Shown piece by piece: positions 1 to 64,000 of a stretch of 64,000 nt of DNA; position 1 is the first letter of the stretch, and every line of letters starts with the position of its first letter. The translations under genes were made by a program, and so were the position numbers. The stretch comes from Akkermansia muciniphila (GTDB lineage: Bacteria; Pseudomonadota; Gammaproteobacteria; Burkholderiales; Burkholderiaceae_C): the NCBI GenBank assembly GCA_943331105.2, contig CALQKH020000002.1, positions 62,001-126,000 on the forward strand. Reading direction: 5' to 3'. The notes below the pieces were generated by a model. It did not search any database, was not told the DNA's origin, and saw only the letters and a program-made list of their open reading frames with translations.

Positions 1-690
1 GGCTTCGACAGCTTGTTGCGAAGCCTCAACCCTGCCGCCCCAGAGCTCCTGAATTTACAAAACTGGCAAAGGTCTCGGCCCAGCATGGCGCACCTGAGTC
101 CAGAAAAACTCAGCCAATGGATGTTGCGCAGCGGGTGGTTCAACGAAAACTTGTTGTCCAAAGGCCAAGGCGAGGGGCCGGTGGACCTCAAAACCACCTT
201 GCGCCAGCTCTTGCTCTTGTTGCAAAGCATGGATGCACAAGAGGCCAGCAGCGTGCAAGACGCGATCGATGATATCGAATCCAGACAACTGACAGCGGCA
301 GAATCTTTGATGGGCCGCGAGGTGATGTTCTCCATGATGCTGCCCTTTGTCGACGCAGAACCCGTCGCCATGCGGTTTGTGCGACAACGCCGTCAACCCG
401 GCGAAGAAAAAGCCCCCTTCATCATCCATTTGCACACCCGCAACCGGGACCTGGGCGAGGTTTGGCTCCAAACCCGAATCAGCAATGACACCGATGTCGA
501 CATGATCATGTGGGCCTTGCGCGAAGACGTCGTCAAACGGGCCAAAGAGCAGACGGTCAACCTGGAGCACGAACTGGACAGTGCCGGGCTGCACATGACC
601 CGTCTGCTCATCGTGCACGGGCCCGGCCCGACCGAGCCCATACCCTGGCAAGCACCGCAACAGGGCAGCCTGATTGACATCCAGACATGA
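1..690 (+). CDS. FliK-like flagellar hook-length control protein, C-terminal part (5' truncated)
   Basis: The open frame runs off the left edge of the window (the frame is open from base 1), so the true start lies outside. The visible 230 residues end in a domain resembling the FliK C-terminal (Flg_hook) fold: a hydrophobic strand, then RDLGEVWLQTRI, which matches the usual LGxVxV core, then a helix and a final strand LLIVHG. FliK measures hook length and contacts FlhB to switch export specificity. The next gene (fhlB) overlaps its stop by 4 bases, which fits a FliK/FlhB-domain pairing. The domain is divergent, so a generic flagellar protein of unknown role cannot be excluded. Confidence 0.55.
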   Translation, partial: GFDSLLRSLNPAAPELLNLQNWQRSRPSMAHLSPEKLSQWMLRSGWFNENLLSKGQGEGPVDLKTTLRQLLLLLQSMDAQEASSVQDAIDDIESRQLTAAESLMGREVMFSMMLPFVDAEPVAMRFVRQRRQPGEEKAPFIIHLHTRNRDLGEVWLQTRISNDTDVDMIMWALREDVVKRAKEQTVNLEHELDSAGLHMTRLLIVHGPGPTEPIPWQAPQQGSLIDIQT

Positions 691-968
691 GACAAGTCAT
701 CAAAGAGGCCATTGCGCTTGAATACGGCAAAAACACCACCCCCGTGGTCACCGCCAAAGGCGACGCAGAACTGGCACAAAAAATCATCGAAGAAGCCCAA
801 AGGCACGGGGTCTACGTGGCCGAAGACCCCCAGTTATTGGCCCTCTTGAGCCGCATCGACATTGACAAAGAAATCCCACCGGAGCTTTTCACGGCAGTCG
901 CGGTCATTTTGTCGTGGGTTTACTGGCTGAAGGGCATGCGCCCAGGAGACGAAAAATCAAGCAACTGA
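687..968 (+). CDS. fhlB: FlhB C-terminal-domain homologue (FhlB-like)
   Basis: A 93-residue protein corresponding to the cytoplasmic part of the export-gate protein FlhB downstream of its autocleavage site. It contains the conserved TPVVTAKG strand, AQKIIEEA helix, LLALLSRIDIDKEIPPELF segment and AVAVILSWVYWL helix of the FlhB/YscU family. It lacks the membrane domain and the NPTH self-cleavage motif (KNTTPV occupies the region near it), so it resembles the FlhB-CC fragment after cleavage. It overlaps the FliK-like gene by 4 bases (ATGA). The family is known as FhlB, and in some bacteria it can partly replace the FlhB C-domain; the function here is inferred. Confidence 0.75.
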   Translation: MRQVIKEAIALEYGKNTTPVVTAKGDAELAQKIIEEAQRHGVYVAEDPQLLALLSRIDIDKEIPPELFTAVAVILSWVYWLKGMRPGDEKSSN

Positions 969-1006
969 AGGAGAAACTGTTTCGGCCGCGCTGCAAAAAC
1001 GCAAAA

Positions 1007-1023
1007 GGCCTCAACATGAGGCC
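1007..1023 (-). terminator. Hairpin between convergent fhlB and flgN
   Basis: GGCCTCA (1007-1013), a 3-nt loop and TGAGGCC (1017-1023) form a perfect 7-bp stem. On the minus strand it is followed by TTTTGCGTTTTTG, so it best fits the end of the flgA-flgM-flgN transcripts, 28 bases after the flgN stop. On the plus strand only short A/C-rich sequence follows. Confidence 0.6.
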
Positions 1024-1050
1024 CCAAAACCAGCAAACAACTTTGTTGAA

Positions 1051-1491
1051 TCAGGCCGCCAAATAGGCCCCAGCCCCATGACGGCGTGACACCTGACCCA
1101 GTCGGTCGTACAAGTCCACAGAGACAGCTGTTTCTCCCTGCAGTGTCTGTAAAGCTCCTTTGACCGCCTGCAACTGACGCTGAAGCAACTGAATATTGCG
1201 CAAATGGTCTTGCTTACACTGGGCAAGGCCCGGCAACAAAGCTTCCCACCAGAAGGGCACAGGCACCTGTGCACTGGCGACGTCAGCCACCTGGGAAAGT
1301 CTGTTCAAAACCTCACCACGTTCCTGTTGTAAGGCATCAAACGCTGACAAGTCACGGCTCTTCAGGGCCTCAAACTCCAAATTCAACAAAGCCCCCAGCC
1401 GAAAAGCATCCTCTTGGGTGGCCTTGATCGACATCTCCGACCACAAAGCATCATCGGAGGACATTGGGACTAAGTTCATCTCAGACATCAA
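1051..1491 (-). CDS. flgN: Flagellar export chaperone FlgN
   Basis: A 146-residue, almost entirely helical protein with the length and composition of FlgN. FlgN binds the C-termini of the hook-filament junction proteins FlgK and FlgL in the cytoplasm and brings them to the export ATPase. Identification rests on its position just after flgM (4-base gap) in the classic flgA-flgM-flgN order, plus the repeated heptad-like helices (for example FEALKSRDLSAFDALQQERG). Sequence conservation in this family is weak. Its clients FlgK and FlgL are encoded at 12.1-15.5 kb. It is probably co-transcribed with flgM from the sigma-28 site at 1853-1879. Confidence 0.75.
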   Translation of the reverse strand: MMSEMNLVPMSSDDALWSEMSIKATQEDAFRLGALLNLEFEALKSRDLSAFDALQQERGEVLNRLSQVADVASAQVPVPFWWEALLPGLAQCKQDHLRNIQLLQRQLQAVKGALQTLQGETAVSVDLYDRLGQVSRRHGAGAYLAA

Positions 1492-1495
1492 AATA

Positions 1496-1798
1496 TTAGC
1501 CTTTGATCATCTTCTCGATGGCCACGAAATTCTCAGCGATTCGACGAGAATCAACGGGATACAAGCCTTGTTGGATGGCGGATTTGATCGATTCGACCTT
1601 TGCACGGTCAAATTGAGGTTCTTGCATGGCCTTTTGAGCCACTTCGCTCAATTGGACCTCGTCCGTTCGCAAGGGTGGTGGATTGACAGCCGTTTCCGAA
1701 GACGAGTCCGATGCGCGCTCAGACACCTTGGCCGCCGCAGGTCGACTGGGCGTGTCCATTTGGGCAATCCGGCGGAAACTGGATATGGGATCGGTCAT
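1496..1798 (-). CDS. flgM: Anti-sigma-28 factor FlgM
   Basis: A 100-residue protein with a disordered polar N-terminal half and the typical FlgM C-terminal helices (FDRAKVESIKSAIQQGLYPVDSRRIAENF, given here by its ends: FDRAKVE to AENF). FlgM holds FliA (sigma-28) inactive until the hook is finished and FlgM is exported. An own sigma-28 promoter lies about 55 bases upstream (1853-1879, minus strand), giving the expected feedback loop in which FliA raises the level of its inhibitor. FlgN follows after 4 bases. Confidence 0.9.
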   Translation of the reverse strand: MTDPISSFRRIAQMDTPSRPAAAKVSERASDSSSETAVNPPPLRTDEVQLSEVAQKAMQEPQFDRAKVESIKSAIQQGLYPVDSRRIAENFVAIEKMIKG

Positions 1799-1852
1799 GG
1801 TGATTCTCTTTTCTGGCCTCTGTGTGAAGAGCTGAAGCCTCGCTCGTACTTT

Positions 1853-1879
1853 GAATCGACAGCAGATTCTAAAACTTGA
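1853..1879 (-). promoter_or_regulatory. Sigma-28 (FliA) promoter of flgM-flgN
   Basis: Read on the minus strand: TCAAGTTT, an 11-base spacer, GTCGATTC. This is close to the consensus TAAAGTTT-N11-GCCGATAA and nearly the same as the element before the first flagellin gene. The start of transcription would fall near 1846, about 48 bases before the flgM ATG. Confidence 0.75.
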
Positions 1880-1923
1880 GCCCCCGAATGAAAATAAATG
1901 GATTGGGCCAGATGGGTCATGTT

Positions 1924-2733
1924 TTAAAGACCTTCCACCAAGTTAGGCCCTTTGACCTGCCCCGTCAAAATACGGCCAGATTCTTTGTTTTTAAGCTTGA
2001 TCTGATCACCAAAGCGTCCATCTTGCAGAGCCTCTACCCGGGCTGATATTTGAAAGCCTTGGGCTTGACCCACCGAGATCAACACCATTTGACCTCTTTT
2101 GACCAACACCATGGGCCGAATGTCTTGACTGCGCAATGGCGCATCGGGTCGAACATCGCGAATCAATTCAGCATGCATGACCTGGGTCACGCTCTCCAAA
2201 ATCTGACCATTCAATCCTTTGGAATCGACCTCAACCAGCCGAACATGAGACTCGTTCAAAAACTGTCCTTTGTACAAAGGCACGTTGGCCACCAAAACCT
2301 GTCGTTTTTCAGGCGCGGCTGGGGCTTTAGCCTCTGACCCCGCTGTGGCCCCTGTCGGGGCCGATGGGCCTGGTGAAGGCCCTTTGCTCATTGGCCGACC
2401 TTGCGACGCGACCCGCACATAAATCTGCCAAGCGGGTTGAGCGCAGCGCACCCGCAGTTTTTCAAAACTTCCAAAAGGCAAATCCATCGCCAATGGTTTT
2501 TCGCAGGCCTTGATCTGCATGCGCGGGTCCAGGGGCGCCAAGATCACCGAATCAGGCGAAACCGCCTGTTCTTTGGCCACCCAATCGACCACAGACTTTT
2601 GCAAAACCGCCTGGGGCGATGGCGCGGGAGGGGCCGCCAGCAAGCTCAGAGACAGCATGCCCAGGCAGCACCCCATCCATAACCGCAAACCTCTGCCCGG
2701 GCTGACTTGTGAGAGTCGGCACAGCATTTGCAT
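1924..2733 (-). CDS. flgA: Flagellar P-ring assembly chaperone FlgA
   Basis: A periplasmic chaperone needed for FlgI to form the P ring. With the start at 2733 the product has 269 residues: a signal peptide (hydrophobic WMGCCLGMLSLSLLAAP, cut near AAP), a variable N-terminal domain, a linker rich in Pro/Gly/Ala, and the C-terminal SAF-like domain (RQVLVANVPLYKGQFLNESHV, shown to 20 residues: RQVLVANVPLYKGQFLNES; then LVKRGQMVLI and GRILTGQV). The frame is open further upstream (starts at 2772 and 2814), but a sigma-54-like element at 2787-2803 puts the transcript start near 2777, which favours 2733 and rules out 2814. FlgI is encoded at 10.5 kb. Confidence 0.85.
   Translation of the reverse strand: MQMLCRLSQVSPGRGLRLWMGCCLGMLSLSLLAAPPAPSPQAVLQKSVVDWVAKEQAVSPDSVILAPLDPRMQIKACEKPLAMDLPFGSFEKLRVRCAQPAWQIYVRVASQGRPMSKGPSPGPSAPTGATAGSEAKAPAAPEKRQVLVANVPLYKGQFLNESHVRLVEVDSKGLNGQILESVTQVMHAELIRDVRPDAPLRSQDIRPMVLVKRGQMVLISVGQAQGFQISARVEALQDGRFGDQIKLKNKESGRILTGQVKGPNLVEGL
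2717..2733 (+). promoter_or_regulatory. Probable sigma-54 promoter of the LysM/lysozyme-like gene
   Basis: CGGCACAGCATTTGCAT keeps the GG-N10-GC spacing and most of the consensus TGGCACN5TTGC; the first T is a C. It lies about 115 bases upstream of the gene at 2847 and overlaps the first codons of the divergent flgA, so the start of one gene is the promoter of the other. Confidence 0.5.
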
Positions 2734-2786
2734 GGTGATGCATTCAAGTGTGGAAGTTTTGACAGTGTTCATGATCTCTACACACC

Positions 2787-2803
2787 AAGCAAAAAAGAGA
2801 CCA
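2787..2803 (-). promoter_or_regulatory. Probable sigma-54 promoter of flgA
   Basis: On the minus strand TGGTCTCTTTTTTGCTT has the exact GG-N10-GC spacing and a strong TTGCTT -12 element; the -24 element TGGTC is one base off TGGCC/TGGCA. The predicted transcript would start near 2777, about 44 bases before the chosen flgA start. Confidence 0.5.
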
Positions 2804-2846
2804 GGTCCAAACAACAGCCTCCAAAACCCGCAGCCGCCCCTTTGCC

Positions 2847-3974
2847 ATGAGCACCTTCATCCCCCCTTTGTCCAGCTTGGCCCCTTTGGCCGTCTCCGAC
2901 CCCATCGGGATCGGCGCTGGACCCACCACGGGCAAGTCGGCTGGGTTTCAACACGCGATGGCGCAGGCCACCCAGCACACGACCGTGCAGGCGCAAGAAG
3001 GCGACACCTTGATCGGTTTGGTCAAAACCCATTACAAAGCAGGCCCGCAGCCCTTGTCCGATGCGCAAGCCCTGCGCCTGGCACAACAAGTCGCCGCCCG
3101 CAACGGCATCGACAACCCCGACCTGATCCTCGCAGGCCAACACATTCAACTGCGTGACCTGAAAAGCCCCCCCCTTGCGCAATCGCCTCGGGGGTCCTTG
3201 GACTTGAACGCTCGGGTTGCCCAGCAAATCTGGCAACTGAACCAACCCCCGCACAGCGCCAGCATGACGGCCAACGCCCTGGCGGCCAGACCTATCCAAT
3301 GGCCCAGCAACGGCTCTGGCACAGAACCTCATCCAGTGCTGGACCGCACGCTCAGCCGCGCGGTGGACAAAGGCTTTGTCCAAGCCAGCGAGGTGCCCGC
3401 GGTCAAAAGCAAAATATTGGCTTTGGCAGAACGCTACAACTTCCAGCCCGATGACTTTGCACGCCTGACCCTGATGGAAAGCGGTGGCATGAACCCGCAA
3501 GCCAGTAACGGCAATTGCCACGGCATCATCCAGTTCTGCGACGGACCGAATCGCGGGGCAGCATCCGTAGGTTTTAAAGACAACCCGCGCGCCATATTGG
3601 GCATGGGTTTGCTTCAGCAACTTGACTTGGTCGACCGCTACTTTGGGCAGGCGGGCTTGCGCGTCAAGGGTCCGCCGGTCGGACTGGATGACCTGTACCT
3701 GACTGTGCTCACGCCTGCGGCTCGGCAAGAAACCCGCCCCGACGCGCCGCTGGCGATTGCTGGGCCTCAAGCGCGTTATCTGCACACCGGCCAAGACACG
3801 CGCAACCCCATCACGCGCAACTCCATCTTGTCTGGTTTGCACCAACTGACCCAAAACCTTTTGGGCCACATGCCCCAGTTGGCCCAAGGGTCCCACACGC
3901 CGCAGCCCCACAAAGTCCATCTGGCGCGCCTTTATGACGAAGTGGCGCAAACCCAATCCAGCGCTCAGCGCTGA
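2847..3974 (+). CDS. LysM and lysozyme-like domain protein, probable flagellar peptidoglycan hydrolase
   Basis: A 375-residue protein with a LysM-type domain at about residues 48-105 (VQAQEGDTLIGLV ... NPDLILAGQHIQL) and a lysozyme/transglycosylase-like domain from about residue 165. LTLMESGGMNP carries a likely catalytic Glu at position 211, followed by NCHGIIQFCDG with two Cys that could pair. There is no classical signal peptide, so export through the flagellar machinery is possible, as for FlgJ. It stands between flgA and flgB behind a sigma-54-like site. FlgJ in this window has no muramidase domain, so this protein is the best candidate for opening the wall for the rod (inference; compare the separate flagellar transglycosylase SltF of alphaproteobacteria). 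Confidence 0.7.
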   Translation: MSTFIPPLSSLAPLAVSDPIGIGAGPTTGKSAGFQHAMAQATQHTTVQAQEGDTLIGLVKTHYKAGPQPLSDAQALRLAQQVAARNGIDNPDLILAGQHIQLRDLKSPPLAQSPRGSLDLNARVAQQIWQLNQPPHSASMTANALAARPIQWPSNGSGTEPHPVLDRTLSRAVDKGFVQASEVPAVKSKILALAERYNFQPDDFARLTLMESGGMNPQASNGNCHGIIQFCDGPNRGAASVGFKDNPRAILGMGLLQQLDLVDRYFGQAGLRVKGPPVGLDDLYLTVLTPAARQETRPDAPLAIAGPQARYLHTGQDTRNPITRNSILSGLHQLTQNLLGHMPQLAQGSHTPQPHKVHLARLYDEVAQTQSSAQR

Positions 3975-4075
3975 AGGACGGCAATGCCTTGCCGCCCAGC
4001 GGCAAGGAGGGCGAGAAATGGCCGCTTTGCATGGACAGCTGCGATGGCGAACCCTGCAAATCGCCCCAAATCGGT

Positions 4076-4092
4076 TGGCACAGCTTTTGCGT
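4076..4092 (+). promoter_or_regulatory. Sigma-54 promoter of the flgB operon
   Basis: TGGCACAGCTTTTGCGT matches TGGCAC-N5-TTGC with exact GG-N10-GC spacing. The predicted start is near 4102, leaving a leader of about 83 bases before flgB. Confidence 0.75.
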
Positions 4093-4184
4093 ATATCGAC
4101 TGAGCAAAGCCTTTCTTGAGGGCTTGACGTCAAAAGATTGACGGAACGGTACGCAGCAACCCAGTCACCAGCACAGGAGTCGGT

Positions 4185-4571
4185 ATGAACTTGTTGAACA
4201 ACGCACTCGGCGTGCACGAACGCGCATTGAACGTCAAAAGCCGACGACTTGAAGTGCTGTCTCAAAACATTGCCAACGCAGACACCCCTCACTACAAAGC
4301 GCGTGACATCGATTTCAAGGCAGTCATGTCTGCCACGCAACAAGACAACGACATGAAATCAACCAACCAAGGTCACTTTTCTCAGGGGCAAGGACTGGAT
4401 GCCGATGGCATGCGCTTCAGAACACCTTTCAACACCTCATTTGACGGCAACACGGTGGAGATGAGCGTGGAGCAAGCCCAGTACGGTAAAGCCGCTGCCG
4501 ATTACCAAGCCACCCTGAACTTTCTGGAAAGCCGGGTCAGCGGTCTGCGCAAAGCTTTGAGAGGCGATTGA
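4185..4571 (+). CDS. flgB: Flagellar basal-body rod protein FlgB
   Basis: A proximal rod subunit of 128 residues, the normal length. The N-terminal rod motif RRLEVLSQNIANADTPHYKARDIDF (ends quoted: RRLEVLSQNI ... ARDIDF) and the C-terminal coiled-coil segment are both present. FlgB is exported by the flagellar type III system without a signal peptide and forms the base of the rod over FliE. It is the first gene of a long rightward operon behind the sigma-54 site at 4076-4092. Its stop overlaps an alternative upstream start of flgC. Confidence 0.95.
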   Translation: MNLLNNALGVHERALNVKSRRLEVLSQNIANADTPHYKARDIDFKAVMSATQQDNDMKSTNQGHFSQGQGLDADGMRFRTPFNTSFDGNTVEMSVEQAQYGKAAADYQATLNFLESRVSGLRKALRGD

Positions 4572-4573
4572 TC

Positions 4574-4999
4574 ATGAGCATGGACAAAATTTTCGGCATC
4601 GCCGGCACGGCACTCAACGCGCAGTTGACGCGCATGAACTCGACCGCTTCGAACCTGGCCAATGCCGGCACCGTCTCCACCACCGAGCAAGATGCCTTCA
4701 GGGCCAAACGCCCGGTGTTCAAAGCCTTGATCAGCGAAGAGATGACCAACCCAGGTGCCGCTTACCAAGGCGGCGTCAAGGTCGACCGCATGGCGGACGA
4801 CACTGCGCCTCCGCGCCGCGTATCAGACCCCCAAAACCCGTTGGCCGACAAAGACGGTTATGTCTACCAGTCCAACGTGAGCGAAGTCACCGAGATGGTC
4901 GAAATGATGGCCGCTGCCCGTTCTTACCAGAACAACGTGGAAGTCATCAACACGGCACGTCAACTCATGATGCGCACGCTGGACATCTCCAAAGCCTGA
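4574..4999 (+). CDS. flgC: Flagellar basal-body rod protein FlgC
   Basis: A proximal rod protein of 141 residues. N-terminal IFGIAGTALNAQLTRMNSTA and SNLANAG, and the C-terminal NVSEVTEMVEMMAAARSYQN (then NVEVINTARQLMMRTL), are the family signatures. The ATG at 4574 is 2 bases after the flgB stop. A TTG at 4568 in frame is less likely. Confidence 0.95.
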   Translation: MSMDKIFGIAGTALNAQLTRMNSTASNLANAGTVSTTEQDAFRAKRPVFKALISEEMTNPGAAYQGGVKVDRMADDTAPPRRVSDPQNPLADKDGYVYQSNVSEVTEMVEMMAAARSYQNNVEVINTARQLMMRTLDISKA

Positions 5000-5013
5000 T
5001 CCGAAAGCACCTC

Positions 5014-5703
5014 ATGGCCACCCCCAATATGACATCGTCTAGCCTGCTCAAAAACGTCTCTCGGTACGAGGACGTCAAAGAGGCTGCCAAAAAAACCAAG
5101 GAAGAAATGGGCAAACAGGAATTCCTGACCCTCTTCACGGCCCAATTGCAAAACCAAAACCCTCTGGAGCCGGTCAAGAACGAAGCCTTTGTCGCCCAAC
5201 TGGCGCAGTTCTCGCAGCTCGAAGCGCTGACCAACATGCAGGGCTCACTGGACAAATTCGTGACCTCCATGTCAGGCGAGCGCATGCTCAATAGCGCCTC
5301 CTTGATCGGCAAAAAAGTCTCTGTCGCGGACACCCCCACCCAGTTGAACAGCGCAGGGAGCATCACTGGCAACATCGACCTGCCCACAGGCGCCAGCGGC
5401 GTTCAGGTCAGCGTGTTTGATGCACAAGGCCGCTTGGTGCAAGAACTGATCGCCGGCCCTCAAATGCCAGGCAGCATGCCCATTGTTTGGGATGGCAAAG
5501 ACGCCGCCAACACACCTGCCCCACCCGGCCTGTACCGCCTGAGCGCCACAGCCGTGGTCAATGGCCAAACCAGCAAGGTCCCTGTCAACACCCTGTCTAC
5601 CGTGCGCTCGATTGCCACCAACCCGGCCGACGGCAGCGTGAGTGTCGAAGTCGACGGCGGCAAAACCATGCTGCTCACCGACGTCAAGCGGGTGGGTCTC
5701 TGA
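5014..5703 (+). CDS. flgD: Flagellar hook assembly (capping) protein FlgD
   Basis: A 229-residue hook cap scaffold that sits on the growing hook and is replaced by FlgK. The N-terminal conserved block is clear (KQEFLTLFTAQLQNQNPLEP, then FVAQLAQFSQLE). The C-terminal FlgD Ig-like/FlgD-tudor part follows (VFDAQGRLVQEL ... WDGKDAANTPAPPGLYRL). It is 14 bases after flgC and 78 bases before flgE. Confidence 0.95.
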   Translation: MATPNMTSSSLLKNVSRYEDVKEAAKKTKEEMGKQEFLTLFTAQLQNQNPLEPVKNEAFVAQLAQFSQLEALTNMQGSLDKFVTSMSGERMLNSASLIGKKVSVADTPTQLNSAGSITGNIDLPTGASGVQVSVFDAQGRLVQELIAGPQMPGSMPIVWDGKDAANTPAPPGLYRLSATAVVNGQTSKVPVNTLSTVRSIATNPADGSVSVEVDGGKTMLLTDVKRVGL

Positions 5704-5781
5704 CCACCCGCCCCACGCCATTCGACTCACAAAGTTATCCCTTCATTCATCTGACATAACGCATCACAGGAGCTCTCCAGC

Positions 5782-8112
5782 ATGTCGTTCTACACCTCGC
5801 TCACCGGACTGAACTCAGCCACCGCCCAATTGGCCGTCACCTCCAACAACATCGCCAACGTGGGCACCTCGGGTTTCAAGCGCTCACGCGCTGACTTTGG
5901 TGACATTTTCTCGACCTCGCCCCTGCAAAAATCGTCCAGCAACATCGGCCAGGGCGTCTCGCTCAAACAAGTGAGCCAAGAATTCAGCCAGGGCAACATT
6001 TCCACATCGGGCAACTCACTGGACCTGGCCATCACGGGTGACGGCTTTTTCGCCCTCAAAACGGCAGACGGTCTGCAAGACATCTACACCCGCAACGGCT
6101 CATTCACCCTCAACGACCAAAACAACGTGGTCAACTCCACAGGGCAACGCCTCATGGCCGCGTCGGTCGACTCATCCGGCAAAGCCGACTTGACCGATCT
6201 CAACGCCCTGACCATCCCCCCAAAGACCTCTGGAGAGGCGATCGAAACCACCCAGATCCAGCTGGGCCTGAACTTGCCTGCTGACTCGGCCGTGATCACG
6301 GCCGACTTTGACCGCAGCAACGCCAGCACTTACAACAAAAGCACAGCCCTGACCGTGTACGACAGCGGTGGCAACGGTTATTTGGCCACCGTTTATTACG
6401 CCAAGACCCAAAACGCCAGCCAGGAAAGCCCGTTCTCAAAATGGCAGACCTACTTCTTTGTGGGCGACACCCAAGTCAAACCTGCATTGCAGCAAGCCAC
6501 CGATGTGGTCGGAGCCGAATTGTTCGTGAACAAATATGGCGATGTCTTGCCAAAAAGTGATCCACGGGTTATTCCCAGTTCCGGCACCACAGAGATGTTC
6601 TCACTGGATCAACTCACAGACACCCGCCAATCCTCCCCTGCAACCGCTGTGGGAAGTCCGTTGACGGCTGCCAATTTCAATGTCACCACCGGGGCCCTGG
6701 TCGGCGCCACCACCGGCAGCACACTGGCCTTCAGCATCAAGGTCGACGGTTCAGCCACCGCCACACCCATCACTTACACGCTAAAAAATGGAGATTCGAA
6801 TCCGGAATCACTGGCCCGCAATTTGGAAATCGCCATCAACAACGAAATGGGATCACTGCCCGATACTGGCACCCCTGCCATTAAAAATGCCCGGTATGGC
6901 ATCTCGGTTAACTTCGACCTCAGCGGACCCCGATTCGCCTTCGCATCAGGCACCACCGGCGACAACTCCAGCATTGAAATCAGCGCAGTGAGTGCCGCCA
7001 CCAGCAGCTTGATCGGCTTGGGCGGCACTGGTGCCGTGCTCAGCGTGGAGGCTTCGAAGGATGAAGCGGTTCGAGGCAAAGTCAGCGAACCCGCTGTTTT
7101 GCGGGGAGAGGCTCTGCCCACCATCAACCCCACCAAGACCATCTTGGTCACCTCAAACAACAAGGATTTCTTAGTCTCGGTAGATGGTATTGTTAAAAAG
7201 GTAGAAATGCCATCTCCTACCCCTCACGCCAATATCAAAGCCTTCACGGATGCCTTGCAAGCGGAGATCAACAAGATCGTCGACGTGGACACCGGGCGCA
7301 AAGTGTCGGGTGTGACCGTGGGCTTTGACACCAAAACAAAACAACTGACGTTCACGACCGCTACCACCGGCGACAACGCCTCCATCCAGGTTTCAGGTGC
7401 CGCCGACTGGGGCCTGGCCAATACAGAGATGCAGTTTGGTGCCACCTCCGAGTGGAAAAAATTGGCCCAATTCACCGAGAACGGTGCCTTGCAGTTTGTC
7501 AAGAACGGCATTCAGACCGAGGATGCAGAAGGACTGTCCACCAAGACCGAATGGTGGCCCGTTTATCTGGATCGGGGAGAGCTGAGTTTTGACTTGACCG
7601 GTAAACCTATTTCCCCCTTGACCGGTATGCCCTTTGAAACCGCCTTCTTGCAAGGCGGCAAGGGCGCATTGACCATGTCAATCGATTTCACCAAGTCCAC
7701 CCAATACTCCAGCGCCTTCGCGGTGTTGTCACAGTCCCAAGACGGCGCACCTGAGGGTGAGCTGATGGGTCTGAACATCAACCCCGACGGCTTGGTCAAT
7801 GCCACCTACTCCAACGGCTCTCAAGTGTCCTTGGGCAAGATCGTGCTGGCCAACTTCTCCAGCCCCTCTGGCTTGCGTCAGGTGGGTGATGCCAGCTACT
7901 TATCCTCTGCCTCGTCGGGCATGGCCAAGATCGGTGAAGCGGGATCGGCCGGTTTCGGCTCGGTCCGTGCCGGTGCCACAGAGCGTGCCAACGTGGACTT
8001 GACCCAAGAACTGGTTGACCTGATCACCGCGCAGCGAAACTTCCAGGCCAACGCCAAGGCCATCGAGACCAGCTCCACCATGACCAGCGCCATCATCAAC
8101 ATCCGTTCTTGA
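5782..8112 (+). CDS. flgE: Flagellar hook protein FlgE, extra-long
   Basis: A hook subunit of 776 residues, far longer than the about 400 of enteric FlgE. The N-terminal SFYTSLTGLNSATAQLAVTS and SNNIANVGTSGFKRSRADF, and the C-terminal VDLTQELVDLITAQRNFQAN, define it. The extra length sits in the middle and contains two related segments, about residues 293-408 and 452-545. Each has an extended Flagellin_IN-like strand-helix pattern ending in TTGDN[S/A]SI. These should form extra surface domains on the hook. RBS aggag lies 9 bases upstream. Confidence 0.93.
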   Translation: MSFYTSLTGLNSATAQLAVTSNNIANVGTSGFKRSRADFGDIFSTSPLQKSSSNIGQGVSLKQVSQEFSQGNISTSGNSLDLAITGDGFFALKTADGLQDIYTRNGSFTLNDQNNVVNSTGQRLMAASVDSSGKADLTDLNALTIPPKTSGEAIETTQIQLGLNLPADSAVITADFDRSNASTYNKSTALTVYDSGGNGYLATVYYAKTQNASQESPFSKWQTYFFVGDTQVKPALQQATDVVGAELFVNKYGDVLPKSDPRVIPSSGTTEMFSLDQLTDTRQSSPATAVGSPLTAANFNVTTGALVGATTGSTLAFSIKVDGSATATPITYTLKNGDSNPESLARNLEIAINNEMGSLPDTGTPAIKNARYGISVNFDLSGPRFAFASGTTGDNSSIEISAVSAATSSLIGLGGTGAVLSVEASKDEAVRGKVSEPAVLRGEALPTINPTKTILVTSNNKDFLVSVDGIVKKVEMPSPTPHANIKAFTDALQAEINKIVDVDTGRKVSGVTVGFDTKTKQLTFTTATTGDNASIQVSGAADWGLANTEMQFGATSEWKKLAQFTENGALQFVKNGIQTEDAEGLSTKTEWWPVYLDRGELSFDLTGKPISPLTGMPFETAFLQGGKGALTMSIDFTKSTQYSSAFAVLSQSQDGAPEGELMGLNINPDGLVNATYSNGSQVSLGKIVLANFSSPSGLRQVGDASYLSSASSGMAKIGEAGSAGFGSVRAGATERANVDLTQELVDLITAQRNFQANAKAIETSSTMTSAIINIRS

Positions 8113-8153
8113 TGCACTGAAAAGCCCAAACGCCAAAGTAAGAAACACACGCC

Positions 8154-8915
8154 ATGGACCGCCTCGTTTTCACCTCGAACGCCACCATCAAAGAGCATGC
8201 GGTTGCACGCCAGGTGCTGGTCAACGACCTGGCCAACGTCTCCACCGTGGGCTTCAAAAGCAGCTACGACGTGGCCCTGCAGTCGATCAAAGTGCAAGGT
8301 GCGGGTTTTGACACCCGATACCAAGCCCAAACCCTCTCGCGGGACCTGATTCGCATAGACGCAGGACCCGTAATGGCCACCGGTCGCCCTTTGGATATCG
8401 CGATGGCCGATGCGGCCGTGCTGACGGTGCAAAGCCCAGACGGCGGTTTGGCGTTCACGCGCCGCGGCGACCTCAAGGTCAACATCCAAGGGCAACTCGA
8501 AAATGGCTCTGGACATTTGGTTCTGGGCGAAAACGGCCCCATCACCATACCACCTGGCCTGATGATCAACGTGAACGTGGACGGCAGTATTTTTGCTCGT
8601 AACCCTGCCCAAGAAGGGGCCGCAGCGGATGTGCTGATCGACCGGCTGCGTTTGCGCGATGCCTCGGCTGTCAGTTTGGCCCGCCGACAAGACGGCTTGT
8701 TCAAGATCTCTCAAAAGCCCGATGGCACGGACATCGAGGTCAGCGGCCTAGAGCTCAGGGTGATTCCCCAAGCCTTGGAAAGCAGCAACGTCAGCGCCAT
8801 TGAAGCCATGACGCGCTTGATGGACCAATCGCGCAGTTTCGAAACCCAAATCAAGATCATCAAGGAAACCAAGTCGCTCGACGAGTCTGGCTCTTCCATG
8901 ATGAAACCCGCTTAA
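8154..8915 (+). CDS. flgF: Flagellar basal-body rod protein FlgF
   Basis: A proximal rod protein of 253 residues. It has the N-terminal DRLVFTSNATIKEHAVARQV / NDLANVSTVGFKSSYDV rod motif and the C-terminal ESSNVSAIEAMTRLMDQSRS block. It joins the proximal rod to the FlgG distal rod. It sits between flgE and flgG in the canonical order with short gaps (41 and 25 bases). Confidence 0.93.
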   Translation: MDRLVFTSNATIKEHAVARQVLVNDLANVSTVGFKSSYDVALQSIKVQGAGFDTRYQAQTLSRDLIRIDAGPVMATGRPLDIAMADAAVLTVQSPDGGLAFTRRGDLKVNIQGQLENGSGHLVLGENGPITIPPGLMINVNVDGSIFARNPAQEGAAADVLIDRLRLRDASAVSLARRQDGLFKISQKPDGTDIEVSGLELRVIPQALESSNVSAIEAMTRLMDQSRSFETQIKIIKETKSLDESGSSMMKPA

Positions 8916-8940
8916 GCCTCAATAAGACAGGAACCTCCCC

Positions 8941-9726
8941 ATGGATGCCTCAATGTGGATTGCCAAAACCGGCCTGGACGCACAACAAACGCGCATGTCG
9001 GTCATCTCCAACAACTTGGCCAACGTGAACACCACCGGCTTCAAGCGCGACCGGGCCAGCTTCGAAGACATGCTGTACCAAAACCTGCGTCAGCCCGGCT
9101 CCCAAGCGGGCGCCGAAACCCAAGTGCCCACGGGCCTGATGCTGGGCACCGGCGTGCGCATCGTGTCCACCGAAAAAACCCACACCCAAGGCAGCATGGT
9201 GAGCACCAAGAACGCCCTGGACATCGCGGTGCAAGGCTCGGGGTTTTTCCAAATCGCCCAGACCGACGGCACCATCGCTTACACGCGAGACGGCAGCTTC
9301 AAGCTCTCCGCCACGGGGCAATTGGTCACTGCAAACGGCTCTCTGCTCCAGCCCGGAATCACCATTCCCCCCAACGTGGCCAGCATTTCAATTGGGCAAG
9401 ACGGCACGGTGTCTGTCGAGACCGCCGCCGGTGGCGGTGCCGAGGTTTTGGGTCAACTGCAGATCGCCCGCTTCCCTAACCCTGCAGGCCTGCAATCCAT
9501 CGGGCAAAACCTGCTCAAACAGACTGCAGCCAGTGGCGCCCCAGTTGTTGGACAGCCCGGACTAGAGGGCGCAGGCCAATTGATGCAAGGGGCCTTGGAA
9601 GCCTCCAACGTCAATGTGGTCGAAGAAATGGTCAACATGATCGAGACCCAACGCGCCTACGAAATCAACTCCAAAGCCATCTCGGCCGTGGACGGCATGC
9701 TGCGCTTCTTGAACAACAACATGTGA
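8941..9726 (+). CDS. flgG: Flagellar distal rod protein FlgG
   Basis: A 261-residue distal rod subunit of normal length. Signatures are [40 protein letters not shown] and the C-terminal [20 protein letters not shown]. Its stop overlaps a possible GTG start of flgH, so the two are translationally close. Confidence 0.96.
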
Positions 9727-9734
9727 TCCTGAAC

Positions 9735-10457
9735 ATGACCCACACACTGATTCGCCCTTTTCAACGGCTGCTCATGGTCGGCATGGTCTTGGGCTTGAGC
9801 GCTTGCGCCACAGCCCCTGTCGCCTTGAAGCACTCACCAGAATTTGCGCCGGTCTTGCCCGTCGTGGCCGAACGACCCCGCGAAACCACCGGCTCTATTT
9901 ACAACAGCCGCCAAAATGACAATTTTTTTGGCCGCAGCCGCAACTACCGCGTGGGTGACCTGATCACCGTTTTGCTCAACGAATCCACGCAAGCCAACCG
10001 CAAACAAGATGGGAATATCTCCCGTGAATCGTCCAACAACGTGGTGCCCAATGGCTTGACAGCCAAAGTCCTGCGAATCCCTGAGAAAGTTTTGGGCTCT
10101 AACGGCATTGGGGCACTGGACGGTCTGAACCTCAACGCCGCCAAAATCGACAACACCAACACGGGCTTAGCGAACCAAGAGGCCTCTTTGAACGGCGCGG
10201 TCTCGGTCACAGTGGTCGAAGTGTTGGCCAATGGCAACCTGATGGTGCGCGGCGAGAAACAACTCGCATTCACCGAAGGCTCTGAAGTCATCCAAATCAG
10301 TGGCATCTTGCGCCCCAACGATGTTTCGCCCAACAACATGGTCCAGTCACGCCGCCTGGCCAATGCGCAAATTTCTTACCGTGGCACGGGCGATATGGCC
10401 AACGCCTCCAAAGCCGGCTGGGGCACCAGCGCCTTGCTCAAACTGTGGCCGTTTTAA
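9735..10457 (+). CDS. flgH: Flagellar L-ring lipoprotein FlgH
   Basis: An outer-membrane L-ring subunit of 240 residues. The lipoprotein signal peptide ends in LGLSACATAP (lipobox LSAC). Family motifs GSIYNSRQNDNFFGRSRNYR (last R from the next codons) and RVGDLITVLLNESTQA follow, with GNLMVRGEKQLAFTEGSEVI and the C-terminal ISYRGTGDMANAS. The ATG at 9735 is preferred over the GTG at 9723, which overlaps the flgG stop, because it gives the better signal peptide. Confidence 0.95.
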   Translation: MTHTLIRPFQRLLMVGMVLGLSACATAPVALKHSPEFAPVLPVVAERPRETTGSIYNSRQNDNFFGRSRNYRVGDLITVLLNESTQANRKQDGNISRESSNNVVPNGLTAKVLRIPEKVLGSNGIGALDGLNLNAAKIDNTNTGLANQEASLNGAVSVTVVEVLANGNLMVRGEKQLAFTEGSEVIQISGILRPNDVSPNNMVQSRRLANAQISYRGTGDMANASKAGWGTSALLKLWPF

Positions 10458-10472
10458 GTTTCAAAGCACAAC

Positions 10473-11597
10473 ATGACATCCCGAATTTTTTCATTCTTGC
10501 TGCTGCTCGGACTGTGTGGCTCCGCTTGGGCTGACCGCGTCAAAGACTTGGCTTCTGTGGCCGCTGGCCGCAGCAACCAATTGATCGGATACGGTCTGGT
10601 GGTGGGCTTGCAAGGCACCGGCGACGGCGCTACCGTGTCCTTCACCACCCAAAGCATGAAATCCATGCTCAGCCGATTGGGTGTCAACATCGACGGCCCC
10701 TTGTCTGACTTTGAGCAAGGCGGCACCAGTGGCCGTCTGGACATCCGCAACGCCGCAGCGGTCATGATCACCGCTGAGTTGCCTGGCTTTGCCAAGCCCG
10801 GCCAAAAAATCGACATCAACGTGTCGGCAATCGGCCGTGCCACCAGCCTGCGTGGTGGCAACTTGCTGATGACCAGCCTGAGAGGCGTGGACGGCGAAGT
10901 CTATGGCATGGCCCAGGGTGCGCTGAACACCACCGACATCGACAGCAGTGCTGCGGGTTCTAAAGTCAGCATCGGCGTACCCACTTCAGGCCGCATCCCT
11001 AACGGCGGTACCGTCGAGCGCATCGTAGAAAACCCCTTTGAGACCTCTGAGTACGTGGTGATGAATGTGCGAGAGTCGGACTTCACCACCACCACGGCCA
11101 TCGTCAACGCCATCAACAAAAACTTTGGCGATGCCACTGCACGGGCCATCGACGGCATGTCACTGGCTATTCGGGCGCCGACCAATGTGTCGCAACGCGT
11201 GGCCTTCATGAGCATGGTCGAAAATTTAGATGTCGTACCTGGTGAACCACCCGCTCGAGTGGTCGTCAACTCACGCACTGGCACTGTGGTGATCAGCCGC
11301 AACGTGCGGGTCACCGCCTCTGCGGTAGCCCACGGCACCATTTCAGTGGCCATTGCCGCCACCAACGAGGTCTCTCAGCCCAACCCCCTCAGCCAGGGCC
11401 AAACGGCGGCCGTTCAAAACGCCAACATCACGGTGACCGAACCCAAGAACCCGATGTTCTTGTTCCAGCCCGGTGTGGATTTGCGCCAGGTGGTCGACGC
11501 CGTCAACCAAGTGGGCGCCACCCCATCTGCCCTGATCGCGATCCTTGAAGCCCTCAAAAGCACCGGCAGTTTGCGGGCCGAATTGATCATCATCTGA
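10473..11597 (+). CDS. flgI: Flagellar P-ring protein FlgI
   Basis: A periplasmic P-ring subunit of 374 residues. The signal peptide (FSFLLLLGLCGSAWA, cut before DRVKDL) is followed by the very conserved DRVKDLASVAAGRSNQLIGY, GLVVGLQGTGDGA and the C-terminal FLFQPGVDLRQVVDAVNQVG. It needs FlgA (1924-2733) to assemble and surrounds the FlgG rod. Confidence 0.97.
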   Translation: MTSRIFSFLLLLGLCGSAWADRVKDLASVAAGRSNQLIGYGLVVGLQGTGDGATVSFTTQSMKSMLSRLGVNIDGPLSDFEQGGTSGRLDIRNAAAVMITAELPGFAKPGQKIDINVSAIGRATSLRGGNLLMTSLRGVDGEVYGMAQGALNTTDIDSSAAGSKVSIGVPTSGRIPNGGTVERIVENPFETSEYVVMNVRESDFTTTTAIVNAINKNFGDATARAIDGMSLAIRAPTNVSQRVAFMSMVENLDVVPGEPPARVVVNSRTGTVVISRNVRVTASAVAHGTISVAIAATNEVSQPNPLSQGQTAAVQNANITVTEPKNPMFLFQPGVDLRQVVDAVNQVGATPSALIAILEALKSTGSLRAELIII

Positions 11598-11615
11598 TCA
11601 CTTTTTGTCACGACC

Positions 11616-12080
11616 ATGAACGACATCACCTCCACCACGTCCAGCACGTATCTGGACTTCAGTGCCTTGGCACAGTTGAAGGGTGATGCCGCACGCGACC
11701 CCAGCAAAGCCATCCGCAAAACAGCCGAACAGTTCGAGGCCTATTTCATCCAGCAGATGATGAAAACCATGCGCGAATCCATCGAAAAAAGCGATTTGGT
11801 CGATGGCGGCAACATGGACATGTACCAAGACCTGATGGACAAGGAAGTGTCCCTGAGCATGGCCAAACGCGGTGGCATGGGCATGGCCGACATGCTCGAG
11901 CGCCAAATGCACCAGGCCCAAGCGCTCAGCACACAAGACGCTTTGCAGATGCGCCAGCCAGCTGTGGCCCCGCACCTGCCACTCAACCCGACCCGTGACC
12001 CCATGTCGCTCAAGCCCGCGGCCATTGAGGCCTATCAGCTTGAACGTCAAAGCGGCTACAAGCTCAAAGGCCGGCCATGA
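11616..12080 (+). CDS. flgJ: Rod-binding protein FlgJ, single-domain form
   Basis: At 154 residues it is about half the length of enteric FlgJ. The rod-capping domain is intact (AIRKTAEQFEAYFIQQMMKT and MYQDLMDKEVSLSMAKRGGM). The C-terminal glucosaminidase/muramidase domain is absent. The reading frame ends naturally, and flgK starts 4 bases before the stop (ATGA overlap), so this is a true short form and not a truncation. A separate wall hydrolase must then serve the rod; the LysM/lysozyme-like gene at 2847-3974 is the candidate. Confidence 0.92.
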   Translation: MNDITSTTSSTYLDFSALAQLKGDAARDPSKAIRKTAEQFEAYFIQQMMKTMRESIEKSDLVDGGNMDMYQDLMDKEVSLSMAKRGGMGMADMLERQMHQAQALSTQDALQMRQPAVAPHLPLNPTRDPMSLKPAAIEAYQLERQSGYKLKGRP

Positions 12081-14587
12081 GTGACATGCTCAGCATTGGC
12101 AGCTCGGGTGTCACGGCCTACCAGCGGGCCTTGGCCACGGTGTCCAACAACATCGCCAACGTCAACACCGACGGTTACACCCGTCAAGACGTCTCGCTCA
12201 CTGCCAACCAGCCACGTGAAATCGGCAACAGCTATCTGGGCACAGGTGCCAGGTTCGATGCGGTGCAGCGCCAATACGACGCATTTGTCGAGTCCAATCT
12301 TCGCAACAGCAACAGCGACTTGCAAAGCCAAAAACCACTGCTGTCCTATGTCAACCGCCTGATCGACGTGATGGGCGACGAGAGCATTGGCCTGACCACG
12401 GCCATGAACCGCTTTTTCGAATCCGCAAGGGATTTGGCCAGCGACCCAGCCGCCCTGGTCTCGCGCAGCATTTTTGTGCGCGATGCCGACGGCTTGGCTG
12501 CGCGCTTCCGTCAATTGGCTGGTCAATTTGAATTGCTCGAAAATGAGACACGCCAATCGGTCGACACCGACGTCGGGCAGATCAACGCCTTGACCTCTCA
12601 ACTGGCCCAGATGAACAAACAACTGACAAAACACAGCTCTGAGGCCAGCCAGCCCTCAGAGTTGCTGGACCAACGCGATTTGTTGCTGCGGGAGTTGTCG
12701 ACTTTGATCGCGGTCAAAACCAAGTTTGAAGTCAATGGCGCTGTCATCGTCAGTGTGGGCGACACCTTGGACCAAGGCATCTTGGTCCAAAACAACACCT
12801 CACGCGCCCTCTCCGTCAACAGCTCCCAAATCGACACGGGCAAGCTCGAGTTCTTGATCGACGCCTATGGTGTTCCTGAGCCCATGCCCGGCATTGCCAG
12901 CGGCAAAATTGGCGGGGTGATGAGCTTTCGTGACCAGGTGCTCAACCCAGCCAGCGACTCTCTGGACAACTTGGCCTCCGCCCTGGTGCGCGAAGTCAAT
13001 CGGGTCCACCGCGATGGGGTTGACGCCGAAGGCCAATTGGGCGGTGACCTGTTTGGCTTTGCCACAGAAAAATCAGGCAAAGCCTCGGGCATGAACCTTG
13101 TGGTTCAAGACGCCAACCGGGTGGCTGCTGCGGGACAGTTCAGGGTCATTGACAACCCGCTCAACAGCGGCACGGCACAAGCCCGAGTGGTCTATACGCC
13201 GCCGCAGTTTCAGGGCCCCACTCAATTGCGCGGTGACCTCGCGTTGGCCAAAGCACCCCAAATTGCCACCCTGCCCAGCGTCAGCATTGAAGCCAGCCAA
13301 GGCTTCACGAGTCTGGGCCTGATCCCGATCGGCACACAAAATCTGGCACTGACTCTGCAAACACCCGGATCGGGCCAAACCCTGCAGGTGCTGACTCGGG
13401 ATGGCCGCCACCTGGTTGGCAGCGCTCTCAACGACACGCAACAGGGTCTGATGCTCAAAACCAGCAATGGCATGGAGGTCGGGGCCACCTACAGCACCCA
13501 AACCCTCAACCGCACAGCGCCTGACAGCTATTTGGACATGGACATCTTCATGGGTGCCAAAGCCAGCGTCAGCTTGATTCAGCAGTTCAATGCCACCACA
13601 GGCGAAGCTCAGGCGCCGCTGGCAGTGTCCGCCAAGCTGACGGGCAAGACCTTTGTGGGCGCCGATGACCCCATTGCAGCCAACACCTTTCAGTTGAATG
13701 GTCAAAACTTACCGGCACTGAGCGGACCATTGACTTTGGCCTCGGTCGTCAACTGGCTGAACACCGCCACCGCGAATGACCCGGTGGCCAGTCGCATCAG
13801 CGCATCCATCCAAGATGGCAAACTGGTACTCAGCCGCCCGACCAGCAACACCACACAAGACATCCGTTTGGGACTGGGCCCCAACGGCACCCCCGCAGAC
13901 TTGAAGCGACTGGGTTTTGACACCACGCTCAGCATCGAAGGCACAACGCCAGACGACCTGTTGGTCTTTGTCACAGACACCGCCATCCCCACCAACGCGA
14001 CCAGCAGCACTGCCAGCGTCATGGCTCAGTTCACCGACATTGCGGGCGATATGAAGCAAGCCCTGCGGGCCTCACCGCTCAAGATCAGCTTCAGCAGCGA
14101 CACCCAATACCAAATCATCGACACCCGCACCCAGTCGGTCTTGGCAGAAAGAACCTTGGTGCTCGACCCCCTGTCGGCCCCGCCCGGCTTGAGCTACCGA
14201 GGCCTGAAATTGGAGTTTTCAACTGCCCCCAAGAAAGGGGACGAGTTCACCATTGATAACAACCGCGATGGCATCGGCAACAACGAAACCATGCTGGCGC
14301 TGGTGGCCTTGGAAAGTGAACGCCTCATGCCCGGTGGCTTGACCATCACCGAGGCCTACATCGAACGCGTCAACCAGGTGGGCAATGTGGCTCGACAAGC
14401 CGCCATTTCCGAGCAAGCGCTCGAAGTCGTTTACAAGCAGGCCCAAGAAGCCCGTGACACCATCAGTGGCGTCAGCTTGGATGAGGAAGCTTCTGCCCTG
14501 GTTCGCTTTCAACAGGCCTACCAAGCCAACGCCAAAGTCATGCAAACGGCCATGGCACTGTTTGACAGCATTCTGCAAATTCGCTGA
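12077..14587 (+). CDS. flgK: Hook-filament junction protein FlgK (HAP1), long form
   Basis: At 836 residues it is much longer than enteric FlgK (about 550). The N-terminal LSIGSSGVTAYQRALATVSN and NIANVNTDGYTRQDVSLTAN, and the C-terminal SGVSLDEEASALVRFQQAYQ ANAKVMQTA region, are canonical. The surplus lies in the surface-exposed middle (about residues 350-720), which is poorly conserved. Coiled-coil QLTSQLAQMNKQLTKHSSE lies near residue 180. FlgN is its export chaperone. Its start overlaps flgJ and flgL follows after 11 bases. Confidence 0.93.
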   Translation: MSDMLSIGSSGVTAYQRALATVSNNIANVNTDGYTRQDVSLTANQPREIGNSYLGTGARFDAVQRQYDAFVESNLRNSNSDLQSQKPLLSYVNRLIDVMGDESIGLTTAMNRFFESARDLASDPAALVSRSIFVRDADGLAARFRQLAGQFELLENETRQSVDTDVGQINALTSQLAQMNKQLTKHSSEASQPSELLDQRDLLLRELSTLIAVKTKFEVNGAVIVSVGDTLDQGILVQNNTSRALSVNSSQIDTGKLEFLIDAYGVPEPMPGIASGKIGGVMSFRDQVLNPASDSLDNLASALVREVNRVHRDGVDAEGQLGGDLFGFATEKSGKASGMNLVVQDANRVAAAGQFRVIDNPLNSGTAQARVVYTPPQFQGPTQLRGDLALAKAPQIATLPSVSIEASQGFTSLGLIPIGTQNLALTLQTPGSGQTLQVLTRDGRHLVGSALNDTQQGLMLKTSNGMEVGATYSTQTLNRTAPDSYLDMDIFMGAKASVSLIQQFNATTGEAQAPLAVSAKLTGKTFVGADDPIAANTFQLNGQNLPALSGPLTLASVVNWLNTATANDPVASRISASIQDGKLVLSRPTSNTTQDIRLGLGPNGTPADLKRLGFDTTLSIEGTTPDDLLVFVTDTAIPTNATSSTASVMAQFTDIAGDMKQALRASPLKISFSSDTQYQIIDTRTQSVLAERTLVLDPLSAPPGLSYRGLKLEFSTAPKKGDEFTIDNNRDGIGNNETMLALVALESERLMPGGLTITEAYIERVNQVGNVARQAAISEQALEVVYKQAQEARDTISGVSLDEEASALVRFQQAYQANAKVMQTAMALFDSILQIR

Positions 14588-14598
14588 GGGAAGGTCTC

Positions 14599-15513
14599 AT
14601 GAAAATTTCCACCTCGTTCTTGTTTGACCGCGCCACCGAGCGCATGAGCACCATCCAGAACAAACTGGCTACCACCCAAGCCCAAATGGCCGTAGGTAAA
14701 CAAATTTTGTCGCCCAGTGCTGCGCCCGACCAGGCCGCGGCCATTCAACGGCTCAAAAGCGAAGTACAGCGGCAAGAGAGCCACATGAGCACGCTCGATG
14801 TCGCCATGCGCCGATACACCGCCGAAGAAACCGCCTTGTCCGCATCCAACGACATCCTGATCAGGATGAAGGAATTGGGTATTCAAGCCGCCAACGACAC
14901 GATGAACCCAGACGACCGCAAGAGCATCGCAGTGGAAATTCGGGCCTTGCGCGACCAACTGCTGAGCTTGGGCAACACGCGCGATGACAGCGGGAACTAC
15001 CTTTTTTCTGGCACCCGCGTCAACACACCTGCTTTTGCAGAAGATGCCAATGGTGCTGTTGTTTACCAGGGTGACCAAACCCAAACTCGCATCCCGGCTG
15101 GCGTCGAACGCAGCGTCCAATTCACCCGAGCCGGCACCGATGTGTTCAGCCGAGTGGTCCGCGACGATGGCAAAGGTGTTGGTTTTTTCACCGCCATCGA
15201 CCAAATGATTGCCGGGATGGAAAACCACCAAACCAACAAGATCCAGCAAGGCATTACCGACCTCGGCCAAATGCACATCAACCTGACCTTGGCACAAGCT
15301 CAAAATGGCTCTGACCAAATTGTGGTTCAGTCTCAATTGGACGTGTTGGACGAAACAGCGCTGCGAATCAAATCAACCCTGTCCGACATCGAAGACTTGG
15401 ACTACGCCGAAGCCATGACCCGCATGAACAAAGAAATGATGGGTCTTGAGGCCGCCATGGGCAGTTTTGCCAAGATCTCCGGATTGACTCTTTTTGATTA
15501 CATTCGCGGCTGA
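14599..15513 (+). CDS. flgL: Hook-filament junction protein FlgL (HAP3)
   Basis: A 304-residue flagellin-like junction protein, located between FlgK and the filament. The N-terminus MKISTSFLFDRATERMSTIQ, the flagellin-like MRRYTAEETALSASNDILIR ... LGIQAANDTMNPDDRKSIA and the C-terminal IEDLDYAEAMTRMNKEMMGL (EAAMGSFAKISGLTLFDYI) identify it. It is the last gene of the flgB-flgL run; fliD downstream has its own sigma-28 site. Confidence 0.95.
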   Translation: MKISTSFLFDRATERMSTIQNKLATTQAQMAVGKQILSPSAAPDQAAAIQRLKSEVQRQESHMSTLDVAMRRYTAEETALSASNDILIRMKELGIQAANDTMNPDDRKSIAVEIRALRDQLLSLGNTRDDSGNYLFSGTRVNTPAFAEDANGAVVYQGDQTQTRIPAGVERSVQFTRAGTDVFSRVVRDDGKGVGFFTAIDQMIAGMENHQTNKIQQGITDLGQMHINLTLAQAQNGSDQIVVQSQLDVLDETALRIKSTLSDIEDLDYAEAMTRMNKEMMGLEAAMGSFAKISGLTLFDYIRG

Positions 15514-15532
15514 TAGACCAGCCACACACCAA

Positions 15533-15559
15533 TAAAGTCATAAGTACTTTGACCGAATC
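15533..15559 (+). promoter_or_regulatory. Sigma-28 promoter of fliD
   Basis: TAAAGTCA, an 11-base spacer, ACCGAATC: a good fit to TAAAGTTT-N11-GCCGATAA. The expected start is near 15566, about 28 bases before the fliD ATG. Confidence 0.65.
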
Positions 15560-15593
15560 CTGAACTGAATCTTCACATTCCCGAACCACAACC

Positions 15594-17027
15594 ATGGCCA
15601 CCAGCAACATTGTCAACACACTCGGCGCCGGCTCTGGAATCGACACCAAAACCTTGGCGAAGGATTTGATGGAGGCCACGCGAGAACCTCGAAAAGCCAT
15701 CATTGAAGAAAAAATCAGCAAATCCGAGGCGCGCATATCTGGCTACGGTGTCATCAAATATTCTTTGGGAGAGCTCAAAACCGCATTTGAAGGTCTGAAC
15801 GATCTGAGTGATTTCTCATCTTTGCAAACAGCCAACACACAACCCTCCGCTTTGAGCATTGTGACCAGCCCCACGGCGGCTGTCGGAAGTTATCAAATAG
15901 AAGTCACACAAGTAGCCCAAGCGCAGCGCAGCGCGAGCAATGGTTTTGAAAAAATAAACACCAAACTCAATGGTGGGCAAGGCTTTAACCTGGCTTTGGC
16001 AATCAATGGCACGCCCTCATTACCGCCCATTGATGTCGAAGATGACACCCCTGAGGGCGTGGTTTCTGCCATCAATGCAGCCAAACGAGGTCTGTCCGCC
16101 CAACTCATACAAACCAGTGGGTCCACGCCGTGGAGAATCGTGGTGACGGGTCAAGAAGGTGCAAACAACGCCTTCACGCTGAATTCAGTTGACGATGGTG
16201 GAAACACCTTGAATTTAAATCTTGATTTAAATAAACCAGGTGTTCTGAATCAATTACAAACCGCTCAGAACGCCAAGTTGACGGTCAACAGCCTGCCCAT
16301 TGAACGAAGCAGCAACACTGTCAGCGACGTGGTCAATGGGGTCACTTTCAACATAGCCACCACGACAACAGTTGGCGTCAATGCCCGTATTGACTTAACG
16401 CGTGATACCAGTGGCATCACCACCAAAGTTGAAAATTTGGTGACTGCCTATAAAAGCTTTGAAGAAAACCTTGTCATATTGGGGGATCGAGACAGCGAGG
16501 TCGATGAATTTGGGGGGTCTCTTGCTGGTGACACCTTGATGCAAAACATCCGCACGCAGGTCCGCGCCATGCTGACGACCCCCTCCAGCACACCCGGAAC
16601 AAAGGTTACTGCACCCAGAGACATAGGTTTGAGCTTTGACCGTTACGGCGTTTTGCAATTTGACAAAGCCAAACTTTCAACACATCTGCAGAACAATTTT
16701 GAAGATGTCACCAAAATGTTCAGCGCCAACACCAACAACAAAAGCGTGTTCAGTACAACGCCTGGTGGGGTGGCTGGTGATGCGGTCAGCAAACTTGACA
16801 AGATGATGCGAAGTACAGGGTCAATAGCACAACAAACCAACAATGCCACCAAACAGGTCGAACGCTTCAAGACCGAACTTTTGCGTCTAGAGGATCAGAT
16901 GAAAAAGTTATTGGAACGCTACACACGCCAATTCAGCGCGATGGAATCCATTGTGGGCAGCAGCATCAGCATGCGCGAAAGTCTTAAAGGCACATTCGAA
17001 GGCCTGGCTAACTTTTACAAAAAATAA
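15594..17027 (+). CDS. fliD: Flagellar filament cap protein FliD (HAP2)
   Basis: A 477-residue filament cap that guides flagellin folding at the tip. The N-terminal domain (NIVNTLGAGSGIDTKTLAKD L) and C-terminal coiled coil (ALVQQTNNATKQVERFKTEL region, then RLEDQMKKLLERYTRQFSAM ESIV) are typical, with the central FliD_C/Flagellin_IN segments (TSPTAAVGSYQIEVTQVAQA; NSLPIERSSNTVSDVVNGVT). Codon and base use is slightly more AT-rich than in the flg genes. It has its own sigma-28 promoter and a terminator-like hairpin behind it. Confidence 0.94.
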   Translation: MATSNIVNTLGAGSGIDTKTLAKDLMEATREPRKAIIEEKISKSEARISGYGVIKYSLGELKTAFEGLNDLSDFSSLQTANTQPSALSIVTSPTAAVGSYQIEVTQVAQAQRSASNGFEKINTKLNGGQGFNLALAINGTPSLPPIDVEDDTPEGVVSAINAAKRGLSAQLIQTSGSTPWRIVVTGQEGANNAFTLNSVDDGGNTLNLNLDLNKPGVLNQLQTAQNAKLTVNSLPIERSSNTVSDVVNGVTFNIATTTTVGVNARIDLTRDTSGITTKVENLVTAYKSFEENLVILGDRDSEVDEFGGSLAGDTLMQNIRTQVRAMLTTPSSTPGTKVTAPRDIGLSFDRYGVLQFDKAKLSTHLQNNFEDVTKMFSANTNNKSVFSTTPGGVAGDAVSKLDKMMRSTGSIAQQTNNATKQVERFKTELLRLEDQMKKLLERYTRQFSAMESIVGSSISMRESLKGTFEGLANFYKK

Positions 17028-17047
17028 AAAACCGCCATTTTTTCAAC

Positions 17048-17072
17048 AAAGCGGCTAAAGTTTGCCGCTTTT
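17048..17072 (+). terminator. Hairpin after fliD that contains the flaG -35 element
   Basis: An 8-bp stem AAAGCGGC / GCCGCTTT with an 8-nt loop, followed by TT: a modest rho-independent terminator 20 bases after the fliD stop. The loop is exactly TAAAGTTT, the -35 box of the flaG sigma-28 promoter. Confidence 0.5.
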
Positions 17073-17082
17073 GCGCCGACTC
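17056..17082 (+). promoter_or_regulatory. Sigma-28 promoter of flaG
   Basis: TAAAGTTT-N11-GCCGACTC: the best sigma-28 match in the window (a perfect -35 and five of the first five bases of the -10). The start would be near 17089, about 41 bases before flaG. Confidence 0.75.
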
Positions 17083-17129
17083 ACCTTAACGATAAGCCCA
17101 TTTCGGGCCGTTCCGTCAAGGAGTCCACC

Positions 17130-17537
17130 ATGAATATCCAGTCCATCAGCGGTCATGCGCCCGTGGCAAGCAGTGCGGCCAAAAAGGCTGCCGCATCAAT
17201 AGACACCATCAGGCCCACACTGGATTTGCAGCCTGATCAAAGCGCTTTGGTCATTTCAAAGGTTGAATTGAAAGCCCCTGAAAAGGTGGACTTAGGTTAC
17301 AACTCGGAAGAAATGCGCAAAAGCATTCAACAAGCCATTGAAAACCTGAACCAACAGCTTAAAGACAACGGCCGTGGTTTGAGTTTCCAGATGGACGAGA
17401 CGATCAATCGCCCCATCATCACCGTCCGGAACATACACACCGGTGAAGTTGTACGTCAAATTCCAAATGAAGAAGTCGTTCGCATGGCTCACAGCATCGA
17501 AGAAGGCAAAGGCTTGCTGTTCAACGAATTCCTTTGA
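17130..17537 (+). CDS. flaG: FlaG family protein
   Basis: A 135-residue protein with a variable N-terminus and the conserved FlaG core: an amphipathic helix MRKSIQQAIENLNQQLKDNG, then LSFQMDETINRPIITVRNIH, TGEVVRQIPNEEVVRMAHSI and GLLFNE. Strains lacking FlaG in other bacteria often make longer filaments; its exact role is unsettled. A strong RBS (aaggag) precedes the ATG. The usual downstream chaperone gene fliS is not found here; the first flagellin gene comes next instead, after a 477-base gap. Confidence 0.9.
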   Translation: MNIQSISGHAPVASSAAKKAAASIDTIRPTLDLQPDQSALVISKVELKAPEKVDLGYNSEEMRKSIQQAIENLNQQLKDNGRGLSFQMDETINRPIITVRNIHTGEVVRQIPNEEVVRMAHSIEEGKGLLFNEFL

Positions 17538-18014
17538 TCCGTTCTTCCTGGGTGTACCTTCTTTAACTCTGTACACCCACCACCCTAAAGTCAAGCATAC
17601 CGACCAATACGCTGGGCACCGGATGCGTCGCTCAGGCATATCTTGGTCATGAAAATAGTTCATCTGAATGCTCAGCCTTGAGCGGGCCGCATGCGCGGCT
17701 TCATAGCATCAGTCAATCAAGCCCCCATCCATTTATCTCGAGTAACGCGGTACCTTAGGCGATGGTCCCGTATCGCGTCCTGGAAAAGACATCACCACGA
17801 CAAGTGTGATGTGCGCTCCTATTCAGCTGCCCTACTGAGCCGGGGGTCGGGATCAAATAACTTCTTAATTTTTTGTTCATGAGGCTCAAGTTCTTGACAA
17901 ACGACCCGATTCATCAATCAACAGCATGTCACAACATGTTGTCCATCGTTAAGGCAGGCCCACTTCAGTGACAACCTGCCGTCCATTTGTGATCTGCCTT
18001 AAAGGAGAAACATC
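17538..18014 (+). other. Non-coding gap between flaG and the first flagellin gene
   Basis: It begins with a 9-bp perfect inverted repeat, TGGGTGTAC (17549-17557) and GTACACCCA (17571-17579), just after flaG; there is no T-run, so termination is uncertain. From about 17,590 to 17,880 I see no convincing gene (a 63-codon frame at 17691 lacks an RBS and family features). The right end carries the sigma-28 promoter and a 100-base leader of the flagellin gene. Confidence 0.6.
17886..17912 (+). promoter_or_regulatory. Sigma-28 promoter of the first flagellin gene
   Basis: TCAAGTTC-N11-CCCGATTC closely parallels the flgM element (TCAAGTTT-N11-GTCGATTC). The start is expected near 17919, leaving a leader of about 95 bases that ends in a good RBS (aaaggag). 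Confidence 0.75.
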
Positions 18015-20078
18015 ATGTCAGTTATCAATACCAACGTCAAAGCATTGACCGCGCAAAAAGCCATTCAAGAAAACAGCCGTGCATTGACAACGGCCATGGA
18101 GCGCTTGTCTTCGGGCAAGCGCATCAACAGCGCCAAAGACGACGCTGCTGGCTTGGCCATCTCGACCCGCATGGAAGCTCAGACACGCGGCCTGAACATG
18201 GCCATTCGCAACGCCAACGACGGCATCTCTTTGATGCAAACCGGTGAAGGCGCCATGAACGAAGTCACCGACATCTTGCAGCGCATGCGTGAATTGGCCG
18301 TGCAATCGGTCAACGGCACCAACAACGCATCGGACCGCAACGCACTGAACGACGAAGTCAAACAACTGAAGGCTGAAATCGAGCGCATCGCCACCACCAC
18401 CGAATTCAACAGCCAAAAACTCTTGGATGGTTCGTTCACAGGCAAAACATTGCAAATCGGTGATAAGGCAAACCAAACGCTGAAGATTGACATTGGCTCT
18501 TTGAAACTCAAGGATCTGGGCTTGGGCAGCACTGGCGGCGGTGCAAATGCGATGGTGAGTGGTCGCACAAGCCTTGGTGCAGTCGATGCTGGCGACATCA
18601 TGATCAACGACCAAGCCATTGGCGCCATCGTTGCTGCCGACGATTTGGAAGATGTGATCAACAACATCAACAACAACGTGGACAACGTGACCGCCAGCGG
18701 CTTCAACACCGCTGTTGCAAAGCAAATCGGTACCGGTGTCACCACCGATGGTCAGCTCAAAATTTCTGTCCGTGCCTTGGGCGCAAGTGCGGCTACCACT
18801 TACAGCATTTCTGCTTCAGCGAACATGAACGAGTTGGTGTCCAACATCAACAACGAAGTTGGGGCCGCTGTGCAAGCCAGTGTTTCAGAAGGCGGCAAGT
18901 TGGTTCTGAGCAATACAACCGGTGCAACGATCGGCGTTGTCGATACTTCTGCTTCAACAGTAGGCTCTTTTGAAACTGCTTCGGGTTTTTCCGCCACAAC
19001 TGCTACCGGGTTTACGTCTTTTGCAGGTTTCTTGAAATTGGAATCTGACGATGGCAGTCCTGTTCGCATTGACAAAGGAGCGCAAGGCACACTTGCTGAC
19101 TTGGAAACACTGGGTTTCCGCCCAACGACCTCCGATTTCAGCAAGTCATCTGACGCATACACGGTGACTGGCTCCGGACTCACAAGTGCTGGTATTGCCG
19201 CAGCATGGGGTGCAACCGATATCAAAATCAACGGAATTGCCATTCATGATGCCGATATCGTTACCGATACATTCCAACGCAAATTGGACGCGATCAATAA
19301 CTTCTCCAACGAAACGGGTGTGATTGCATCTGCATACTTGGATCAAACTCTCACCCTGACAGACGCGCAAGTTGCATCGGCTGGAACAGGTTCAATTCTT
19401 TCCTTCAACGGGACAACTGTATTTACAGGAGCGGCAAATACATCGGTCGCTGATGTCATCACAGCAATTAACGCTCAAAAAACCAACACCGGTATCACAG
19501 CCGAAAGAACCACAAACGGCGTGCGCTTGACAGGCTCAAACGTCCAAACCCTCACAATTGGCGGTACAGCAACGTCTGCAATGGCAAGCTTTGTATCAGG
19601 GGTTTCTTTTGCTTCGATTCGTTTGGACTCTGTATCGAACAGCCCAATCAGCATTGAATTGGGTGATAACGCTACGACAATTGGTGCGCATGGTTTCTTT
19701 GAATCCAATGTGGGCGCCGCAGACTACATGGTCAACGGAGCGAACCTTGGCGTCTCAACTGGCAGCAGTTTGTCGGGTTTGAGCATTGCTACCGCAAGTT
19801 CTGCATCCGCTGCATTGGGAACCATCGACAAGGCCATGGGCACTGTGAGCGATATGCGCAGTAAATTGGGTGCTATGCAGAACCGATTGAACAGTACAGT
19901 CGACAACTTGTCCAATGTGGTCACCAACACAGAAGCAGCGCGTAGCCGTATCCAAGATACCGACTACGCCACAGAGACCACTGCTTTGGCGAAATCACAG
20001 ATCATTCAGCAAGCTGCTACAGCCATGTTGGCCCAAGCCAACCAGCAACCACAGTCAGTGTTGTCTTTGCTCCAGTAA
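18015..20078 (+). CDS. fliC: Flagellin, copy 1
   Basis: A filament subunit of 687 residues, much longer than the roughly 490 of enteric FliC. The N-terminal D0/D1 (SVINTNVKALTAQKAIQENS ... LSSGKRINSAKDDAAGLAIS ... QRMRELAVQSVNGTNNASDR) and C-terminal D1/D0 (MRSKLGAMQNRLNSTVDNLS ... ARSRIQDTDYATETTALAKS) are canonical. The central 380 residues hold Flagellin_IN-type segments (ITAERTTNGVRLTGSNVQTL). The second flagellin at 33,790 is its close paralogue, central part included. Ser/Thr-rich surface loops are plausible glycosylation sites. It has its own sigma-28 promoter and a strong terminator. Confidence 0.96.
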   Translation: MSVINTNVKALTAQKAIQENSRALTTAMERLSSGKRINSAKDDAAGLAISTRMEAQTRGLNMAIRNANDGISLMQTGEGAMNEVTDILQRMRELAVQSVNGTNNASDRNALNDEVKQLKAEIERIATTTEFNSQKLLDGSFTGKTLQIGDKANQTLKIDIGSLKLKDLGLGSTGGGANAMVSGRTSLGAVDAGDIMINDQAIGAIVAADDLEDVINNINNNVDNVTASGFNTAVAKQIGTGVTTDGQLKISVRALGASAATTYSISASANMNELVSNINNEVGAAVQASVSEGGKLVLSNTTGATIGVVDTSASTVGSFETASGFSATTATGFTSFAGFLKLESDDGSPVRIDKGAQGTLADLETLGFRPTTSDFSKSSDAYTVTGSGLTSAGIAAAWGATDIKINGIAIHDADIVTDTFQRKLDAINNFSNETGVIASAYLDQTLTLTDAQVASAGTGSILSFNGTTVFTGAANTSVADVITAINAQKTNTGITAERTTNGVRLTGSNVQTLTIGGTATSAMASFVSGVSFASIRLDSVSNSPISIELGDNATTIGAHGFFESNVGAADYMVNGANLGVSTGSSLSGLSIATASSASAALGTIDKAMGTVSDMRSKLGAMQNRLNSTVDNLSNVVTNTEAARSRIQDTDYATETTALAKSQIIQQAATAMLAQANQQPQSVLSLLQ

Positions 20079-20133
20079 TTCACTAACTGAGGGATTTGAG
20101 GCATCTTTACCTTCAAGTCTCTCTGGTTGACTC

Positions 20134-20169
20134 AAAAGCCCGACACCCACAAGGTGTCGGGCTTTTTTT
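20134..20169 (+). terminator. Strong rho-independent terminator after flagellin 1
   Basis: A perfect 14-bp stem, AAAAGCCCGACACC (20134-20147) with GGTGTCGGGCTTTT (20153-20166), a 5-nt loop and a T-run to 20169. It lies 56 bases after the flagellin stop and isolates the glycosyltransferase gene that follows. Confidence 0.95.
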
Positions 20170-20215
20170 GGCGTAAAAATTGCTTAAGATGAGGAGGATT
20201 CCAAGAGGTTTATCA

Positions 20216-21847
20216 ATGAATTTTAAAGTAAACAAAATTAACAACAGTTCTGCCGCTCGATTACTCGATGTGAAGTATCAAAAAGCCGCTGATCTGATCA
20301 ACAAAAAAAAATACCATGAAGCTCTTATGCTTTTGGATTCAATTCTGAAAAAACAACCAGAGCACCGGCTGGCCAAGCGCAGCAAACCCGTGGCTCTTTT
20401 TCATATGGGCCGTCAGCTTGAAGCGGCCAGATTGTTTCACCAGTTGCACGAACAAGACCCCGAAGATTTGGTCATCCTCAAACACTGTGGCGTCGCTTAC
20501 ACAGCAGTAGGTGCTTTTGAGATCGCCACCCAATTTTTGAGCCGTTACGTCAAGTCGAAACCCAATGACTTTGATGCATGGACGAGCTTGTCAGCGGCCG
20601 CTGGGAAGTCTCAACAATATGTTGAAGCGATGTTTTATGCCACCCAGGCCCTTTCTTTGGAACCAACCAACCCCAACGCCTACAACAACTTGGGGGCCAC
20701 CTTGTTGGGTGTCAACAAAATGGAAGAGGGAGAACAGGCTTTTGAAACAGCATTGTTACTCGATAAAAATAATGTTGATGCATTATCAAATTTAGCAACA
20801 TTGGCGCATCAACGCGGCAATTATGAGTCTGCAGTGACTTTGTATAACAATTTAATAAAAAATTTAGAACCTGACACAAATTTTGCAAAAGAAGTGATCT
20901 ACCGATCAAGCTTTTCTCACCTGGCAACTGGCGACCTCAAAGAAGGTTGGCGAAGGTATGACCTCGGATTTTTGCCAACAGATCGTGGGAGTCGTACTCC
21001 AAAGCGACAATTTCAGGAGCCCCAGTGGCACGGAGAACCACTGGGTGACAAGCGTCTTCTGATATGGGGGGAGCAAGGGTTGGGTGATGAAATTATATTT
21101 TTTGGCCTTCTTAATGAAGTTCAAAATCACTGCAAGAGTATCATAGTTGAGTGCGAGCCAAGGTTGGTAAGCTTGTTTGAGCGATCATTTCCGAATTTAA
21201 AGATAAAGGCCACCAACTTAAATTCTATAGATCTCACATATTCAAAAGAATTTGATGTGCATATCCCAGTCGGCTCACTCATGGGTTTATTTTGCAACAG
21301 CATCAAAGATTTCGAGAAACTTAAACCATATATCAAACCCAACCCTCTTCTGGTTACCGAGTTCGCGAGCAGGCTAAATCAATTCAGTGGAAAAAAATTA
21401 GTAGGATTATGCTGGCGCAGTGGAAAACTTAACACCAATAGAAATTTAAACTATCTTTCAATTGACGATTTAACAGATGTAGTCAAATTAGAGGATTGTA
21501 CATTTGTAAATCTTCAGTATGGTGATTGTGAAGATGAACTAACCAGAATAGAAAATAAATTAAATATCAAAATTTTACGTTGGAACGATGTTGATCTGAA
21601 AAATGATCAAGAACAATTAGCAGCACTCATAAGTTGTTTGGATGTAGTTGTTACAGCTGGGACTGCTGTAATGGCACTCTCAATGGCTCTAGGCAAGAAA
21701 ACAATAATGTTTGGACCAAGAGGCTGGGACTTTTTAGGACAAGAAAAATACCCATGGTCACCATGTGTTGAAGCTTTTTCGCCATCAGGAAGAGATGAGC
21801 TAATAAGTATCATACCAAATGTTATAAAACGTTTAAATAATTTATGA
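20216..21847 (+). CDS. TPR-domain glycosyltransferase, probable flagellin glycosylation
   Basis: A 543-residue protein. About residues 10-230 are tetratricopeptide repeats (YHEALMLLDSILKKQPEHRL; AFEIATQFLSRYVKSKPNDF; ALSLEPTNPNAYNNLGATLL). From about residue 285 comes a GT-B-like domain (LLIWGEQGLGDEIIFFGLL; GLCWRSGKLNTNRNLNYLS; VVTAGTAVMALSMALGKKT IMFG), seen in TPR-linked glycosyltransferases near flagellin genes. With no Maf-type transferase in the window, it is the likely enzyme that moves the CMP-activated sugar to flagellin (inference). The DNA turns strongly AT-rich from about 20,740, which suggests a transferred or recombined C-terminal half. The ATG at 20216 is chosen because it follows aagagg; starts at 20180 or 20189 are possible. 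Confidence 0.75.
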   Translation: MNFKVNKINNSSAARLLDVKYQKAADLINKKKYHEALMLLDSILKKQPEHRLAKRSKPVALFHMGRQLEAARLFHQLHEQDPEDLVILKHCGVAYTAVGAFEIATQFLSRYVKSKPNDFDAWTSLSAAAGKSQQYVEAMFYATQALSLEPTNPNAYNNLGATLLGVNKMEEGEQAFETALLLDKNNVDALSNLATLAHQRGNYESAVTLYNNLIKNLEPDTNFAKEVIYRSSFSHLATGDLKEGWRRYDLGFLPTDRGSRTPKRQFQEPQWHGEPLGDKRLLIWGEQGLGDEIIFFGLLNEVQNHCKSIIVECEPRLVSLFERSFPNLKIKATNLNSIDLTYSKEFDVHIPVGSLMGLFCNSIKDFEKLKPYIKPNPLLVTEFASRLNQFSGKKLVGLCWRSGKLNTNRNLNYLSIDDLTDVVKLEDCTFVNLQYGDCEDELTRIENKLNIKILRWNDVDLKNDQEQLAALISCLDVVVTAGTAVMALSMALGKKTIMFGPRGWDFLGQEKYPWSPCVEAFSPSGRDELISIIPNVIKRLNNL

Positions 21848-21915
21848 TTTAATGGCCCTTATTAAAAATTTTATTTCAATAAACAATTTTATAAAAGAAA
21901 TTTAATGTTTAATTT

Positions 21916-21932
21916 GTTTTTACGGTAAAAAC
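21916..21932. repeat. Small perfect palindrome in the convergent gap
   Basis: GTTTTTAC-G-GTAAAAAC lies between the convergent glycosyltransferase and amidotransferase genes, in very AT-rich DNA (21,848-22,060). No GC-rich terminator hairpin is seen in this gap, so this or a rho-dependent end may close both transcripts. Confidence 0.35.
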
Positions 21933-22060
21933 TGAGTTAGATGCCTGAAAAAAAGCCCCGTTTATAAATATAAATTTTAACAATAGTAATATGACTATGT
22001 TATGACAGGGTCATTAGCCACGATGATCCGCCAAACCCGTTATCGCGGTCTTTAAAGTCA

Positions 22061-23299
22061 TCACGGCCACCCTTTGCCAACGGTGATGTACTTATTCTGA
22101 TCGGCATCGGCCAACTGGCTGTTTGCAATGAAGCCACCACCACTAAAAACGCGCTCGTCGCCATAAGGGGCTTCCCCCTGCTCGATTGGCGAGAATGCCC
22201 AAACGCCGGGATCTGTCTGTTTCCAGAAACGGGGGTTTCGATGCTGATCCAGCATGAAATTGAGCGCCCTAATATTGACGCCCAACCAGTCGCAAAATTT
22301 GTCCGTATGCTGGAGCGGCGCATGCTCATAGCGCCGGACCAAAGCCAGTGCGTCATCACGCGTCAGGCGGCCATGCCGAATTTCGCGTGTCGCATGGTCT
22401 GTCACCTTAGAAAAACCATGCTTGTAACTTTTTAGCCGGTCATGCACATCCATGAAGTTGAAGCAGTCCACATGGTCATAGCAGTCGAATGTCCGTGCGA
22501 AACTTGCCGTGCGGTATTCATGCTGGCGCATCATCTCCTCGTGCTGAGCCTTGGGGTCCCAGCGCACATAGTTACCCAAATAGATGCCCCTCACACCCAC
22601 CCGGTCCAGATCGTGATCTGACGGGTATCTGTATTGCCAGACATCGTCTTCGGTCAACGTATCGAAGATGGACAGAAGGTCGTCAGCCTCTTTGCCCATC
22701 AAGTCATGGTCCTTGCGGTAGCGACGGGTCATCTCGACTTCATGTTCATGGGAAAACATGCCGACCTGCTCGAGCCCCTGATGCGCACCCCAGATAATCA
22801 GTGGCACGCCATAGCGAACTGCCGTCTGGACAGGAAATACTGTCTGGCCGGCAAGGCAAGGCCAATAGATGCTGCCAAACTCACGCAAGGTCGTGCGTGT
22901 GATTTTCTTCACCGAGTTAGGATTCACGTTTTGTACCAAAATATCGCAGTTGAATCGGATGCGAAGATTCGCCAGATTCCAGATTCCCAGCGAAGTATTG
23001 AAGTACTTGTTGTAAGTAACGAGCAAAGGATTGAGACCCAATTTCTCCTTGACCAAATGGACAATGAAGTACGAGTCGTTTCCTCCAGTAACCGGAACGA
23101 TGCAGTCGTAAGTCTGTCCACCAATGCTGCGATAAGGGCGAACCAAATCCTCCAGCTTCTTCCACCGCCCATCCCAATCAAGGCTATCCTTTTCTTCATG
23201 GATGCGGCAGCCCGAACAAATCCCTTCCTCATCCAGCGTAAGGCCAAGTGGATGCGATGCAGGATAAAGGCATCGTTTGCAGGTTTGAATCAGTTGCAT
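22061..23299 (-). CDS. N-acetyl sugar amidotransferase A (PseA/WbpG/WbuX-like), variant PP-loop
   Basis: A 412-residue protein of the PP-loop family that turns an N-acetyl group of a nucleotide sugar or nonulosonate into an acetamidino group, using ammonia from a HisH/HisF-type pair. The N-terminal zinc-type Cys sets are at C7/C10 and C28/C31 (CKRCLYPASHPLG ... GICSGC). The PP-loop at residues 71-76 reads TGGNDS where the family usually has SGG[K/x]DS, so nucleotide binding may differ. Its gene follows the HisF-like gene by 2 bases, the last of the leftward cassette. A second amidotransferase (24682-25809) keeps SGGKDS. It may work on another position or assist; unproven. Confidence 0.75.
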   Translation of the reverse strand: MQLIQTCKRCLYPASHPLGLTLDEEGICSGCRIHEEKDSLDWDGRWKKLEDLVRPYRSIGGQTYDCIVPVTGGNDSYFIVHLVKEKLGLNPLLVTYNKYFNTSLGIWNLANLRIRFNCDILVQNVNPNSVKKITRTTLREFGSIYWPCLAGQTVFPVQTAVRYGVPLIIWGAHQGLEQVGMFSHEHEVEMTRRYRKDHDLMGKEADDLLSIFDTLTEDDVWQYRYPSDHDLDRVGVRGIYLGNYVRWDPKAQHEEMMRQHEYRTASFARTFDCYDHVDCFNFMDVHDRLKSYKHGFSKVTDHATREIRHGRLTRDDALALVRRYEHAPLQHTDKFCDWLGVNIRALNFMLDQHRNPRFWKQTDPGVWAFSPIEQGEAPYGDERVFSGGGFIANSQLADADQNKYITVGKGWP

Positions 23300-23301
23300 A
23301 T

Positions 23302-24072
23302 TCAGTTTGACTCGATCTCTACAGATGGCGCCCGCAAAGGAAGATCTGCAAGCTGGTGTTTAAATGCGCCAATGGCGTTTTCGCGATAATTCAGGGCATT
23401 TCCAATCGCGGCTGCGGTCACCTGTCGGACATCCAGCACACGGCGCAAAACTGAAGCCTCACTGAGTCCGCCAAATGCGATCAGGGGCAAATCGTGCAAC
23501 GGAAATTGTTTCAGCAGCTCAAAGTCAAATCCACGATCGTGCCCTTCGTTTTTCCAGTCAATGATGAGCGCTTCCGACACCACTTTCTCACGCAGAAGCG
23601 CCACCACCTTTTCATTAAGCGGGGCATGTGTGCTGCGGCGATAGTCGAGCCAGCATAACCGACCCGATTCCATCGACAACGGCAAAGCCGCAATCAGTGC
23701 CTGCGCACCCAATCGGTCCGATAGCCCCCTCGCGACCTCGGGCGCATCGCGCAGCAACGCATCGATGCACAAACGGTCTGCGCCGGATTGAATGACACGA
23801 ATACCCTCCTCGACGGTGCGTATGCCTCCGGAAAAAATGATCGGCGTCCCCAGACCCATTTTGGCTACCCGGTCGAGCAAGCTAAAGTCCGGCCCCATTT
23901 GCTGAGCCGAGCGGTCGACGGATTGCAAAATGATTTCATCCGCGCCCCATCGATCGAGGTTCTCCGCCAAGATTTCGGGCTTGCCCAGGGGCAGATGACG
24001 GCGATAGCCAAAGGACTGCACCGCCCAGCCATTTTTCACCGTGATGACACCGACAAGACGTTTCTTAAGCAC
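23302..24072 (-). CDS. HisF-like ammonia-channelling partner (WbuZ/HisF2-like)
   Basis: A 256-residue (beta/alpha)8 barrel of the HisF family. KKRLVGVITVKNGWAVQS aligns with the HisF start, where the catalytic Asp11 (CLDVKDG) is a Thr, and the strand around Asp130 reads LIAALPLSME with no Asp. Both catalytic acids of histidine biosynthesis are thus missing, so it is not a housekeeping HisF. The phosphate-binding FSGGIRTVEEG and FGGLSE loops remain. It probably passes ammonia from the HisH-like protein to an amidotransferase. The GTG at 24072 is favoured; a TTG at 24087 overlaps the hisH-like stop further. Confidence 0.8.
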   Translation of the reverse strand: MLKKRLVGVITVKNGWAVQSFGYRRHLPLGKPEILAENLDRWGADEIILQSVDRSAQQMGPDFSLLDRVAKMGLGTPIIFSGGIRTVEEGIRVIQSGADRLCIDALLRDAPEVARGLSDRLGAQALIAALPLSMESGRLCWLDYRRSTHAPLNEKVVALLREKVVSEALIIDWKNEGHDRGFDFELLKQFPLHDLPLIAFGGLSEASVLRRVLDVRQVTAAAIGNALNYRENAIGAFKHQLADLPLRAPSVEIESN

Positions 24073-24685
24073 GGCACAACCCTTCAATCACTGAAGCCAG
24101 CATGGCTCTCCCTGCCGACTGACTTTTTTCCGGATGAAACTGAAGCCCCACCACATTGTTGCGATGCACCCCCACCGTGAATGGCTCGCTGAACTCATCC
24201 ATCCTTGCAACTGCCATCTGATATTGGGCCGGCGCATCGAAAACATAGGAATGATTGAAGTACATGGCCTGCCCATCGCTGTTCATGAACAGCGGCTCAT
24301 CCTTGACCACCTCGATGCTGTTCCAGCCTATGTGCCAGCGTGATTGTTCCAGTGCCATGACTTTGCCCGGGATCAGACCCAGTCCTGCTGTAAGCCCCAG
24401 TTCACTGGAACTGTCCGCGAGCAGTTGCATTCCAAGACAAATGCCAACCACGGGCTTGCCACCCAGGGCCTGCTGACAAAGAATGTCAGCCAGATCACTG
24501 GCGTGCAGCGCCTGCATGGCCGCCGGGAACGCACCCACACCAGGAAGCAGCAGTAAATCCGACTGAGCCAGCGTCTCGCTGTTGCCAGCGATTCGACACC
24601 GATAGCCCATCGTATGCAACGCATGCCGAACAGAAGCCAGATTACCCACGCCGTAATCAACGATACCGATGGTAAGCCGCTTCAC
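24065..24685 (-). CDS. HisH-like glutamine amidotransferase (WbuY/HisH2-like)
   Basis: A 206-residue class I glutaminase. The catalytic triad is visible: Cys83 in GICLGMQ, His184 and Glu186 in FHPEKS; the N-terminus IVDYGVGNLASV and LPGVGAF are HisH hallmarks. It releases ammonia from glutamine for the sugar amidotransferase reaction through the HisF-like partner, with which it overlaps by 8 bases. It also overlaps amidotransferase B (ends 24682) by 4 bases, so the three are translationally coupled. This arrangement is the known WbpG-HisH2-HisF2 / WbuXYZ set, not the his operon. Confidence 0.88.
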   Translation of the reverse strand: MKRLTIGIVDYGVGNLASVRHALHTMGYRCRIAGNSETLAQSDLLLLPGVGAFPAAMQALHASDLADILCQQALGGKPVVGICLGMQLLADSSSELGLTAGLGLIPGKVMALEQSRWHIGWNSIEVVKDEPLFMNSDGQAMYFNHSYVFDAPAQYQMAVARMDEFSEPFTVGVHRNNVVGLQFHPEKSQSAGRAMLASVIEGLCRA

Positions 24686-25809
24686 AGCCCCACCCCGACC
24701 TTGAATTTCGGGTGAATCGATCCATCGGATTCCACCGTGAACAAGGTCTTGTTAACCGATGCTTTAACTTTTTCCCAAAAGTCCGCTACAGATATTCCTA
24801 GATAATCACAGTAGTCTTTGATGTATTTTTGATCCTGAGCATCGTCAAATCTTTCGACGATTTTTATAGCGGCTTCACGACTGATACGCCCTAAACGAAT
24901 TTCCTCGTTGACATAATCTGTCACTCGACCGAAACCGAACTTGTAGTATTTTATCAACTGGTTGACCGGTGTGAAATCTTCATCCAATGCCGTAACCCCA
25001 TAAAGATCACCGGTCTTCTCAACGCCATCAACACGTATCTCAAGACCATTTGCACAGGAGTAGGCTGCATTATTAACCAAAGACCAATCACCAAGGAACC
25101 ATCCAAGGTAGACGATCTGAAGATCATGCTTCTCAAATTCTTTAGTTTCTGGATACACATATGAAACCAGATCAGCCTTAGAAAATCCGCAATCCAGCAT
25201 CCAGTCTAGGCCACTCGAAAGCGTATTCATATAGCGCAAACTGTTACCATCATATCCAGTCCGCCCAAGTGTTTTCATATCACCCAACTGTAAACCTGGA
25301 TTTTCGCCCCAAAATATCAACTTGATGCCATACTTGATAGCGATCTGGGGCACTGAAGCAAAAAGCGCCATTTCTGTCGAACGGAAGGAATTAGTAAACT
25401 CCCGAAAACCTTCGCGTTTTAATTTTTTCCAGGTTTGTGGCGCTGGCGCACTGACTACGACATCAAAACCAAGTTCTATCAAGTTTGAAAGGTTGTTCAC
25501 ACCACGCTCGGTCACCTGCTCCGGCGGGTAACTCAAACAAACTAGCAGCGGATTGATACCCAGTTTGTCGCGTAGAAACAATGCTTGACGTGTACTATCC
25601 TTGCCTCCGCTTACGCCAATGATGCAATCATGGTATTGGCCTTTCTTCCTGGGATGACTTGCCAGCAGATCTTGAAGAATCTCAAAACGCTCATGCCAAT
25701 CCACATGCTGAAGCGCTTCAAAATAATTGCATGCAGGACATACCCCATCCGTCGAAAAGACGGTGTTGGGTCGGGTATCCGGTTGAAGACAACGATTGCA
25801 ATACTTCAT
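24682..25809 (-). CDS. N-acetyl sugar amidotransferase B (PseA/WbpG/WbuX-like)
   Basis: A 375-residue PP-loop enzyme. Cys pairs C4/C7 and C24/C27 (CNRCLQPDTRPN ... GVCPAC) and the intact ATP-binding SGGKDS (residues 67-72) fit active N-acetyl sugar amidotransferases, such as PseA of Campylobacter, which makes the 7-acetamidino form of pseudaminic acid. It is directly coupled to the HisH-like gene. The DNA is more AT-rich than that of the HisH/HisF genes after it, so the cassette may be a composite. Confidence 0.85.
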   Translation of the reverse strand: MKYCNRCLQPDTRPNTVFSTDGVCPACNYFEALQHVDWHERFEILQDLLASHPRKKGQYHDCIIGVSGGKDSTRQALFLRDKLGINPLLVCLSYPPEQVTERGVNNLSNLIELGFDVVVSAPAPQTWKKLKREGFREFTNSFRSTEMALFASVPQIAIKYGIKLIFWGENPGLQLGDMKTLGRTGYDGNSLRYMNTLSSGLDWMLDCGFSKADLVSYVYPETKEFEKHDLQIVYLGWFLGDWSLVNNAAYSCANGLEIRVDGVEKTGDLYGVTALDEDFTPVNQLIKYYKFGFGRVTDYVNEEIRLGRISREAAIKIVERFDDAQDQKYIKDYCDYLGISVADFWEKVKASVNKTLFTVESDGSIHPKFKVGVGL

Positions 25810-25821
25810 GCGTTATCCAAA

Positions 25822-26844
25822 TCAGTCTTGCGGCTTTCGCGCAACGATCCACATGTTAGACGACAGCCCTTGATGTATCAAGAACTCTTGGAACGCCGCT
25901 CCGAGTCGCTCCCAGTCATCCACCAAAACTTTTTTCAAAAAAGGTTGATTCGACACATCGAATTCACCAGAGATAATCTTGTTTCTAACCAAATCGGCAT
26001 CCAGCTTACCTGGGGTAAAACTTTCAAGTATTTCCAACCCACAACTGGTCAACAACTGAGCCAATGATTTCGGATTGAAATAATTTAAATGTTCATGATC
26101 AACGGTATTACTCGTCGTGCCCAAGGTCTCAATATCGAAGCCCTGCCCGTTTGGACAGGTTAACATTATAATTCCTCCCGGCCTCAACAAGCGTGTCATA
26201 TGCCCAACAAAATCAATCGGTGCAAACAAATGTTCGATTACTTCAAAACTGGCCACTACATCGAATAACTCTGCAGCCTCTAATTGAATCGATTCAACAG
26301 GCACTTCTAAAACTTCAAGCCCCTTGTCCCTGCATGTTTTTGCCAGATCTGGTGTTGGCTCCACAGCAACCACGCGGGTGAAGACGTCGCGCTTTTTAAC
26401 TTCTCCGCAAAACGTCCCAAAACCCGCCCCCACTTCCAGTATTGAGCCCGTATGAATTTCGTACTTACGACAAAGCTCCAACAAGCGATCAACTCTAGGC
26501 ACAAAAATTCTCTCACGCCTAACAGACTCAGAAGCAGGAAAAATCACCTCATTCCAATAGGCATAATTAGGAGAACCGCGATAAAACCACTCCAGCACAT
26601 CTAAAGGAGGGCGTGGGTTAACGTAAAAAGTGTTGCACTCTTTACACTCCACGTAATTTATTCCATTTTTTTCGAATTTCGGTGCGTGTGCATTAGCCCC
26701 ACAAGCGGGGCAGTCCACATGAACAAACTCACCATAACGGGATAGCATTCTGCCGACATCTGTCAATGCTGCAATTCTTTGATTGGCCATCAATTGCACG
26801 GGCCGAATTTCCTTTTCCGAAAATGTACTCACCTTAATCTCCAT
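25822..26844 (-). CDS. Class I SAM-dependent methyltransferase with N-terminal zinc-ribbon-like Cys pairs
   Basis: A 340-residue protein. Two CxxC pairs (C45/C48, C67/C70: CPACG and CKEC) precede a Rossmann methyltransferase domain with motif I ILEVGAGFGTFCGE (residues 135-148), acidic VVAVEPTPD, and FEVIEHLFAPIDF. This build is common in sugar-modifying enzymes of surface glycan clusters. It is the first gene of the leftward amidotransferase cassette, 12 bases ahead of amidotransferase B. An N- or O-methylation of the amidinated sugar is a reasonable guess (Legionella carries N-methylated acetimidoyl legionaminic acid), but the acceptor cannot be read from the sequence. Confidence 0.7.
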   Translation of the reverse strand: MEIKVSTFSEKEIRPVQLMANQRIAALTDVGRMLSRYGEFVHVDCPACGANAHAPKFEKNGINYVECKECNTFYVNPRPPLDVLEWFYRGSPNYAYWNEVIFPASESVRRERIFVPRVDRLLELCRKYEIHTGSILEVGAGFGTFCGEVKKRDVFTRVVAVEPTPDLAKTCRDKGLEVLEVPVESIQLEAAELFDVVASFEVIEHLFAPIDFVGHMTRLLRPGGIIMLTCPNGQGFDIETLGTTSNTVDHEHLNYFNPKSLAQLLTSCGLEILESFTPGKLDADLVRNKIISGEFDVSNQPFLKKVLVDDWERLGAAFQEFLIHQGLSSNMWIVARKPQD

Positions 26845-27005
26845 CCATCATTAAATAATATGCAAATTAAATCGCCACAGCATGAAAAACTCCGGCATTT
26901 TTGAATGGCGAGGCATCTGCAGGCCTATCGTTATCGAATACACAAGCGATATTTCTGCAGCGGCCGTGCAATGCTTGAAGTTTTGACACGAGGTTCGCTT
27001 AGACA
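26845..27005 (-). other. Boundary between the pse operon and the acetamidino cassette
   Basis: A 161-base AT-rich non-coding gap after the pseI stop. No strong terminator is seen. A GG-N11-GC sequence on the minus strand near the right of the cassette start has the wrong spacing for sigma-54. The gap, and the base composition change across it, mark the junction of two gene blocks. Confidence 0.4.
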
Positions 27006-28052
27006 TCACTTCAAGCAATCCTGCCGCACCGGAGTCCCCCAGGCGACGTCAACTGAGAGTGTCGCCCCGATAATCCGATCAAGATTTTTAGGCGCAAGGC
27101 CGAACCCAGGGCGAATGCTCTTCACTTTTTCCGGTGTAATTTTTTCACCCGCCTTTGTGTCCTGCACAAAGTAAAGCGAGCGGCGAAATTTAACGTTGCC
27201 TTCTTCGCTTGATTTGCGACCGTAATCCACCCGACCCAACGCTGACCAAGCGGTTTTTGCACCGCGACACAGCGCTTCTAAATCTGCTGGTTCCAAGGAG
27301 AAGCTGTCGTCTGGCCCACCACCGCTTCTGTTCAGCGTGAAGTGCTTTTCAATGATGCTGGCACCCATAGCCACGCTGGTAATGGCGGTGGTGTTGTCCA
27401 GGGTGTGGTCAGATAAGCCCGTAACCAAGCCAAACCTTTCGATCATGTCGGGAATGGTACGCAAGTTGTAGTCTTGCGCAGGTGCGGGATAACCGCTCAC
27501 GCAGTGCAAGATGGCCAGATGTTTGCAGCCACCTTCGCGGGCAGCGTCAATGGCTTCCTGAATCTCATCGGCATCGGCCATGCCGGTCGAAATGATCATT
27601 GGCTTGCCCGTGCTGGCGGCGTATTTGATCAGCGGCAGGTCCACTGCTTCAAACGATGCAATCTTGTAAGCCGGGGCGTTCAGGTCTTCCAGCAGGTCGA
27701 TAGCGGTGTTGTCAAAGGGCGAACTGAAGATGGTGATGCCAAATTTGCGCGCGTGTTCAAACAGGAGTTTGTGCCAGTCCCAAGGCATGTGTGCTTCTTC
27801 ATACAACTCATACAGCGAACGACCGTCCCAAAGTCCGCCGCGAATCTTGAAGTCTTCGCTGTCGCAGTTGAGGGTGATGGTGTCTGGCTTGTAGGTTTGA
27901 AGCTTGACAGCGTCTGCGCCGGCCTTTTTGGCTTCTTCAATGATACGTAGCGCGGTTTCGAGTTTGCCGTTGTGGTTGGCCGAGAGTTCAGCAATCACAT
28001 AAGGGGAATGCTCGGGACCGATGGGCCGGCCTGCGATTTCAATTTGAGGCAT
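27006..28052 (-). CDS. pseI: Pseudaminic acid synthase PseI
   Basis: A 348-residue NeuB-family synthase that condenses 2,4-diacetamido-2,4,6-trideoxy-L-altrose with phosphoenolpyruvate. The NeuB barrel begins with YVIAELSANHNGKLETALRI, then AGADAVKLQTYKPDTITL, GITIFSSPFDNTAIDLLE and GLSDHTLDN; the SAF antifreeze-like domain closes the protein (RRSLYFVQDTKAGEKITPEK V). IAELSANHNG and the IRGGLWDGRSLYELYEEAHMP area (20 residues: IRGGLWDGRSLYELYEEAHM) are typical of PseI rather than NeuB/LegI. Its start overlaps pseH by 14 bases. Confidence 0.95.
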   Translation of the reverse strand: MPQIEIAGRPIGPEHSPYVIAELSANHNGKLETALRIIEEAKKAGADAVKLQTYKPDTITLNCDSEDFKIRGGLWDGRSLYELYEEAHMPWDWHKLLFEHARKFGITIFSSPFDNTAIDLLEDLNAPAYKIASFEAVDLPLIKYAASTGKPMIISTGMADADEIQEAIDAAREGGCKHLAILHCVSGYPAPAQDYNLRTIPDMIERFGLVTGLSDHTLDNTTAITSVAMGASIIEKHFTLNRSGGGPDDSFSLEPADLEALCRGAKTAWSALGRVDYGRKSSEEGNVKFRRSLYFVQDTKAGEKITPEKVKSIRPGFGLAPKNLDRIIGATLSVDVAWGTPVRQDCLK

Positions 28053-28578
28053 TGGGTTGATCCTGTTTTAGTTGGCTTTCTTGCCAGTCTTTGGCCAGCA
28101 GACCAAAGCAAATAAGGGTGTAGTACTGATTGGCAATGCATTGTTGTTCTCGCAGGCGGCCTTCTTCTGCAAAGCTCAACTTTCGATGGAACGCGACGGA
28201 CGCCACATTGGTTTCAATGGCTTGTCCGCACACCTTGTGCAGCCCCAAGGCGTTGAAGGCGTATGCCAAAGCAGCTTGGCCAAGTTTTTTGCCGCTGCCT
28301 TTGGGGGCATCTGGCCGTACATAAAACCCCCAGTCGGCAATGCCGCCTTGGCAAACTTGTTTGAATTGAACAAAGCCAAGAGTATGAGCGCCATCCAACA
28401 CGATCAGCTGTTGCCGGGTCTTGTCTTCCTTCACACGCACAAACCAGTTGCGGTGCTCTTCCAGGCTGATTTCATGCTGCGTCAGCATGCAGCTGCGCAC
28501 AGCAGGATGGTTGCGCCAATCCAGGACCATGCGCAAGTCGGCATCGGTCAATGCGCGAACGGTGCAAGCGTCAGACAT
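28039..28578 (-). CDS. pseH: UDP-4-amino-sugar N-acetyltransferase PseH
   Basis: A 179-residue GNAT enzyme that acetylates the 4-amino group of UDP-4-amino-4,6-dideoxy-N-acetyl-beta-L-altrosamine. It has the GNAT pattern RALTDADLRMVLDWRNHPAV (a PseH/RimJ-like opening), WGFYVRPDAPKGSGKKLGQA, and NVASVAFHRKLSF for acetyl-CoA binding. It lies between pseG and pseI with overlaps at both ends (8 and 14 bases). Confidence 0.92.
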   Translation of the reverse strand: MSDACTVRALTDADLRMVLDWRNHPAVRSCMLTQHEISLEEHRNWFVRVKEDKTRQQLIVLDGAHTLGFVQFKQVCQGGIADWGFYVRPDAPKGSGKKLGQAALAYAFNALGLHKVCGQAIETNVASVAFHRKLSFAEEGRLREQQCIANQYYTLICFGLLAKDWQESQLKQDQPNASN

Positions 28579-29662
28579 GGGGCTCTAAAAGTAATTCAAC
28601 CACTTGGGATACGCCGTTACACGCTGCCAGTTTTGCTGAAGCTTGGCTCATTTTTTGGAGCGCTGCTGTTTGCGTGGTTTTGTCAAATAGTGCAGATATT
28701 TGGGTCCTGAGTTGCTCCGCATCAGCCGCTACCCAAGCGGCGTCATGCGACTGCAATGCCATCGCACCACTGTGTTGATTTGCGGCCAAGATCAAAACGA
28801 ATGTGGGCAAGCCCACAACACATCTTTCCCATGCACTGCCACCAGCCGCACCTATGCACAAATCACTTTCAGCCATCAGTTGCGCCATGTTGCTCACACC
28901 CACCAGCACTTGTGTTGACCGGGGCATGGCTGCTGCGCGGGCTTGCACTTGGGCCATCCAGGGGGCGTTTGGTCCCATAACCACGGTTATTCGCAGATCG
29001 TTGGGCAATTTGGAGCGGGTCAGTGCGTCCAGAACTTGACTCGTGGCGTTTGTCTGGTCAACGCCGCCCATGGTGATGAGCAGGTTTTTCAGCTGCAGGC
29101 TTTCGCGACGCTTCAGACTGTGTTCGCGCCATTGCGCAAATTCAGCCCGGAGCAATGCATATGCCGGGCCAATCAGGGTTTGCGTATGACAGCTAATCAT
29201 TCCAAGGTAGTCTTGGGCTTGGCGACCCAAGTTTTGATCCAGCAGCAGGTCGCAGTCGTGCGGGCGATCGGCCAAGTCGTCAATGACCATGATGCGCCGA
29301 GTCTTTGGACGCAGGGCTTGTTCCCAATGGCGGTCGAGCGCGTAATGATCCACCACCAGCCAGTCAACCACTTGATCGTCCAGAGCTTGCTGCGTTTGCA
29401 AAGCATCGGTTGCCCAGTCGGTGCCCAGCCATTTGGCGTGTGTTGGGTATGCGGGGGCGGTGAGTAAAACGTCAGCTGGAGGCAGTGCTATGACACTGTG
29501 TCCGCGTTGGTGGATAAGATCCAGTAAGTGACCAGCGTGCGAGCGACAAATGAAGGTGCATTGCGCACCGCATTCGCGCAGGGCATCGGCCAGCGTCAGG
29601 CAGCGCATGACGTGCCCTGTGCCAATGTCATGCGAAGCATCAGTACGGAAGACTGTTTTCAC
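28571..29662 (-). CDS. pseG: UDP-2,4-diacetamido-2,4,6-trideoxy-beta-L-altropyranose hydrolase PseG
   Basis: A 363-residue GT-B-like hydrolase that removes UDP before the PseI step. Family hallmarks: RTDASHDIGTGHVMRCLTLA at the N-terminus, VVDHYALDRHWEQALR, MVIDDLADRPHDCDLLLDQN and the C-terminal GAAGGSAWERCVVGLPTF. The start codon is GTG at 29662. It follows the methylase gene by 14 bases and overlaps pseH by 8. Confidence 0.93.
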   Translation of the reverse strand: MKTVFRTDASHDIGTGHVMRCLTLADALRECGAQCTFICRSHAGHLLDLIHQRGHSVIALPPADVLLTAPAYPTHAKWLGTDWATDALQTQQALDDQVVDWLVVDHYALDRHWEQALRPKTRRIMVIDDLADRPHDCDLLLDQNLGRQAQDYLGMISCHTQTLIGPAYALLRAEFAQWREHSLKRRESLQLKNLLITMGGVDQTNATSQVLDALTRSKLPNDLRITVVMGPNAPWMAQVQARAAAMPRSTQVLVGVSNMAQLMAESDLCIGAAGGSAWERCVVGLPTFVLILAANQHSGAMALQSHDAAWVAADAEQLRTQISALFDKTTQTAALQKMSQASAKLAACNGVSQVVELLLEPHV

Positions 29663-29676
29663 GGCTCAATTACGGG

Positions 29677-30288
29677 TTATTTCTTCTTGAAAAGCCACCA
29701 CGTGACATCATCAAAGCCAGCGTTGTCGTAAAGATGCCCCCATAGAAATCCATGATCCACAAGTTCAACGGGGAAGTTTTCGATGAAAAGCTTGCCGAAG
29801 TCCCGCTTAAAAAGTTTATCCTTTTGTCCTTGGTACTCGAGCATGATCGGAGTGCGATTGAAGTACTCGCCCATCAAAATGTACCCGGATGACAGCTTAT
29901 ACATTCTCTCCATATTTTTCAGCAGGTTGTCCGGATGGATATGGATCAATACGCCAATCGTGAATACCAGATCGAAGCTTACTTCTTGGAAATTCGCATC
30001 CTCGATTGCGCCATTGAAGGCTTGCGCAAAATCATGCCGGCTAGTGACAAACTCGAATGCAGGCTGACTGATTTCGATGATCGATTTGCTAGCGCTGGGC
30101 AGCAACGCATTTAGAAAATCGATATTTCTGCCGATGTTGCAACCGCACTCCAGTATGGAGTTAATAGGCGCCACCTTCTCCAGCATCAGTTTCCAAGCAG
30201 CGACTCCCTTTTCCCGGTCGAATTGGCTGTTCTTTTTAATGTATTCATCGGCATAGGTATTGGCCCAGAATTTTTGCTGCTCGTTCAT
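29677..30288 (-). CDS. Pseudaminic acid biosynthesis-associated methylase
   Basis: A 203-residue SAM methyltransferase (motif I LECGCNIGRNIDFLNALLP; FDLVFTIGVLIHIHPDNLLK) matching the small family of methylases found inside pse operons. It starts with the typical NEQQKFWANTYADEYIKKNS. It sits between pseF (24-base gap) and pseG (14-base gap), which makes it part of the operon. The methyl acceptor in this family has not been established as far as I know; the final sugar or an intermediate are the candidates. Confidence 0.85.
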   Translation of the reverse strand: MNEQQKFWANTYADEYIKKNSQFDREKGVAAWKLMLEKVAPINSILECGCNIGRNIDFLNALLPSASKSIIEISQPAFEFVTSRHDFAQAFNGAIEDANFQEVSFDLVFTIGVLIHIHPDNLLKNMERMYKLSSGYILMGEYFNRTPIMLEYQGQKDKLFKRDFGKLFIENFPVELVDHGFLWGHLYDNAGFDDVTWWLFKKK

Positions 30289-30312
30289 ATCTACTCCAAG
30301 GAATATTTAAAA

Positions 30313-30999
30313 TTAATTGGAAGATGCCAGGTGGATGCGCTCAGCACGCTTCCAGTCATCCTCTGTGTCGATATCCACCACGCGCCAGCCCGGAATCTGG
30401 TAACCAATGGCGCTGCTGTGAACACGTGGATTGGTCAGCCATGCCCGTTTAGAGCCCCAATAAAACTGACCTGCATCGTGATATGCCTTCTCGAGATCTT
30501 GAGTTCGGACAACTTCATATTCGGGATAAAAAGGCAAGGTTCGGCCATGTTCATCCCGCTTCATAGCCCTCTGTATGGCAGAAGGGAATTCGGCGACTGG
30601 GAAGCAATAATCGGCATCCGAGCGATTCAAGAAAGCCCATGATTCCTTGAGATCAACAATCTCTAAAAATGGCACACAGGCATAGATGCAACACACATGA
30701 TCAATTTGAGAGCCTAGTATTTCTTCGCAAGCCTGGATGGCGTGGGCGACGACTGGCACAGTCGGGGTGTGATCATCTGCCAGTTCAACAGGCCTGACAA
30801 ACGGGGTCTTAGCTCCCCACTCGCGGGCAATCTGAGCTATTTCCTCATCGTCCGTCGAAACGATGACGTGATCGAACAAGTCCGAACCGCGTGCCGCCGC
30901 GATGGCATGAGCGATCATGGGTTTGCCAGCAAAGAGCCTGATGTTCTTGCGGGGTATGCGTTTACTGCCTCCACGCGCAGGAATGATTGCCAGTTTCAT
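30313..30999 (-). CDS. pseF: CMP-pseudaminic acid synthetase PseF
   Basis: A 228-residue CMP-nonulosonate cytidylyltransferase. The nucleotide-binding N-terminus LAIIPARGGSKRIPRKNIRL is diagnostic, then MIAHAIAAARGSDLFDHVIV, STDDEEIAQIAREWGA and the C-terminal VVDIDTEDDWKRAE. It makes the activated donor for flagellin glycosylation. The 4-base overlap with pseC (ATGA type) shows coupling. Confidence 0.94.
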   Translation of the reverse strand: MKLAIIPARGGSKRIPRKNIRLFAGKPMIAHAIAAARGSDLFDHVIVSTDDEEIAQIAREWGAKTPFVRPVELADDHTPTVPVVAHAIQACEEILGSQIDHVCCIYACVPFLEIVDLKESWAFLNRSDADYCFPVAEFPSAIQRAMKRDEHGRTLPFYPEYEVVRTQDLEKAYHDAGQFYWGSKRAWLTNPRVHSSAIGYQIPGWRVVDIDTEDDWKRAERIHLASSN

Positions 31000-32156
31000 A
31001 CGCCCATAGCCTCTCGGAGGCTGTTGACGATAAATTGCTGCTCAGCATCGCTTAAGTTGACGTGCATAGGGATACTGATAGCTTCACAGTAATACTGCTC
31101 AGCCTCCGGATAGTCGCCGAGCTTGAAGCCCATGTTTTGGTAGTACGGCTGGGTATGCACTGGGATGTAGTGCAAGTTGACCATGATGTCTTTGGTGCGC
31201 AGAGCTTCAAAAACTTGGCGATGGCTGAGCGCAATGCGGTCGAGTTGCAGGCGAATCACATACAAGTGATAGGCGCTATAACTGTCTGGTTGTTGCCAAG
31301 GCAGGGTGAGTGGCAGATCTGACAAGAGTTCGTTGTAACGCTGGGACATCTGGTGGCGGCGCTGAACGTAGCCGGCCAGCCGTGTCATTTGGCTGGCACC
31401 TAATGCGGCTTGCATGTCGGTCATGCGGTAGTTGAAGCCCAGCGCCACTTGCTGGTAGTACCAGGGTCCTTCCATCGGCTGGGTCATCAGGGCTGGGTCG
31501 CGGGTGATGCCGTGGCTGCGCAACAGGCTTAGCTTAGTAGCCAGTTCGTCGCTGTTGGTCAGGGCCATACCGCCCTCACCCGTGGTGATGATCTTGACGG
31601 GATGGAAGCTGAAGACGGTGATGTCGCTATAGCGGCCGTTACCAATGGGCTCACCTTTGTATTGGCCGCCAATGGCGTGTGATGCGTCTTCGATGATCTT
31701 GAAGCCAAACTTTTGGCCCAAGGCATGGATGGCGGCCATGTCGCAGGGCTGTCCAGCAAAATGAACGGGCACGACCACCTTGGGCAGCTTGCTGGCTTTT
31801 TGAGCCGCAATGAGCTTGGCTTCCAACTTTTGGGGACACAGGTTGTAGGTGCGCGGGTCAATGTCGACAAAGTCAACTTGAGCGCCGCAATACAAAGCGC
31901 AGTTGGCAGATGCAACAAATGTATTGGGCGTGGTCCAGAGCCAATCACCGGGGCCAAGGTCGAGGGCCAGGCAAGCGATGTGCAAAGCGGCCGTGGCGTT
32001 GCTGACAGCGATAGCGTGTTTGGCACCGGTGTGACCGGAAACGCGTTCTTCAAACTGCGTGATGGCCGGACCTTGCGTCAGGTTCACGGATTTCAGGACG
32101 GCGACGACGGCGTCAATGTCCTCTTGCGTAATATCCTGCTGGCCATACCGGATCAT
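30996..32156 (-). CDS. pseC: UDP-4-keto-sugar aminotransferase PseC
   Basis: A 386-residue PLP enzyme of the DegT/DnrJ/EryC1 family that aminates the 4-keto product of PseB using glutamate. The PLP lysine is Lys188 in FSFHPVKIITTGEGG, and the family signatures MIRYGQQDITQEDIDAVVAV, AVSNATAALHIACLALDLGP and ALGFNYRMTDMQAALGASQM are all present. Second gene of the operon, 3 bases after pseB. Confidence 0.94.
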   Translation of the reverse strand: MIRYGQQDITQEDIDAVVAVLKSVNLTQGPAITQFEERVSGHTGAKHAIAVSNATAALHIACLALDLGPGDWLWTTPNTFVASANCALYCGAQVDFVDIDPRTYNLCPQKLEAKLIAAQKASKLPKVVVPVHFAGQPCDMAAIHALGQKFGFKIIEDASHAIGGQYKGEPIGNGRYSDITVFSFHPVKIITTGEGGMALTNSDELATKLSLLRSHGITRDPALMTQPMEGPWYYQQVALGFNYRMTDMQAALGASQMTRLAGYVQRRHQMSQRYNELLSDLPLTLPWQQPDSYSAYHLYVIRLQLDRIALSHRQVFEALRTKDIMVNLHYIPVHTQPYYQNMGFKLGDYPEAEQYYCEAISIPMHVNLSDAEQQFIVNSLREAMGV

Positions 32157-32159
32157 GGC

Positions 32160-33158
32160 TCAGATACTCCCAATCTTGTCTTTGTTCATACGGATCCAGT
32201 CCTGCAACTGCATGTCGGTAAGCCATTCTGCATTGTTGTCACTGGCATACACAAAACCCTCAGGCACTTTGACCCCGGTTTTGATGCGCTTAGGGCAATT
32301 GGCCCATCCGTTGATGGTGGGCAAAATTTTGAAGTGCTCGGGGTATTCGTAGGTGTAATGCGCGTCTTCTGAGCTGATCATTTGCTCATGGAGTTTTTCG
32401 CCTGGGCGAATGCCGACCACCTCCTGGCGAGCCTCTGGTGCCAGCACGCGCGCCAGATCGGTCACTTTCATGGAGGGAATTTTTTTGACATAGATTTCAC
32501 CACCCACCATGTCTTCAAAAGCATGCCAGACCAATTCCACGCCCTCCTCCAGCGAAATCATGAAACGCGTCATTCTCTCGTCGGTGATGGGCAGGACCCC
32601 CTTGTCCTTGACAGACATAAAAAATGGGATCACCGAGCCTCTAGAGCCCATGACATTGCCGTATCGGACGACTGAGAAGCGCGTACTCTTATCACCAGAA
32701 TAGGCGTTACTCGCCACAAACAACTTATCAGAAGCCAATTTGGTGGCACCGTACAAGTTGATCGGGCTGCTGGCTTTGTCGGTGGACAGTGCAACTACCC
32801 TCTTGACGCCTTTATCAATGCAAGCGTCAATCAAATTCATGGCTCCCATCACATTGGTTTTGACACACTCGAATGGGTTGTACTCCGCAGTGGGCACAAT
32901 TTTGGTTGCCGCAGCATGAACCACAAAATCAACGCCATCCAAGGCGCGGTGGAGTCGATCTTTGTCGCGGACATCGCCAATGAAGAAGCGAACCCGCGAG
33001 TCACCCTCAAACTTCTTAGCCATATCCCATTGCTTCATCTCATCTCTGGAAAAAACAATGATTTTTTTGGGGTTGTACTTTTCAAGGGTCATGGGCACGA
33101 ACGTGTTGCCAAATGAGCCTGTACCCCCAGTCACCAAAACAGTTTGATTTGTAAACAT
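32160..33158 (-). CDS. pseB: UDP-GlcNAc 4,6-dehydratase (inverting) PseB
   Basis: A 332-residue SDR enzyme of the first pathway step: it dehydrates UDP-GlcNAc and inverts C5. NAD-binding TVLVTGGTGSFGNTFV, the catalytic YGATK, and ALSTDKASSPINLYGATKLA are family marks. The ATG at 33158 has GGAG 7 bases upstream and follows a sigma-54 site at 33182-33198 by a short leader, so the longer frame starting at 33179 is rejected. It heads the operon pseB-C-F-methylase-G-H-I. Confidence 0.95.
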   Translation of the reverse strand: MFTNQTVLVTGGTGSFGNTFVPMTLEKYNPKKIIVFSRDEMKQWDMAKKFEGDSRVRFFIGDVRDKDRLHRALDGVDFVVHAAATKIVPTAEYNPFECVKTNVMGAMNLIDACIDKGVKRVVALSTDKASSPINLYGATKLASDKLFVASNAYSGDKSTRFSVVRYGNVMGSRGSVIPFFMSVKDKGVLPITDERMTRFMISLEEGVELVWHAFEDMVGGEIYVKKIPSMKVTDLARVLAPEARQEVVGIRPGEKLHEQMISSEDAHYTYEYPEHFKILPTINGWANCPKRIKTGVKVPEGFVYASDNNAEWLTDMQLQDWIRMNKDKIGSI

Positions 33159-33181
33159 AGTCAACTCCAGTTTGACCAATC

Positions 33182-33198
33182 AAGCAAAATCTGAGCCA
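33182..33198 (-). promoter_or_regulatory. Sigma-54 promoter of the pse operon
   Basis: Minus strand: TGGCTCAGATTTTGCTT, with exact GG-N10-GC spacing, TGGC at -24 and TTGCTT at -12. The transcript would begin near 33177, about 19 bases before the pseB ATG, including its RBS. Confidence 0.7.
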
Positions 33199-33393
33199 AC
33201 TTAAAAGTCAAGCTGTCGAATAATCGACGCCAAATTGCACGCACCACTTTGAATTGGCGGACTTTGCAGCTGAGTAGCCGGTAAAAAAACAAGAAGCGGT
33301 CATTTTTGGCCGCATGTGGCAAAAAATTGCAATGCCATTCCCTGTCCAGTCGCCGCTTAGACGCAGCAACAAGGCCAAACACCGACGATGTAT

Positions 33394-33410
33394 TGGCAAA
33401 CAACTTGCTT
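33394..33410 (+). promoter_or_regulatory. Sigma-54-like site 1 upstream of flagellin 2
   Basis: TGGCAAACAACTTGCTT: exact spacing and strong -24 and -12 elements. The start would be near 33420, giving a 370-base leader before the flagellin gene, so it may be a distal promoter. Confidence 0.5.
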
Positions 33411-33495
33411 TATCACCACAACTCAAGCTGTCCAAGACAGACTTTTTAGGCTTTTGCAGGGTCCAGGTGGGCCAATCTGCAAAGAAAACAAATTC

Positions 33496-33512
33496 AGGCA
33501 CAACTATTGCTT
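33496..33512 (+). promoter_or_regulatory. Sigma-54-like site 2 upstream of flagellin 2
   Basis: AGGCACAACTATTGCTT: exact GG-N10-GC spacing, GGCACA and TTGCTT; only the first T is replaced. The start would be near 33522, giving a 268-base leader. Confidence 0.5.
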
Positions 33513-33789
33513 GAGACCAAACTAGGAAATTCCAGCAAAAAATTTTGCCGGTTTATTGACCAATCACCGAGGACATGTTCATGAGGTTTTCATCAAAACG
33601 CAGCTGTATGAGTGCCACTTCAGGGTTATCCACTCGGTCTGAAGGTGTGGTTTTTTCAGGGGAACTCAACTCTGTTCCCTTTCAAAACTGTGCCGAAAAC
33701 CCAAGAAGCCGACATAAAACTCGGCCTGAATCACCAGCGAATTGAATTCTGAACCTCTTCTACAAACGAATATTTAAGGAAAAATGATC

Positions 33790-35847
33790 ATGAGCGTTAT
33801 CAACACCAACATCAAGTCTTTGGTCTCTCAAAATGCGATGGCCAAAAATAGCCGCGATCTTTCGGTTGCCATGCAGCAGTTGTCCACTGGCAAGCGCATC
33901 AACAGCGCCAAAGACGACGCTGCTGGCTTGGCCATCTCGACCCGTATGGAAGCTCAGACACGTGGCCTGAACATGGCCATACGCAACGCCAACGACGGCA
34001 TCTCCCTGATGCAAACAGGTGAAGGCGCCATGAACGAAGTCACCGACATCTTGCAGCGCATGCGCGAATTGGCCATTCAATCGGTCAACGGCACCAACAA
34101 TGCTTCAGACCGCGCCGCACTGAACGACGAAGTTCAACAACTGAAGGCCGAAATCGAGCGCATCGCCACCACCACCGAGTTCAACAACCAAAAACTTTTG
34201 GACGGGTCTTTCAAGAACAAGACCCTGCAAATCGGTGACAAAGCCAACCAAAGCTTGAGTCTGGGGATCGATTCGATCCGCATCAAAGATCTGGGCATGG
34301 GGGGCACTGCTGGCCCAGCCAACACCATGGTGGGTGCACGCACAAACTTGGCTGCAGTCGATGCCGGCGACATCATGATCAATGACCAAGCCCTTGGCGC
34401 CATTACTCCTGGGGGTACTACGCTCGACGATTTGGAAGACGTGATCAACAACATCAACAACAGCGTAGACAACGTGACGGCCAGCGGCTTCAACGTGGTG
34501 GTGGCCAAGCAGACTGGCACCGGTGCCACCACGGATGGTCAGCTCCAACTGTCTGTGCGGGCGTTGGGTGCGAGTGCGACCACAACATACAGCATTTCCG
34601 CGTCAGCCAACATGAGCGAGTTAGTGTCCAACATCAACAAAGAAGCTGGCGCTACGGTTGAAGCCAGCATCAACACTGAAGGCAAGCTGGTTTTGAGCAA
34701 CAACACCGGTGCAACCATTACCGTGGTGGATACGTCAGGGACTGGATTTGAGGGTGGTTCAGGTTTTTCATCCACTTCAACTGACTTCAAAGGCTTCTTG
34801 AAACTGGAGTCTGATGATGGCAATCCTGTTCGCATCGACAAAGGCCCCCTGGGTACACTGGCCGACCTGGCTAGTTTGGGGTTTCGCCCAACGACTTCTG
34901 AGGTGGGTAAGGCATCTGACGCTTATACGGTCACAGGTTCTGGACTCGATGCCGCTGGTGTTGCCGCCCCATGGGGTGCTACCGATATCAAAATCAACGG
35001 AATTGCCATTCATGATGCCGATATCGTGACCAATACATTCCAAAGAAAATTGGACGCAATCAATAATTTCTCCAATGAAACGGGTGTTATTGCTTCTGCA
35101 TACATTGATCAAAGTCTCACCCTGACAGACACCCAAGTTGCATCGGCTGCAACTGGTGCAACTCTATCCTTCAACGGAACAACTGTCTTTACAAAAGGGG
35201 CCACTGGATCAGTCGCCGATGTCATCACAGCAATTAATGCTCAAACAACCAATACCGGCATCACAGCAGAAAGAACCACAAGCGGCGTGCGTTTGACAGG
35301 TTCAAACGTTCAAACCCTGACAATTGGAGGCACCGCAACTGGAGTAATGACTAGCTTTGTAGCAGGCACTTCTTTTGCTTCGATTCGTTTGGACTCCGTA
35401 TCGAATAGCCCGATTAGCATTGAATTGGGTGACGCCGCAACAGCAATTGGTGCGCATGGTTTCTTGGAATCCAATGTGGGCGCCGCCGACTTCATGGTCA
35501 ACGCAGCTAGCCTCGGGGTTGCCTCTGGCAGCAGTTTATCGGGCATGAATGTCAGCACCGATAAAGCTGCAACTGCTGCATTGACGACCATTGACAATGC
35601 CATTCAAACCGTGAGCGAGATTCGCAGCAAATTAGGTGCCATACAAAACCGTTTGAACAGCACGATGGACAACCTGGCCAACGTGGTGACCAACACGGAG
35701 GCGTCACGCAGCCGTATCCAAGATACCGACTACGCCAAGGCCAGCAGCGAATTGGCACGGACTCAAATCATTCAGCAAGCGGCTACAGCCATGCTGGCAC
35801 AGGCCAATCAAGACCCGCAAACTGTGATGCAACTCTTACAGAACTGA
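33790..35847 (+). CDS. fliC2: Flagellin, copy 2
   Basis: A 685-residue flagellin, paralogue of copy 1. The N-terminal helix differs (SVINTNIKSLVSQNAMAKNS), but from LSTGKRINSAKDDAAGLAIS onward the two are almost the same, even in the central domain (DIKINGIAIHDADIV, ITAERTTSGVRLTGSNVQTL). The C-terminus is RSKLGAIQNRLNSTMDNLAN ... SRIQDTDYAKASSELARTQI. The ATG at 33790 is taken as start because aagga lies 9 bases before it and it gives the standard MSVINTN; an in-frame ATG at 33784 is too near the RBS. It probably depends on sigma-54, not sigma-28. No clear terminator follows. Confidence 0.95.
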   Translation: MSVINTNIKSLVSQNAMAKNSRDLSVAMQQLSTGKRINSAKDDAAGLAISTRMEAQTRGLNMAIRNANDGISLMQTGEGAMNEVTDILQRMRELAIQSVNGTNNASDRAALNDEVQQLKAEIERIATTTEFNNQKLLDGSFKNKTLQIGDKANQSLSLGIDSIRIKDLGMGGTAGPANTMVGARTNLAAVDAGDIMINDQALGAITPGGTTLDDLEDVINNINNSVDNVTASGFNVVVAKQTGTGATTDGQLQLSVRALGASATTTYSISASANMSELVSNINKEAGATVEASINTEGKLVLSNNTGATITVVDTSGTGFEGGSGFSSTSTDFKGFLKLESDDGNPVRIDKGPLGTLADLASLGFRPTTSEVGKASDAYTVTGSGLDAAGVAAPWGATDIKINGIAIHDADIVTNTFQRKLDAINNFSNETGVIASAYIDQSLTLTDTQVASAATGATLSFNGTTVFTKGATGSVADVITAINAQTTNTGITAERTTSGVRLTGSNVQTLTIGGTATGVMTSFVAGTSFASIRLDSVSNSPISIELGDAATAIGAHGFLESNVGAADFMVNAASLGVASGSSLSGMNVSTDKAATAALTTIDNAIQTVSEIRSKLGAIQNRLNSTMDNLANVVTNTEASRSRIQDTDYAKASSELARTQIIQQAATAMLAQANQDPQTVMQLLQN

Positions 35848-36092
35848 TGCAGCAGACATGATGTTTTGAGCCTCGTTCTTTGCTGTGCTGGAGGGATTTT
35901 TCAGCGAATGGTTTTAAAACCAAGTGCCAGAAAGATAAGCCCCATATTTTTTGATCACAGAGGCATTGGCATCATGGCCCCCAAGTGCGCTGTTAAAGCA
36001 CTCAAGGCCAAGCCATGGAGGGCATTCTTGACACGCCACGCTTGTTCCAAGCGCCAGGTCGCTTGTGGCACTTTGGCGCCCTTGCTTTTCTC

Positions 36093-36293
36093 ATGACCAC
36101 TTTGACAGAACCCACCAAAGGCCCCAACTGCTGGCAATGTCAGCACTTTGCGGTCAGCCATGTGCCGTCCACGCCCTACGCTTGCCGGGCCATGGGTTTT
36201 CAGTCGCGGGTGCTGCCCGCACTGGAGGTGCTGCGAGCGGATGGTCAGTTTTGCAAACTTTTTTTGGCCAAAGCCACAACGATTTCGCGCTGA
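36093..36293 (+). CDS. Small four-cysteine protein, unknown function
   Basis: A 66-residue basic protein with four Cys at 13, 16, 31 and 54 (CWQCQHFAV ... YACRAMGFQSRVLPALEVLR ... FCKLF). The CxxC plus two further Cys suggest a metal site. The pattern reminds me of small conserved proteins near flagellar genes in betaproteobacteria, but I cannot name a family. It lacks a clear RBS, and its start is uncertain (the frame is open from 36015). It lies between flagellin 2 and the fleQ-like gene, just before AT-rich promoter DNA. Confidence 0.55.
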   Translation: MTTLTEPTKGPNCWQCQHFAVSHVPSTPYACRAMGFQSRVLPALEVLRADGQFCKLFLAKATTISR

Positions 36294-36416
36294 TCGATCT
36301 TCCCCAAACTTTGGGGCTGTCAAAGTTCTGACAGAGTTAATAGTTGAGATGAATTTAATATAAATACTAAGTAAACTTTTATTTTTAAATAAGTTATTTA
36401 GATATTCAATAAAAAC

Positions 36417-36433
36417 TGGCACGAGGGTTGCTT
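36417..36433 (+). promoter_or_regulatory. Sigma-54 promoter of the fleQ-like gene and fliE-J
   Basis: TGGCACGAGGGTTGCTT is a perfect match to TGGCACG-N4-TTGC[A/T]. It sits behind about 70 very AT-rich bases, as expected for an IHF or activator-bound region. The start is near 36443, 23 bases before the GTG. Confidence 0.85.
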
Positions 36434-36465
36434 AACAGTTTGTAACTGTACAAGAGGTCACCGCC

Positions 36466-37929
36466 GTGAAGTCACACCCTGTTTCCACCCCACTTGCTCT
36501 TTGGTTAGACCCAGAATCCAGCTTGAGTGCCGAGCACAGCCAAGCACTGCACGCCGCAGGCTGGGCAACTGCAGCAATTCACACCTTGGATGAATTGTTG
36601 GCCCACGCCGCCGATGCGGCCTTGGTGGTCTTGCACTTGACATCCGATGTCACACGACTGAAGGCCGTTCAGCAACTGCTGCAAGATGCTGGGCTCAACA
36701 CACCTTTGGTTTGCCGAGTCGACCGCCACGAGCTGGACTTGGCCGTTGAGGCATCGCAATCTGGCGCTCTGACCGTACTGGCTGCCGACGATGTGCGCAC
36801 AACTTCTTGGCTTCGGGTGCACACCCTGTTCAAACCCGCAGTCAGTCGCATCGCACCAACGCCAGTGCGTCAAGTGGTGTTTGTTGACCCATCAAGTCAG
36901 CACCTGTTGGCCTTGGCACGCAAAGTGGCTCAAGCCGATGTGACGGCTTTGCTGGTGGGGCCTACTGGCTCGGGCAAAGAAGTCTTGGCGCGGGTTTTAC
37001 ACGAGGCCTCCAACCGCGCCCTGGGGCCATTTGTCGCGCTCAACTGCGCGGCTATGCCCGAAAATTTGATTGAAGACATGTTGTTTGGCCACGAAAAAGG
37101 CGCCTTCACAGGAGCGCACCGTGAGCAAAAGGGATTGTTTGAACAAGCCCAAGGCGGAACTTTGTTCTTGGATGAAATCGGCGAAATGCCGATGCACCTG
37201 CAAAGCAAATTGTTGCGCGTGTTGCAAGAACGCCAATTGACGCGTCTGGGTGGCCAAAGCGTGATCCAGTTGAATGTGCGCATCGTGGCCGCCACCAACA
37301 AAGATTTGAAGCAGGCCATCACAGAGCGCGAGTTTCGCGAAGATTTGTATTACCGCATTGCCACCTTCCGCATGCGCTTGTTACCTCTTCGTGAGCGTCC
37401 AGGCGACATCATTCCGCTGGCCATGCAAATCTTGCTGCAACAAGCTGTCCAGCCTTGGCACATGCACCCCCAAGCCCAGCAAATGCTGCTGCAATACCCT
37501 TGGCCAGGCAATGTGCGTGAGCTCGAAAACGTGATACGCCGTGCGGTCGTCTTGTGCACAGACAACCACATCACACCCGCTCATTTGATGTTTGACGATT
37601 GGTTGACACACAGCCATCCGTCGCTGAAAGAACATGCGCCATCAGAACCCTTGGGCCTCGAAGTAAGTGCAGCTTCATTGGCGAAGACGGAAGAAACAAG
37701 CCACGCAAGTGCTGTTTCTGAGGTCGTCTATTCGGCAGTGACGCCGGAGCAGCCTACCGATTTGCAAAGTGCGGTACGCCTGAATGAACACCAAGTGATC
37801 ATGGCCACGCTGGCCAGCACGCCCAGCAAAACAGAGGCTGCCAAGCGCTTGGGCATCAGCCCCCGCACCCTGCGCTACAAGATGGCGCAACTGCGTGAAC
37901 ACGGCATGAACATGGCCGCAGCCTGCTGA
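36466..37929 (+). CDS. FleQ/FlrA-like sigma-54-dependent flagellar activator
   Basis: A 487-residue bacterial enhancer-binding protein. Residues 1-140 form a receiver-like domain in which the usual phospho-Asp strand reads LVVLHLTSD with no acceptor Asp, so phosphorylation is unlikely. The AAA+ domain follows: Walker A GPTGSGKE (about 165-172), sigma-54-contacting GAFTGA (about 212-217), Walker B TLFLDEIGEM, and arginine-finger region FREDLYYRIATFRMRLLPLR. A Fis-type HTH (EAAKRLGISPRTLRYKMAQL) ends the protein. The start is GTG with agagg upstream. It is followed by fliE after 11 bases and preceded by a perfect sigma-54 site, so it is likely to activate the flagellar sigma-54 promoters of this window, maybe its own too. 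Confidence 0.85.
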   Translation: MKSHPVSTPLALWLDPESSLSAEHSQALHAAGWATAAIHTLDELLAHAADAALVVLHLTSDVTRLKAVQQLLQDAGLNTPLVCRVDRHELDLAVEASQSGALTVLAADDVRTTSWLRVHTLFKPAVSRIAPTPVRQVVFVDPSSQHLLALARKVAQADVTALLVGPTGSGKEVLARVLHEASNRALGPFVALNCAAMPENLIEDMLFGHEKGAFTGAHREQKGLFEQAQGGTLFLDEIGEMPMHLQSKLLRVLQERQLTRLGGQSVIQLNVRIVAATNKDLKQAITEREFREDLYYRIATFRMRLLPLRERPGDIIPLAMQILLQQAVQPWHMHPQAQQMLLQYPWPGNVRELENVIRRAVVLCTDNHITPAHLMFDDWLTHSHPSLKEHAPSEPLGLEVSAASLAKTEETSHASAVSEVVYSAVTPEQPTDLQSAVRLNEHQVIMATLASTPSKTEAAKRLGISPRTLRYKMAQLREHGMNMAAAC

Positions 37930-37940
37930 AGGAACAACCG

Positions 37941-38285
37941 ATGATTGAAAAAGCCATCTCCCCCGCCAGCATCCAGTCGATGTTGCAAACCCTGCGCACC
38001 CACCAGGCGCAGGCCTCGTCGTTGCAGGGCGCTGAAGCCAAAAATCCGTCGAATGAGGTCGGCAAACCCGGTTTTGGGAGCTTCGTTTCGGGGGCGCTCA
38101 GCCAGGTCAACGAGGTGCAGGTGCAGTCGTCCAACATGCGGGCGGCCTACGACCGGGGCGAAGACATTGCCCTGACCGATGTGGTGCTGGGCATGCAAAA
38201 GTCGTCTTTGGCTTTTGAAGCCACTTTGCAGGTGCGCAACAAAGTGTTGAAAGCCTACGAAGACATTTTGAACATGCCGGTCTGA
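37941..38285 (+). CDS. fliE: MS-ring-rod junction protein FliE
   Basis: A 114-residue junction protein between the FliF ring and the rod. The conserved C-terminal half FVSGALSQVNEVQVQSSNMR ... DVVLGMQKSSLAFEATLQVR NK is complete. First structural gene after the activator; 21 bases before fliF. Confidence 0.94.
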   Translation: MIEKAISPASIQSMLQTLRTHQAQASSLQGAEAKNPSNEVGKPGFGSFVSGALSQVNEVQVQSSNMRAAYDRGEDIALTDVVLGMQKSSLAFEATLQVRNKVLKAYEDILNMPV

Positions 38286-38306
38286 CAGAAGTAAAGAGAA
38301 CACACC

Positions 38307-40163
38307 ATGGCTACAGCGACCGCATCGATGAACACCGGCATGATGACCATGCCCACCGGGTCTGAAATCGCCCCGGCCACGGCCAACAATGCTGGCAACA
38401 ACGCCAGCGGCAGCATGGCCTTGACCACAGCGCCGGGCGCAGACACCACCGCCAGTGCAAACACTGGCCTGAATGTTTGGCAGAACATTGGACTGTCAGA
38501 CACCTTCAGCAAAGTGATGAACCAACCCTCAGTGCGCAAAGTGTTGCCACTGATTTTGATGTTGGCCGTGTTGGTGGTGTTTTTGTTGGCTTATGCATGG
38601 ATGCAATCCACGCCCTACCGCCCTGTGATGCCCGGTTTGCAAGAAGCTGACCAACAAGCCGCCTTTGAATCGCTCAAAACGGCCGACTTCAAACCCAAAA
38701 TTGACCCTGCCACTGGCCAGCTGACGGTACCTAGCAACCGCTTTCACGAGGCGCGCATTTTGTTGGCCTCGCAGGGCTTGCCCAAAGCCGGCACCACGGG
38801 CATGGAGGGTTTGAAAGACCAGTCGTCCATGACGACGAGTCAGTTGATGGAGCAAGTCAAGATCAACACCGCTTTGGAGCAAGAGCTGGCCCGCAGCATC
38901 ATGCAAATTGGCACGGTACAAAGCGCACGCGTACACCTGGCCACGCCCAAGCAAAGCGTTTTTGTCCGCGACCGCACGCCGCCCAAAGCTTCGGTGGTGC
39001 TGGCGCCCTACCCGGGCCGAGCGGTGTCGGCCTCACAAGTTCAGGCGATTGTTCATTTGGTGTCGTCCAGCGTGCCTTACTTGGCACCTGACCATGTGAC
39101 CGTGGTGGACACGGTGGGCAAACTGATGACCGAGTCGGCCACCGAGCAAAAGCTGGGTTTGACTTCGGCGCAGGAGCAGCACAAACAGCACCTGGAAGAG
39201 GTTTACCGCAACCGGATCATGCAAATCCTGTCGCCCATGCTGGGTGAAGGCAATGTGCGCTCGCAAGTGAACCTGACACTGGATTTCACCCAAACCGAGA
39301 GCACCACCGAAGACTTTGACAACCGCGAAAAAGGGCCTCGCACCCGCTCTGAGGTATTGGCCGAAGACCGCTCGGCCAGCAAGTCGGCCGAGGGTATTCC
39401 TGGCGCTTTGTCCAATACACCGCCGCCCGACCCCACCACCACCAACAACACCCAAGCCGATGCGGCCAAAGGGCAAGCCGACTCAACGGGCAAGCTCAGC
39501 AGCCGCTCGACCCGAAATTTTGAAATCGACCGCACGGTGCGCCATGTGCGCAGTGCCAGCGGTGGGGTCATGAAGGTGAGCGTAGCGGTGCTGGTGAACG
39601 AGCGCCCCGTGGCCGAAAAATCGACCGACCCCAAGGCCCCCAAAAGCGTGCCGTTCACACCACAAGAGCTGGATCAAATGCAGCAAGTGGTGCGCGGCGT
39701 GGTGGGATTTGACCCAACGCGAGGCGACATCGTGAGCGTGGTGCCCGCCAAGTTTGAGGCCCCTGCCCCGCTGGAAACGATTCCTTGGTACCTGGAGGAC
39801 ATGGTCCAGTCCGGTATCACCAGTGCCTTGATCGCCATCAGTTTCATCGCGTTCATGATGATCGTGGTGCGCCCAGTCATGCGCAACCTCTACGACACGA
39901 AAGCTGAAGCTGAAGCCAGCGCAATAGCCGCCCTGGCAGATGGCGAATTGAGCGCGGACGACATGCGAATGATCCAGATCGGTGAAGGCGAAAGCCTGGA
40001 AGAAATCAAGGCCAAGCTGAAACCGAAGAAATCGAGCATCTCCATGGACATGCTGGACACCGCCAACACCTATGATGACAAAGTTGCCCTCATTCGCATG
40101 TTGGTGGCCGAGGATTCGGGCCGCGTGGCCAATGTGCTCAAGAGCATGGTCAAAGTCAATTGA
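38307..40163 (+). CDS. fliF: Flagellar MS-ring protein FliF
   Basis: A 618-residue inner-membrane ring protein, slightly longer than usual because of an extra 60-residue Ala/Thr/Gly-rich N-terminus. Membrane helix 1 is VLPLILMLAVLVVFLLAYAW (about 77-96). The YscJ-like ring domain follows (SLKTADFKPKIDPATGQLTV; LARSIMQIGTVQSARVHLAT). Helix 2 is SALIAISFIAFMMIVVRPVM near 510, and the C-terminal tail ends in DKVALIRMLVAEDSGRVANV, the FliG-binding part. Confidence 0.96.
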   Translation: MATATASMNTGMMTMPTGSEIAPATANNAGNNASGSMALTTAPGADTTASANTGLNVWQNIGLSDTFSKVMNQPSVRKVLPLILMLAVLVVFLLAYAWMQSTPYRPVMPGLQEADQQAAFESLKTADFKPKIDPATGQLTVPSNRFHEARILLASQGLPKAGTTGMEGLKDQSSMTTSQLMEQVKINTALEQELARSIMQIGTVQSARVHLATPKQSVFVRDRTPPKASVVLAPYPGRAVSASQVQAIVHLVSSSVPYLAPDHVTVVDTVGKLMTESATEQKLGLTSAQEQHKQHLEEVYRNRIMQILSPMLGEGNVRSQVNLTLDFTQTESTTEDFDNREKGPRTRSEVLAEDRSASKSAEGIPGALSNTPPPDPTTTNNTQADAAKGQADSTGKLSSRSTRNFEIDRTVRHVRSASGGVMKVSVAVLVNERPVAEKSTDPKAPKSVPFTPQELDQMQQVVRGVVGFDPTRGDIVSVVPAKFEAPAPLETIPWYLEDMVQSGITSALIAISFIAFMMIVVRPVMRNLYDTKAEAEASAIAALADGELSADDMRMIQIGEGESLEEIKAKLKPKKSSISMDMLDTANTYDDKVALIRMLVAEDSGRVANVLKSMVKVN

Positions 40164-40183
40164 ACAAGTCGAGGTAAGAAACC

Positions 40184-41275
40184 ATGGCCACCAAAAAACC
40201 CGACGACAAAGACGCCAAATCACCCGCAACAACTGCCGATACGCCTGAGATCTCGATGACCCAGGAGTTGACGCAGGAGTTGGCTGATCTGACCAGCACC
40301 CAGCGCGCAGCTGTTTTGATGCTTTTGCTGGGGGAACAGCAGGCTTCTGAAATCATCCGCTTCATGAACCCCAAAGAGGTACAGGCTCTGGGCGCCGCCA
40401 TGGTGTCGGTGTCTGATTTGTCTCAAGAAGCGGTCAACATCGTGCTGGACGAATTTGTCACCATGCTCAAAAAGCAAACCAGTCTGGGACTGGGCACGGG
40501 CGACTATGTTGAAAAAGTGCTGAAACGCGCTTTGGGCGACGACAAAGCGGCTTCGGTGCTCAGCCGCATCATGCCGGGGCAAGGCAGCAAGGGTTTGGAG
40601 ATTTTGAAATGGATGGACGCTCGCTCCATCGCTGAAATGATCCGCGGCGAACACCCGCAGGTCGTGGCCATCATTTTGTCGGTCCTGGAATACACCGTCG
40701 CGGCCGATGTGATGAATTTCTTGCCCAGCGAATCCAGGCCCGAGATCATGCAAAGGATTGCCAGCCTGGAGACGGTCCAGCCCTCGGCCATGGAAGAGCT
40801 CGAGCAAATCATGATGAAGCAATTTGCCACCAACTCGTCGTCCAAGTCCTCCAGCTTTGGGGGGGTCAAAGCGGCTGCAAAAATCATGAATTCGGTCAAA
40901 GTGGAATTGGAGTCGTCCATCATGGCTGGCTTGTCCCAACTGGATGCAGACCTGATGCAAAAAATTCAGGACAACATGTTCACCTTTGAAAACTTGGTCG
41001 GCGTGGACAACAAAGGCATTCAGGCCATCATGCGCACGGCCGAGCCCGATCTGCTGATGGTGGCCCTCAAGGGTGCACCCGATTTCGTCAAGGACAAATT
41101 TCTGGGCAACATGTCAGCCCGCGCAAGGGTCATGTTTGTGGACGACATGGAATCCAAAGGTCCGCTGCGCATCACCGAAGTGGAAGAAGCGCAAAAGAAA
41201 ATCATGCGCTTGGCCCGCAAGCTGTCCGATGCCGGCGAACTGGTTTTAGCGGGCGGTGGCGATGGCTTTGTCTAA
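40184..41275 (+). CDS. fliG: Flagellar motor switch protein FliG
   Basis: A 363-residue rotor protein that carries torque residues. The EHPQ motif (GEHPQVVAIILSVL, near 155) and the C-terminal charged helix (VKDKFLGNMSARARVMFVDD M) with Arg and Asp/Glu positions facing the stator are visible. It has a 20-residue polar N-terminal extension. The stop overlaps the start of fliH. Confidence 0.96.
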   Translation: MATKKPDDKDAKSPATTADTPEISMTQELTQELADLTSTQRAAVLMLLLGEQQASEIIRFMNPKEVQALGAAMVSVSDLSQEAVNIVLDEFVTMLKKQTSLGLGTGDYVEKVLKRALGDDKAASVLSRIMPGQGSKGLEILKWMDARSIAEMIRGEHPQVVAIILSVLEYTVAADVMNFLPSESRPEIMQRIASLETVQPSAMEELEQIMMKQFATNSSSKSSSFGGVKAAAKIMNSVKVELESSIMAGLSQLDADLMQKIQDNMFTFENLVGVDNKGIQAIMRTAEPDLLMVALKGAPDFVKDKFLGNMSARARVMFVDDMESKGPLRITEVEEAQKKIMRLARKLSDAGELVLAGGGDGFV

Positions 41276-42194
41276 GATGGGCACTTACGACAGTGTTTGG
41301 AATTCGGACGCATTGCTGAGCAAAGCCACGGTGGTGCACACCTTTGCACGGACCGAATGGGATGCGGTTCAATCGCGATCCTTCGGGTCTTGGCCAATTC
41401 CTGTCCAAACCGCTTTGCCATCCAAACCGGATGGGCCATCGGCCTTAGAGGATGAGGGCAACCTGGCACCTGACTTGATCGATACCAGCGCCTTGGCACT
41501 GGCTGCGGAGCCGTCAGACACCGATGAAGCATCAACCCAAACCACAGTCTCGGAAAAAGCCTTGGAGCAGCTGCGCGACGAGGCCTTTCAGGCTGGTGTG
41601 GCCGAAGGCCGTGCCCAACTGCTGGCAGAAACCCACACCGAGCGCTCGGAAGAGCGAGAGTTGATCCAGCGTTTGGGATTAGAGCTGCGCAGCATCAGCC
41701 AGGATCCGCAACGCTTTTTTGAACCCCTTAAGCGCTTGTCATTGCATTTGGCCGAGCAGTTGGTGAGGGCAGAGCTGAAAATTTCTGGCCAAGCCATCCA
41801 TGGCTTGGTTCAGTCTTGCATCCAGCAACTTGACCACCCCACACCACCGGTTCATGTCAGCCTGAACCCGGAGGATCTCAAGCGCCTGCAAGCCATGGGG
41901 GAAGCAGTCACTGCCCATATGCAATTGGAGCCCGATGTCCACTTGCGGCCGGGCAGCGTGCGCGTGCGCGTGCAAGACAGTGTGGTGCAAGACTTGATTG
42001 AAAACAGGCTAGAACCATTGGCACGGCGTTTGTTGCCCGAGCCAGAAGCTTGGATGCAGAACTCCAGCTTGGTGCAAGACCGTGCTGAGGCTTTGCCCGA
42101 GTCCACACCCAAAAGGGATTGGAATAGACAAGTGATTGACGTGCAAGACACCGACGTGAAACCGTCAACTCCAAACGATGGCGAACCCGAATGA
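41262..42194 (+). CDS. fliH: Flagellar assembly protein FliH
   Basis: A 310-residue negative regulator and stator-like partner of the export ATPase. The central coiled coil LEQLRDEAFQAGVAEGRAQL shows the GxxxG-type FliH repeat area, and the C-terminal FliH domain (LSLHLAEQLVRAELKISGQA; VHVSLNPEDLKRLQAMGEAV) is typical of the FliH/HrpE family. The start is uncertain: GTG 41256, ATG 41262 or ATG 41277 are all without a clear RBS; translation may be coupled to fliG. It overlaps fliI by 4 bases. Confidence 0.88.
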   Translation: MALSKMGTYDSVWNSDALLSKATVVHTFARTEWDAVQSRSFGSWPIPVQTALPSKPDGPSALEDEGNLAPDLIDTSALALAAEPSDTDEASTQTTVSEKALEQLRDEAFQAGVAEGRAQLLAETHTERSEERELIQRLGLELRSISQDPQRFFEPLKRLSLHLAEQLVRAELKISGQAIHGLVQSCIQQLDHPTPPVHVSLNPEDLKRLQAMGEAVTAHMQLEPDVHLRPGSVRVRVQDSVVQDLIENRLEPLARRLLPEPEAWMQNSSLVQDRAEALPESTPKRDWNRQVIDVQDTDVKPSTPNDGEPE

Positions 42195-43510
42195 ACTTTG
42201 ACCATGAAGTCAACCAGTTGATCGGTTCGTTGCATGCACCGGAGCCGCAACGCAACGGCACGCTGGTGCGCTTGGTGGGGATGCGGCTGGAGACGCGGGG
42301 CCTGATGGCACCCTTGGGCGCTTGCTGCGAAATCGTTGGGCAGTTGGGCCACCGGGTCGAAGCCGAGGTGGTGGGTTTCAACGACGAGACCTTGTTTTTG
42401 TTGCCATTCACCGAACCTCAAGGCATTGGTCCGGGCGCTCGGGTGCGGGTACTCAGTCACACATCCCAAGTGGCTTTAGGCCCTGACTTGCTGGGGCGCA
42501 TCATTGACGGACGCGGCCAACCTTTGGATGGCAAACCTGCCCCGGATTGCCGAGATGTGCTGAGCCTGCAAGGCCGTCCCATCAACCCGATGGAGCGCGG
42601 TCCAATCAACGAAATTTTGGACGTGGGTGTCAAAGCCATCAACGGCATGCTGACAATTGGCCGGGGCCAACGCTTGGGACTGATCGCCGGTTCTGGTGTG
42701 GGCAAAAGTGTGTTGCTCGGGATGATGACCCGTTTCACCGAAGCCGATGTGGTGGTGATTGGCCTGATTGGCGAGCGCGGACGCGAAGTTCAGGCTTTCA
42801 TTGAAGAGTCGCTGGGGCCTGTGGGCCTGGCCAAGTCGGTGCTGGTGGCGGCACCCGCCAACGAATCGCCGGTGTTGCGTCTCAAAGCCACGCACCTGAC
42901 ACACGTGATTGCAGAGTACTTCAGGGACCAAGGCAAAAACGTGTTGATGCTGGTGGACAGTCTGACCCGCGTGGCGCATGCGCAGCGCGAAATCGGCCTG
43001 GCCGTGGGCGAGCCACCCACGGCCAAGGGTTATCCGCCATCGGTGTTCGCCTTGCTTCCCAACTTGATTGAACGCGCCGGTGTGGGCCGCCACGGCGTAG
43101 GCTCGATCACCGCCATTTACACCGTGCTGGCCGAAGGCGACGACGCCAACGACCCGATCGTGGACATTGCCCGTGCTTCGCTCGACGGGCAGGTCATGTT
43201 ATCGCGCAAGCTGGCCGATGCCGCCCACTACCCCGCCATTGATCTGAATGGCTCGGTGTCGAGGGTGATGCAAAACCTGATTTCGCCCGAAGATCAAAAA
43301 ATGGCCAACCGCTTCAGGCGTTTGTGGTCGCTTTACCAACAAAACCAAGACCTGATTCAGGTGGGCGCCTACGAGGCCGGCAGCAATCCGGACCTGGATC
43401 AAGCGATCCGCCTGCGCACGTCGATGGAACATTTTCTTCAGCAAGACATGCACAGCAGCCAAGACTCGGCGACCACCCGCCACGAAGTTCAAGTGCTGAT
43501 GCAGAACTGA
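42191..43510 (+). CDS. fliI: Flagellar export ATPase FliI
   Basis: A 439-residue F1-beta-like ATPase. Walker A GSGVGKS near residues 167-173, VVIGLIGERGREVQAFIEES with catalytic Glu, and LMLVDSLTRVAHAQREIGLA (Walker B and the flagellar signature) are intact. It powers unloading of export substrates together with FliH and FliJ. Confidence 0.97.
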   Translation: MNFDHEVNQLIGSLHAPEPQRNGTLVRLVGMRLETRGLMAPLGACCEIVGQLGHRVEAEVVGFNDETLFLLPFTEPQGIGPGARVRVLSHTSQVALGPDLLGRIIDGRGQPLDGKPAPDCRDVLSLQGRPINPMERGPINEILDVGVKAINGMLTIGRGQRLGLIAGSGVGKSVLLGMMTRFTEADVVVIGLIGERGREVQAFIEESLGPVGLAKSVLVAAPANESPVLRLKATHLTHVIAEYFRDQGKNVLMLVDSLTRVAHAQREIGLAVGEPPTAKGYPPSVFALLPNLIERAGVGRHGVGSITAIYTVLAEGDDANDPIVDIARASLDGQVMLSRKLADAAHYPAIDLNGSVSRVMQNLISPEDQKMANRFRRLWSLYQQNQDLIQVGAYEAGSNPDLDQAIRLRTSMEHFLQQDMHSSQDSATTRHEVQVLMQN

Positions 43511-43527
43511 CACCCCAAGGAGCCCCC

Positions 43528-43977
43528 ATGCGACAAGCCCGAACTTGCTGGCCGGTCCTGGTCAAAAAAGCCCAGGATGCGGTGAACGACGCCCAAAACG
43601 AAATCGCCCAGGCCATGGCCCGCGTTGACCAACTGCAGGCCAGCCATGAAAGGCTGTGCAGGCTGTACGACGAGTACCGGCTCAGAGAGCAAACGGCTCA
43701 AGTGCCTGTGATGGGCATGCAGGCCAGCATGAACCAACGGCAATTCATGGCCCAGTTGCTCAATTTGCAGCAGCGGGTGGTGTTGGACCTGAGCAGGGCC
43801 AAAGACCACGTCGCCATAGTCCGAAAGAAACGTGCATTGGCTGAGATTGAGTTGCACAAGATGAAGTCGATGGAAGCCCAAGATGCCAAGGCCGTCGCCC
43901 TTGAGCAGCAGCGCCATGAGCAAAAGCTGATGGACGAGTTGGGCGTGCGGCAGTTCAACCTGAGCTTGCAGCGTTGA
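43528..43977 (+). CDS. fliJ: Flagellar export protein FliJ
   Basis: A 149-residue coiled-coil stalk protein that sits in the FliI hexamer. It is almost all helix with heptads (AQDAVNDAQNEIAQAMARVD QLQ). The ATG at 43528 follows a good RBS (AAGGAG at 43517-43522), which is why the longer open frame (from 43324, inside fliI) is rejected. Last flagellar gene on this side; fliK-fliR, flhA/B, motA/B are not in the window. Confidence 0.88.
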   Translation: MRQARTCWPVLVKKAQDAVNDAQNEIAQAMARVDQLQASHERLCRLYDEYRLREQTAQVPVMGMQASMNQRQFMAQLLNLQQRVVLDLSRAKDHVAIVRKKRALAEIELHKMKSMEAQDAKAVALEQQRHEQKLMDELGVRQFNLSLQR

Positions 43978-44109
43978 GGGCGCAGTTCAAAGGGTTTTCA
44001 CGGGGTCTGACGCACCCAAAAGTGCAAATCAATTGACCCATAATGACCAGGATCGTTGAGCGCCACACCAAGATTTGGCGTTTTTTCTTCCTTGTTAATG
44101 GAGACCCCC

Positions 44110-45303
44110 ATGAGCCAACCCTCCTCACGCCGCCAAGTATTGGCACAAGGCGCCGCCCTTTTGGGCGCTACTTCTTCGGGCCTGCTGGTGCCACAAAGTG
44201 CGCTGGCCCAGACCGGAAAAATCCGCGTTGGCCTGATGCTGCCCTACACCGGAACCTTTGCACAGCTGGGTGTGGCCATCGAAAACGGCTTGCGCATGGC
44301 CATCAACGAACAAGGCGGCAAATTGGGTGGCCGTGAAATCGAGTGGTTCAAGGTGGACGACGAGTCCGAGCCTTCCAAAGCCATCGAAAACGCCAACAAA
44401 TTGGTGCAGCGCGACAAGGTCGATGTGCTGGTGGGCACGGTTCACTCGGGTGTGCAAATGGGCATTCACCGCGTGGCCCGCGAAAGCGGCGTGATCAACC
44501 TGATTCCCAACGCGGGCGTGCACATGGCCACCCGCGCCCAGTGCGCCCCCAATGTGTTCCGCACCAGCTTCTCCAACAGCCAACCCACCATGGCCTTGGG
44601 CGAAACCATGGTCAAGCGCGGCCATAAAAAGGCCGTTTGGATCACTTGGAAGTACGCCGCTGGCGACGAGGCCTTTGAAGGTTTCCGCGACAGCTACACC
44701 AAAGCCGGTGGCACCATCGTCAAAGAACTCGGCCTGCCCTTCCCCAACGTCGAGTTTCAGGCTTTGCTCACCGAAATCGCCGCCCTCAAGCCCGACGCTG
44801 TGGCTTGCTTCTTTGCGGGTGGTGGTGCGGCCAAGTTCTTGCGCGACTATGCAGCCGCTGGCCTCAAGGGCAAGATTCCGCTGTACGGCTCGGGCTTCCT
44901 GACCGAAGGCGTGCTGGACGCTGCTGGCCCTGCGGCCGATGGCGTGCTCACCACCCTGCACTACGGCGACGGCATCGAGACCAAGCGCAACAAGGAGTTC
45001 CGCCTGAACTACGCCAAGACCTTCAAGCTGCAGCCCGATGTGTACGCGGTACAAGGCTACGACACGGGCTTGCTGCTGGTGCAAGGTGCCAACGCCGTCA
45101 AGGGCGACGTGAGCCAAAAAGCCGCCATGATCAAGGCGATGGAAGCCGCCGTGATCGACAGCCCACGCGGCAAGTGGACCATGAGCAAATCGCACAACCC
45201 GGTGCAAGACATTTACTTGCGTGAAGTCTCCAACAAAGAGAACAAAGTGATCGGCGTTGCCGCCAAGGCTTTGGCCGACTCCGGCGCAGGTTGCCGCATG
45301 TAA
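44110..45303 (+). CDS. Liv-type ABC transporter substrate-binding protein
   Basis: A 397-residue periplasmic binding protein of the Peripla_BP_6 (LivJ/LivK-like) type. The signal peptide begins SSRRQVLAQGAALLGATSSG, which resembles a Tat signal (twin Arg), cut after ALAQ. The mature part starts GKIRVGLMLPYTGTFAQLG and has ENGLRMAINEQGGKLGGREI. The ATG at 44110 has GGAG upstream. The substrate cannot be read off; the neighbouring pobA/pobR suggests an aromatic acid rather than leucine (inference). A terminator hairpin at 45325-45349 separates it from the permease genes. Confidence 0.9.
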   Translation: MSQPSSRRQVLAQGAALLGATSSGLLVPQSALAQTGKIRVGLMLPYTGTFAQLGVAIENGLRMAINEQGGKLGGREIEWFKVDDESEPSKAIENANKLVQRDKVDVLVGTVHSGVQMGIHRVARESGVINLIPNAGVHMATRAQCAPNVFRTSFSNSQPTMALGETMVKRGHKKAVWITWKYAAGDEAFEGFRDSYTKAGGTIVKELGLPFPNVEFQALLTEIAALKPDAVACFFAGGGAAKFLRDYAAAGLKGKIPLYGSGFLTEGVLDAAGPAADGVLTTLHYGDGIETKRNKEFRLNYAKTFKLQPDVYAVQGYDTGLLLVQGANAVKGDVSQKAAMIKAMEAAVIDSPRGKWTMSKSHNPVQDIYLREVSNKENKVIGVAAKALADSGAGCRM

Positions 45304-45324
45304 ACTGCGCGGGCCCTCCGTGCC

Positions 45325-45349
45325 ACGGCGGATTTCGGTCCGCCGTTTT
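45325..45349 (+). terminator. Hairpin after the binding-protein gene, probable attenuator
   Basis: ACGGCGGA (45325-45332) and TCCGCCGT (45339-45346) form a perfect 8-bp stem with a 6-nt loop, and then TTT follows. It lies between livK-like and livH-like genes, so partial termination would give more binding protein than permease. Confidence 0.75.
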
Positions 45350-45411
45350 CATTGGCGCTTGGGCTTTGTGCATCACCCTGCCGTTCTCACCCATTTGAAG
45401 AGAAATTCCTG

Positions 45412-46275
45412 ATGGATTTTGTGAATTTTTTGATCCAGCTGCTCAACAGCGTTCAGTACGGGCTGCTGCTGTTCATGCTGGCAGCGGGCCTGACGCTGAT
45501 TTTCGGCATCATGGGTGTGGTCAACTTGGCGCACGGCAGTTTTTACATGCTGGGCGCTTATCTGGCATGGTCGCTGGCCGCGCAGTTGGGCAGTTTCACT
45601 TTGGCCATCCTCGTGGGCACGGCTTTGTCGGTGGCCTTTGGCTTGGTGATCGAGCGTTTGTTGTTTCGGCACTTTTATCACCGCGACCACCTCGACCAAG
45701 TGCTGCTGACCTTTGGCCTGATCTATGTGTTTGAAGAGCTGCGCTCCATCATCTGGGGCGACGATGTGCACGGCTTGCCTGTGCCCCAATTGTTGGCAGC
45801 GTCCATTCCCCTGACCGAGAACCTGTCGTACCCGGTGTACCGGCTGTTCATGTCGGGCGTGTGCTTGGTCCTGGCACTGGGCTTGTATTTGTTGATTTCT
45901 AAAACCCGTTTGGGCATGAAGATCCGTGCAGGCGCTTTCAACCGAGAAATGACCGAATCCTTGGGCGTCAACATCAAGCTCATCCACTCGGTGGTGTTTG
46001 CTTTGGGCATTGGCCTGGCCTCGATCGCCGGCATGATCGCCGCGCCTGTGTCCAGCGTCTACCCCAACATGGGCTCACAGGTCTTGATCATGTGCTTTGT
46101 GGTGGTGGTCATTGGCGGCATCGGCTCGGTGCGCGGTGCTTTGATTGCTGCCTTGCTGGTGGGTCTGGTCGACACCTTTGGCAAAGTGCTGCTGCCCCAG
46201 GCCTCGGGCATGCTGGTGTATGTGCTGATGGCCTTGGTGCTGCTGTACAAACCCGAAGGCCTGTTCAAGCAATGA
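45412..46275 (+). CDS. Liv-type ABC transporter permease (LivH-like)
   Basis: A 287-residue inner-membrane permease with about 8 hydrophobic segments. The N-terminus FLIQLLNSVQYGLLLFMLAA GLTLIFGIMGVVNLAHGSFY (in two parts) and the EAA-like loop GAFNREMTESLGVNIKLIHS are LivH hallmarks. The ATG at 45412 gives the standard N-terminus. It follows the hairpin and is 16 bases before the second permease. Confidence 0.93.
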   Translation: MDFVNFLIQLLNSVQYGLLLFMLAAGLTLIFGIMGVVNLAHGSFYMLGAYLAWSLAAQLGSFTLAILVGTALSVAFGLVIERLLFRHFYHRDHLDQVLLTFGLIYVFEELRSIIWGDDVHGLPVPQLLAASIPLTENLSYPVYRLFMSGVCLVLALGLYLLISKTRLGMKIRAGAFNREMTESLGVNIKLIHSVVFALGIGLASIAGMIAAPVSSVYPNMGSQVLIMCFVVVVIGGIGSVRGALIAALLVGLVDTFGKVLLPQASGMLVYVLMALVLLYKPEGLFKQ

Positions 46276-46291
46276 ATCCGAAAAGAACACC

Positions 46292-47305
46292 ATGAGCTCG
46301 CCCCAAATTCACCTCGAAACCCTGCCTCGCAGCATCCAGCTGGTGATGGTGCTGGGCTTTTTGGCGCTCGCCGCCTTTCCCTTTGTCGGGTCTGACTTTT
46401 ACACGGCCATGGTCGTGCGCATGATGATCCTGGCCATCTTGGCCATGAGCCTTGACTTGCTGCAAGGCGTGACCGGATTGGTGTCGCTGGGCCATGCCGC
46501 CTACTTTGGCTTGGCCGGCTATGTGCTGGCTTTTATTACCCCTCAAAACGAAGCCATCAGCCTGTACACCAGCTTGCCGCTGGCCGTAGGCGGGTCCGCT
46601 CTGGCCGCTCTGGTGATTGGCTTTTTGGTGGTGCGCACACATGGCATTTACTTCATCATGGTCACCATGGCTTTTGCGCAGATGATTTTCTTCATCTTCT
46701 TTGACAACAAAGCGCTGGGCGGCTCGGACGGTTTGTTCCTCAACTTCCGGCCTGATGCGGGTGTGATCGACCTGGAAAACAAGCGGGTGTTTTATTACTT
46801 CACGCTGGCCTGCTTGGTGGCGGTTTATGTGTTTTTGCGCCGCCTCCTCTGGAGTCCTTTTGGCCGTGCGCTGTCGGGCATTCGGGTGAATGAGCACCGC
46901 ATGCGGGCCTTGGGCTTCAACACCTTCAGCCACAAGCTGGCGGCCTTCACGCTGGCCGGGGCTTTGGCGGGTTTGGCCGGTTACTTGTTTGCGGCGCAAA
47001 CCGGTTTTGTGAACCCCGAACTCATGGGCTTTCACCTCAGCGCACACGCCATCATGATGGTGATTTTGGGCGGCATGGGCAATTTTGCGGGGGCGATTGT
47101 GGGGGCCTTCAGCTTTGAGTATTTGTTGCACGTCTTCAAGGACTTGCCCGATATTGGCGGCTTCAAAACTGGCAAACACTGGCAAATGTGGATGGGCCTG
47201 TTCATCGTGGCCCTGATCATTTTTGCGCCCAAAGGCATTTTGGGTCTGGTCAACCGCTTTGTGGGCAGCAAAGCTGCTGTCGGCAAGGAGGCAGGCCATG
47301 ACTGA
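46292..47305 (+). CDS. Liv-type ABC transporter permease (LivM-like)
   Basis: A 337-residue permease with about 8-9 transmembrane helices. LQGVTGLVSLGHAAYFGLAG and SGIRVNEHRMRALGFNTFSH (EAA loop) match LivM. The stop overlaps the start of the ATPase gene by 8 bases. Confidence 0.93.
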   Translation: MSSPQIHLETLPRSIQLVMVLGFLALAAFPFVGSDFYTAMVVRMMILAILAMSLDLLQGVTGLVSLGHAAYFGLAGYVLAFITPQNEAISLYTSLPLAVGGSALAALVIGFLVVRTHGIYFIMVTMAFAQMIFFIFFDNKALGGSDGLFLNFRPDAGVIDLENKRVFYYFTLACLVAVYVFLRRLLWSPFGRALSGIRVNEHRMRALGFNTFSHKLAAFTLAGALAGLAGYLFAAQTGFVNPELMGFHLSAHAIMMVILGGMGNFAGAIVGAFSFEYLLHVFKDLPDIGGFKTGKHWQMWMGLFIVALIIFAPKGILGLVNRFVGSKAAVGKEAGHD

Positions 47306-48065
47306 GCGCAAGACCTTGATGTCGGCCAGTGGCCTGACCAAACGCTTTGGCGGCTTGGCAGCTGTCAACGATGTGTCACTGGAACTGTGGCGCGGGCACA
47401 TTCATGCCGTGATTGGTCCCAATGGCGCGGGCAAGTCCACCTTGGCCAACCTGCTCTCGGGCGATTTACCGCCCACCAGTGGGCGAATGACGATGTCGGG
47501 CACCGACATCACCGGCTGGACCCCTGAAAAAATCTCCCGCCACGGCCTGGGGCGCAGTTACCAAAAGACCAATATTTTCAGCACCTTCACGGTTTGGGAC
47601 AACGTGCGGTTGTCGGCGCAATCGCGTGCGCAGCCCTCCCCCTTCAACCCTTTGGGGTGGCTCCAGGCTGCGGCCAGGATGCAGGCGGTTAACCAACGCG
47701 CCGAACGCGCCATCGAATTGGCCGGGCTGCAAGACCGCCGCCACGCCCAAGCAGGCGCCACCAGCCACGGCGAACAACGCCAGTTGGAAATCGCCATGAC
47801 CTTGGCCACCGAACCCCAAGTCTTGTTGATGGACGAGCCATTGGCGGGCATGGGCCAAGCAGAAGCCGAGCGCATGGTGCAGTTGCTGTTGCGTCTTAAA
47901 AATGAACATGCCATCTTGCTGGTCGAGCACGACATGGACGCGGTGTTCACGCTGGCCGACCACCTCACGGTCATGGTCAACGGGCAAGTGATCGCCAGCG
48001 ACACGCCCGCAGCCGTGCGGACCGATGCGGGCGTGCAGGCGGCCTACTTGGGCGAGGAACATTGA
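47298..48065 (+). CDS. Liv-type ABC transporter ATPase (LivG-like)
   Basis: A 255-residue ABC ATPase. Walker A GPNGAGKST, signature region SHGEQRQLEIAMTLATEPQV (the usual LSGGQ reads SHGEQ, common in LivG), Walker B LLMDEPLAGM, and the H-loop LLVEHDMD are complete. The C-terminal GQVIASDTPAAVRTDAGVQA AYLG block is LivG-typical. Confidence 0.94.
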   Translation: MTERKTLMSASGLTKRFGGLAAVNDVSLELWRGHIHAVIGPNGAGKSTLANLLSGDLPPTSGRMTMSGTDITGWTPEKISRHGLGRSYQKTNIFSTFTVWDNVRLSAQSRAQPSPFNPLGWLQAAARMQAVNQRAERAIELAGLQDRRHAQAGATSHGEQRQLEIAMTLATEPQVLLMDEPLAGMGQAEAERMVQLLLRLKNEHAILLVEHDMDAVFTLADHLTVMVNGQVIASDTPAAVRTDAGVQAAYLGEEH

Positions 48066-48066
48066 G

Positions 48067-48780
48067 ATGAGCGATTTGTTGATCCAGGCCCAAGACCTGA
48101 ACACCTTCTACGGCGCCAGTCACATCTTGCGCGGCGTGAACTTTTCTGTGGGCCGGGGCGAGACGATTGGCCTGATGGGCCGCAACGGCATGGGCAAAAG
48201 CACCTTGCTCAAAACACTCATGGGCATCGTACCGCCGCGCACAGGCACCGTGGACATCAAGGGCCAGCGCATGAACGGCCGCCCCACTTTTGAAGTCGCA
48301 CAGCAGGGCATCGCCTATGTGCCTGAGGGCCGCGGCATCTTTGGCAACCTGAGCGTGGTGGAGAACCTGAAAATGGCCGCCCGACCGGGCACGAAGGGCC
48401 AGCGCGACTGGACTTACGAGCGGGTGCTGGAGACCTTCCCTCGCTTGAAAGAGCGCCTGGGCCACGGCGGCCAGCAACTGTCAGGCGGAGAGCAACAAAT
48501 GCTGACCATCGGCCGGGCACTGATGACCAACCCCGACGTTTTGATTCTGGACGAGGCCACCGAAGGCCTGGCCCCGCTGATCGCCCGCGATATCTGGCGC
48601 ATCTGCAGCCTGATCAAAGAAAGCGGCATCAGCTCGATCATCGTGGACAAAAACTGGAAGCACGTCACCCAGATCACCGACCGCAACATCATCCTGGTCA
48701 AAGGCCAGGTGGTGTTTGAAGGCTCGTCACCCGTTTTGCTGGCCGACCCGGGCGTTCTGGAGCAGCATCTGGGGGTCTGA
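48067..48780 (+). CDS. Liv-type ABC transporter ATPase (LivF-like)
   Basis: A 237-residue ABC ATPase. Walker A GRNGMGKST, signature LSGGEQQML, Walker B LILDEATEGLAP. YVPEGRGIFGNLSVVENLKM is the usual LivF segment. The H-loop position reads IIVDKNWKHVTQI rather than the usual VEQN..., i.e. a Lys where Glu/Gln stands and no switch His at the exact spot. It starts 1 base after livG's stop. Confidence 0.92.
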   Translation: MSDLLIQAQDLNTFYGASHILRGVNFSVGRGETIGLMGRNGMGKSTLLKTLMGIVPPRTGTVDIKGQRMNGRPTFEVAQQGIAYVPEGRGIFGNLSVVENLKMAARPGTKGQRDWTYERVLETFPRLKERLGHGGQQLSGGEQQMLTIGRALMTNPDVLILDEATEGLAPLIARDIWRICSLIKESGISSIIVDKNWKHVTQITDRNIILVKGQVVFEGSSPVLLADPGVLEQHLGV

Positions 48781-48786
48781 GGACCT

Positions 48787-49557
48787 TCACAGCAAAGGGC
48801 GCAATTCTCTGGCCGCCTCCAGCAGCAAGGGCAGCCACTTGCGCTGCACCGCCCCATCGCTCAATTGGTCTGCCGTGCCCACCACATTCAGCGCGGCCAG
48901 CGTTTGGCCTTGCATGTTGCGCAGGGGCACCGCCAGTGCGTGGATGCCCAGCTCGTGACCATCGCGGGCCAGGCAATGGTCGTCCTGCCGCACCTGATCA
49001 ACCAGCGCCTTGAATTTGGCCGGAACCACTTCGGTTTGAGGGGTGATGCGGGCCAACTCTCGGCCTTTGAGCCAGGCAGCAAAGTCGGCCTTGGGCAGAC
49101 TGGCCAGCAACACCCGCCCGGTAGAAGTGGCGTGCGCTGGCAAGCGCGCGCCCAAATGCAAGCCATAGGCCAAGTGGCGCACTGGCTCGGCCACCCCGGC
49201 ACTGCGTGCCACGATGACGCATTCGTCACCATCACGCACCACCGCACTGAAGGCCGCCTGCGTTTGTGCGGCAAGCCGGTTGAGCGTGGGTTGCAGGGTG
49301 CGCGGCAGGCGCGATGTGGCCATGTAACTGCCCGCCAAGCGCAGCACCCGCGCCGACAACCAATAGTGGGAACCATCGGTTTCCAGATAACCCAACTCGG
49401 CCAGCGTGAGCAAATGTCGCCGGGCCGCAGCCCGCGTGATGCCCGTGCGCTGCGCGGCCAGTGTGGCGTTCAGGCGTTGGCGCTCGGTGTCAAAAGCCTC
49501 GAGCACAGCCAAACCTTTGGCCAGGCCTTCGATGTAATCGGCTTTCGCCAGGGTCAT
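48787..49557 (-). CDS. pobR: IclR-family regulator, PobR/PcaR-like
   Basis: A 256-residue IclR protein. The opening KADYIEGLAKGLAVLEAFDT is the pattern of the beta-ketoadipate regulators PcaR/PcaU/PobR, followed by the winged helix (TGITRAAARRHLLTLAELGY) and the ligand domain (CVIVARSAGVAEPVRHLAYG ... LPAHATSTGRVLLASL). It is divergent from pobA with the palindrome at 49621-49651 between them, so it is likely to control pobA in response to 4-hydroxybenzoate. The frame is open upstream to 49665, but the ATG at 49557 gives the family's N-terminus and leaves the operator outside the gene. It is convergent with livF (6-base gap). Confidence 0.8.
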   Translation of the reverse strand: MTLAKADYIEGLAKGLAVLEAFDTERQRLNATLAAQRTGITRAAARRHLLTLAELGYLETDGSHYWLSARVLRLAGSYMATSRLPRTLQPTLNRLAAQTQAAFSAVVRDGDECVIVARSAGVAEPVRHLAYGLHLGARLPAHATSTGRVLLASLPKADFAAWLKGRELARITPQTEVVPAKFKALVDQVRQDDHCLARDGHELGIHALAVPLRNMQGQTLAALNVVGTADQLSDGAVQRKWLPLLLEAARELRPLL

Positions 49558-49615
49558 GGGGCACCATCTAAAAACAAATTGCGGCACCAGCCGCGGCAAC
49601 TGAATATGGTATTGA

Positions 49616-50935
<1,320 letters not shown>

Positions 50936-50992
50936 AAGCCCGCAAGGGCGACAACCCCGGCTCAGCGCTCATCCGATAATGCGAGCATCTTA

Positions 50993-51013
50993 GAAGCCGC
51001 ACAGCGCGGCTTC
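50993..51013 (+). terminator. Hairpin after pobA
   Basis: GAAGCCGC and GCGGCTTC form a perfect 8-bp stem with a 5-nt loop 58 bases after the pobA stop. No T-run follows, so it may be a weak terminator or an mRNA-end structure. Confidence 0.4.
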
Positions 51014-51035
51014 GCTTCAATACCAAGGTGCACGC

Positions 51036-51905
51036 ATGTCTTCTGTCAAACCCCTGCGCGGTCTGCGCGTTTTGAGCCTGGCCCTCAATCTGCCGGGCCC
51101 CGCCGCGTTGATGCGTCTGGCCCAAATGGGCGCCCAATGCACCAAGGTCAACCCGCCCTCAGGCGACCCGATGCAGCACTACAACACCCGTGGCTACGAT
51201 TTGTTGCACGCGGGTGTCAAGCACAAAACGCTGGACCTCAAAACCGAAGCCGGCCAAGCTGCGCTGCACAAGCTGCTGCCCAAGACCGATGTGCTGCTCA
51301 CCTCGTTTCGCCCTTCTGCACTGGCCAAATTGGGCTTGGACTGGAAGGCTCTGCACCAGCAATACCCTGCCCTGAGCTTGATCGAAGTGGTGGGTGCACC
51401 CGGCCCATTGGCCGAAATTCCTGGCCACGACTTGACCTACCAAGCCGAGGTTGGCCTGGTCAACGGAATGGACTTGCCGCCCAGTTTGTTTGCCGACATG
51501 GGCGGCGCCGTGATGGCCAGCGAAGCCACGCTCAAAGCCGTCATCACCCTCAAAACCACGGGCAAAGGGTCGCACCATGAAGTGGCTCTGTCTGAAGCTG
51601 CTGCTTGGCTCGCCCTGCCACGCCAACTGGGCCTGACCACGCCCGATGGGGCGGTAGGCGGCGCACATGCGGGCTACCGCGTGTATGCCTGTAAAAACGG
51701 CCGCGTGGCCGTGGCAGCTCTGGAGCCGCACTTTGCCATGCGCCTGTGCGAAGCCGCTGGCATTGCGCTGGTACACCCGGTCAAAGACCTGTTCAAGCCC
51801 GCCACGCGCCAAGCGATCGAAAACTTTATGGGCAGTCAAACCCGCGCCCAACTGGACAAACTGGCCACGGCCAAAGACATCCCGCTGCTCACGTTGCCGC
51901 GCTGA
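51036..51905 (+). CDS. CaiB/BaiF-family CoA-transferase or racemase, short form
   Basis: A 289-residue protein, about 80-100 residues shorter than typical family members. The N-terminus KPLRGLRVLSLALNLPGPAA and the PKTDVLLTSFRPSALAKLGL block are family marks. GHDLTYQAEVGLV and PPSLFADMGGAVMASEATLK carry the His and Asp used by the racemase branch (AMACR/MCR type). The substrate is unknown; the neighbour pobA suggests a link to aromatic or acyl-CoA metabolism, though co-transcription is not evident. The shortage is at the C-terminus. Confidence 0.75.
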   Translation: MSSVKPLRGLRVLSLALNLPGPAALMRLAQMGAQCTKVNPPSGDPMQHYNTRGYDLLHAGVKHKTLDLKTEAGQAALHKLLPKTDVLLTSFRPSALAKLGLDWKALHQQYPALSLIEVVGAPGPLAEIPGHDLTYQAEVGLVNGMDLPPSLFADMGGAVMASEATLKAVITLKTTGKGSHHEVALSEAAAWLALPRQLGLTTPDGAVGGAHAGYRVYACKNGRVAVAALEPHFAMRLCEAAGIALVHPVKDLFKPATRQAIENFMGSQTRAQLDKLATAKDIPLLTLPR

Positions 51906-51911
51906 GCGCCT

Positions 51912-51935
51912 GGCACTGAAAACAGTGCCTCTTTG
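51912..51935 (+). terminator. Terminator after the CaiB-like gene
   Basis: GGCACTG and CAGTGCC (51912-51918 / 51923-51929) with an AAAA loop, followed by TCTTTG: a short but perfect hairpin 7 bases past the stop. Confidence 0.6.
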
Positions 51936-52052
51936 TCAGCAGCTGTCGCCCAGGCGGCTCAAATGGTTGGGTAGCGTTGTTTTCGATCGGCTTTTCCCTT
52001 GAATATTCAAGGCTTTTCTTGTTCAATGAAGTCACTCGTTTGGAGCAACGCC

Positions 52053-54173
52053 ATGAACAGGAAAGCCATGACCCTTACAACTTATCGAGGCCTTTGGGCC
52101 TTGGCCTTGCTGACCCTGGTGAACACCAGCACCCATGCGCGCGTCACCCGCATCGTCATCGACGACACACGCCCTGTGGCAGCGGTTCCGGGCAAACCAG
52201 CGGGCATTGCCTATGAACAAGTGGCTGGTCGCGCCTTTGGAGAGTTGGACCCCAAACTCGCACAAAACGCCATTGTTCAAGACATTGAGCTGGCCAAAGA
52301 TGCCGACGGCAAGGTTCGCTACATGGCGTCCTTTGTCATCTACAAACCCGTCAACCTCAAAGAAGCCAGCGGCCTGATGTGGCACGACGTACCCAACCGG
52401 GGGCGCGTTTATCCGTATGCTGAACAAGAGTTCGCCAACGGCGACATCGGGTTGGCCAGCGCCTGGCAAGGCGACAACGTGGGGGCCACAAGTGTGAAGT
52501 CCAAGGCCAGCATCAACGGTCTGCAGTTCTTGCAGCTCCCAGTGGCCCAAAATCCAGACGGCTCCAAGGTCACGGGGCAAGTCTTTGCCCGCATCGTGAA
52601 CCGCTCGGGACCTGCTTCGCAGCCACTGATGGTGCAAACCAACCCCGTGCCTTACCAGCCCATGAGCCTGGACACGCGCCAAGCCAGCTTGGTCTCGCGT
52701 GGCCGCGAAAACATGAATGGCGAAGTGTTTGATGAACAGGCCATCGCCCCCACCGAATGGGCCTGGGCCAAATGCGATGCACAAAACCCCTTTCCCGGCA
52801 GTCCAGACCCCACGCAGATTTGCCTGAAAAACGGCTTTGACGCCAAACGGCTTTACCAAGTCGTGTTCACCGCGCAAGACCCCTATGTTTTAGGTCTGGG
52901 CTTTGCAGCATGGCGTGATGTGGCGGTGTTTTTCAAACACGCCAAAGTCGACGATGCGGGCACGCCCAACCCCGTGGCCAGCACGGTCACCCACAGCATT
53001 GCGCGGGGAATTTCGCAATCGGGTAACTTCCTGCGGGGTTGGCTGCACTTGGGCTTTAACCAAGACGAAACCGGCAAGGCTGTTCATGACGGCCTGTGGC
53101 CCATCATCGCGGGCCGCCGCATTGCGCTGAACTTCCGTTGGGCGCAGCCCGATGGTGTGCTGGAACTTTACCAAGCGGGCAGCGAAGGCCCCCAGTGGTG
53201 GCTGCCGCATCCCGACACCGTTCGCGGCATTCCAACCGCTGGCATTTTGGACCGCTGCACCCAAAGCCGCACCTGTCCCAAGATCATGGAGCACTTTGGC
53301 TCGGCCGAAGTCTGGGCGTTGAAACTCACGCCCGAGTGGATTGGCACCGATGCCAAGCAAGACTTGCCACTGCCGCCCCATGTGAAGCGCTACTACATCG
53401 CCAGCAGCACCCACGGCGGTGGCGTGGGTGGCTTTGACACCAGTCTGCCCGGTGTGGCACTGCCCAAAGAGGGCCCCATGTGTCCGGGCAATAATTTTGG
53501 CCAAGCTGTCTTGCCGGCCAACCCCGTGCCACACCGCGAAACCGTCAACGCTCTGCGCGTTCACTTTCGCAACTGGGTCATGAAAGGCACCGAGCCACCG
53601 GCCAGCCAGTACCCAACTTTGGCCAAAAACCAATTGGCCCTGGCCGAAAAATCAGCGCTGGGCTACCCCACGCTGCCCGGTCTGCGCCCGACCGTGCCTG
53701 AGCGGGACTTCATCATGCCGGTGCACGACTACGACTGGGGCCCCGGCTTTAGAGCCGTTGACGGCTCTGGCATACCCAGCAACGCACCGCCCAAAATCAA
53801 ACAAGTGCTGCCCATGTACGCCCCCAAGGTCGATGCCGATGGCAACGAATTGGGCGGTTTGCCGGTGGTGTTGCTGGACGCGCCCCTGGGCACTTATTTG
53901 GGCTGGAACGTGACCGCAGACGGTGCAAGACCTTTCCACAAACACGAGATATGCAACTACGTGGGTGGCATGGTGCCCTTTGCCAAAACGGCGGCAGAAC
54001 GGCAAGCCAATGGCGACACGCGCTTGTCGCTGCAAGAGCGCTATGGCTCGCACGAGGGCTATGTGCAAGCCGTTGTGAAAGCCACTGAGCGCGCCATGCA
54101 AGCAGGTTTTCTGTTGAAGGACGATGCCCAAGCGCTGATTGAAGTTGCCCGCAAAAGTGCGGTACTGCGCTAA
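52053..54173 (+). CDS. Secreted alpha/beta-hydrolase domain protein (Abhydrolase_10-like)
   Basis: A 706-residue protein with a signal peptide (YRGLWALALLTLVNTSTHAR; cut near HAR). The likely nucleophile is Ser321 in GISQSG (a GxSxG elbow), followed by NFLRGWLHLGFNQDETGKAV. GGVGGFDTSLPGVALPKEG and HKHEICNYVGGMVPF lie in the later half. Large single-domain hydrolases of this sort are common in betaproteobacteria and are not characterised as far as I know. The ATG at 52053 is chosen over the earlier 51999 because it leads straight into the signal peptide. Confidence 0.75.
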   Translation: MNRKAMTLTTYRGLWALALLTLVNTSTHARVTRIVIDDTRPVAAVPGKPAGIAYEQVAGRAFGELDPKLAQNAIVQDIELAKDADGKVRYMASFVIYKPVNLKEASGLMWHDVPNRGRVYPYAEQEFANGDIGLASAWQGDNVGATSVKSKASINGLQFLQLPVAQNPDGSKVTGQVFARIVNRSGPASQPLMVQTNPVPYQPMSLDTRQASLVSRGRENMNGEVFDEQAIAPTEWAWAKCDAQNPFPGSPDPTQICLKNGFDAKRLYQVVFTAQDPYVLGLGFAAWRDVAVFFKHAKVDDAGTPNPVASTVTHSIARGISQSGNFLRGWLHLGFNQDETGKAVHDGLWPIIAGRRIALNFRWAQPDGVLELYQAGSEGPQWWLPHPDTVRGIPTAGILDRCTQSRTCPKIMEHFGSAEVWALKLTPEWIGTDAKQDLPLPPHVKRYYIASSTHGGGVGGFDTSLPGVALPKEGPMCPGNNFGQAVLPANPVPHRETVNALRVHFRNWVMKGTEPPASQYPTLAKNQLALAEKSALGYPTLPGLRPTVPERDFIMPVHDYDWGPGFRAVDGSGIPSNAPPKIKQVLPMYAPKVDADGNELGGLPVVLLDAPLGTYLGWNVTADGARPFHKHEICNYVGGMVPFAKTAAERQANGDTRLSLQERYGSHEGYVQAVVKATERAMQAGFLLKDDAQALIEVARKSAVLR

Positions 54174-54243
54174 CGCGCTGCGTTTGTGAAGCTTGCGCAG
54201 ACTTGGGCCTGTTACCCTAAAGCCTCCAAGACTGGAGGTCAAC

Positions 54244-54780
54244 GTGTCCATCAAAACCCAAGCCCATGTGACGCACTCGCCCCATGAAATGCAGCAGCTG
54301 GAGCTGCTGCGTCAACACCGCCGCGCACAACGCGGTCAAGCACTGGGCTCGTTGGCGCACACAGAACCCCTGGACAGTCCACCCTTGCGGCGGGGGCAGC
54401 GCTTAGCCGACCAAGTGGCCAGAACCATCGGCTCTTGGCGCTTCATCCTCATCCAAAGCTCGGCCATCGCCATTTGGATCACCGGCAACGTGCTGGTGGG
54501 CGCAAACGCATGGGACCCCTACCCCTTCATCTTGCTGAACTTGCTGCTCTCTTTCCAAGCGGCTTACACGGCGCCCGCGATCATGATGAGCCAAAATCGC
54601 CAATCTGAGCTGGACCGCAAACACGCACAAACTGACTACGAAATCAATGTCAAAGCCGAGCTGGAAATTGAGCTGCTGCACGAAAAAATTGATCTCATCA
54701 AAGAACAAGAACTGCTGGCCCTGACCGAAGCGGTGCGAGAACTTTCGGCACAAGTGCGCTTGTTGACGGCCCGCGCATGA
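54244..54780 (+). CDS. DUF1003-family membrane protein
   Basis: A 178-residue protein with two transmembrane helices (FILIQSSAIAIWITGNVLVG and PFILLNLLLSFQAAYTAPAI) and the family's RKHAQTDYEINVKAELEIEL / LHEKIDLIKEQELLAL coiled-coil tail. The start is GTG after a near-perfect RBS (ggaggt). Function unknown; no operon partner is obvious. Confidence 0.85.
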   Translation: MSIKTQAHVTHSPHEMQQLELLRQHRRAQRGQALGSLAHTEPLDSPPLRRGQRLADQVARTIGSWRFILIQSSAIAIWITGNVLVGANAWDPYPFILLNLLLSFQAAYTAPAIMMSQNRQSELDRKHAQTDYEINVKAELEIELLHEKIDLIKEQELLALTEAVRELSAQVRLLTARA

Positions 54781-54920
54781 CGCTGCCGCGGTGAGGCTCA
54801 AGGGCAACCTCGAATTGGCGCCATCTGAGTTTGAAACTGCGGACTTGGTGCGGTGAGGCACTGAAACCCAAGGGCGGTTCGTGCGTCAATAGGTTCTCTT
54901 TATTTCCCTAGGAACCATTC

Positions 54921-55472
54921 ATGCAAAAAATCAAACTCTTCGCTGCGGCCGTTTTGTGCGCCAGCTTGATCCCCTTGTCTTCGGCCTATGCCCAAGGCAT
55001 GAGCAAAGGCGAACTCAAGACCCACAAAGCACGCATCAGCGAGGAATACAAAGCCGACAAAGAGGCTTGCCATGCACACGCCGGCAACGCCAAAGACATT
55101 TGTGAGCAGGAAGCCAAGGGCAAAGAAAAAGTGGCTCGCGCCGAAATGGCCCATCAACACAGCGGCAAAGCGGCTGACCGCAACCATGTCATGGTGACCC
55201 AAGCCAAGGCGGCCTACTTGGTCGCCAAAGAGCGCTGCGACGACTTGGCAGGCAACGCCAAAGATGTGTGCGTGAAAGAAGCGAAAGCGGTCGAGAAAAA
55301 AGCCTTGGCCGATATCGGTATGGGCCAACACATGGGTCAAGCCAAAAATAAGGCGGCTTCAGAAAAGCTGGAGGCCGATTACAAAGTGGCCCTTGAAAAA
55401 TGCAACGCCTTGGCAGGCGACACCAAGACCAGTTGCGTAGCCGCGGCCAAAGTAACATTCGGTAAAAACTGA
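54921..55472 (+). CDS. Exported protein with three CX10C repeats
   Basis: A 183-residue protein with a clear signal peptide (LFAAAVLCASLIPLSSAYAQ, cut after YAQ). The mature part has three copies of a helical unit, A.Y..[A/D]KE.C..[L/H]AGNAKD.C..EAK, each with two Cys spaced CX10C; the copies start near residues 40, 95 and 150. Rich in Lys, Ala and Glu. The Cys pairs would pin helical hairpins in the periplasm. I recognise it only as an uncharacterised type. Confidence 0.75.
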   Translation: MQKIKLFAAAVLCASLIPLSSAYAQGMSKGELKTHKARISEEYKADKEACHAHAGNAKDICEQEAKGKEKVARAEMAHQHSGKAADRNHVMVTQAKAAYLVAKERCDDLAGNAKDVCVKEAKAVEKKALADIGMGQHMGQAKNKAASEKLEADYKVALEKCNALAGDTKTSCVAAAKVTFGKN

Positions 55473-55487
55473 TCTTTTAACAAAGAC

Positions 55488-55514
55488 AAAACGGCGCTGA
55501 AAAGCGCCGTTTTT
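55488..55514. terminator. Bidirectional terminator
   Basis: ACGGCGCT (55491-55498) and AGCGCCGT (55503-55510), GAAA tetraloop, with AAA before and TTTT behind: it can end both the CX10C-protein gene and the convergent ycaO-type gene. Confidence 0.9.
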
Positions 55515-55536
55515 GATGGGCAAGCGCTTGGTGGAT

Positions 55537-57747
55537 TTAAACCATTGCCTGATTCGCCGCCACACGCGCCCGCGCCGCGTGTAGTTTTTTGTAGCTGTCG
55601 AGCAAGCGCTGGTGCCGGTCCAGCGTTTCGAGCTTGAGGCTCGTGGGCGTGAGGCCATGAAAGCGCACACTACCGTTCACCGAACCAATGGCCGCATCCA
55701 TGCGCTCTTGGCCAAACATGCGACGGAAGTTCACCACGTAGTCTTCTAGGGCTAAATCCTCGCCAAGCGTCACTTCCAGCACCACGTTCAAGGCTTGGTA
55801 AAACAAGCGGCGCTCTAAGGTGTTGTCGTTGTATTGCAGGAAAGCGCCCACCAACTCATGGGCTTCTTCACACTGCTGCAAAGCCAGGTGAATCAGCAGC
55901 TTGAGCTCCATCACCGTCAACTGGCCCCACACCGTGTTGTCGTCGAACTCGATACCGATCAGCGTGGCGATGTCGAGGTAGTCGTCCAGCTCGTTGTTCT
56001 CCAAGCGGCCCTGCAATGCCGCCAAGGCTTCGTCGTCCAAGCGGTGCAGGTTCAGCACATCGGCGCGGAACAGCAAGGCCTTGTTGGTGTTGTCCCAAAT
56101 CAGGTCGTCGACCGGGTAGACCTCGGAATAGCCGGGCACCAAGATGCGGCAAGCGGTGGCGCCGAGTTGGTCATGCACCGTCACATAAGCCTCTTTGCCC
56201 ATGGCCTGCAAGATGCCGAACAGCGTGGCGGCCTCTTGGGCGGTGGCATTTTCGCCCTTGCCGGCTAAGTCCCACTCCACAAATTCATATTCCGATTGCG
56301 CGCTGAAAAACCGCCACGACACGATGCCGCTGGAGTCGATGAAGTGCTCCACAAAGTTGTTGGGCTCGGTCACCGCGTTACTGATGAAAGTGGGCGCGGG
56401 CAAGTCGTTGAGCCCTTCAAAACTGCGGCCCTGCAGCAACTCGGTCAGGCTGCGCTCCAAAGCCACTTCAAGACAAGGGTGTGCACCAAAGGACGCGAAC
56501 ACACCGCCCGTGCGCGGGTTCATCAGGGTCACGCACATCACCGGGTACACACCGCCGAGCGACGCGTCTTTGACCAAGACCGGAAAGCCCTGCGCTTCCA
56601 AGGCCTCAATGCCGGCCACGATGCCGGGGTACTTGGCGAGCACTTCCGGCGGCACGTCGGGCAAGGCCATTTCACCTTCGATGATCTCGCGCTTGACAGC
56701 CCGCTCAAAAATTTCCGACAGGCACTGCACCTGCGCTTCGGCCAGGGTGTTGCCCGCGCTCATGCCGTTGCTCACGAACAGGTTTTCCACCAGGTTGGAT
56801 GGAAAGTAGATCACCTCACCATCGGACTGGCGCACATAGGGCAGCGCACAAATGCCGCGCGAGGGGTTGCCCGAGTTGGTGTCGAACAGGTGAGAGGCCT
56901 TGAGCTCGCCATCGGGGTTGTAGATGCTCAAGGAATGCGCGTCCAACAGACCTTTGGGCAGCGCGTCGCGCTTGCCCGGCTGGAACCAGCGCTCGCGGGG
57001 GTCGTGCACGAAGTCGGCCTGCGCGATGTCTTCGCCAAAAAACACGCCCGCGTAAAAGTGGTTGTTGTTCAGCCGCTCGATGTATTCGCCCAGCGCCGAG
57101 GCCAAGGCGCTCTCTTTGGTTGAACCCTTGCCGTTGGTGAAACACATGGGCGAATGCGCATCGCGGATGTGCAGCGACCACACATTGGGCACCAGGTTGC
57201 GCCACGACGCGATCTCGATCTTGATGCCCAGATTGGCCAACACCGCCGTCATGTTGGCGATGGTTTGCTCCAGCGGCAAGTCCTTGCCTGCAATGCGGGT
57301 CTGCGACTGCGCATCAGGGCTCAGGGAGAGCAAGGCCTGCGCGTCGGCGTCCAGGTTGTCCACCGCTTCAACGATGAAAGTCGGGCCCGCTTGGATCGCC
57401 TTTTTGACCGTGCAGCGGTCAATCGACCGCAAAATGCCCAAGCGGTCTTTGTCGGACATGTCGGCTGGCAATTCCACCTGAATCTTGATGGTCTGCAGGT
57501 AGCGGTTGTCGGGGTCCACGATGTTGTTTTGCGACAGGCGAATGTGTTCGGTAGAGATGCCGCGCGTTTCGCAATACAGCTTTACAAAATACGCCGCACA
57601 CAAGGCCGAAGACGCCAAGAAATAATCGAACGGCCCCGGCGCCGAGCCATCGCCTTTGTAGCGAATCGGCTGATCGGCCAGCACGGTGAAGTCGTCAAAC
57701 TTGGCCTCCAGGCGCAGTTTGTCGAGAAAGTTGACTTTGATTTCCAT
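55537..57747 (-). CDS. OsmC-YcaO fusion protein
   Basis: A 736-residue protein. Residues 1-140 form an OsmC-like domain (GPFDYFLASSALCAAYFVKL YCETRGIS, two Cys), and about 165-560 form a YcaO domain (KGSTKESALASALGEYIERL NNNHF; the Mg/ATP-binding Glu-rich YcaO motifs QCLSEIFERAVKREIIEGEM and FASFGAHPCLEVALERSLTE). The C-terminal part is helical. It is a known well-conserved beta/gammaproteobacterial fusion family without a conserved neighbourhood. YcaO domains activate peptide backbones with ATP; the substrate here is unknown. The start at 57747 gives MEIKVNFLDKL; the open frame runs on to 57855. Confidence 0.85.
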   Translation of the reverse strand: MEIKVNFLDKLRLEAKFDDFTVLADQPIRYKGDGSAPGPFDYFLASSALCAAYFVKLYCETRGISTEHIRLSQNNIVDPDNRYLQTIKIQVELPADMSDKDRLGILRSIDRCTVKKAIQAGPTFIVEAVDNLDADAQALLSLSPDAQSQTRIAGKDLPLEQTIANMTAVLANLGIKIEIASWRNLVPNVWSLHIRDAHSPMCFTNGKGSTKESALASALGEYIERLNNNHFYAGVFFGEDIAQADFVHDPRERWFQPGKRDALPKGLLDAHSLSIYNPDGELKASHLFDTNSGNPSRGICALPYVRQSDGEVIYFPSNLVENLFVSNGMSAGNTLAEAQVQCLSEIFERAVKREIIEGEMALPDVPPEVLAKYPGIVAGIEALEAQGFPVLVKDASLGGVYPVMCVTLMNPRTGGVFASFGAHPCLEVALERSLTELLQGRSFEGLNDLPAPTFISNAVTEPNNFVEHFIDSSGIVSWRFFSAQSEYEFVEWDLAGKGENATAQEAATLFGILQAMGKEAYVTVHDQLGATACRILVPGYSEVYPVDDLIWDNTNKALLFRADVLNLHRLDDEALAALQGRLENNELDDYLDIATLIGIEFDDNTVWGQLTVMELKLLIHLALQQCEEAHELVGAFLQYNDNTLERRLFYQALNVVLEVTLGEDLALEDYVVNFRRMFGQERMDAAIGSVNGSVRFHGLTPTSLKLETLDRHQRLLDSYKKLHAARARVAANQAMV

Positions 57748-57869
57748 GCTGAGGTTCCGGGGAATAGGTGCGCCCCAGCGAAAGATAAGCGGCTGGGAAG
57801 GTGAATAACGGTGGGTAGTTTGCCTGAGCGTGGCACCCGAGCGGTTTTTACTCAAATTAAACCCGCCTA

Positions 57870-57887
57870 AATAATTGAAAAATTATT
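57870..57887. repeat. AT-rich palindrome upstream of ycaO-type gene and higB
   Basis: AATAATT and AATTATT around GAAA, in the AT-rich divergent gap. It may be an operator or simply promoter DNA. Confidence 0.35.
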
Positions 57888-57953
57888 ACCAAATAATCTA
57901 TTTCTTCAGATCAATCAGTGACTACTCTTAGGTTACTAACGCATCCGCCACAC

Positions 57954-57981
57954 TTGCAGAGTGTGAACAACTGATTACAAT
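57954..57981 (+). promoter_or_regulatory. Possible promoter of the toxin-antitoxin pair
   Basis: TTGCAG, 16-base spacer, TACAAT. It ends only 3 bases before the toxin ATG, so transcription would start at or just after that codon; leaderless start or a later initiation site would follow. Confidence 0.3.
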
Positions 57982-57984
57982 CAC

Positions 57985-58281
57985 ATGTACACGATCAAAC
58001 GTATGCCCGAGTTTGATGAGTGGCTGGCCAGCCTGAGGGATGGCGTGACACGCATTCGACTGACCCGACGGCTCGAAAAAGTCCAGCGGGGTTTGTTAGG
58101 CGATGTGGCACCAGTAGGCGAAGGCGTCAGTGAAATACGGGAGTTCTTTGGGCCCGGCTGGCGCATGTATTACGTCGAGCGAGACGGCATGCTGATCGTG
58201 ATGCTGGGCGGTGGAGACAAGTCCACGCAGTCTGACGACATCACCCGCGCCATTGAATTGAGCCGAACCATCACGGAGTAA
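57985..58281 (+). CDS. higB: RelE/HigB-family toxin (addiction module killer protein)
   Basis: A 98-residue ParE/RelE-superfamily toxin. MYTIKRMPEFDEWLASLRDG, RLTRRLEKVQRGLLGDV, EIREFFGPGWRMYYVERDGM and LGGGDKSTQSDDITRAIEL are family features (Gp49-like). These toxins usually cut mRNA on the ribosome. The antitoxin gene follows after 6 bases, toxin first, as in HigBA systems. Confidence 0.88.
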   Translation: MYTIKRMPEFDEWLASLRDGVTRIRLTRRLEKVQRGLLGDVAPVGEGVSEIREFFGPGWRMYYVERDGMLIVMLGGGDKSTQSDDITRAIELSRTITE

Positions 58282-58287
58282 TTGAAC

Positions 58288-58593
58288 ATGACCCCAAAAA
58301 TCAAAGCCGCTGACCTGCCCGACTTCGACATGGCCGAATACCTCAAGACCGATGAGGACGTGGCCAACTACTTAACGCTGGTGCTGGAAGAAAACGATCC
58401 AGCCGAGCTGACCCACGCGCTGGGCACCATTGCCCGCGCACGCGGCATGACCGAAGTGGCCCGAGCCTCAGGCCTGACGCGCGAGGCACTCTACAAAGCC
58501 CTACGCCCCACATCGCACCCACGCTTTGACACGATTGCCCGCGTGTGCACCGCGCTGGGGGTGAAGCTGGTGGCGCAGCCGATGCAGGCTTGA
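58288..58593 (+). CDS. higA: HigA-family antitoxin (addiction module antidote protein)
   Basis: A 101-residue HTH_XRE-like antitoxin. DMAEYLKTDEDVANYLTLVL precedes the HTH GTIARARGMTEVARASGLTR and the ALRPTSHPRFDTIARVCTAL segment of this antidote family. It binds its own promoter and the toxin. The ATG at 58288 is preferred; a TTG at 58282 is in frame. Confidence 0.88.
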   Translation: MTPKIKAADLPDFDMAEYLKTDEDVANYLTLVLEENDPAELTHALGTIARARGMTEVARASGLTREALYKALRPTSHPRFDTIARVCTALGVKLVAQPMQA

Positions 58594-58614
58594 GTCGCGA
58601 CACACCAAACGCCC

Positions 58615-58635
58615 AGGCACCTTCGGGTGCTTTTT
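58615..58635 (+). terminator. Terminator after the toxin-antitoxin pair
   Basis: AGGCACC and GGTGCTT (with one G-T pair) around a TTCG tetraloop, then T's; it lies between the antitoxin gene and the convergent hrpA. Confidence 0.8.
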
Positions 58636-58663
58636 CATTGACGGACGTCATCACAAACTCGCT

Positions 58664-61600
58664 TCAATGATTCAACTGCCCCCAAGCCTTATCAAGCCTT
58701 TTGATACTGACCGGCTGCGGGGTGCGCAACTCTTGTGCGAAGAAGCTCACGCGCAGTTCTTCCAATAGCCAGCGAAACTCCAGCATGCGGGCGTCTTGTG
58801 CGCCTTTGCGTTCGGCCACAAGGCGCCAGTAGCGTTGCTCTTGCGGTTTCAGCTCTGCGAGACGCTGGGCGTCACGGGCGGGATCGGCGCGGTATTTATC
58901 GAGGCGCAAGGTGATGGCCTTGAGGTAGCGGGCGCAGTGCTGCAGCTGCAGCCACGAGGTGACAGCCATGAAATTTTTAGGCATCAGACGTTGCAGTTGC
59001 TGGGTGCAGTCTGCGGTGGCATCCGGCGCATTTTTGGTGTCCTTGATCTTGCGGGTGGCCGCGCCAAACTCCAGCAAGATGGTGCCCGCCAGCCGGGCCA
59101 CTTCGTTGGCAATCAAGGTCAGGCGCCCACGGCCTTCTTCGATGCGGCGCTTGAAGGTGGTTTCGTCGTTGGGCAGCGGGTCCAACAAAAAGGCCCGATC
59201 CAGCGCCACATCGATGATTTGGGTTTTCAGCTCGTCGGCGGTGCCCAGCGGCATGTAGGCCACGGCCATCTTTTGCAGGTCGGGGATGTTTTTCTCAAGG
59301 TACTTGAGCGCGTCTTTGATTTGCAGCGCAAACAGGCGGCGCAGGCCTGCTCGGTTTTTACTGGCGGCCACGTCGGGCTCGTCAAAGACTTCGATGGTGA
59401 CGGCGTCTTGCACGTCCACCAGCGCAGGGAAGCCAATCAGGGTCTGGCCGCCTTTGCTGATTTCCATCAACTCGGGGAGTTCGCCGAAGGTCCAGGTGGT
59501 GTAACGCTGGGGGGCCAAAGGCTTGGAAGCGGTTGGCTTTTCACCACGCAGTTGATTGTCGCGCCCACTTGCATCCGACTTGGACAAATTGGGGTCTGAC
59601 CCCAATTTTTCCAATTTTTTTGACTCCGTGCTTTGGGTGGATTGAGGCCCTGCTGCATGCGCTGCCGCCACTTTGAGCTGCGCCAGCGCCTGAAACGCGC
59701 CACGCGCTTTGGCACCCAGCTCGCCTTTGAGCGCGCCCAGGTTGCGGCCCATGCCCAGCTGGCGGCCGTGCTCGTCCACCACCAGCAGGTTCATGAACAG
59801 GTGCGGGCTGAGCATCTCGTGTTTGAAGTCGGTGCGCTTGATGTCCAGGCTGGTTTCATCGCGCACTTTTTTGAGCAGCACGTCGGTCAGGGACCCGGCA
59901 CCAAACAGCTCGGGCACGGACAGCTCGGCGGCCAGGCGCGTGGCCGATTCGGGCAGCGGCACAAAACGGCTGCGGGGGCGCTGGGGCAGACTTTTGAGCA
60001 GGGCCTGAATTTTGTCCTTGAGCAGACCGGGCACCAACCACTCGCAGCGGTCCTCGCTCACTTGGTTCAGCACGAACAAGGGCACGGTGACGGTGACGCC
60101 GTCTCGGGCGTCGCCCGGCTGGTGAAGGTACACCGCCGTGCAATCGGTGCCGCCCAAACGAATTTGTTTGGGAAAAGCCTGCGTGGTGATGCCTGCCGCC
60201 TCGTGGCGCATCAGCTCTTCGCGGGTCAACAGCAGCAAGCGCGGCTGCTTGGCGCTCACGGCCCGGTACCAGTCTTCCAGCAGGCGGCCGCTGCACACTT
60301 CGGGCGGAATCTGCTGGTCGTAAAAAGCGTAGATCAGTTCGTCGTCCACCAGCACGTCTTGGCGGCGCGACTTGTGCTCCAGCTCTTCGACCTTGGCGAT
60401 CATCTTGTGGTTGGCGGCCAGGAAGGGCAGCTTGGTCTCCCACTGGTCGCCCACCAAGGCTTCGCGGATGAAAATCTCGCGTGCGCCGTGCAGGTCCACC
60501 CGGCTGTAGGCCGTACGCCGCCCGCTGTAGACCATCAGGCCATAGAGCGTGGCGCGCTCCAGCGCCACCACTTCGGCGGACTTCTTTTCCCAATGCGGGT
60601 CGAGCACTTGCTTCTTGAGCAAATGCGCGCCGACTTGCTCCAGCCACTGCGGCTCGATCGCGGCAATGCCCCGGCCAAACAGGCGCGTGGTTTCCACCAG
60701 TTCGGCCACCACAATCCAACGGCCTGGCTTTTTGCTCAGGTGCGCACCGGGGTGTTTGTGAAACTTGATGCCGCGTGCGCCCAGATAGGCTTCTTCGTCT
60801 TCGAGTTTGTAGCCCACGTTGCCCAACAAACCCGACAACATGGACAGATGCAGTTGCTCATAGCTCGCAGGCTGCGTGTTGATGCGCCACTTGTGCTCAG
60901 TCACCACCGTGAGCAGTTGGGTGTGCGTGTCACGCCATTCGCGCACGCGGCGAATGTTGATGAAGTTCTGGCGCAGCAGTTGCTCATATTGGCGGTTGCT
61001 CAACTTGTGCTGCGGCGCTTCTTGCGCAGGCGAATTTAATTGGGATCTGACCCCAATTGATTTCGTGGGGCCGCCTCGGGCGTCGTGAATCCACTTCCAC
61101 AGTTTCAGGTAGCCGGTGAACTCGCTTTTGTCATCGTCAAATTTGGCGTGTTGCTGGTCGGCCTGGGCTTGCGCGTCCATGGGGCGGTCTCGCACGTCTT
61201 GCACGCTCATGGCGCTGGCGATCACCAGCACTTCGTCGAGCGCGTTGCGGTGGCGCGCTTCCAAAATCATGCGGCCCACCCGCGGGTCCAGCGGCAGGCG
61301 GGCCAGCTCTTGGCCAATCGGGGTGAGTTCGTTGTCGTCATTGACCGCGCCCAGCTCGGCCAGCAATTGGTAGCCGTCGGTGATGGCACGCTTGGACGGC
61401 GCTTCAATGAACGGAAAGTCTTCCACAATGCCCAGATGCAGGCTCTTCATGCGCAAGATCACGCCGGCCAAGGACGATCGCAAGATTTCGGGGTCGGTGA
61501 AGCGCGGGCGGCCTGCAAAGTCTTTGTCGTCGTACAGGCGGATGCAAATGCCATTGGCCACCCGGCCGCAGCGACCCGCACGTTGGTTGGCCGCCGCTTG

Positions 61601-62647
61601 GCTGATGGGTTCGACCATCAGTTGCTCGACCTTGCTGCGCAGGCTGTAGCGCTTGACGCGGGCGGTGCCGGCATCGATCACGTAACGGATGCCGGGCACC
61701 GTGAGTGACGTTTCAGCCACGTTGGTGGCCAGTACGATGCGGCGGCCATTCGATGCTTCAAAAATCTGGTCTTGCTCGGCCTGCGACAAACGCGCAAACA
61801 GCGGCAGAACCTCGGCGCCTCGCGTCAGGGGTTGATGCGCCAAGTGCTTACGCAGGTGGTCGGCGGCTTCGCGGATCTCGCGCTCGCCGGGCAAAAAGAT
61901 CAGGATATCGCCCCCTGCCCCGCCTTGCCAGAGTTCGTCCACGGCATCGGCCATGGCCTCGTTCAGGCCATAGTCCCGGGTCTCTTCAAACGGACGGTAG
62001 CGCTGCTCCACCGGAAAGGTGCGGCCTGACACCATGATGACCGGGGCCGGGCCGTTGCGCGACGCAAAGTGTTTGGCAAAGCGGTCGGCGTCAATCGTGG
62101 CTGAGGTCACCACGATTTTGAGGTCTGGGCGGCGCGGCAGGATCTGGCGCAGGTAGCCCAGCAAGAAGTCGATGTTCAGGCTGCGTTCGTGCGCCTCGTC
62201 GATGATGATCGTGTCATAGGCCTGCAGCAGCGGATCGGTCTGGGTTTCGGCCAGCAAGATGCCGTCGGTCATGAGCTTGACCGAGGCGTTTTTGCTCAAA
62301 CGGTCCTGAAACCGCACCTTGAAACCCACCACATCGCCCAGCGGCGTCTTGAGTTCTTCGGCAATCCGTTTGGCCACCGAGCTGGCCGCAATGCGCCGGG
62401 GCTGGGTGTGTCCGATCATGCGCGCCCGCTCGCCAGGCTTGGCGTTCAACTTACCGCGCCCCAGCATCAGTGCAATCTTGGGCAGCTGCGTGGTCTTGCC
62501 CGAACCAGTTTCACCGCAGACGATGATGACCTGGTGCTGGTCCATGGCAGCCATGATTTCGTCACGGCGGGCCGAGACCGGCAGGCCTTCGGGGAAGTCG
62601 ATTTGGAGGGGGGTGTCAGACAAAGCGGAAACTTCTGTGAAAATCAA
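58664..62647 (-). CDS. hrpA: ATP-dependent RNA helicase HrpA
   Basis: A DEAH-box helicase of up to 1327 residues. Walker A GETGSGKTTQ (45-54), DEAH at 150-153, and the helicase motifs TSATIDADRFAKHF, NVAETSLTVPGIRYVIDAG and QRAGRCGR are present, with the OB fold and the long DUF3418 C-terminus. No ATG precedes residue 32, so a TTG start (62647 or 62623) is likely. Two REP-like palindromes lie inside the frame (59586-59608 and 61038-61058), in probable linkers about residues 1014-1021 and 530-537, without a frameshift. Confidence 0.93.
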   Translation of the reverse strand: MIFTEVSALSDTPLQIDFPEGLPVSARRDEIMAAMDQHQVIIVCGETGSGKTTQLPKIALMLGRGKLNAKPGERARMIGHTQPRRIAASSVAKRIAEELKTPLGDVVGFKVRFQDRLSKNASVKLMTDGILLAETQTDPLLQAYDTIIIDEAHERSLNIDFLLGYLRQILPRRPDLKIVVTSATIDADRFAKHFASRNGPAPVIMVSGRTFPVEQRYRPFEETRDYGLNEAMADAVDELWQGGAGGDILIFLPGEREIREAADHLRKHLAHQPLTRGAEVLPLFARLSQAEQDQIFEASNGRRIVLATNVAETSLTVPGIRYVIDAGTARVKRYSLRSKVEQLMVEPISQAAANQRAGRCGRVANGICIRLYDDKDFAGRPRFTDPEILRSSLAGVILRMKSLHLGIVEDFPFIEAPSKRAITDGYQLLAELGAVNDDNELTPIGQELARLPLDPRVGRMILEARHRNALDEVLVIASAMSVQDVRDRPMDAQAQADQQHAKFDDDKSEFTGYLKLWKWIHDARGGPTKSIGVRSQLNSPAQEAPQHKLSNRQYEQLLRQNFINIRRVREWRDTHTQLLTVVTEHKWRINTQPASYEQLHLSMLSGLLGNVGYKLEDEEAYLGARGIKFHKHPGAHLSKKPGRWIVVAELVETTRLFGRGIAAIEPQWLEQVGAHLLKKQVLDPHWEKKSAEVVALERATLYGLMVYSGRRTAYSRVDLHGAREIFIREALVGDQWETKLPFLAANHKMIAKVEELEHKSRRQDVLVDDELIYAFYDQQIPPEVCSGRLLEDWYRAVSAKQPRLLLLTREELMRHEAAGITTQAFPKQIRLGGTDCTAVYLHQPGDARDGVTVTVPLFVLNQVSEDRCEWLVPGLLKDKIQALLKSLPQRPRSRFVPLPESATRLAAELSVPELFGAGSLTDVLLKKVRDETSLDIKRTDFKHEMLSPHLFMNLLVVDEHGRQLGMGRNLGALKGELGAKARGAFQALAQLKVAAAHAAGPQSTQSTESKKLEKLGSDPNLSKSDASGRDNQLRGEKPTASKPLAPQRYTTWTFGELPELMEISKGGQTLIGFPALVDVQDAVTIEVFDEPDVAASKNRAGLRRLFALQIKDALKYLEKNIPDLQKMAVAYMPLGTADELKTQIIDVALDRAFLLDPLPNDETTFKRRIEEGRGRLTLIANEVARLAGTILLEFGAATRKIKDTKNAPDATADCTQQLQRLMPKNFMAVTSWLQLQHCARYLKAITLRLDKYRADPARDAQRLAELKPQEQRYWRLVAERKGAQDARMLEFRWLLEELRVSFFAQELRTPQPVSIKRLDKAWGQLNH
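59586..59608. repeat. REP-like palindrome in hrpA, copy 1
   Basis: AAATTGGGGTC-T-GACCCCAATTT: an 11-bp perfect inverted repeat around one base, inside hrpA, coding for KLGSDPN in its frame. It looks like dispersed GGGGTC/GACCCC palindromes of many proteobacteria. Confidence 0.8.
61038..61058. repeat. REP-like palindrome in hrpA, copy 2
   Basis: AATTGGGATC-T-GACCCCAATT: 10-base arms with one mismatch; the same core as copy 1, about 1.45 kb away, coding for IGVRSQL. Confidence 0.75.
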
Positions 62648-62712
62648 GCCAAGAACAGCCCGGGATTATCCCCGGCCCGGCACTCTGCCCCATTCGCCGT
62701 ACCTGATTGCCC

Positions 62713-64000
62713 ATGTCCACAGTTTTCAACTTCACCTTCGTGCCCTGGTTCCGGTCGGTGGCGCCTTACATCCACATGCACCGGGGCAAGACCTTTGTGG
62801 TGGGCATCGCGGGCGAGGCCATTGCGGCGGGCAAGCTGCAAAACCTGGCGCAAGACTTGGCGCTGATCCAGAGCATGGGCGTGAAAATCGTGCTGGTCCA
62901 CGGCTTTCGTCCGCAGGTGAATGAACAGCTGGCGGCCAAGGGCCACACACCCCAATACTCGCATGGCATCCGCATCACCGACAGCGTCGCTTTGGACTGC
63001 GCCCAAGAGGCAGCAGGCCAGTTGCGCTACGAAATTGAAGCCGCTTTCAGCCAGGGCCTGCCCAACACGCCCATGGCGGGCTCCACCGTGCGGGTGTTGT
63101 CAGGCAACTTCATCACCGCCCGGCCCGTGGGCATTGTGGACGGCGTGGATTTCATCCACTCGGGCCTGGTGCGCAAGGTGGACGTAGACGGCATCATGCG
63201 CACACTGGACATGGGTGCCATGGTTTTGCTCTCGCCATTTGGGTTTTCGCCCACGGGCGAGGCCTTCAACCTGGCCATGGAAGAAGTGGCCACCAGCGTA
63301 GCGGCCGAGTTGCAGGCCGACAAGCTGATTTTTGTGACCGAAGTGCCAGGCATTCGCATTGAGCCGCACGCCCCCGCCAGCGACGACAACCCCATTGACA
63401 CCGAACTGCCGCTGGCCGCTGCCAAGCAGTTGCTGGCCTCGCTGCCCCAGCCTACCGAGCCGACCGACATCGGCTTCTATTTGCAACACTGCGTGAAGGC
63501 TTGCGAAGAAGGCGTGGAGCGCTCCCACATCCTGCCCTTTGCGGTGGACGGCGCTTTGCTGCTGGAGGTGTATGTCCACGACGGCATCGGCACCATGGTG
63601 ATCGATGAAAAACTGGAAGAACTGCGCGAAGCCACTTCGGACGATGTGGGCGGTATCTTGCAACTGATCGAGCCGTTTGAGAAAGACGGCACCCTGGTCA
63701 AACGCGACCGCACCGAGATCGAACGTGACATTGACCACTACACCATCCTTGACCACGATGGCGTGATCTTTGCCTGTGCCGCTCTTTACCCCTACCCCGA
63801 GGCCAAAACGGCCGAGATGGCGGCACTCACTGTGTCACCCCAGTCACAAGGTCAGGGCGATGGCGAGAAGGTGCTCAAGCGCATCGAGCAACGCGCCCGC
63901 GCCATGGGGGTCAAAAGCATTTTTGTGCTGACCACCCGAACCATGCACTGGTTCATCAAACGCGGCTTCGCTCAGGTGGACCCTGACTGGTTGCCTGAGG
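62713..64000 (+). CDS. argA: N-acetylglutamate synthase ArgA (3' end outside the window)
   Basis: The first 429 residues are visible. An amino-acid-kinase-like N-domain (FVPWFRSVAPYIHMHRGKTF, LIQSMGVKIVLVHGFRPQVN, MLLSPFGFSPTGE-like VLLSPFGFSPTGEAFNLAME) is followed by the GNAT domain (CAALYPYPEAKTAEMAALTV, FVLTTRTMHWFIKRGFAQVD). ArgA makes N-acetylglutamate, the first step of arginine synthesis, and is usually inhibited by arginine. It is divergent from hrpA with a 65-base gap; the frame is open at the right edge. Confidence 0.95.
   Translation, partial: MSTVFNFTFVPWFRSVAPYIHMHRGKTFVVGIAGEAIAAGKLQNLAQDLALIQSMGVKIVLVHGFRPQVNEQLAAKGHTPQYSHGIRITDSVALDCAQEAAGQLRYEIEAAFSQGLPNTPMAGSTVRVLSGNFITARPVGIVDGVDFIHSGLVRKVDVDGIMRTLDMGAMVLLSPFGFSPTGEAFNLAMEEVATSVAAELQADKLIFVTEVPGIRIEPHAPASDDNPIDTELPLAAAKQLLASLPQPTEPTDIGFYLQHCVKACEEGVERSHILPFAVDGALLLEVYVHDGIGTMVIDEKLEELREATSDDVGGILQLIEPFEKDGTLVKRDRTEIERDIDHYTILDHDGVIFACAALYPYPEAKTAEMAALTVSPQSQGQGDGEKVLKRIEQRARAMGVKSIFVLTTRTMHWFIKRGFAQVDPDWLPE

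Follow-up and report, generated by a model that had tools for sequence, protein, structure and literature searches.

A predicted operon for amidinated, methylated pseudaminic acid between two flagellin genes carries a recurrent pair of divergent amidotransferases

Results

Organization of the locus

The window, the whole stretch of 64,000 nucleotides that was analysed, contains on its minus strand, at 22061-33158, genes for six pseudaminic acid (Pse) enzymes, two methyltransferases, two N-acetyl sugar amidotransferases and HisH/HisF partners. Because the twelve genes are contiguous, with intergenic gaps of −23 to +161 bp, they likely constitute one operon. The operon lies among flagellar genes, between flaA and flaB, whose products are 80% identical and are the only two flagellins encoded in the genome; a third Flagellin_N match was FlgL. 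An earlier note on this DNA had described the block as bracketed by two flagellin genes, and FlaA (18015-20078) and FlaB (33784-35847) bear this out. The interval given in that note, 20216-33158, also takes in a plus-strand gene for a TPR protein (20216-21847). Neither this FlmG-like gene nor the altered WbuX2 described below was mentioned there. The features, with profile scores where applicable, are as follows.

18015..20078, plus strand: FlaA, flagellin (687 aa), likely acceptor protein; Pfam Flagellin_N and Flagellin_C
20216..21847, plus strand: FlmG-like TPR protein, likely flagellin pseudaminyl-transferase; TPR repeats, weak Glyco_transf_9
22061..23299, minus strand: WbuX2, amidotransferase paralogue with altered active-site motifs (TGGNDS, WGAH); TIGR03573, 309 bits, cut-off 203
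23302..24087, minus strand: HisF-like, predicted ammonia-channelling partner; His_biosynth PF00977
24065..24685, minus strand: HisH-like glutaminase; TIGR01855, 188 bits, cut-off 105
24682..25809, minus strand: WbuX1, N-acetyl sugar amidotransferase with canonical PP-loop (SGGKDS, WGEN); TIGR03573, 283 bits, cut-off 203
25822..26844, minus strand: MT2, SAM methyltransferase with Cys-rich N-terminus, candidate amidine N-methyltransferase; Methyltransf_23
27006..28052, minus strand: PseI, pseudaminic acid synthase; TIGR03586, 505 bits, cut-off 340
28039..28578, minus strand: PseH, N-acetyltransferase; TIGR03585, 107 bits, cut-off 93
28571..29662, minus strand: PseG, UDP-sugar hydrolase; TIGR03590, 322 bits, cut-off 154
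29677..30288, minus strand: MT1, pseudaminic-acid-associated methylase; TIGR03587, 166 bits, cut-off 112
30313..30999, minus strand: PseF, CMP-pseudaminic acid synthetase; TIGR03584, 286 bits, cut-off 206
30996..32156, minus strand: PseC, aminotransferase; TIGR03588, 556 bits, cut-off 424
32160..33158, minus strand: PseB, dehydratase/5-epimerase; TIGR03589, 546 bits, cut-off 408
33784..35847, plus strand: FlaB, flagellin (687 aa), likely acceptor protein; Pfam Flagellin_N and Flagellin_C

Similar layouts recur in other genomes, which excludes chance as an explanation for the layout of the window. The gene order at a locus of Candidatus Ferrigenium altingense (L029) is nearly that of the window, and a separate genome (L116) has the order PseB-PseC-MT1-PseF-PseG-PseI-WbuX-HisH-HisF-FlmG-like-flagellin-FlaG-FliD. 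In a sister species, Pse genes adjoin flagellin, without the FlmG-like gene and without the modification genes of the window.

Pseudaminic acid genes

PseB, PseC, PseH, PseG, PseI and PseF constitute the established pathway to CMP-Pse5Ac7Ac. All six were previously reported on one strand here; each scored above its NCBIfam equivalog cut-off, and all are on the minus strand. With this complete set, the cassette is predicted to yield CMP-Pse5Ac7Ac. The genome contains one PseI-family match in all (E ≤ 1e-40).

The amidotransferase quartet

HisH-type proteins release ammonia from glutamine and HisF-type proteins pass it on. Genes for both kinds of partner, noted earlier, were found between those of WbuX1 and WbuX2. 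The claim of two N-acetyl sugar amidotransferases likewise stood, both proteins exceeding the WbuX cut-off; they are the only WbuX matches in the genome. HisH was assigned as a glutaminase from its profile score and from its catalytic Cys, present in 78 of 78 quartet sequences, and FHPE motif, present in 77 of 78. HisF matched the general Pfam family PF00977 and scored under every curated cut-off for HisF, WbuZ and AglZ, the best being WbuZ (98 bits vs 300).

WbuX1 has the family profile, the tetracysteine motif and the SGGxDS PP-loop of an N-acetyl sugar amidotransferase. SGGKDS and the WGE glutamate occur in 78/78 WbuX1 sequences, and the four Cys are at least 97% conserved. WbuX2 also has the family profile, the tetracysteine motif (both Cys pairs in 78/78) and the fold, its predicted model superimposing on 8wex with TM-scores of 0.74/0.79. 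Its PP-loop is not canonical: the window sequence is TGGNDS, SGGxDS is found in only 4 of 78 WbuX2 sequences, and the WGE glutamate is found in none of the 78. By comparison, SGG is kept in 42 of 43 other WbuX-family members of the order. The WGE glutamate is also missing from 13 of these 43, a more distant group, so its loss alone is no proof of inactivity. Other PP-loop residues of WbuX2 are retained (Gly-2 in 76/78, Asp-5 in 78/78, Ser-6 in 77/78), position 177 is Glu or Asp in 78/78, and 102 of 412 positions reach 97% conservation or more, compared with 77 of 375 in WbuX1. Judged from these alignments, WbuX2 is strongly conserved and not decaying.

Of 80 loci, which by their record titles come from several phyla, 77 had the complete quartet, WbuX1-HisH-HisF-WbuX2. 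Across the order (349 genomes), 56 WbuX places scored over the cut-off; six belonged to the WbuX1 clade and six to the WbuX2 clade, in the same six genomes and always as a quartet, and neither clade was seen alone among these places. The two paralogues formed separate clades with support of 100/100 each in a 33-row tree; in a 109-row FastTree, support was 1.0 for the WbuX1 clade and only 0.43 for the WbuX2 clade. The WbuX1 tree tracks the upstream sugar genes; the HisH, HisF and WbuX2 trees do so little or not at all. This signal could stem from the physical linkage of WbuX1 to the upstream genes. Among quartet loci with at least 6 kb of upstream sequence (n = 64), PseI (at least 42% identity) was present in 51 and was not found nearby in the other 13. 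Among loci of other WbuX from the order, 10 of 38 had a PseI.

We read WbuX1 as the substrate-specific catalytic subunit, which would convert an N-acetyl group of Pse to an acetamidino group through its intact PP-loop, and WbuX2, with its remodelled active site, as a rebuilt and putatively obligate partner of WbuX1 and HisH/HisF. HisH would free ammonia from glutamine and HisF would hand it on. Taken by itself, the partner role of WbuX2 has in our judgement close to an even chance. More tentatively, the quartet may be a four-subunit acetamidino synthase, not described before and spread over several phyla. In such an enzyme, WbuX1 would be an exchangeable catalytic subunit evolving with the neighbouring sugar genes, and HisH-HisF-WbuX2 a conserved ammonia-delivery and activation unit in which the ATP site of WbuX2 has become a new, histidine-rich one; its product here would be an N-methyl-acetamidino, further methylated Pse for flagellin.

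The main rival to the partner role is a second amidination, in which WbuX1 and WbuX2 are both active, one at C-5 and one at C-7, and share the ammonia of HisH/HisF to give Pse5Am7Am, possibly methylated. The conservation of WbuX2, including position 177 and the retained PP-loop residues, is what such an enzyme would display, and both sites have precedents: passages of PMC3068675 and PMC6120980 describe C-5 amidination of Pse in C. jejuni and Tannerella, respectively, and other authors write the amidine at C-7 (in a portion of PMC13317340). The near absence of a canonical PP-loop and the missing WGE glutamate argue against it, as does the finding that among the 56 places the clades never occur apart, even though a one-site version should have persisted in some genome. 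We consider two-site amidination somewhat unlikely; it is compatible with the rest of the preferred explanation. Less likely again is an ordinary PseA-type cassette in which WbuX2 is a redundant duplicate of no particular function, giving the known single-acetamidino Pse. WbuX2 does score above the family cut-off and has the family fold, but the paralogues form separate clades that are paired across phyla, and a dispensable duplicate should have been lost frequently.

Methyltransferases

One methyltransferase had been claimed for the cassette; its presence was confirmed, but there are two, MT1 (29677-30288) and MT2 (25822-26844). MT1 is a member of TIGR03587, 'pseudaminic acid biosynthesis-associated methylase'. 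Over-cut-off members of this family had a PseI-family gene within 5 kb in 15 of 16 genomes of the order; outside the order, 12 wider stretches surrounding more distant MT1 relatives included only 5 with such a gene. MT1 accompanies Pse genes with or without an amidotransferase. MT2 relatives of at least 40% identity had WbuX within 5 kb in four of five genomes. For relatives at 24-36% identity, no WbuX was found in any of seven wider stretches, and the WbuX of G320 is about 24 kb away. By sequence context, the two enzymes differ in linkage, and close MT2 relatives tend to adjoin amidotransferases. This linkage suggests that MT1 may methylate Pse itself and that MT2 probably methylates the amidine nitrogen.

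The FlmG-like protein

Several TPR families matched the N-terminal half of the protein encoded next to FlaA over their cut-offs. In the C-terminal half, Glyco_transf_9 (PF01075) matched below its cut-off (E = 0.0077), the model has a pLDDT mostly under 50, and relatives adjoining Pse and flagellin genes have columns in common. The gene has a GC content of 0.41. An FlmG-like gene was present in five of the six fetched regions of the order that hold both Pse and flagellin genes. Maf was not detected: PF01973 and PF20157 had no match in the genome, PF01973 having detected four archaeal controls only and PF20157 none. The TPR protein is likely an FlmG-like flagellin glycosyltransferase, which would transfer the sugar to Ser/Thr of flagellin before export. 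The presence of FlmG-like genes beside Pse and flagellin loci suggests Maf-independent flagellin glycosylation in betaproteobacteria.

That the Pse derivative of the cassette instead goes into a surface polysaccharide, the place between the flagellins being due to chance, is very improbable. In its favour, no more than 3 of 80 fetched quartet-type loci had a flagellin match, an additional sugar-modifying module lies upstream in 42 of 65 labelled quartets, and a few ORF lists resemble polysaccharide clusters by eye. Against it, the window cassette lacks that module, has flagellar flanks and adjoins a single glycosyltransferase candidate, the FlmG-like protein beside FlaA, and Pse and FlmG-like genes adjoin flagellins in other genomes of the order.

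Discussion

Gene content makes it more probable than not that a CMP-activated, amidinated and methylated Pse is put on the two flagellins by the FlmG-like enzyme. Pse biosynthesis with amidination and methylation for flagellin, the core of the earlier note, is therefore the best-supported reading; its suggestion of a maybe undescribed product is too broad, as passages of PMC3958885 describe the flagellin of C. jejuni 11168 as carrying a di-O-methylglyceric-acid derivative of Pse in acetamidino form. The note further held that PseA makes 7-acetamidino Pse in Campylobacter. A portion of PMC13317340 agrees, giving the C. jejuni product as Pse5Ac7Am, but passages of PMC3068675 and PMC3958885 give Pse5Am7Ac; with the sources in disagreement, the position of the amidine is less settled than stated. 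Related products have been published before. What was not expected is that, in a betaproteobacterial operon predicted to make an altered sialic-acid-like sugar for the flagellum, a normal amidotransferase is paired with a rebuilt copy, and that this pairing recurs.

Acetamidino sugars occur on the flagella of C. jejuni and in the LPS of Legionella and P. aeruginosa, but their biosynthetic enzymes have received little characterisation. PDB searches for the amidotransferase matched one crystal structure, and its authors describe the family as poorly understood (PMC10607449). Should the paired form be real, it would be misleading in many genomes to treat every WbuX as an amidotransferase in its own right, and reconstitution of the activity would need both paralogues. 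Given the exchange pattern of WbuX1, substrate choice could be tested by swapping subunits.

The genes hisH and hisF presumably adjoin pseA in C. jejuni. In the PseA system, as in the window, an N-acetyl sugar amidotransferase accompanies Pse genes, and flagellin is glycosylated there as is predicted here (passages of PMC3958885 and PMC13317340). The window differs in that two divergent amidotransferases flank a single HisH/HisF pair, in having two methyltransferases, and in its FlmG-like gene, with Maf not detected. The Legionella amidotransferase (PDB 8WEX), WbpG and WbuX have the fold and tetracysteine motif in common with both paralogues and SGGKDS in common with WbuX1; WbuX2, unlike them, has neither the canonical PP-loop nor the WGE glutamate. 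The 8WEX enzyme is a dimer of itself, with contacts that its authors describe as poorly conserved, whereas two paralogues co-occur in the window.

According to passages of PMC7591256, FlmG of Caulobacter crescentus glycosylates flagellin with Pse in cells that have no Maf, and it consists of an N-terminal TPR region followed by one that resembles glycosyltransferases. The window protein is like it in domain layout, with an N-terminal TPR half and a putative glycosyltransferase half. Amidination of a nonulosonic acid followed by N-methylation, as predicted here, is also attributed to PtmG/PtmH of Campylobacter and ORF 28/ORF 8 of Legionella (portions of PMC3766260 and PMC13317340). Their sugar is an N-methylated acetamidino legionaminic acid, whereas that of the window is predicted to be Pse, and MT2, by its amidotransferase linkage, is a candidate counterpart of PtmH and ORF 8. 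For Clostridium Pse clusters with a PtmH-like and a second methyltransferase, methylated flagellin Pse was predicted from gene content, as here; the passages of PMC13317340 on these clusters report Maf transferases and do not describe paired amidotransferases, which the window has.

Organization of the Pse locus

The earlier note had described a block of pseudaminic acid (Pse), amidotransferase and methyltransferase genes between two flagellin genes, and profile searches confirmed this block. All six Pse enzymes exceeded the curated NCBIfam equivalog cut-offs, as did both N-acetyl sugar amidotransferases, WbuX1 and WbuX2, that of TIGR03573, HisH that of TIGR01855, and the methyltransferase MT1 that of TIGR03587, a family named 'pseudaminic acid biosynthesis-associated methylase'. 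HisF matched the general Pfam family PF00977 only and was well below the curated HisF and WbuZ cut-offs. On the minus strand, from 33158 down to 22061, the genes are ordered pseB, pseC, pseF, MT1, pseG, pseH, pseI, MT2, WbuX1, hisH, hisF and WbuX2. The gaps between these twelve genes are only −23 to +161 bp, and they therefore likely constitute a single operon. The features discussed below are:

22061-33158, minus strand: the twelve-gene Pse cluster
29677-30288, minus strand: MT1, methyltransferase
25822-26844, minus strand: MT2, second methyltransferase
24682-25809, minus strand: WbuX1, amidotransferase with a canonical PP-loop
22061-23299, minus strand: WbuX2, paralogue with altered motifs
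20216-21847, plus strand: FlmG-like gene beside flaA, encoding N-terminal TPR repeats and a C-terminal half with a sub-threshold Glyco_transf_9 match only

The flanking flagellins, FlaA and FlaB, share 80% identity. No other flagellin was found in the 3.4 Mb genome; the remaining Flagellin_N match is FlgL. According to best NCBIfam matches, FlgK, FlgL and FliD are encoded on one side of the locus and, past a sigma-54-activator-like gene, FliF, FliG, FliH and FliI on the other. FlgK, FlgL, FliF and FliG were above their cut-offs and FliI was above a subfamily cut-off; FliD and FliH were below. The GC content is 0.41 in the FlmG-like gene, 0.45–0.46 in WbuX1, MT2 and MT1, and 0.56 over the whole window. 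Exchange appears to have built up this locus as a flagellin glycosylation island.

Distribution of the amidotransferase quartet

The paired amidotransferase is a more interesting finding than the sugar: the genomic pattern is real, and from it we infer a mechanism. The host belongs to a betaproteobacterial order: two genomes of the order, G174 and G293, have WbuX proteins 100% identical to those of named betaproteobacterial contigs (L053 and L061, respectively). In this order, WbuX occurred above cut-off at 56 places in 42 of 349 genomes, a count that leaves aside six sub-cut-off matches with E < 1e-20 (three of them retrieved). All 56 places were read. Twelve of them are accounted for by six genomes that each encode WbuX1 and WbuX2 with an intervening HisH and HisF. 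Elsewhere in the order, an unusually long WbuX protein of ∼690 aa (L013:2367-4436, genome G002) adjoins an MT2 gene and seems to include a HisF-like part; by virtue of its length and this apparent part, it looks like a WbuX–HisF fusion.

Named genomes were searched with a WbuX2 alignment, and the best 80 of 185 relatives were taken. By record title, these 80 derive from Proteobacteria, Cyanobacteria, Bacteroidetes, Verrucomicrobia, Chlorobi and others. The WbuX1-HisH-HisF-WbuX2 quartet was complete in 77 of these 80 loci, with the WbuX1 and WbuX2 starts at most 3.6 kb apart, although near-duplicates (e.g., L025/L028, L030/L031 and L068/L069) make the quartet counts less independent than apparent, and L053 and L061 duplicate the contigs of L005 and L004, respectively. 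As for the three exceptions, L057 and L091 each begin at the edge of a contig; in L071, the four genes are present, with WbuX2 lying farther off. The quartet is not specific to flagella, as it is present in Flavobacterium, Pedobacter and Prochlorococcus (lineages of L072, L075, L096 and other quartet loci), which we take to lack them.

Sequence divergence of WbuX1 and WbuX2

Motifs were counted in 78 sequences, comprising the 77 quartet loci (from the best 80 of 185 relatives) and the window. WbuX1 possessed the PP-loop SGGKDS and the WGE glutamate in all 78. By contrast, the canonical SGGxDS occurred in only four of the 78 WbuX2 sequences, 65 of which had an alanine at the third position. The WGE glutamate was present in no WbuX2, being replaced by alanine in 76, and the four cysteines were kept in all 78. 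Among the other family members in the order (n = 43, one fused protein having been excluded by length), SGG was kept in 42 and the WGE glutamate in 30; the remaining 13, which carry a different motif at that site, form a more distant group. The possibility that WbuX2 is a decaying copy was rejected, as it has more conserved positions than WbuX1. More specifically, 102 of 412 WbuX2 positions were at least 97% conserved, including eight histidines, whereas WbuX1 has no histidine conserved to this extent; position 177 was Glu or Asp in 78 of 78.

The predicted structure of WbuX2 (pLDDT 85) resembles the Legionella enzyme 8wex, with TM scores of 0.74/0.79. The paper describing 8wex proposes that ATP binds at the PP-loop (PMC10607449). 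In a 33-row maximum-likelihood tree, WbuX1 and WbuX2, represented by six rows each, formed one clade each with 100/100 support. Both were also single clades in a 109-row FastTree, with support of 1.0 for WbuX1 and only 0.43 at the base of WbuX2. In the latter tree, WbuX2 was next to canonical single WbuX proteins, mostly from Pse clusters.

Association of the quartet subunits with neighbouring genes

At quartet loci for which the sequence upstream of WbuX1 extended 6 kb or more (n = 64), a gene for PseI, the pseudaminic acid synthase, was present at ≥ 42% identity in 51 and absent in 13. At loci of the order that contain other WbuX genes, it was present in 10 of 38; the comparison is rough, as the flanks are unequal and at least one PseI (L108) is just beyond its stretch. 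Many quartets, not including that of the window, have an extra Gfo/Idh-DegT-GNAT-unknown module upstream. The module of L060 (3708-7475), for example, is similar in many of L021-L100 and often sits between PseI and the quartet.

We labelled loci for the module in two ways. The first version called for at least two of the four module genes at > 30% identity; the second used the aminotransferase alone at ≥ 37%, a threshold picked after the first-version result had been seen. The second version divided 65 quartets into 42 with the module aminotransferase and 23 without. On the WbuX1 tree, these labels needed 6 changes versus a mean of 19 and a minimum of 13 in 300 shuffles. The corresponding values were 17 for HisH (mean 19, minimum 14) and 17 for HisF (mean 19, minimum 10). 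The WbuX2 tree also carries a weak module signal, with 14 changes needed (shuffled mean 19, minimum 14).

Plain linkage could yield the WbuX1 signal, WbuX1 being physically adjacent to the module. The abrupt step from WbuX1 to the adjoining HisH makes this explanation less likely. The window's quartet is itself a mosaic: WbuX1 is nearest to that of L029 (89%), and HisH, HisF and WbuX2 are nearest to those of L021 (85–87%). Pairwise distances over 78 loci correlated at 0.92 for WbuX2-HisF and 0.80 for WbuX1-WbuX2; in a 50-locus subset, the values were 0.74 and 0.43, respectively. Overall, the sequence patterns fit a model in which WbuX1 would be the substrate-specific subunit and HisH-HisF-WbuX2 a common unit.

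Methyltransferases and the predicted sugar

TIGR03587, the MT1 family, occurred above cut-off in 16 of the 349 order genomes. A PseI-family match lay no more than 5 kb from MT1 in 15 of these, the exception being G257, in which the two are on different contigs. By contrast, a WbuX above cut-off was within 10 kb of MT1 in seven. By these neighbourhoods, MT1 goes with Pse rather than with the amidine in the order. That MT1 is the amidine methylase is disfavoured by the nine genomes, G257 among them, in which MT1 is above cut-off with no such WbuX within 10 kb.

In an unbiased phylum sample, a query of the window's MT1 subtype matched 15 of 299 genomes, with a top identity, besides the window itself, of 40%. 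As the identities reach only this value, the link between the MT1 subtype and the quartet rests on the WbuX2-retrieved loci, where MT1 was present at > 60% identity in 9 of 77 quartets (from the best 80 of 185 relatives). Twelve wider stretches around distant MT1 relatives of the phylum contained a PseI-family gene in five cases and none in seven (two of these being < 9 kb), and WbuX in none. By this count, the MT1-Pse link is looser in the phylum sample than in the order.

MT2 was found at ≥ 40% identity in four order genomes, including that of the window, and one more phylum genome. WbuX was within 5 kb in four of these five and ∼24 kb away in G320; one of the four MT2-WbuX loci (L177) encodes a synthase with only 33% identity to PseI. 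Around MT2 relatives of 24–36% identity in the phylum sample, WbuX occurred in none of seven wider stretches. Among the 77 quartet loci (from the best 80 of 185 relatives), nine had MT2 at > 40% identity. The proximity of close MT2 relatives to WbuX and the presence of MT2 in some quartets tentatively suggest MT2 as a candidate for amidine N-methylation, a reaction ascribed to PtmH and Legionella ORF 8 on legionaminic acid in PMC3766260.

The earlier note had also proposed an amidinated and methylated Pse as the product. The gene content partly supports this proposal, and the sugar itself is a prediction: it would be a new combination of already known modifications. In two sources (PMC3958885, PMC3068675), Campylobacter jejuni flagellin is reported to carry acetamidino Pse and a di-O-methylglyceric Pse derivative in acetamidino form, and N-methyl-acetamidino legionaminic acid is also reported. 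Other sources describe Pse5Am7Gra in Tannerella (PMC6120980, PMC6388019) and, in Shewanella oneidensis, methyl groups assigned to a second moiety and not to the nonulosonate (PMC3765264). Among the matches listed in the open-access literature, we found no report of N-methyl-acetamidino Pse and no description of paired WbuX paralogues around HisH/HisF; as only open-access works are covered, such absence is not proof.

Variation in a sister species

In a sister species (G234, locus L127), flagellin, FlaG, FliD and PseB/C/I are kept at 82–91% identity, apparently in the same place. At L127:9484-16920, it lacks the FlmG-like gene, both methyltransferases (MT1 and MT2) and the amidotransferases, and has in their place genes for an FAD oxidoreductase, a WbqC-like protein and a different methyltransferase. 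This different modification set in the same flagellin-Pse neighbourhood suggests that the glycosylation island is variable within the genus. Between flagellin and pseI (L127:7509-9418) are ORFs that, on visual inspection only, resemble transposases or integrases.

A candidate flagellin glycosyltransferase

The predicted structure model of the glycosyltransferase half of the FlmG-like protein was poor. Relatives of the protein adjoin Pse and flagellin genes in a Verrucomicrobiaceae contig (L045) and in five further genomes of the order (L116, L131, L134, L135 and L142). In L134, the synthase does not reach the PseI cut-off and has only 35% identity to PseI. The relatives are 21–38% identical, and nine aligned proteins have invariant columns in common in the C-terminal half. 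Five of the six retrieved order regions with both Pse and flagellin genes had a FlmG-like gene, the exception being the sister species. A query with the C-terminal half found no match in the sister-species genome and recovered itself in that of the window.

Caulobacter FlmG has the same described layout and works without Maf, according to PMC7591256. Based on the TPR layout, the Pse/flagellin neighbourhoods and the match to this described layout, we read the TPR protein as putatively FlmG-like. The Maf profiles PF01973 and PF20157 had no match in the genome, a weak test in that no bacterial control gave a signal with either. The FlmG-like proteins of L020:14739-17726 (995 aa) and L131:15121-18057 (978 aa) carry an extra C-terminal ∼400 aa that is absent from the window protein.
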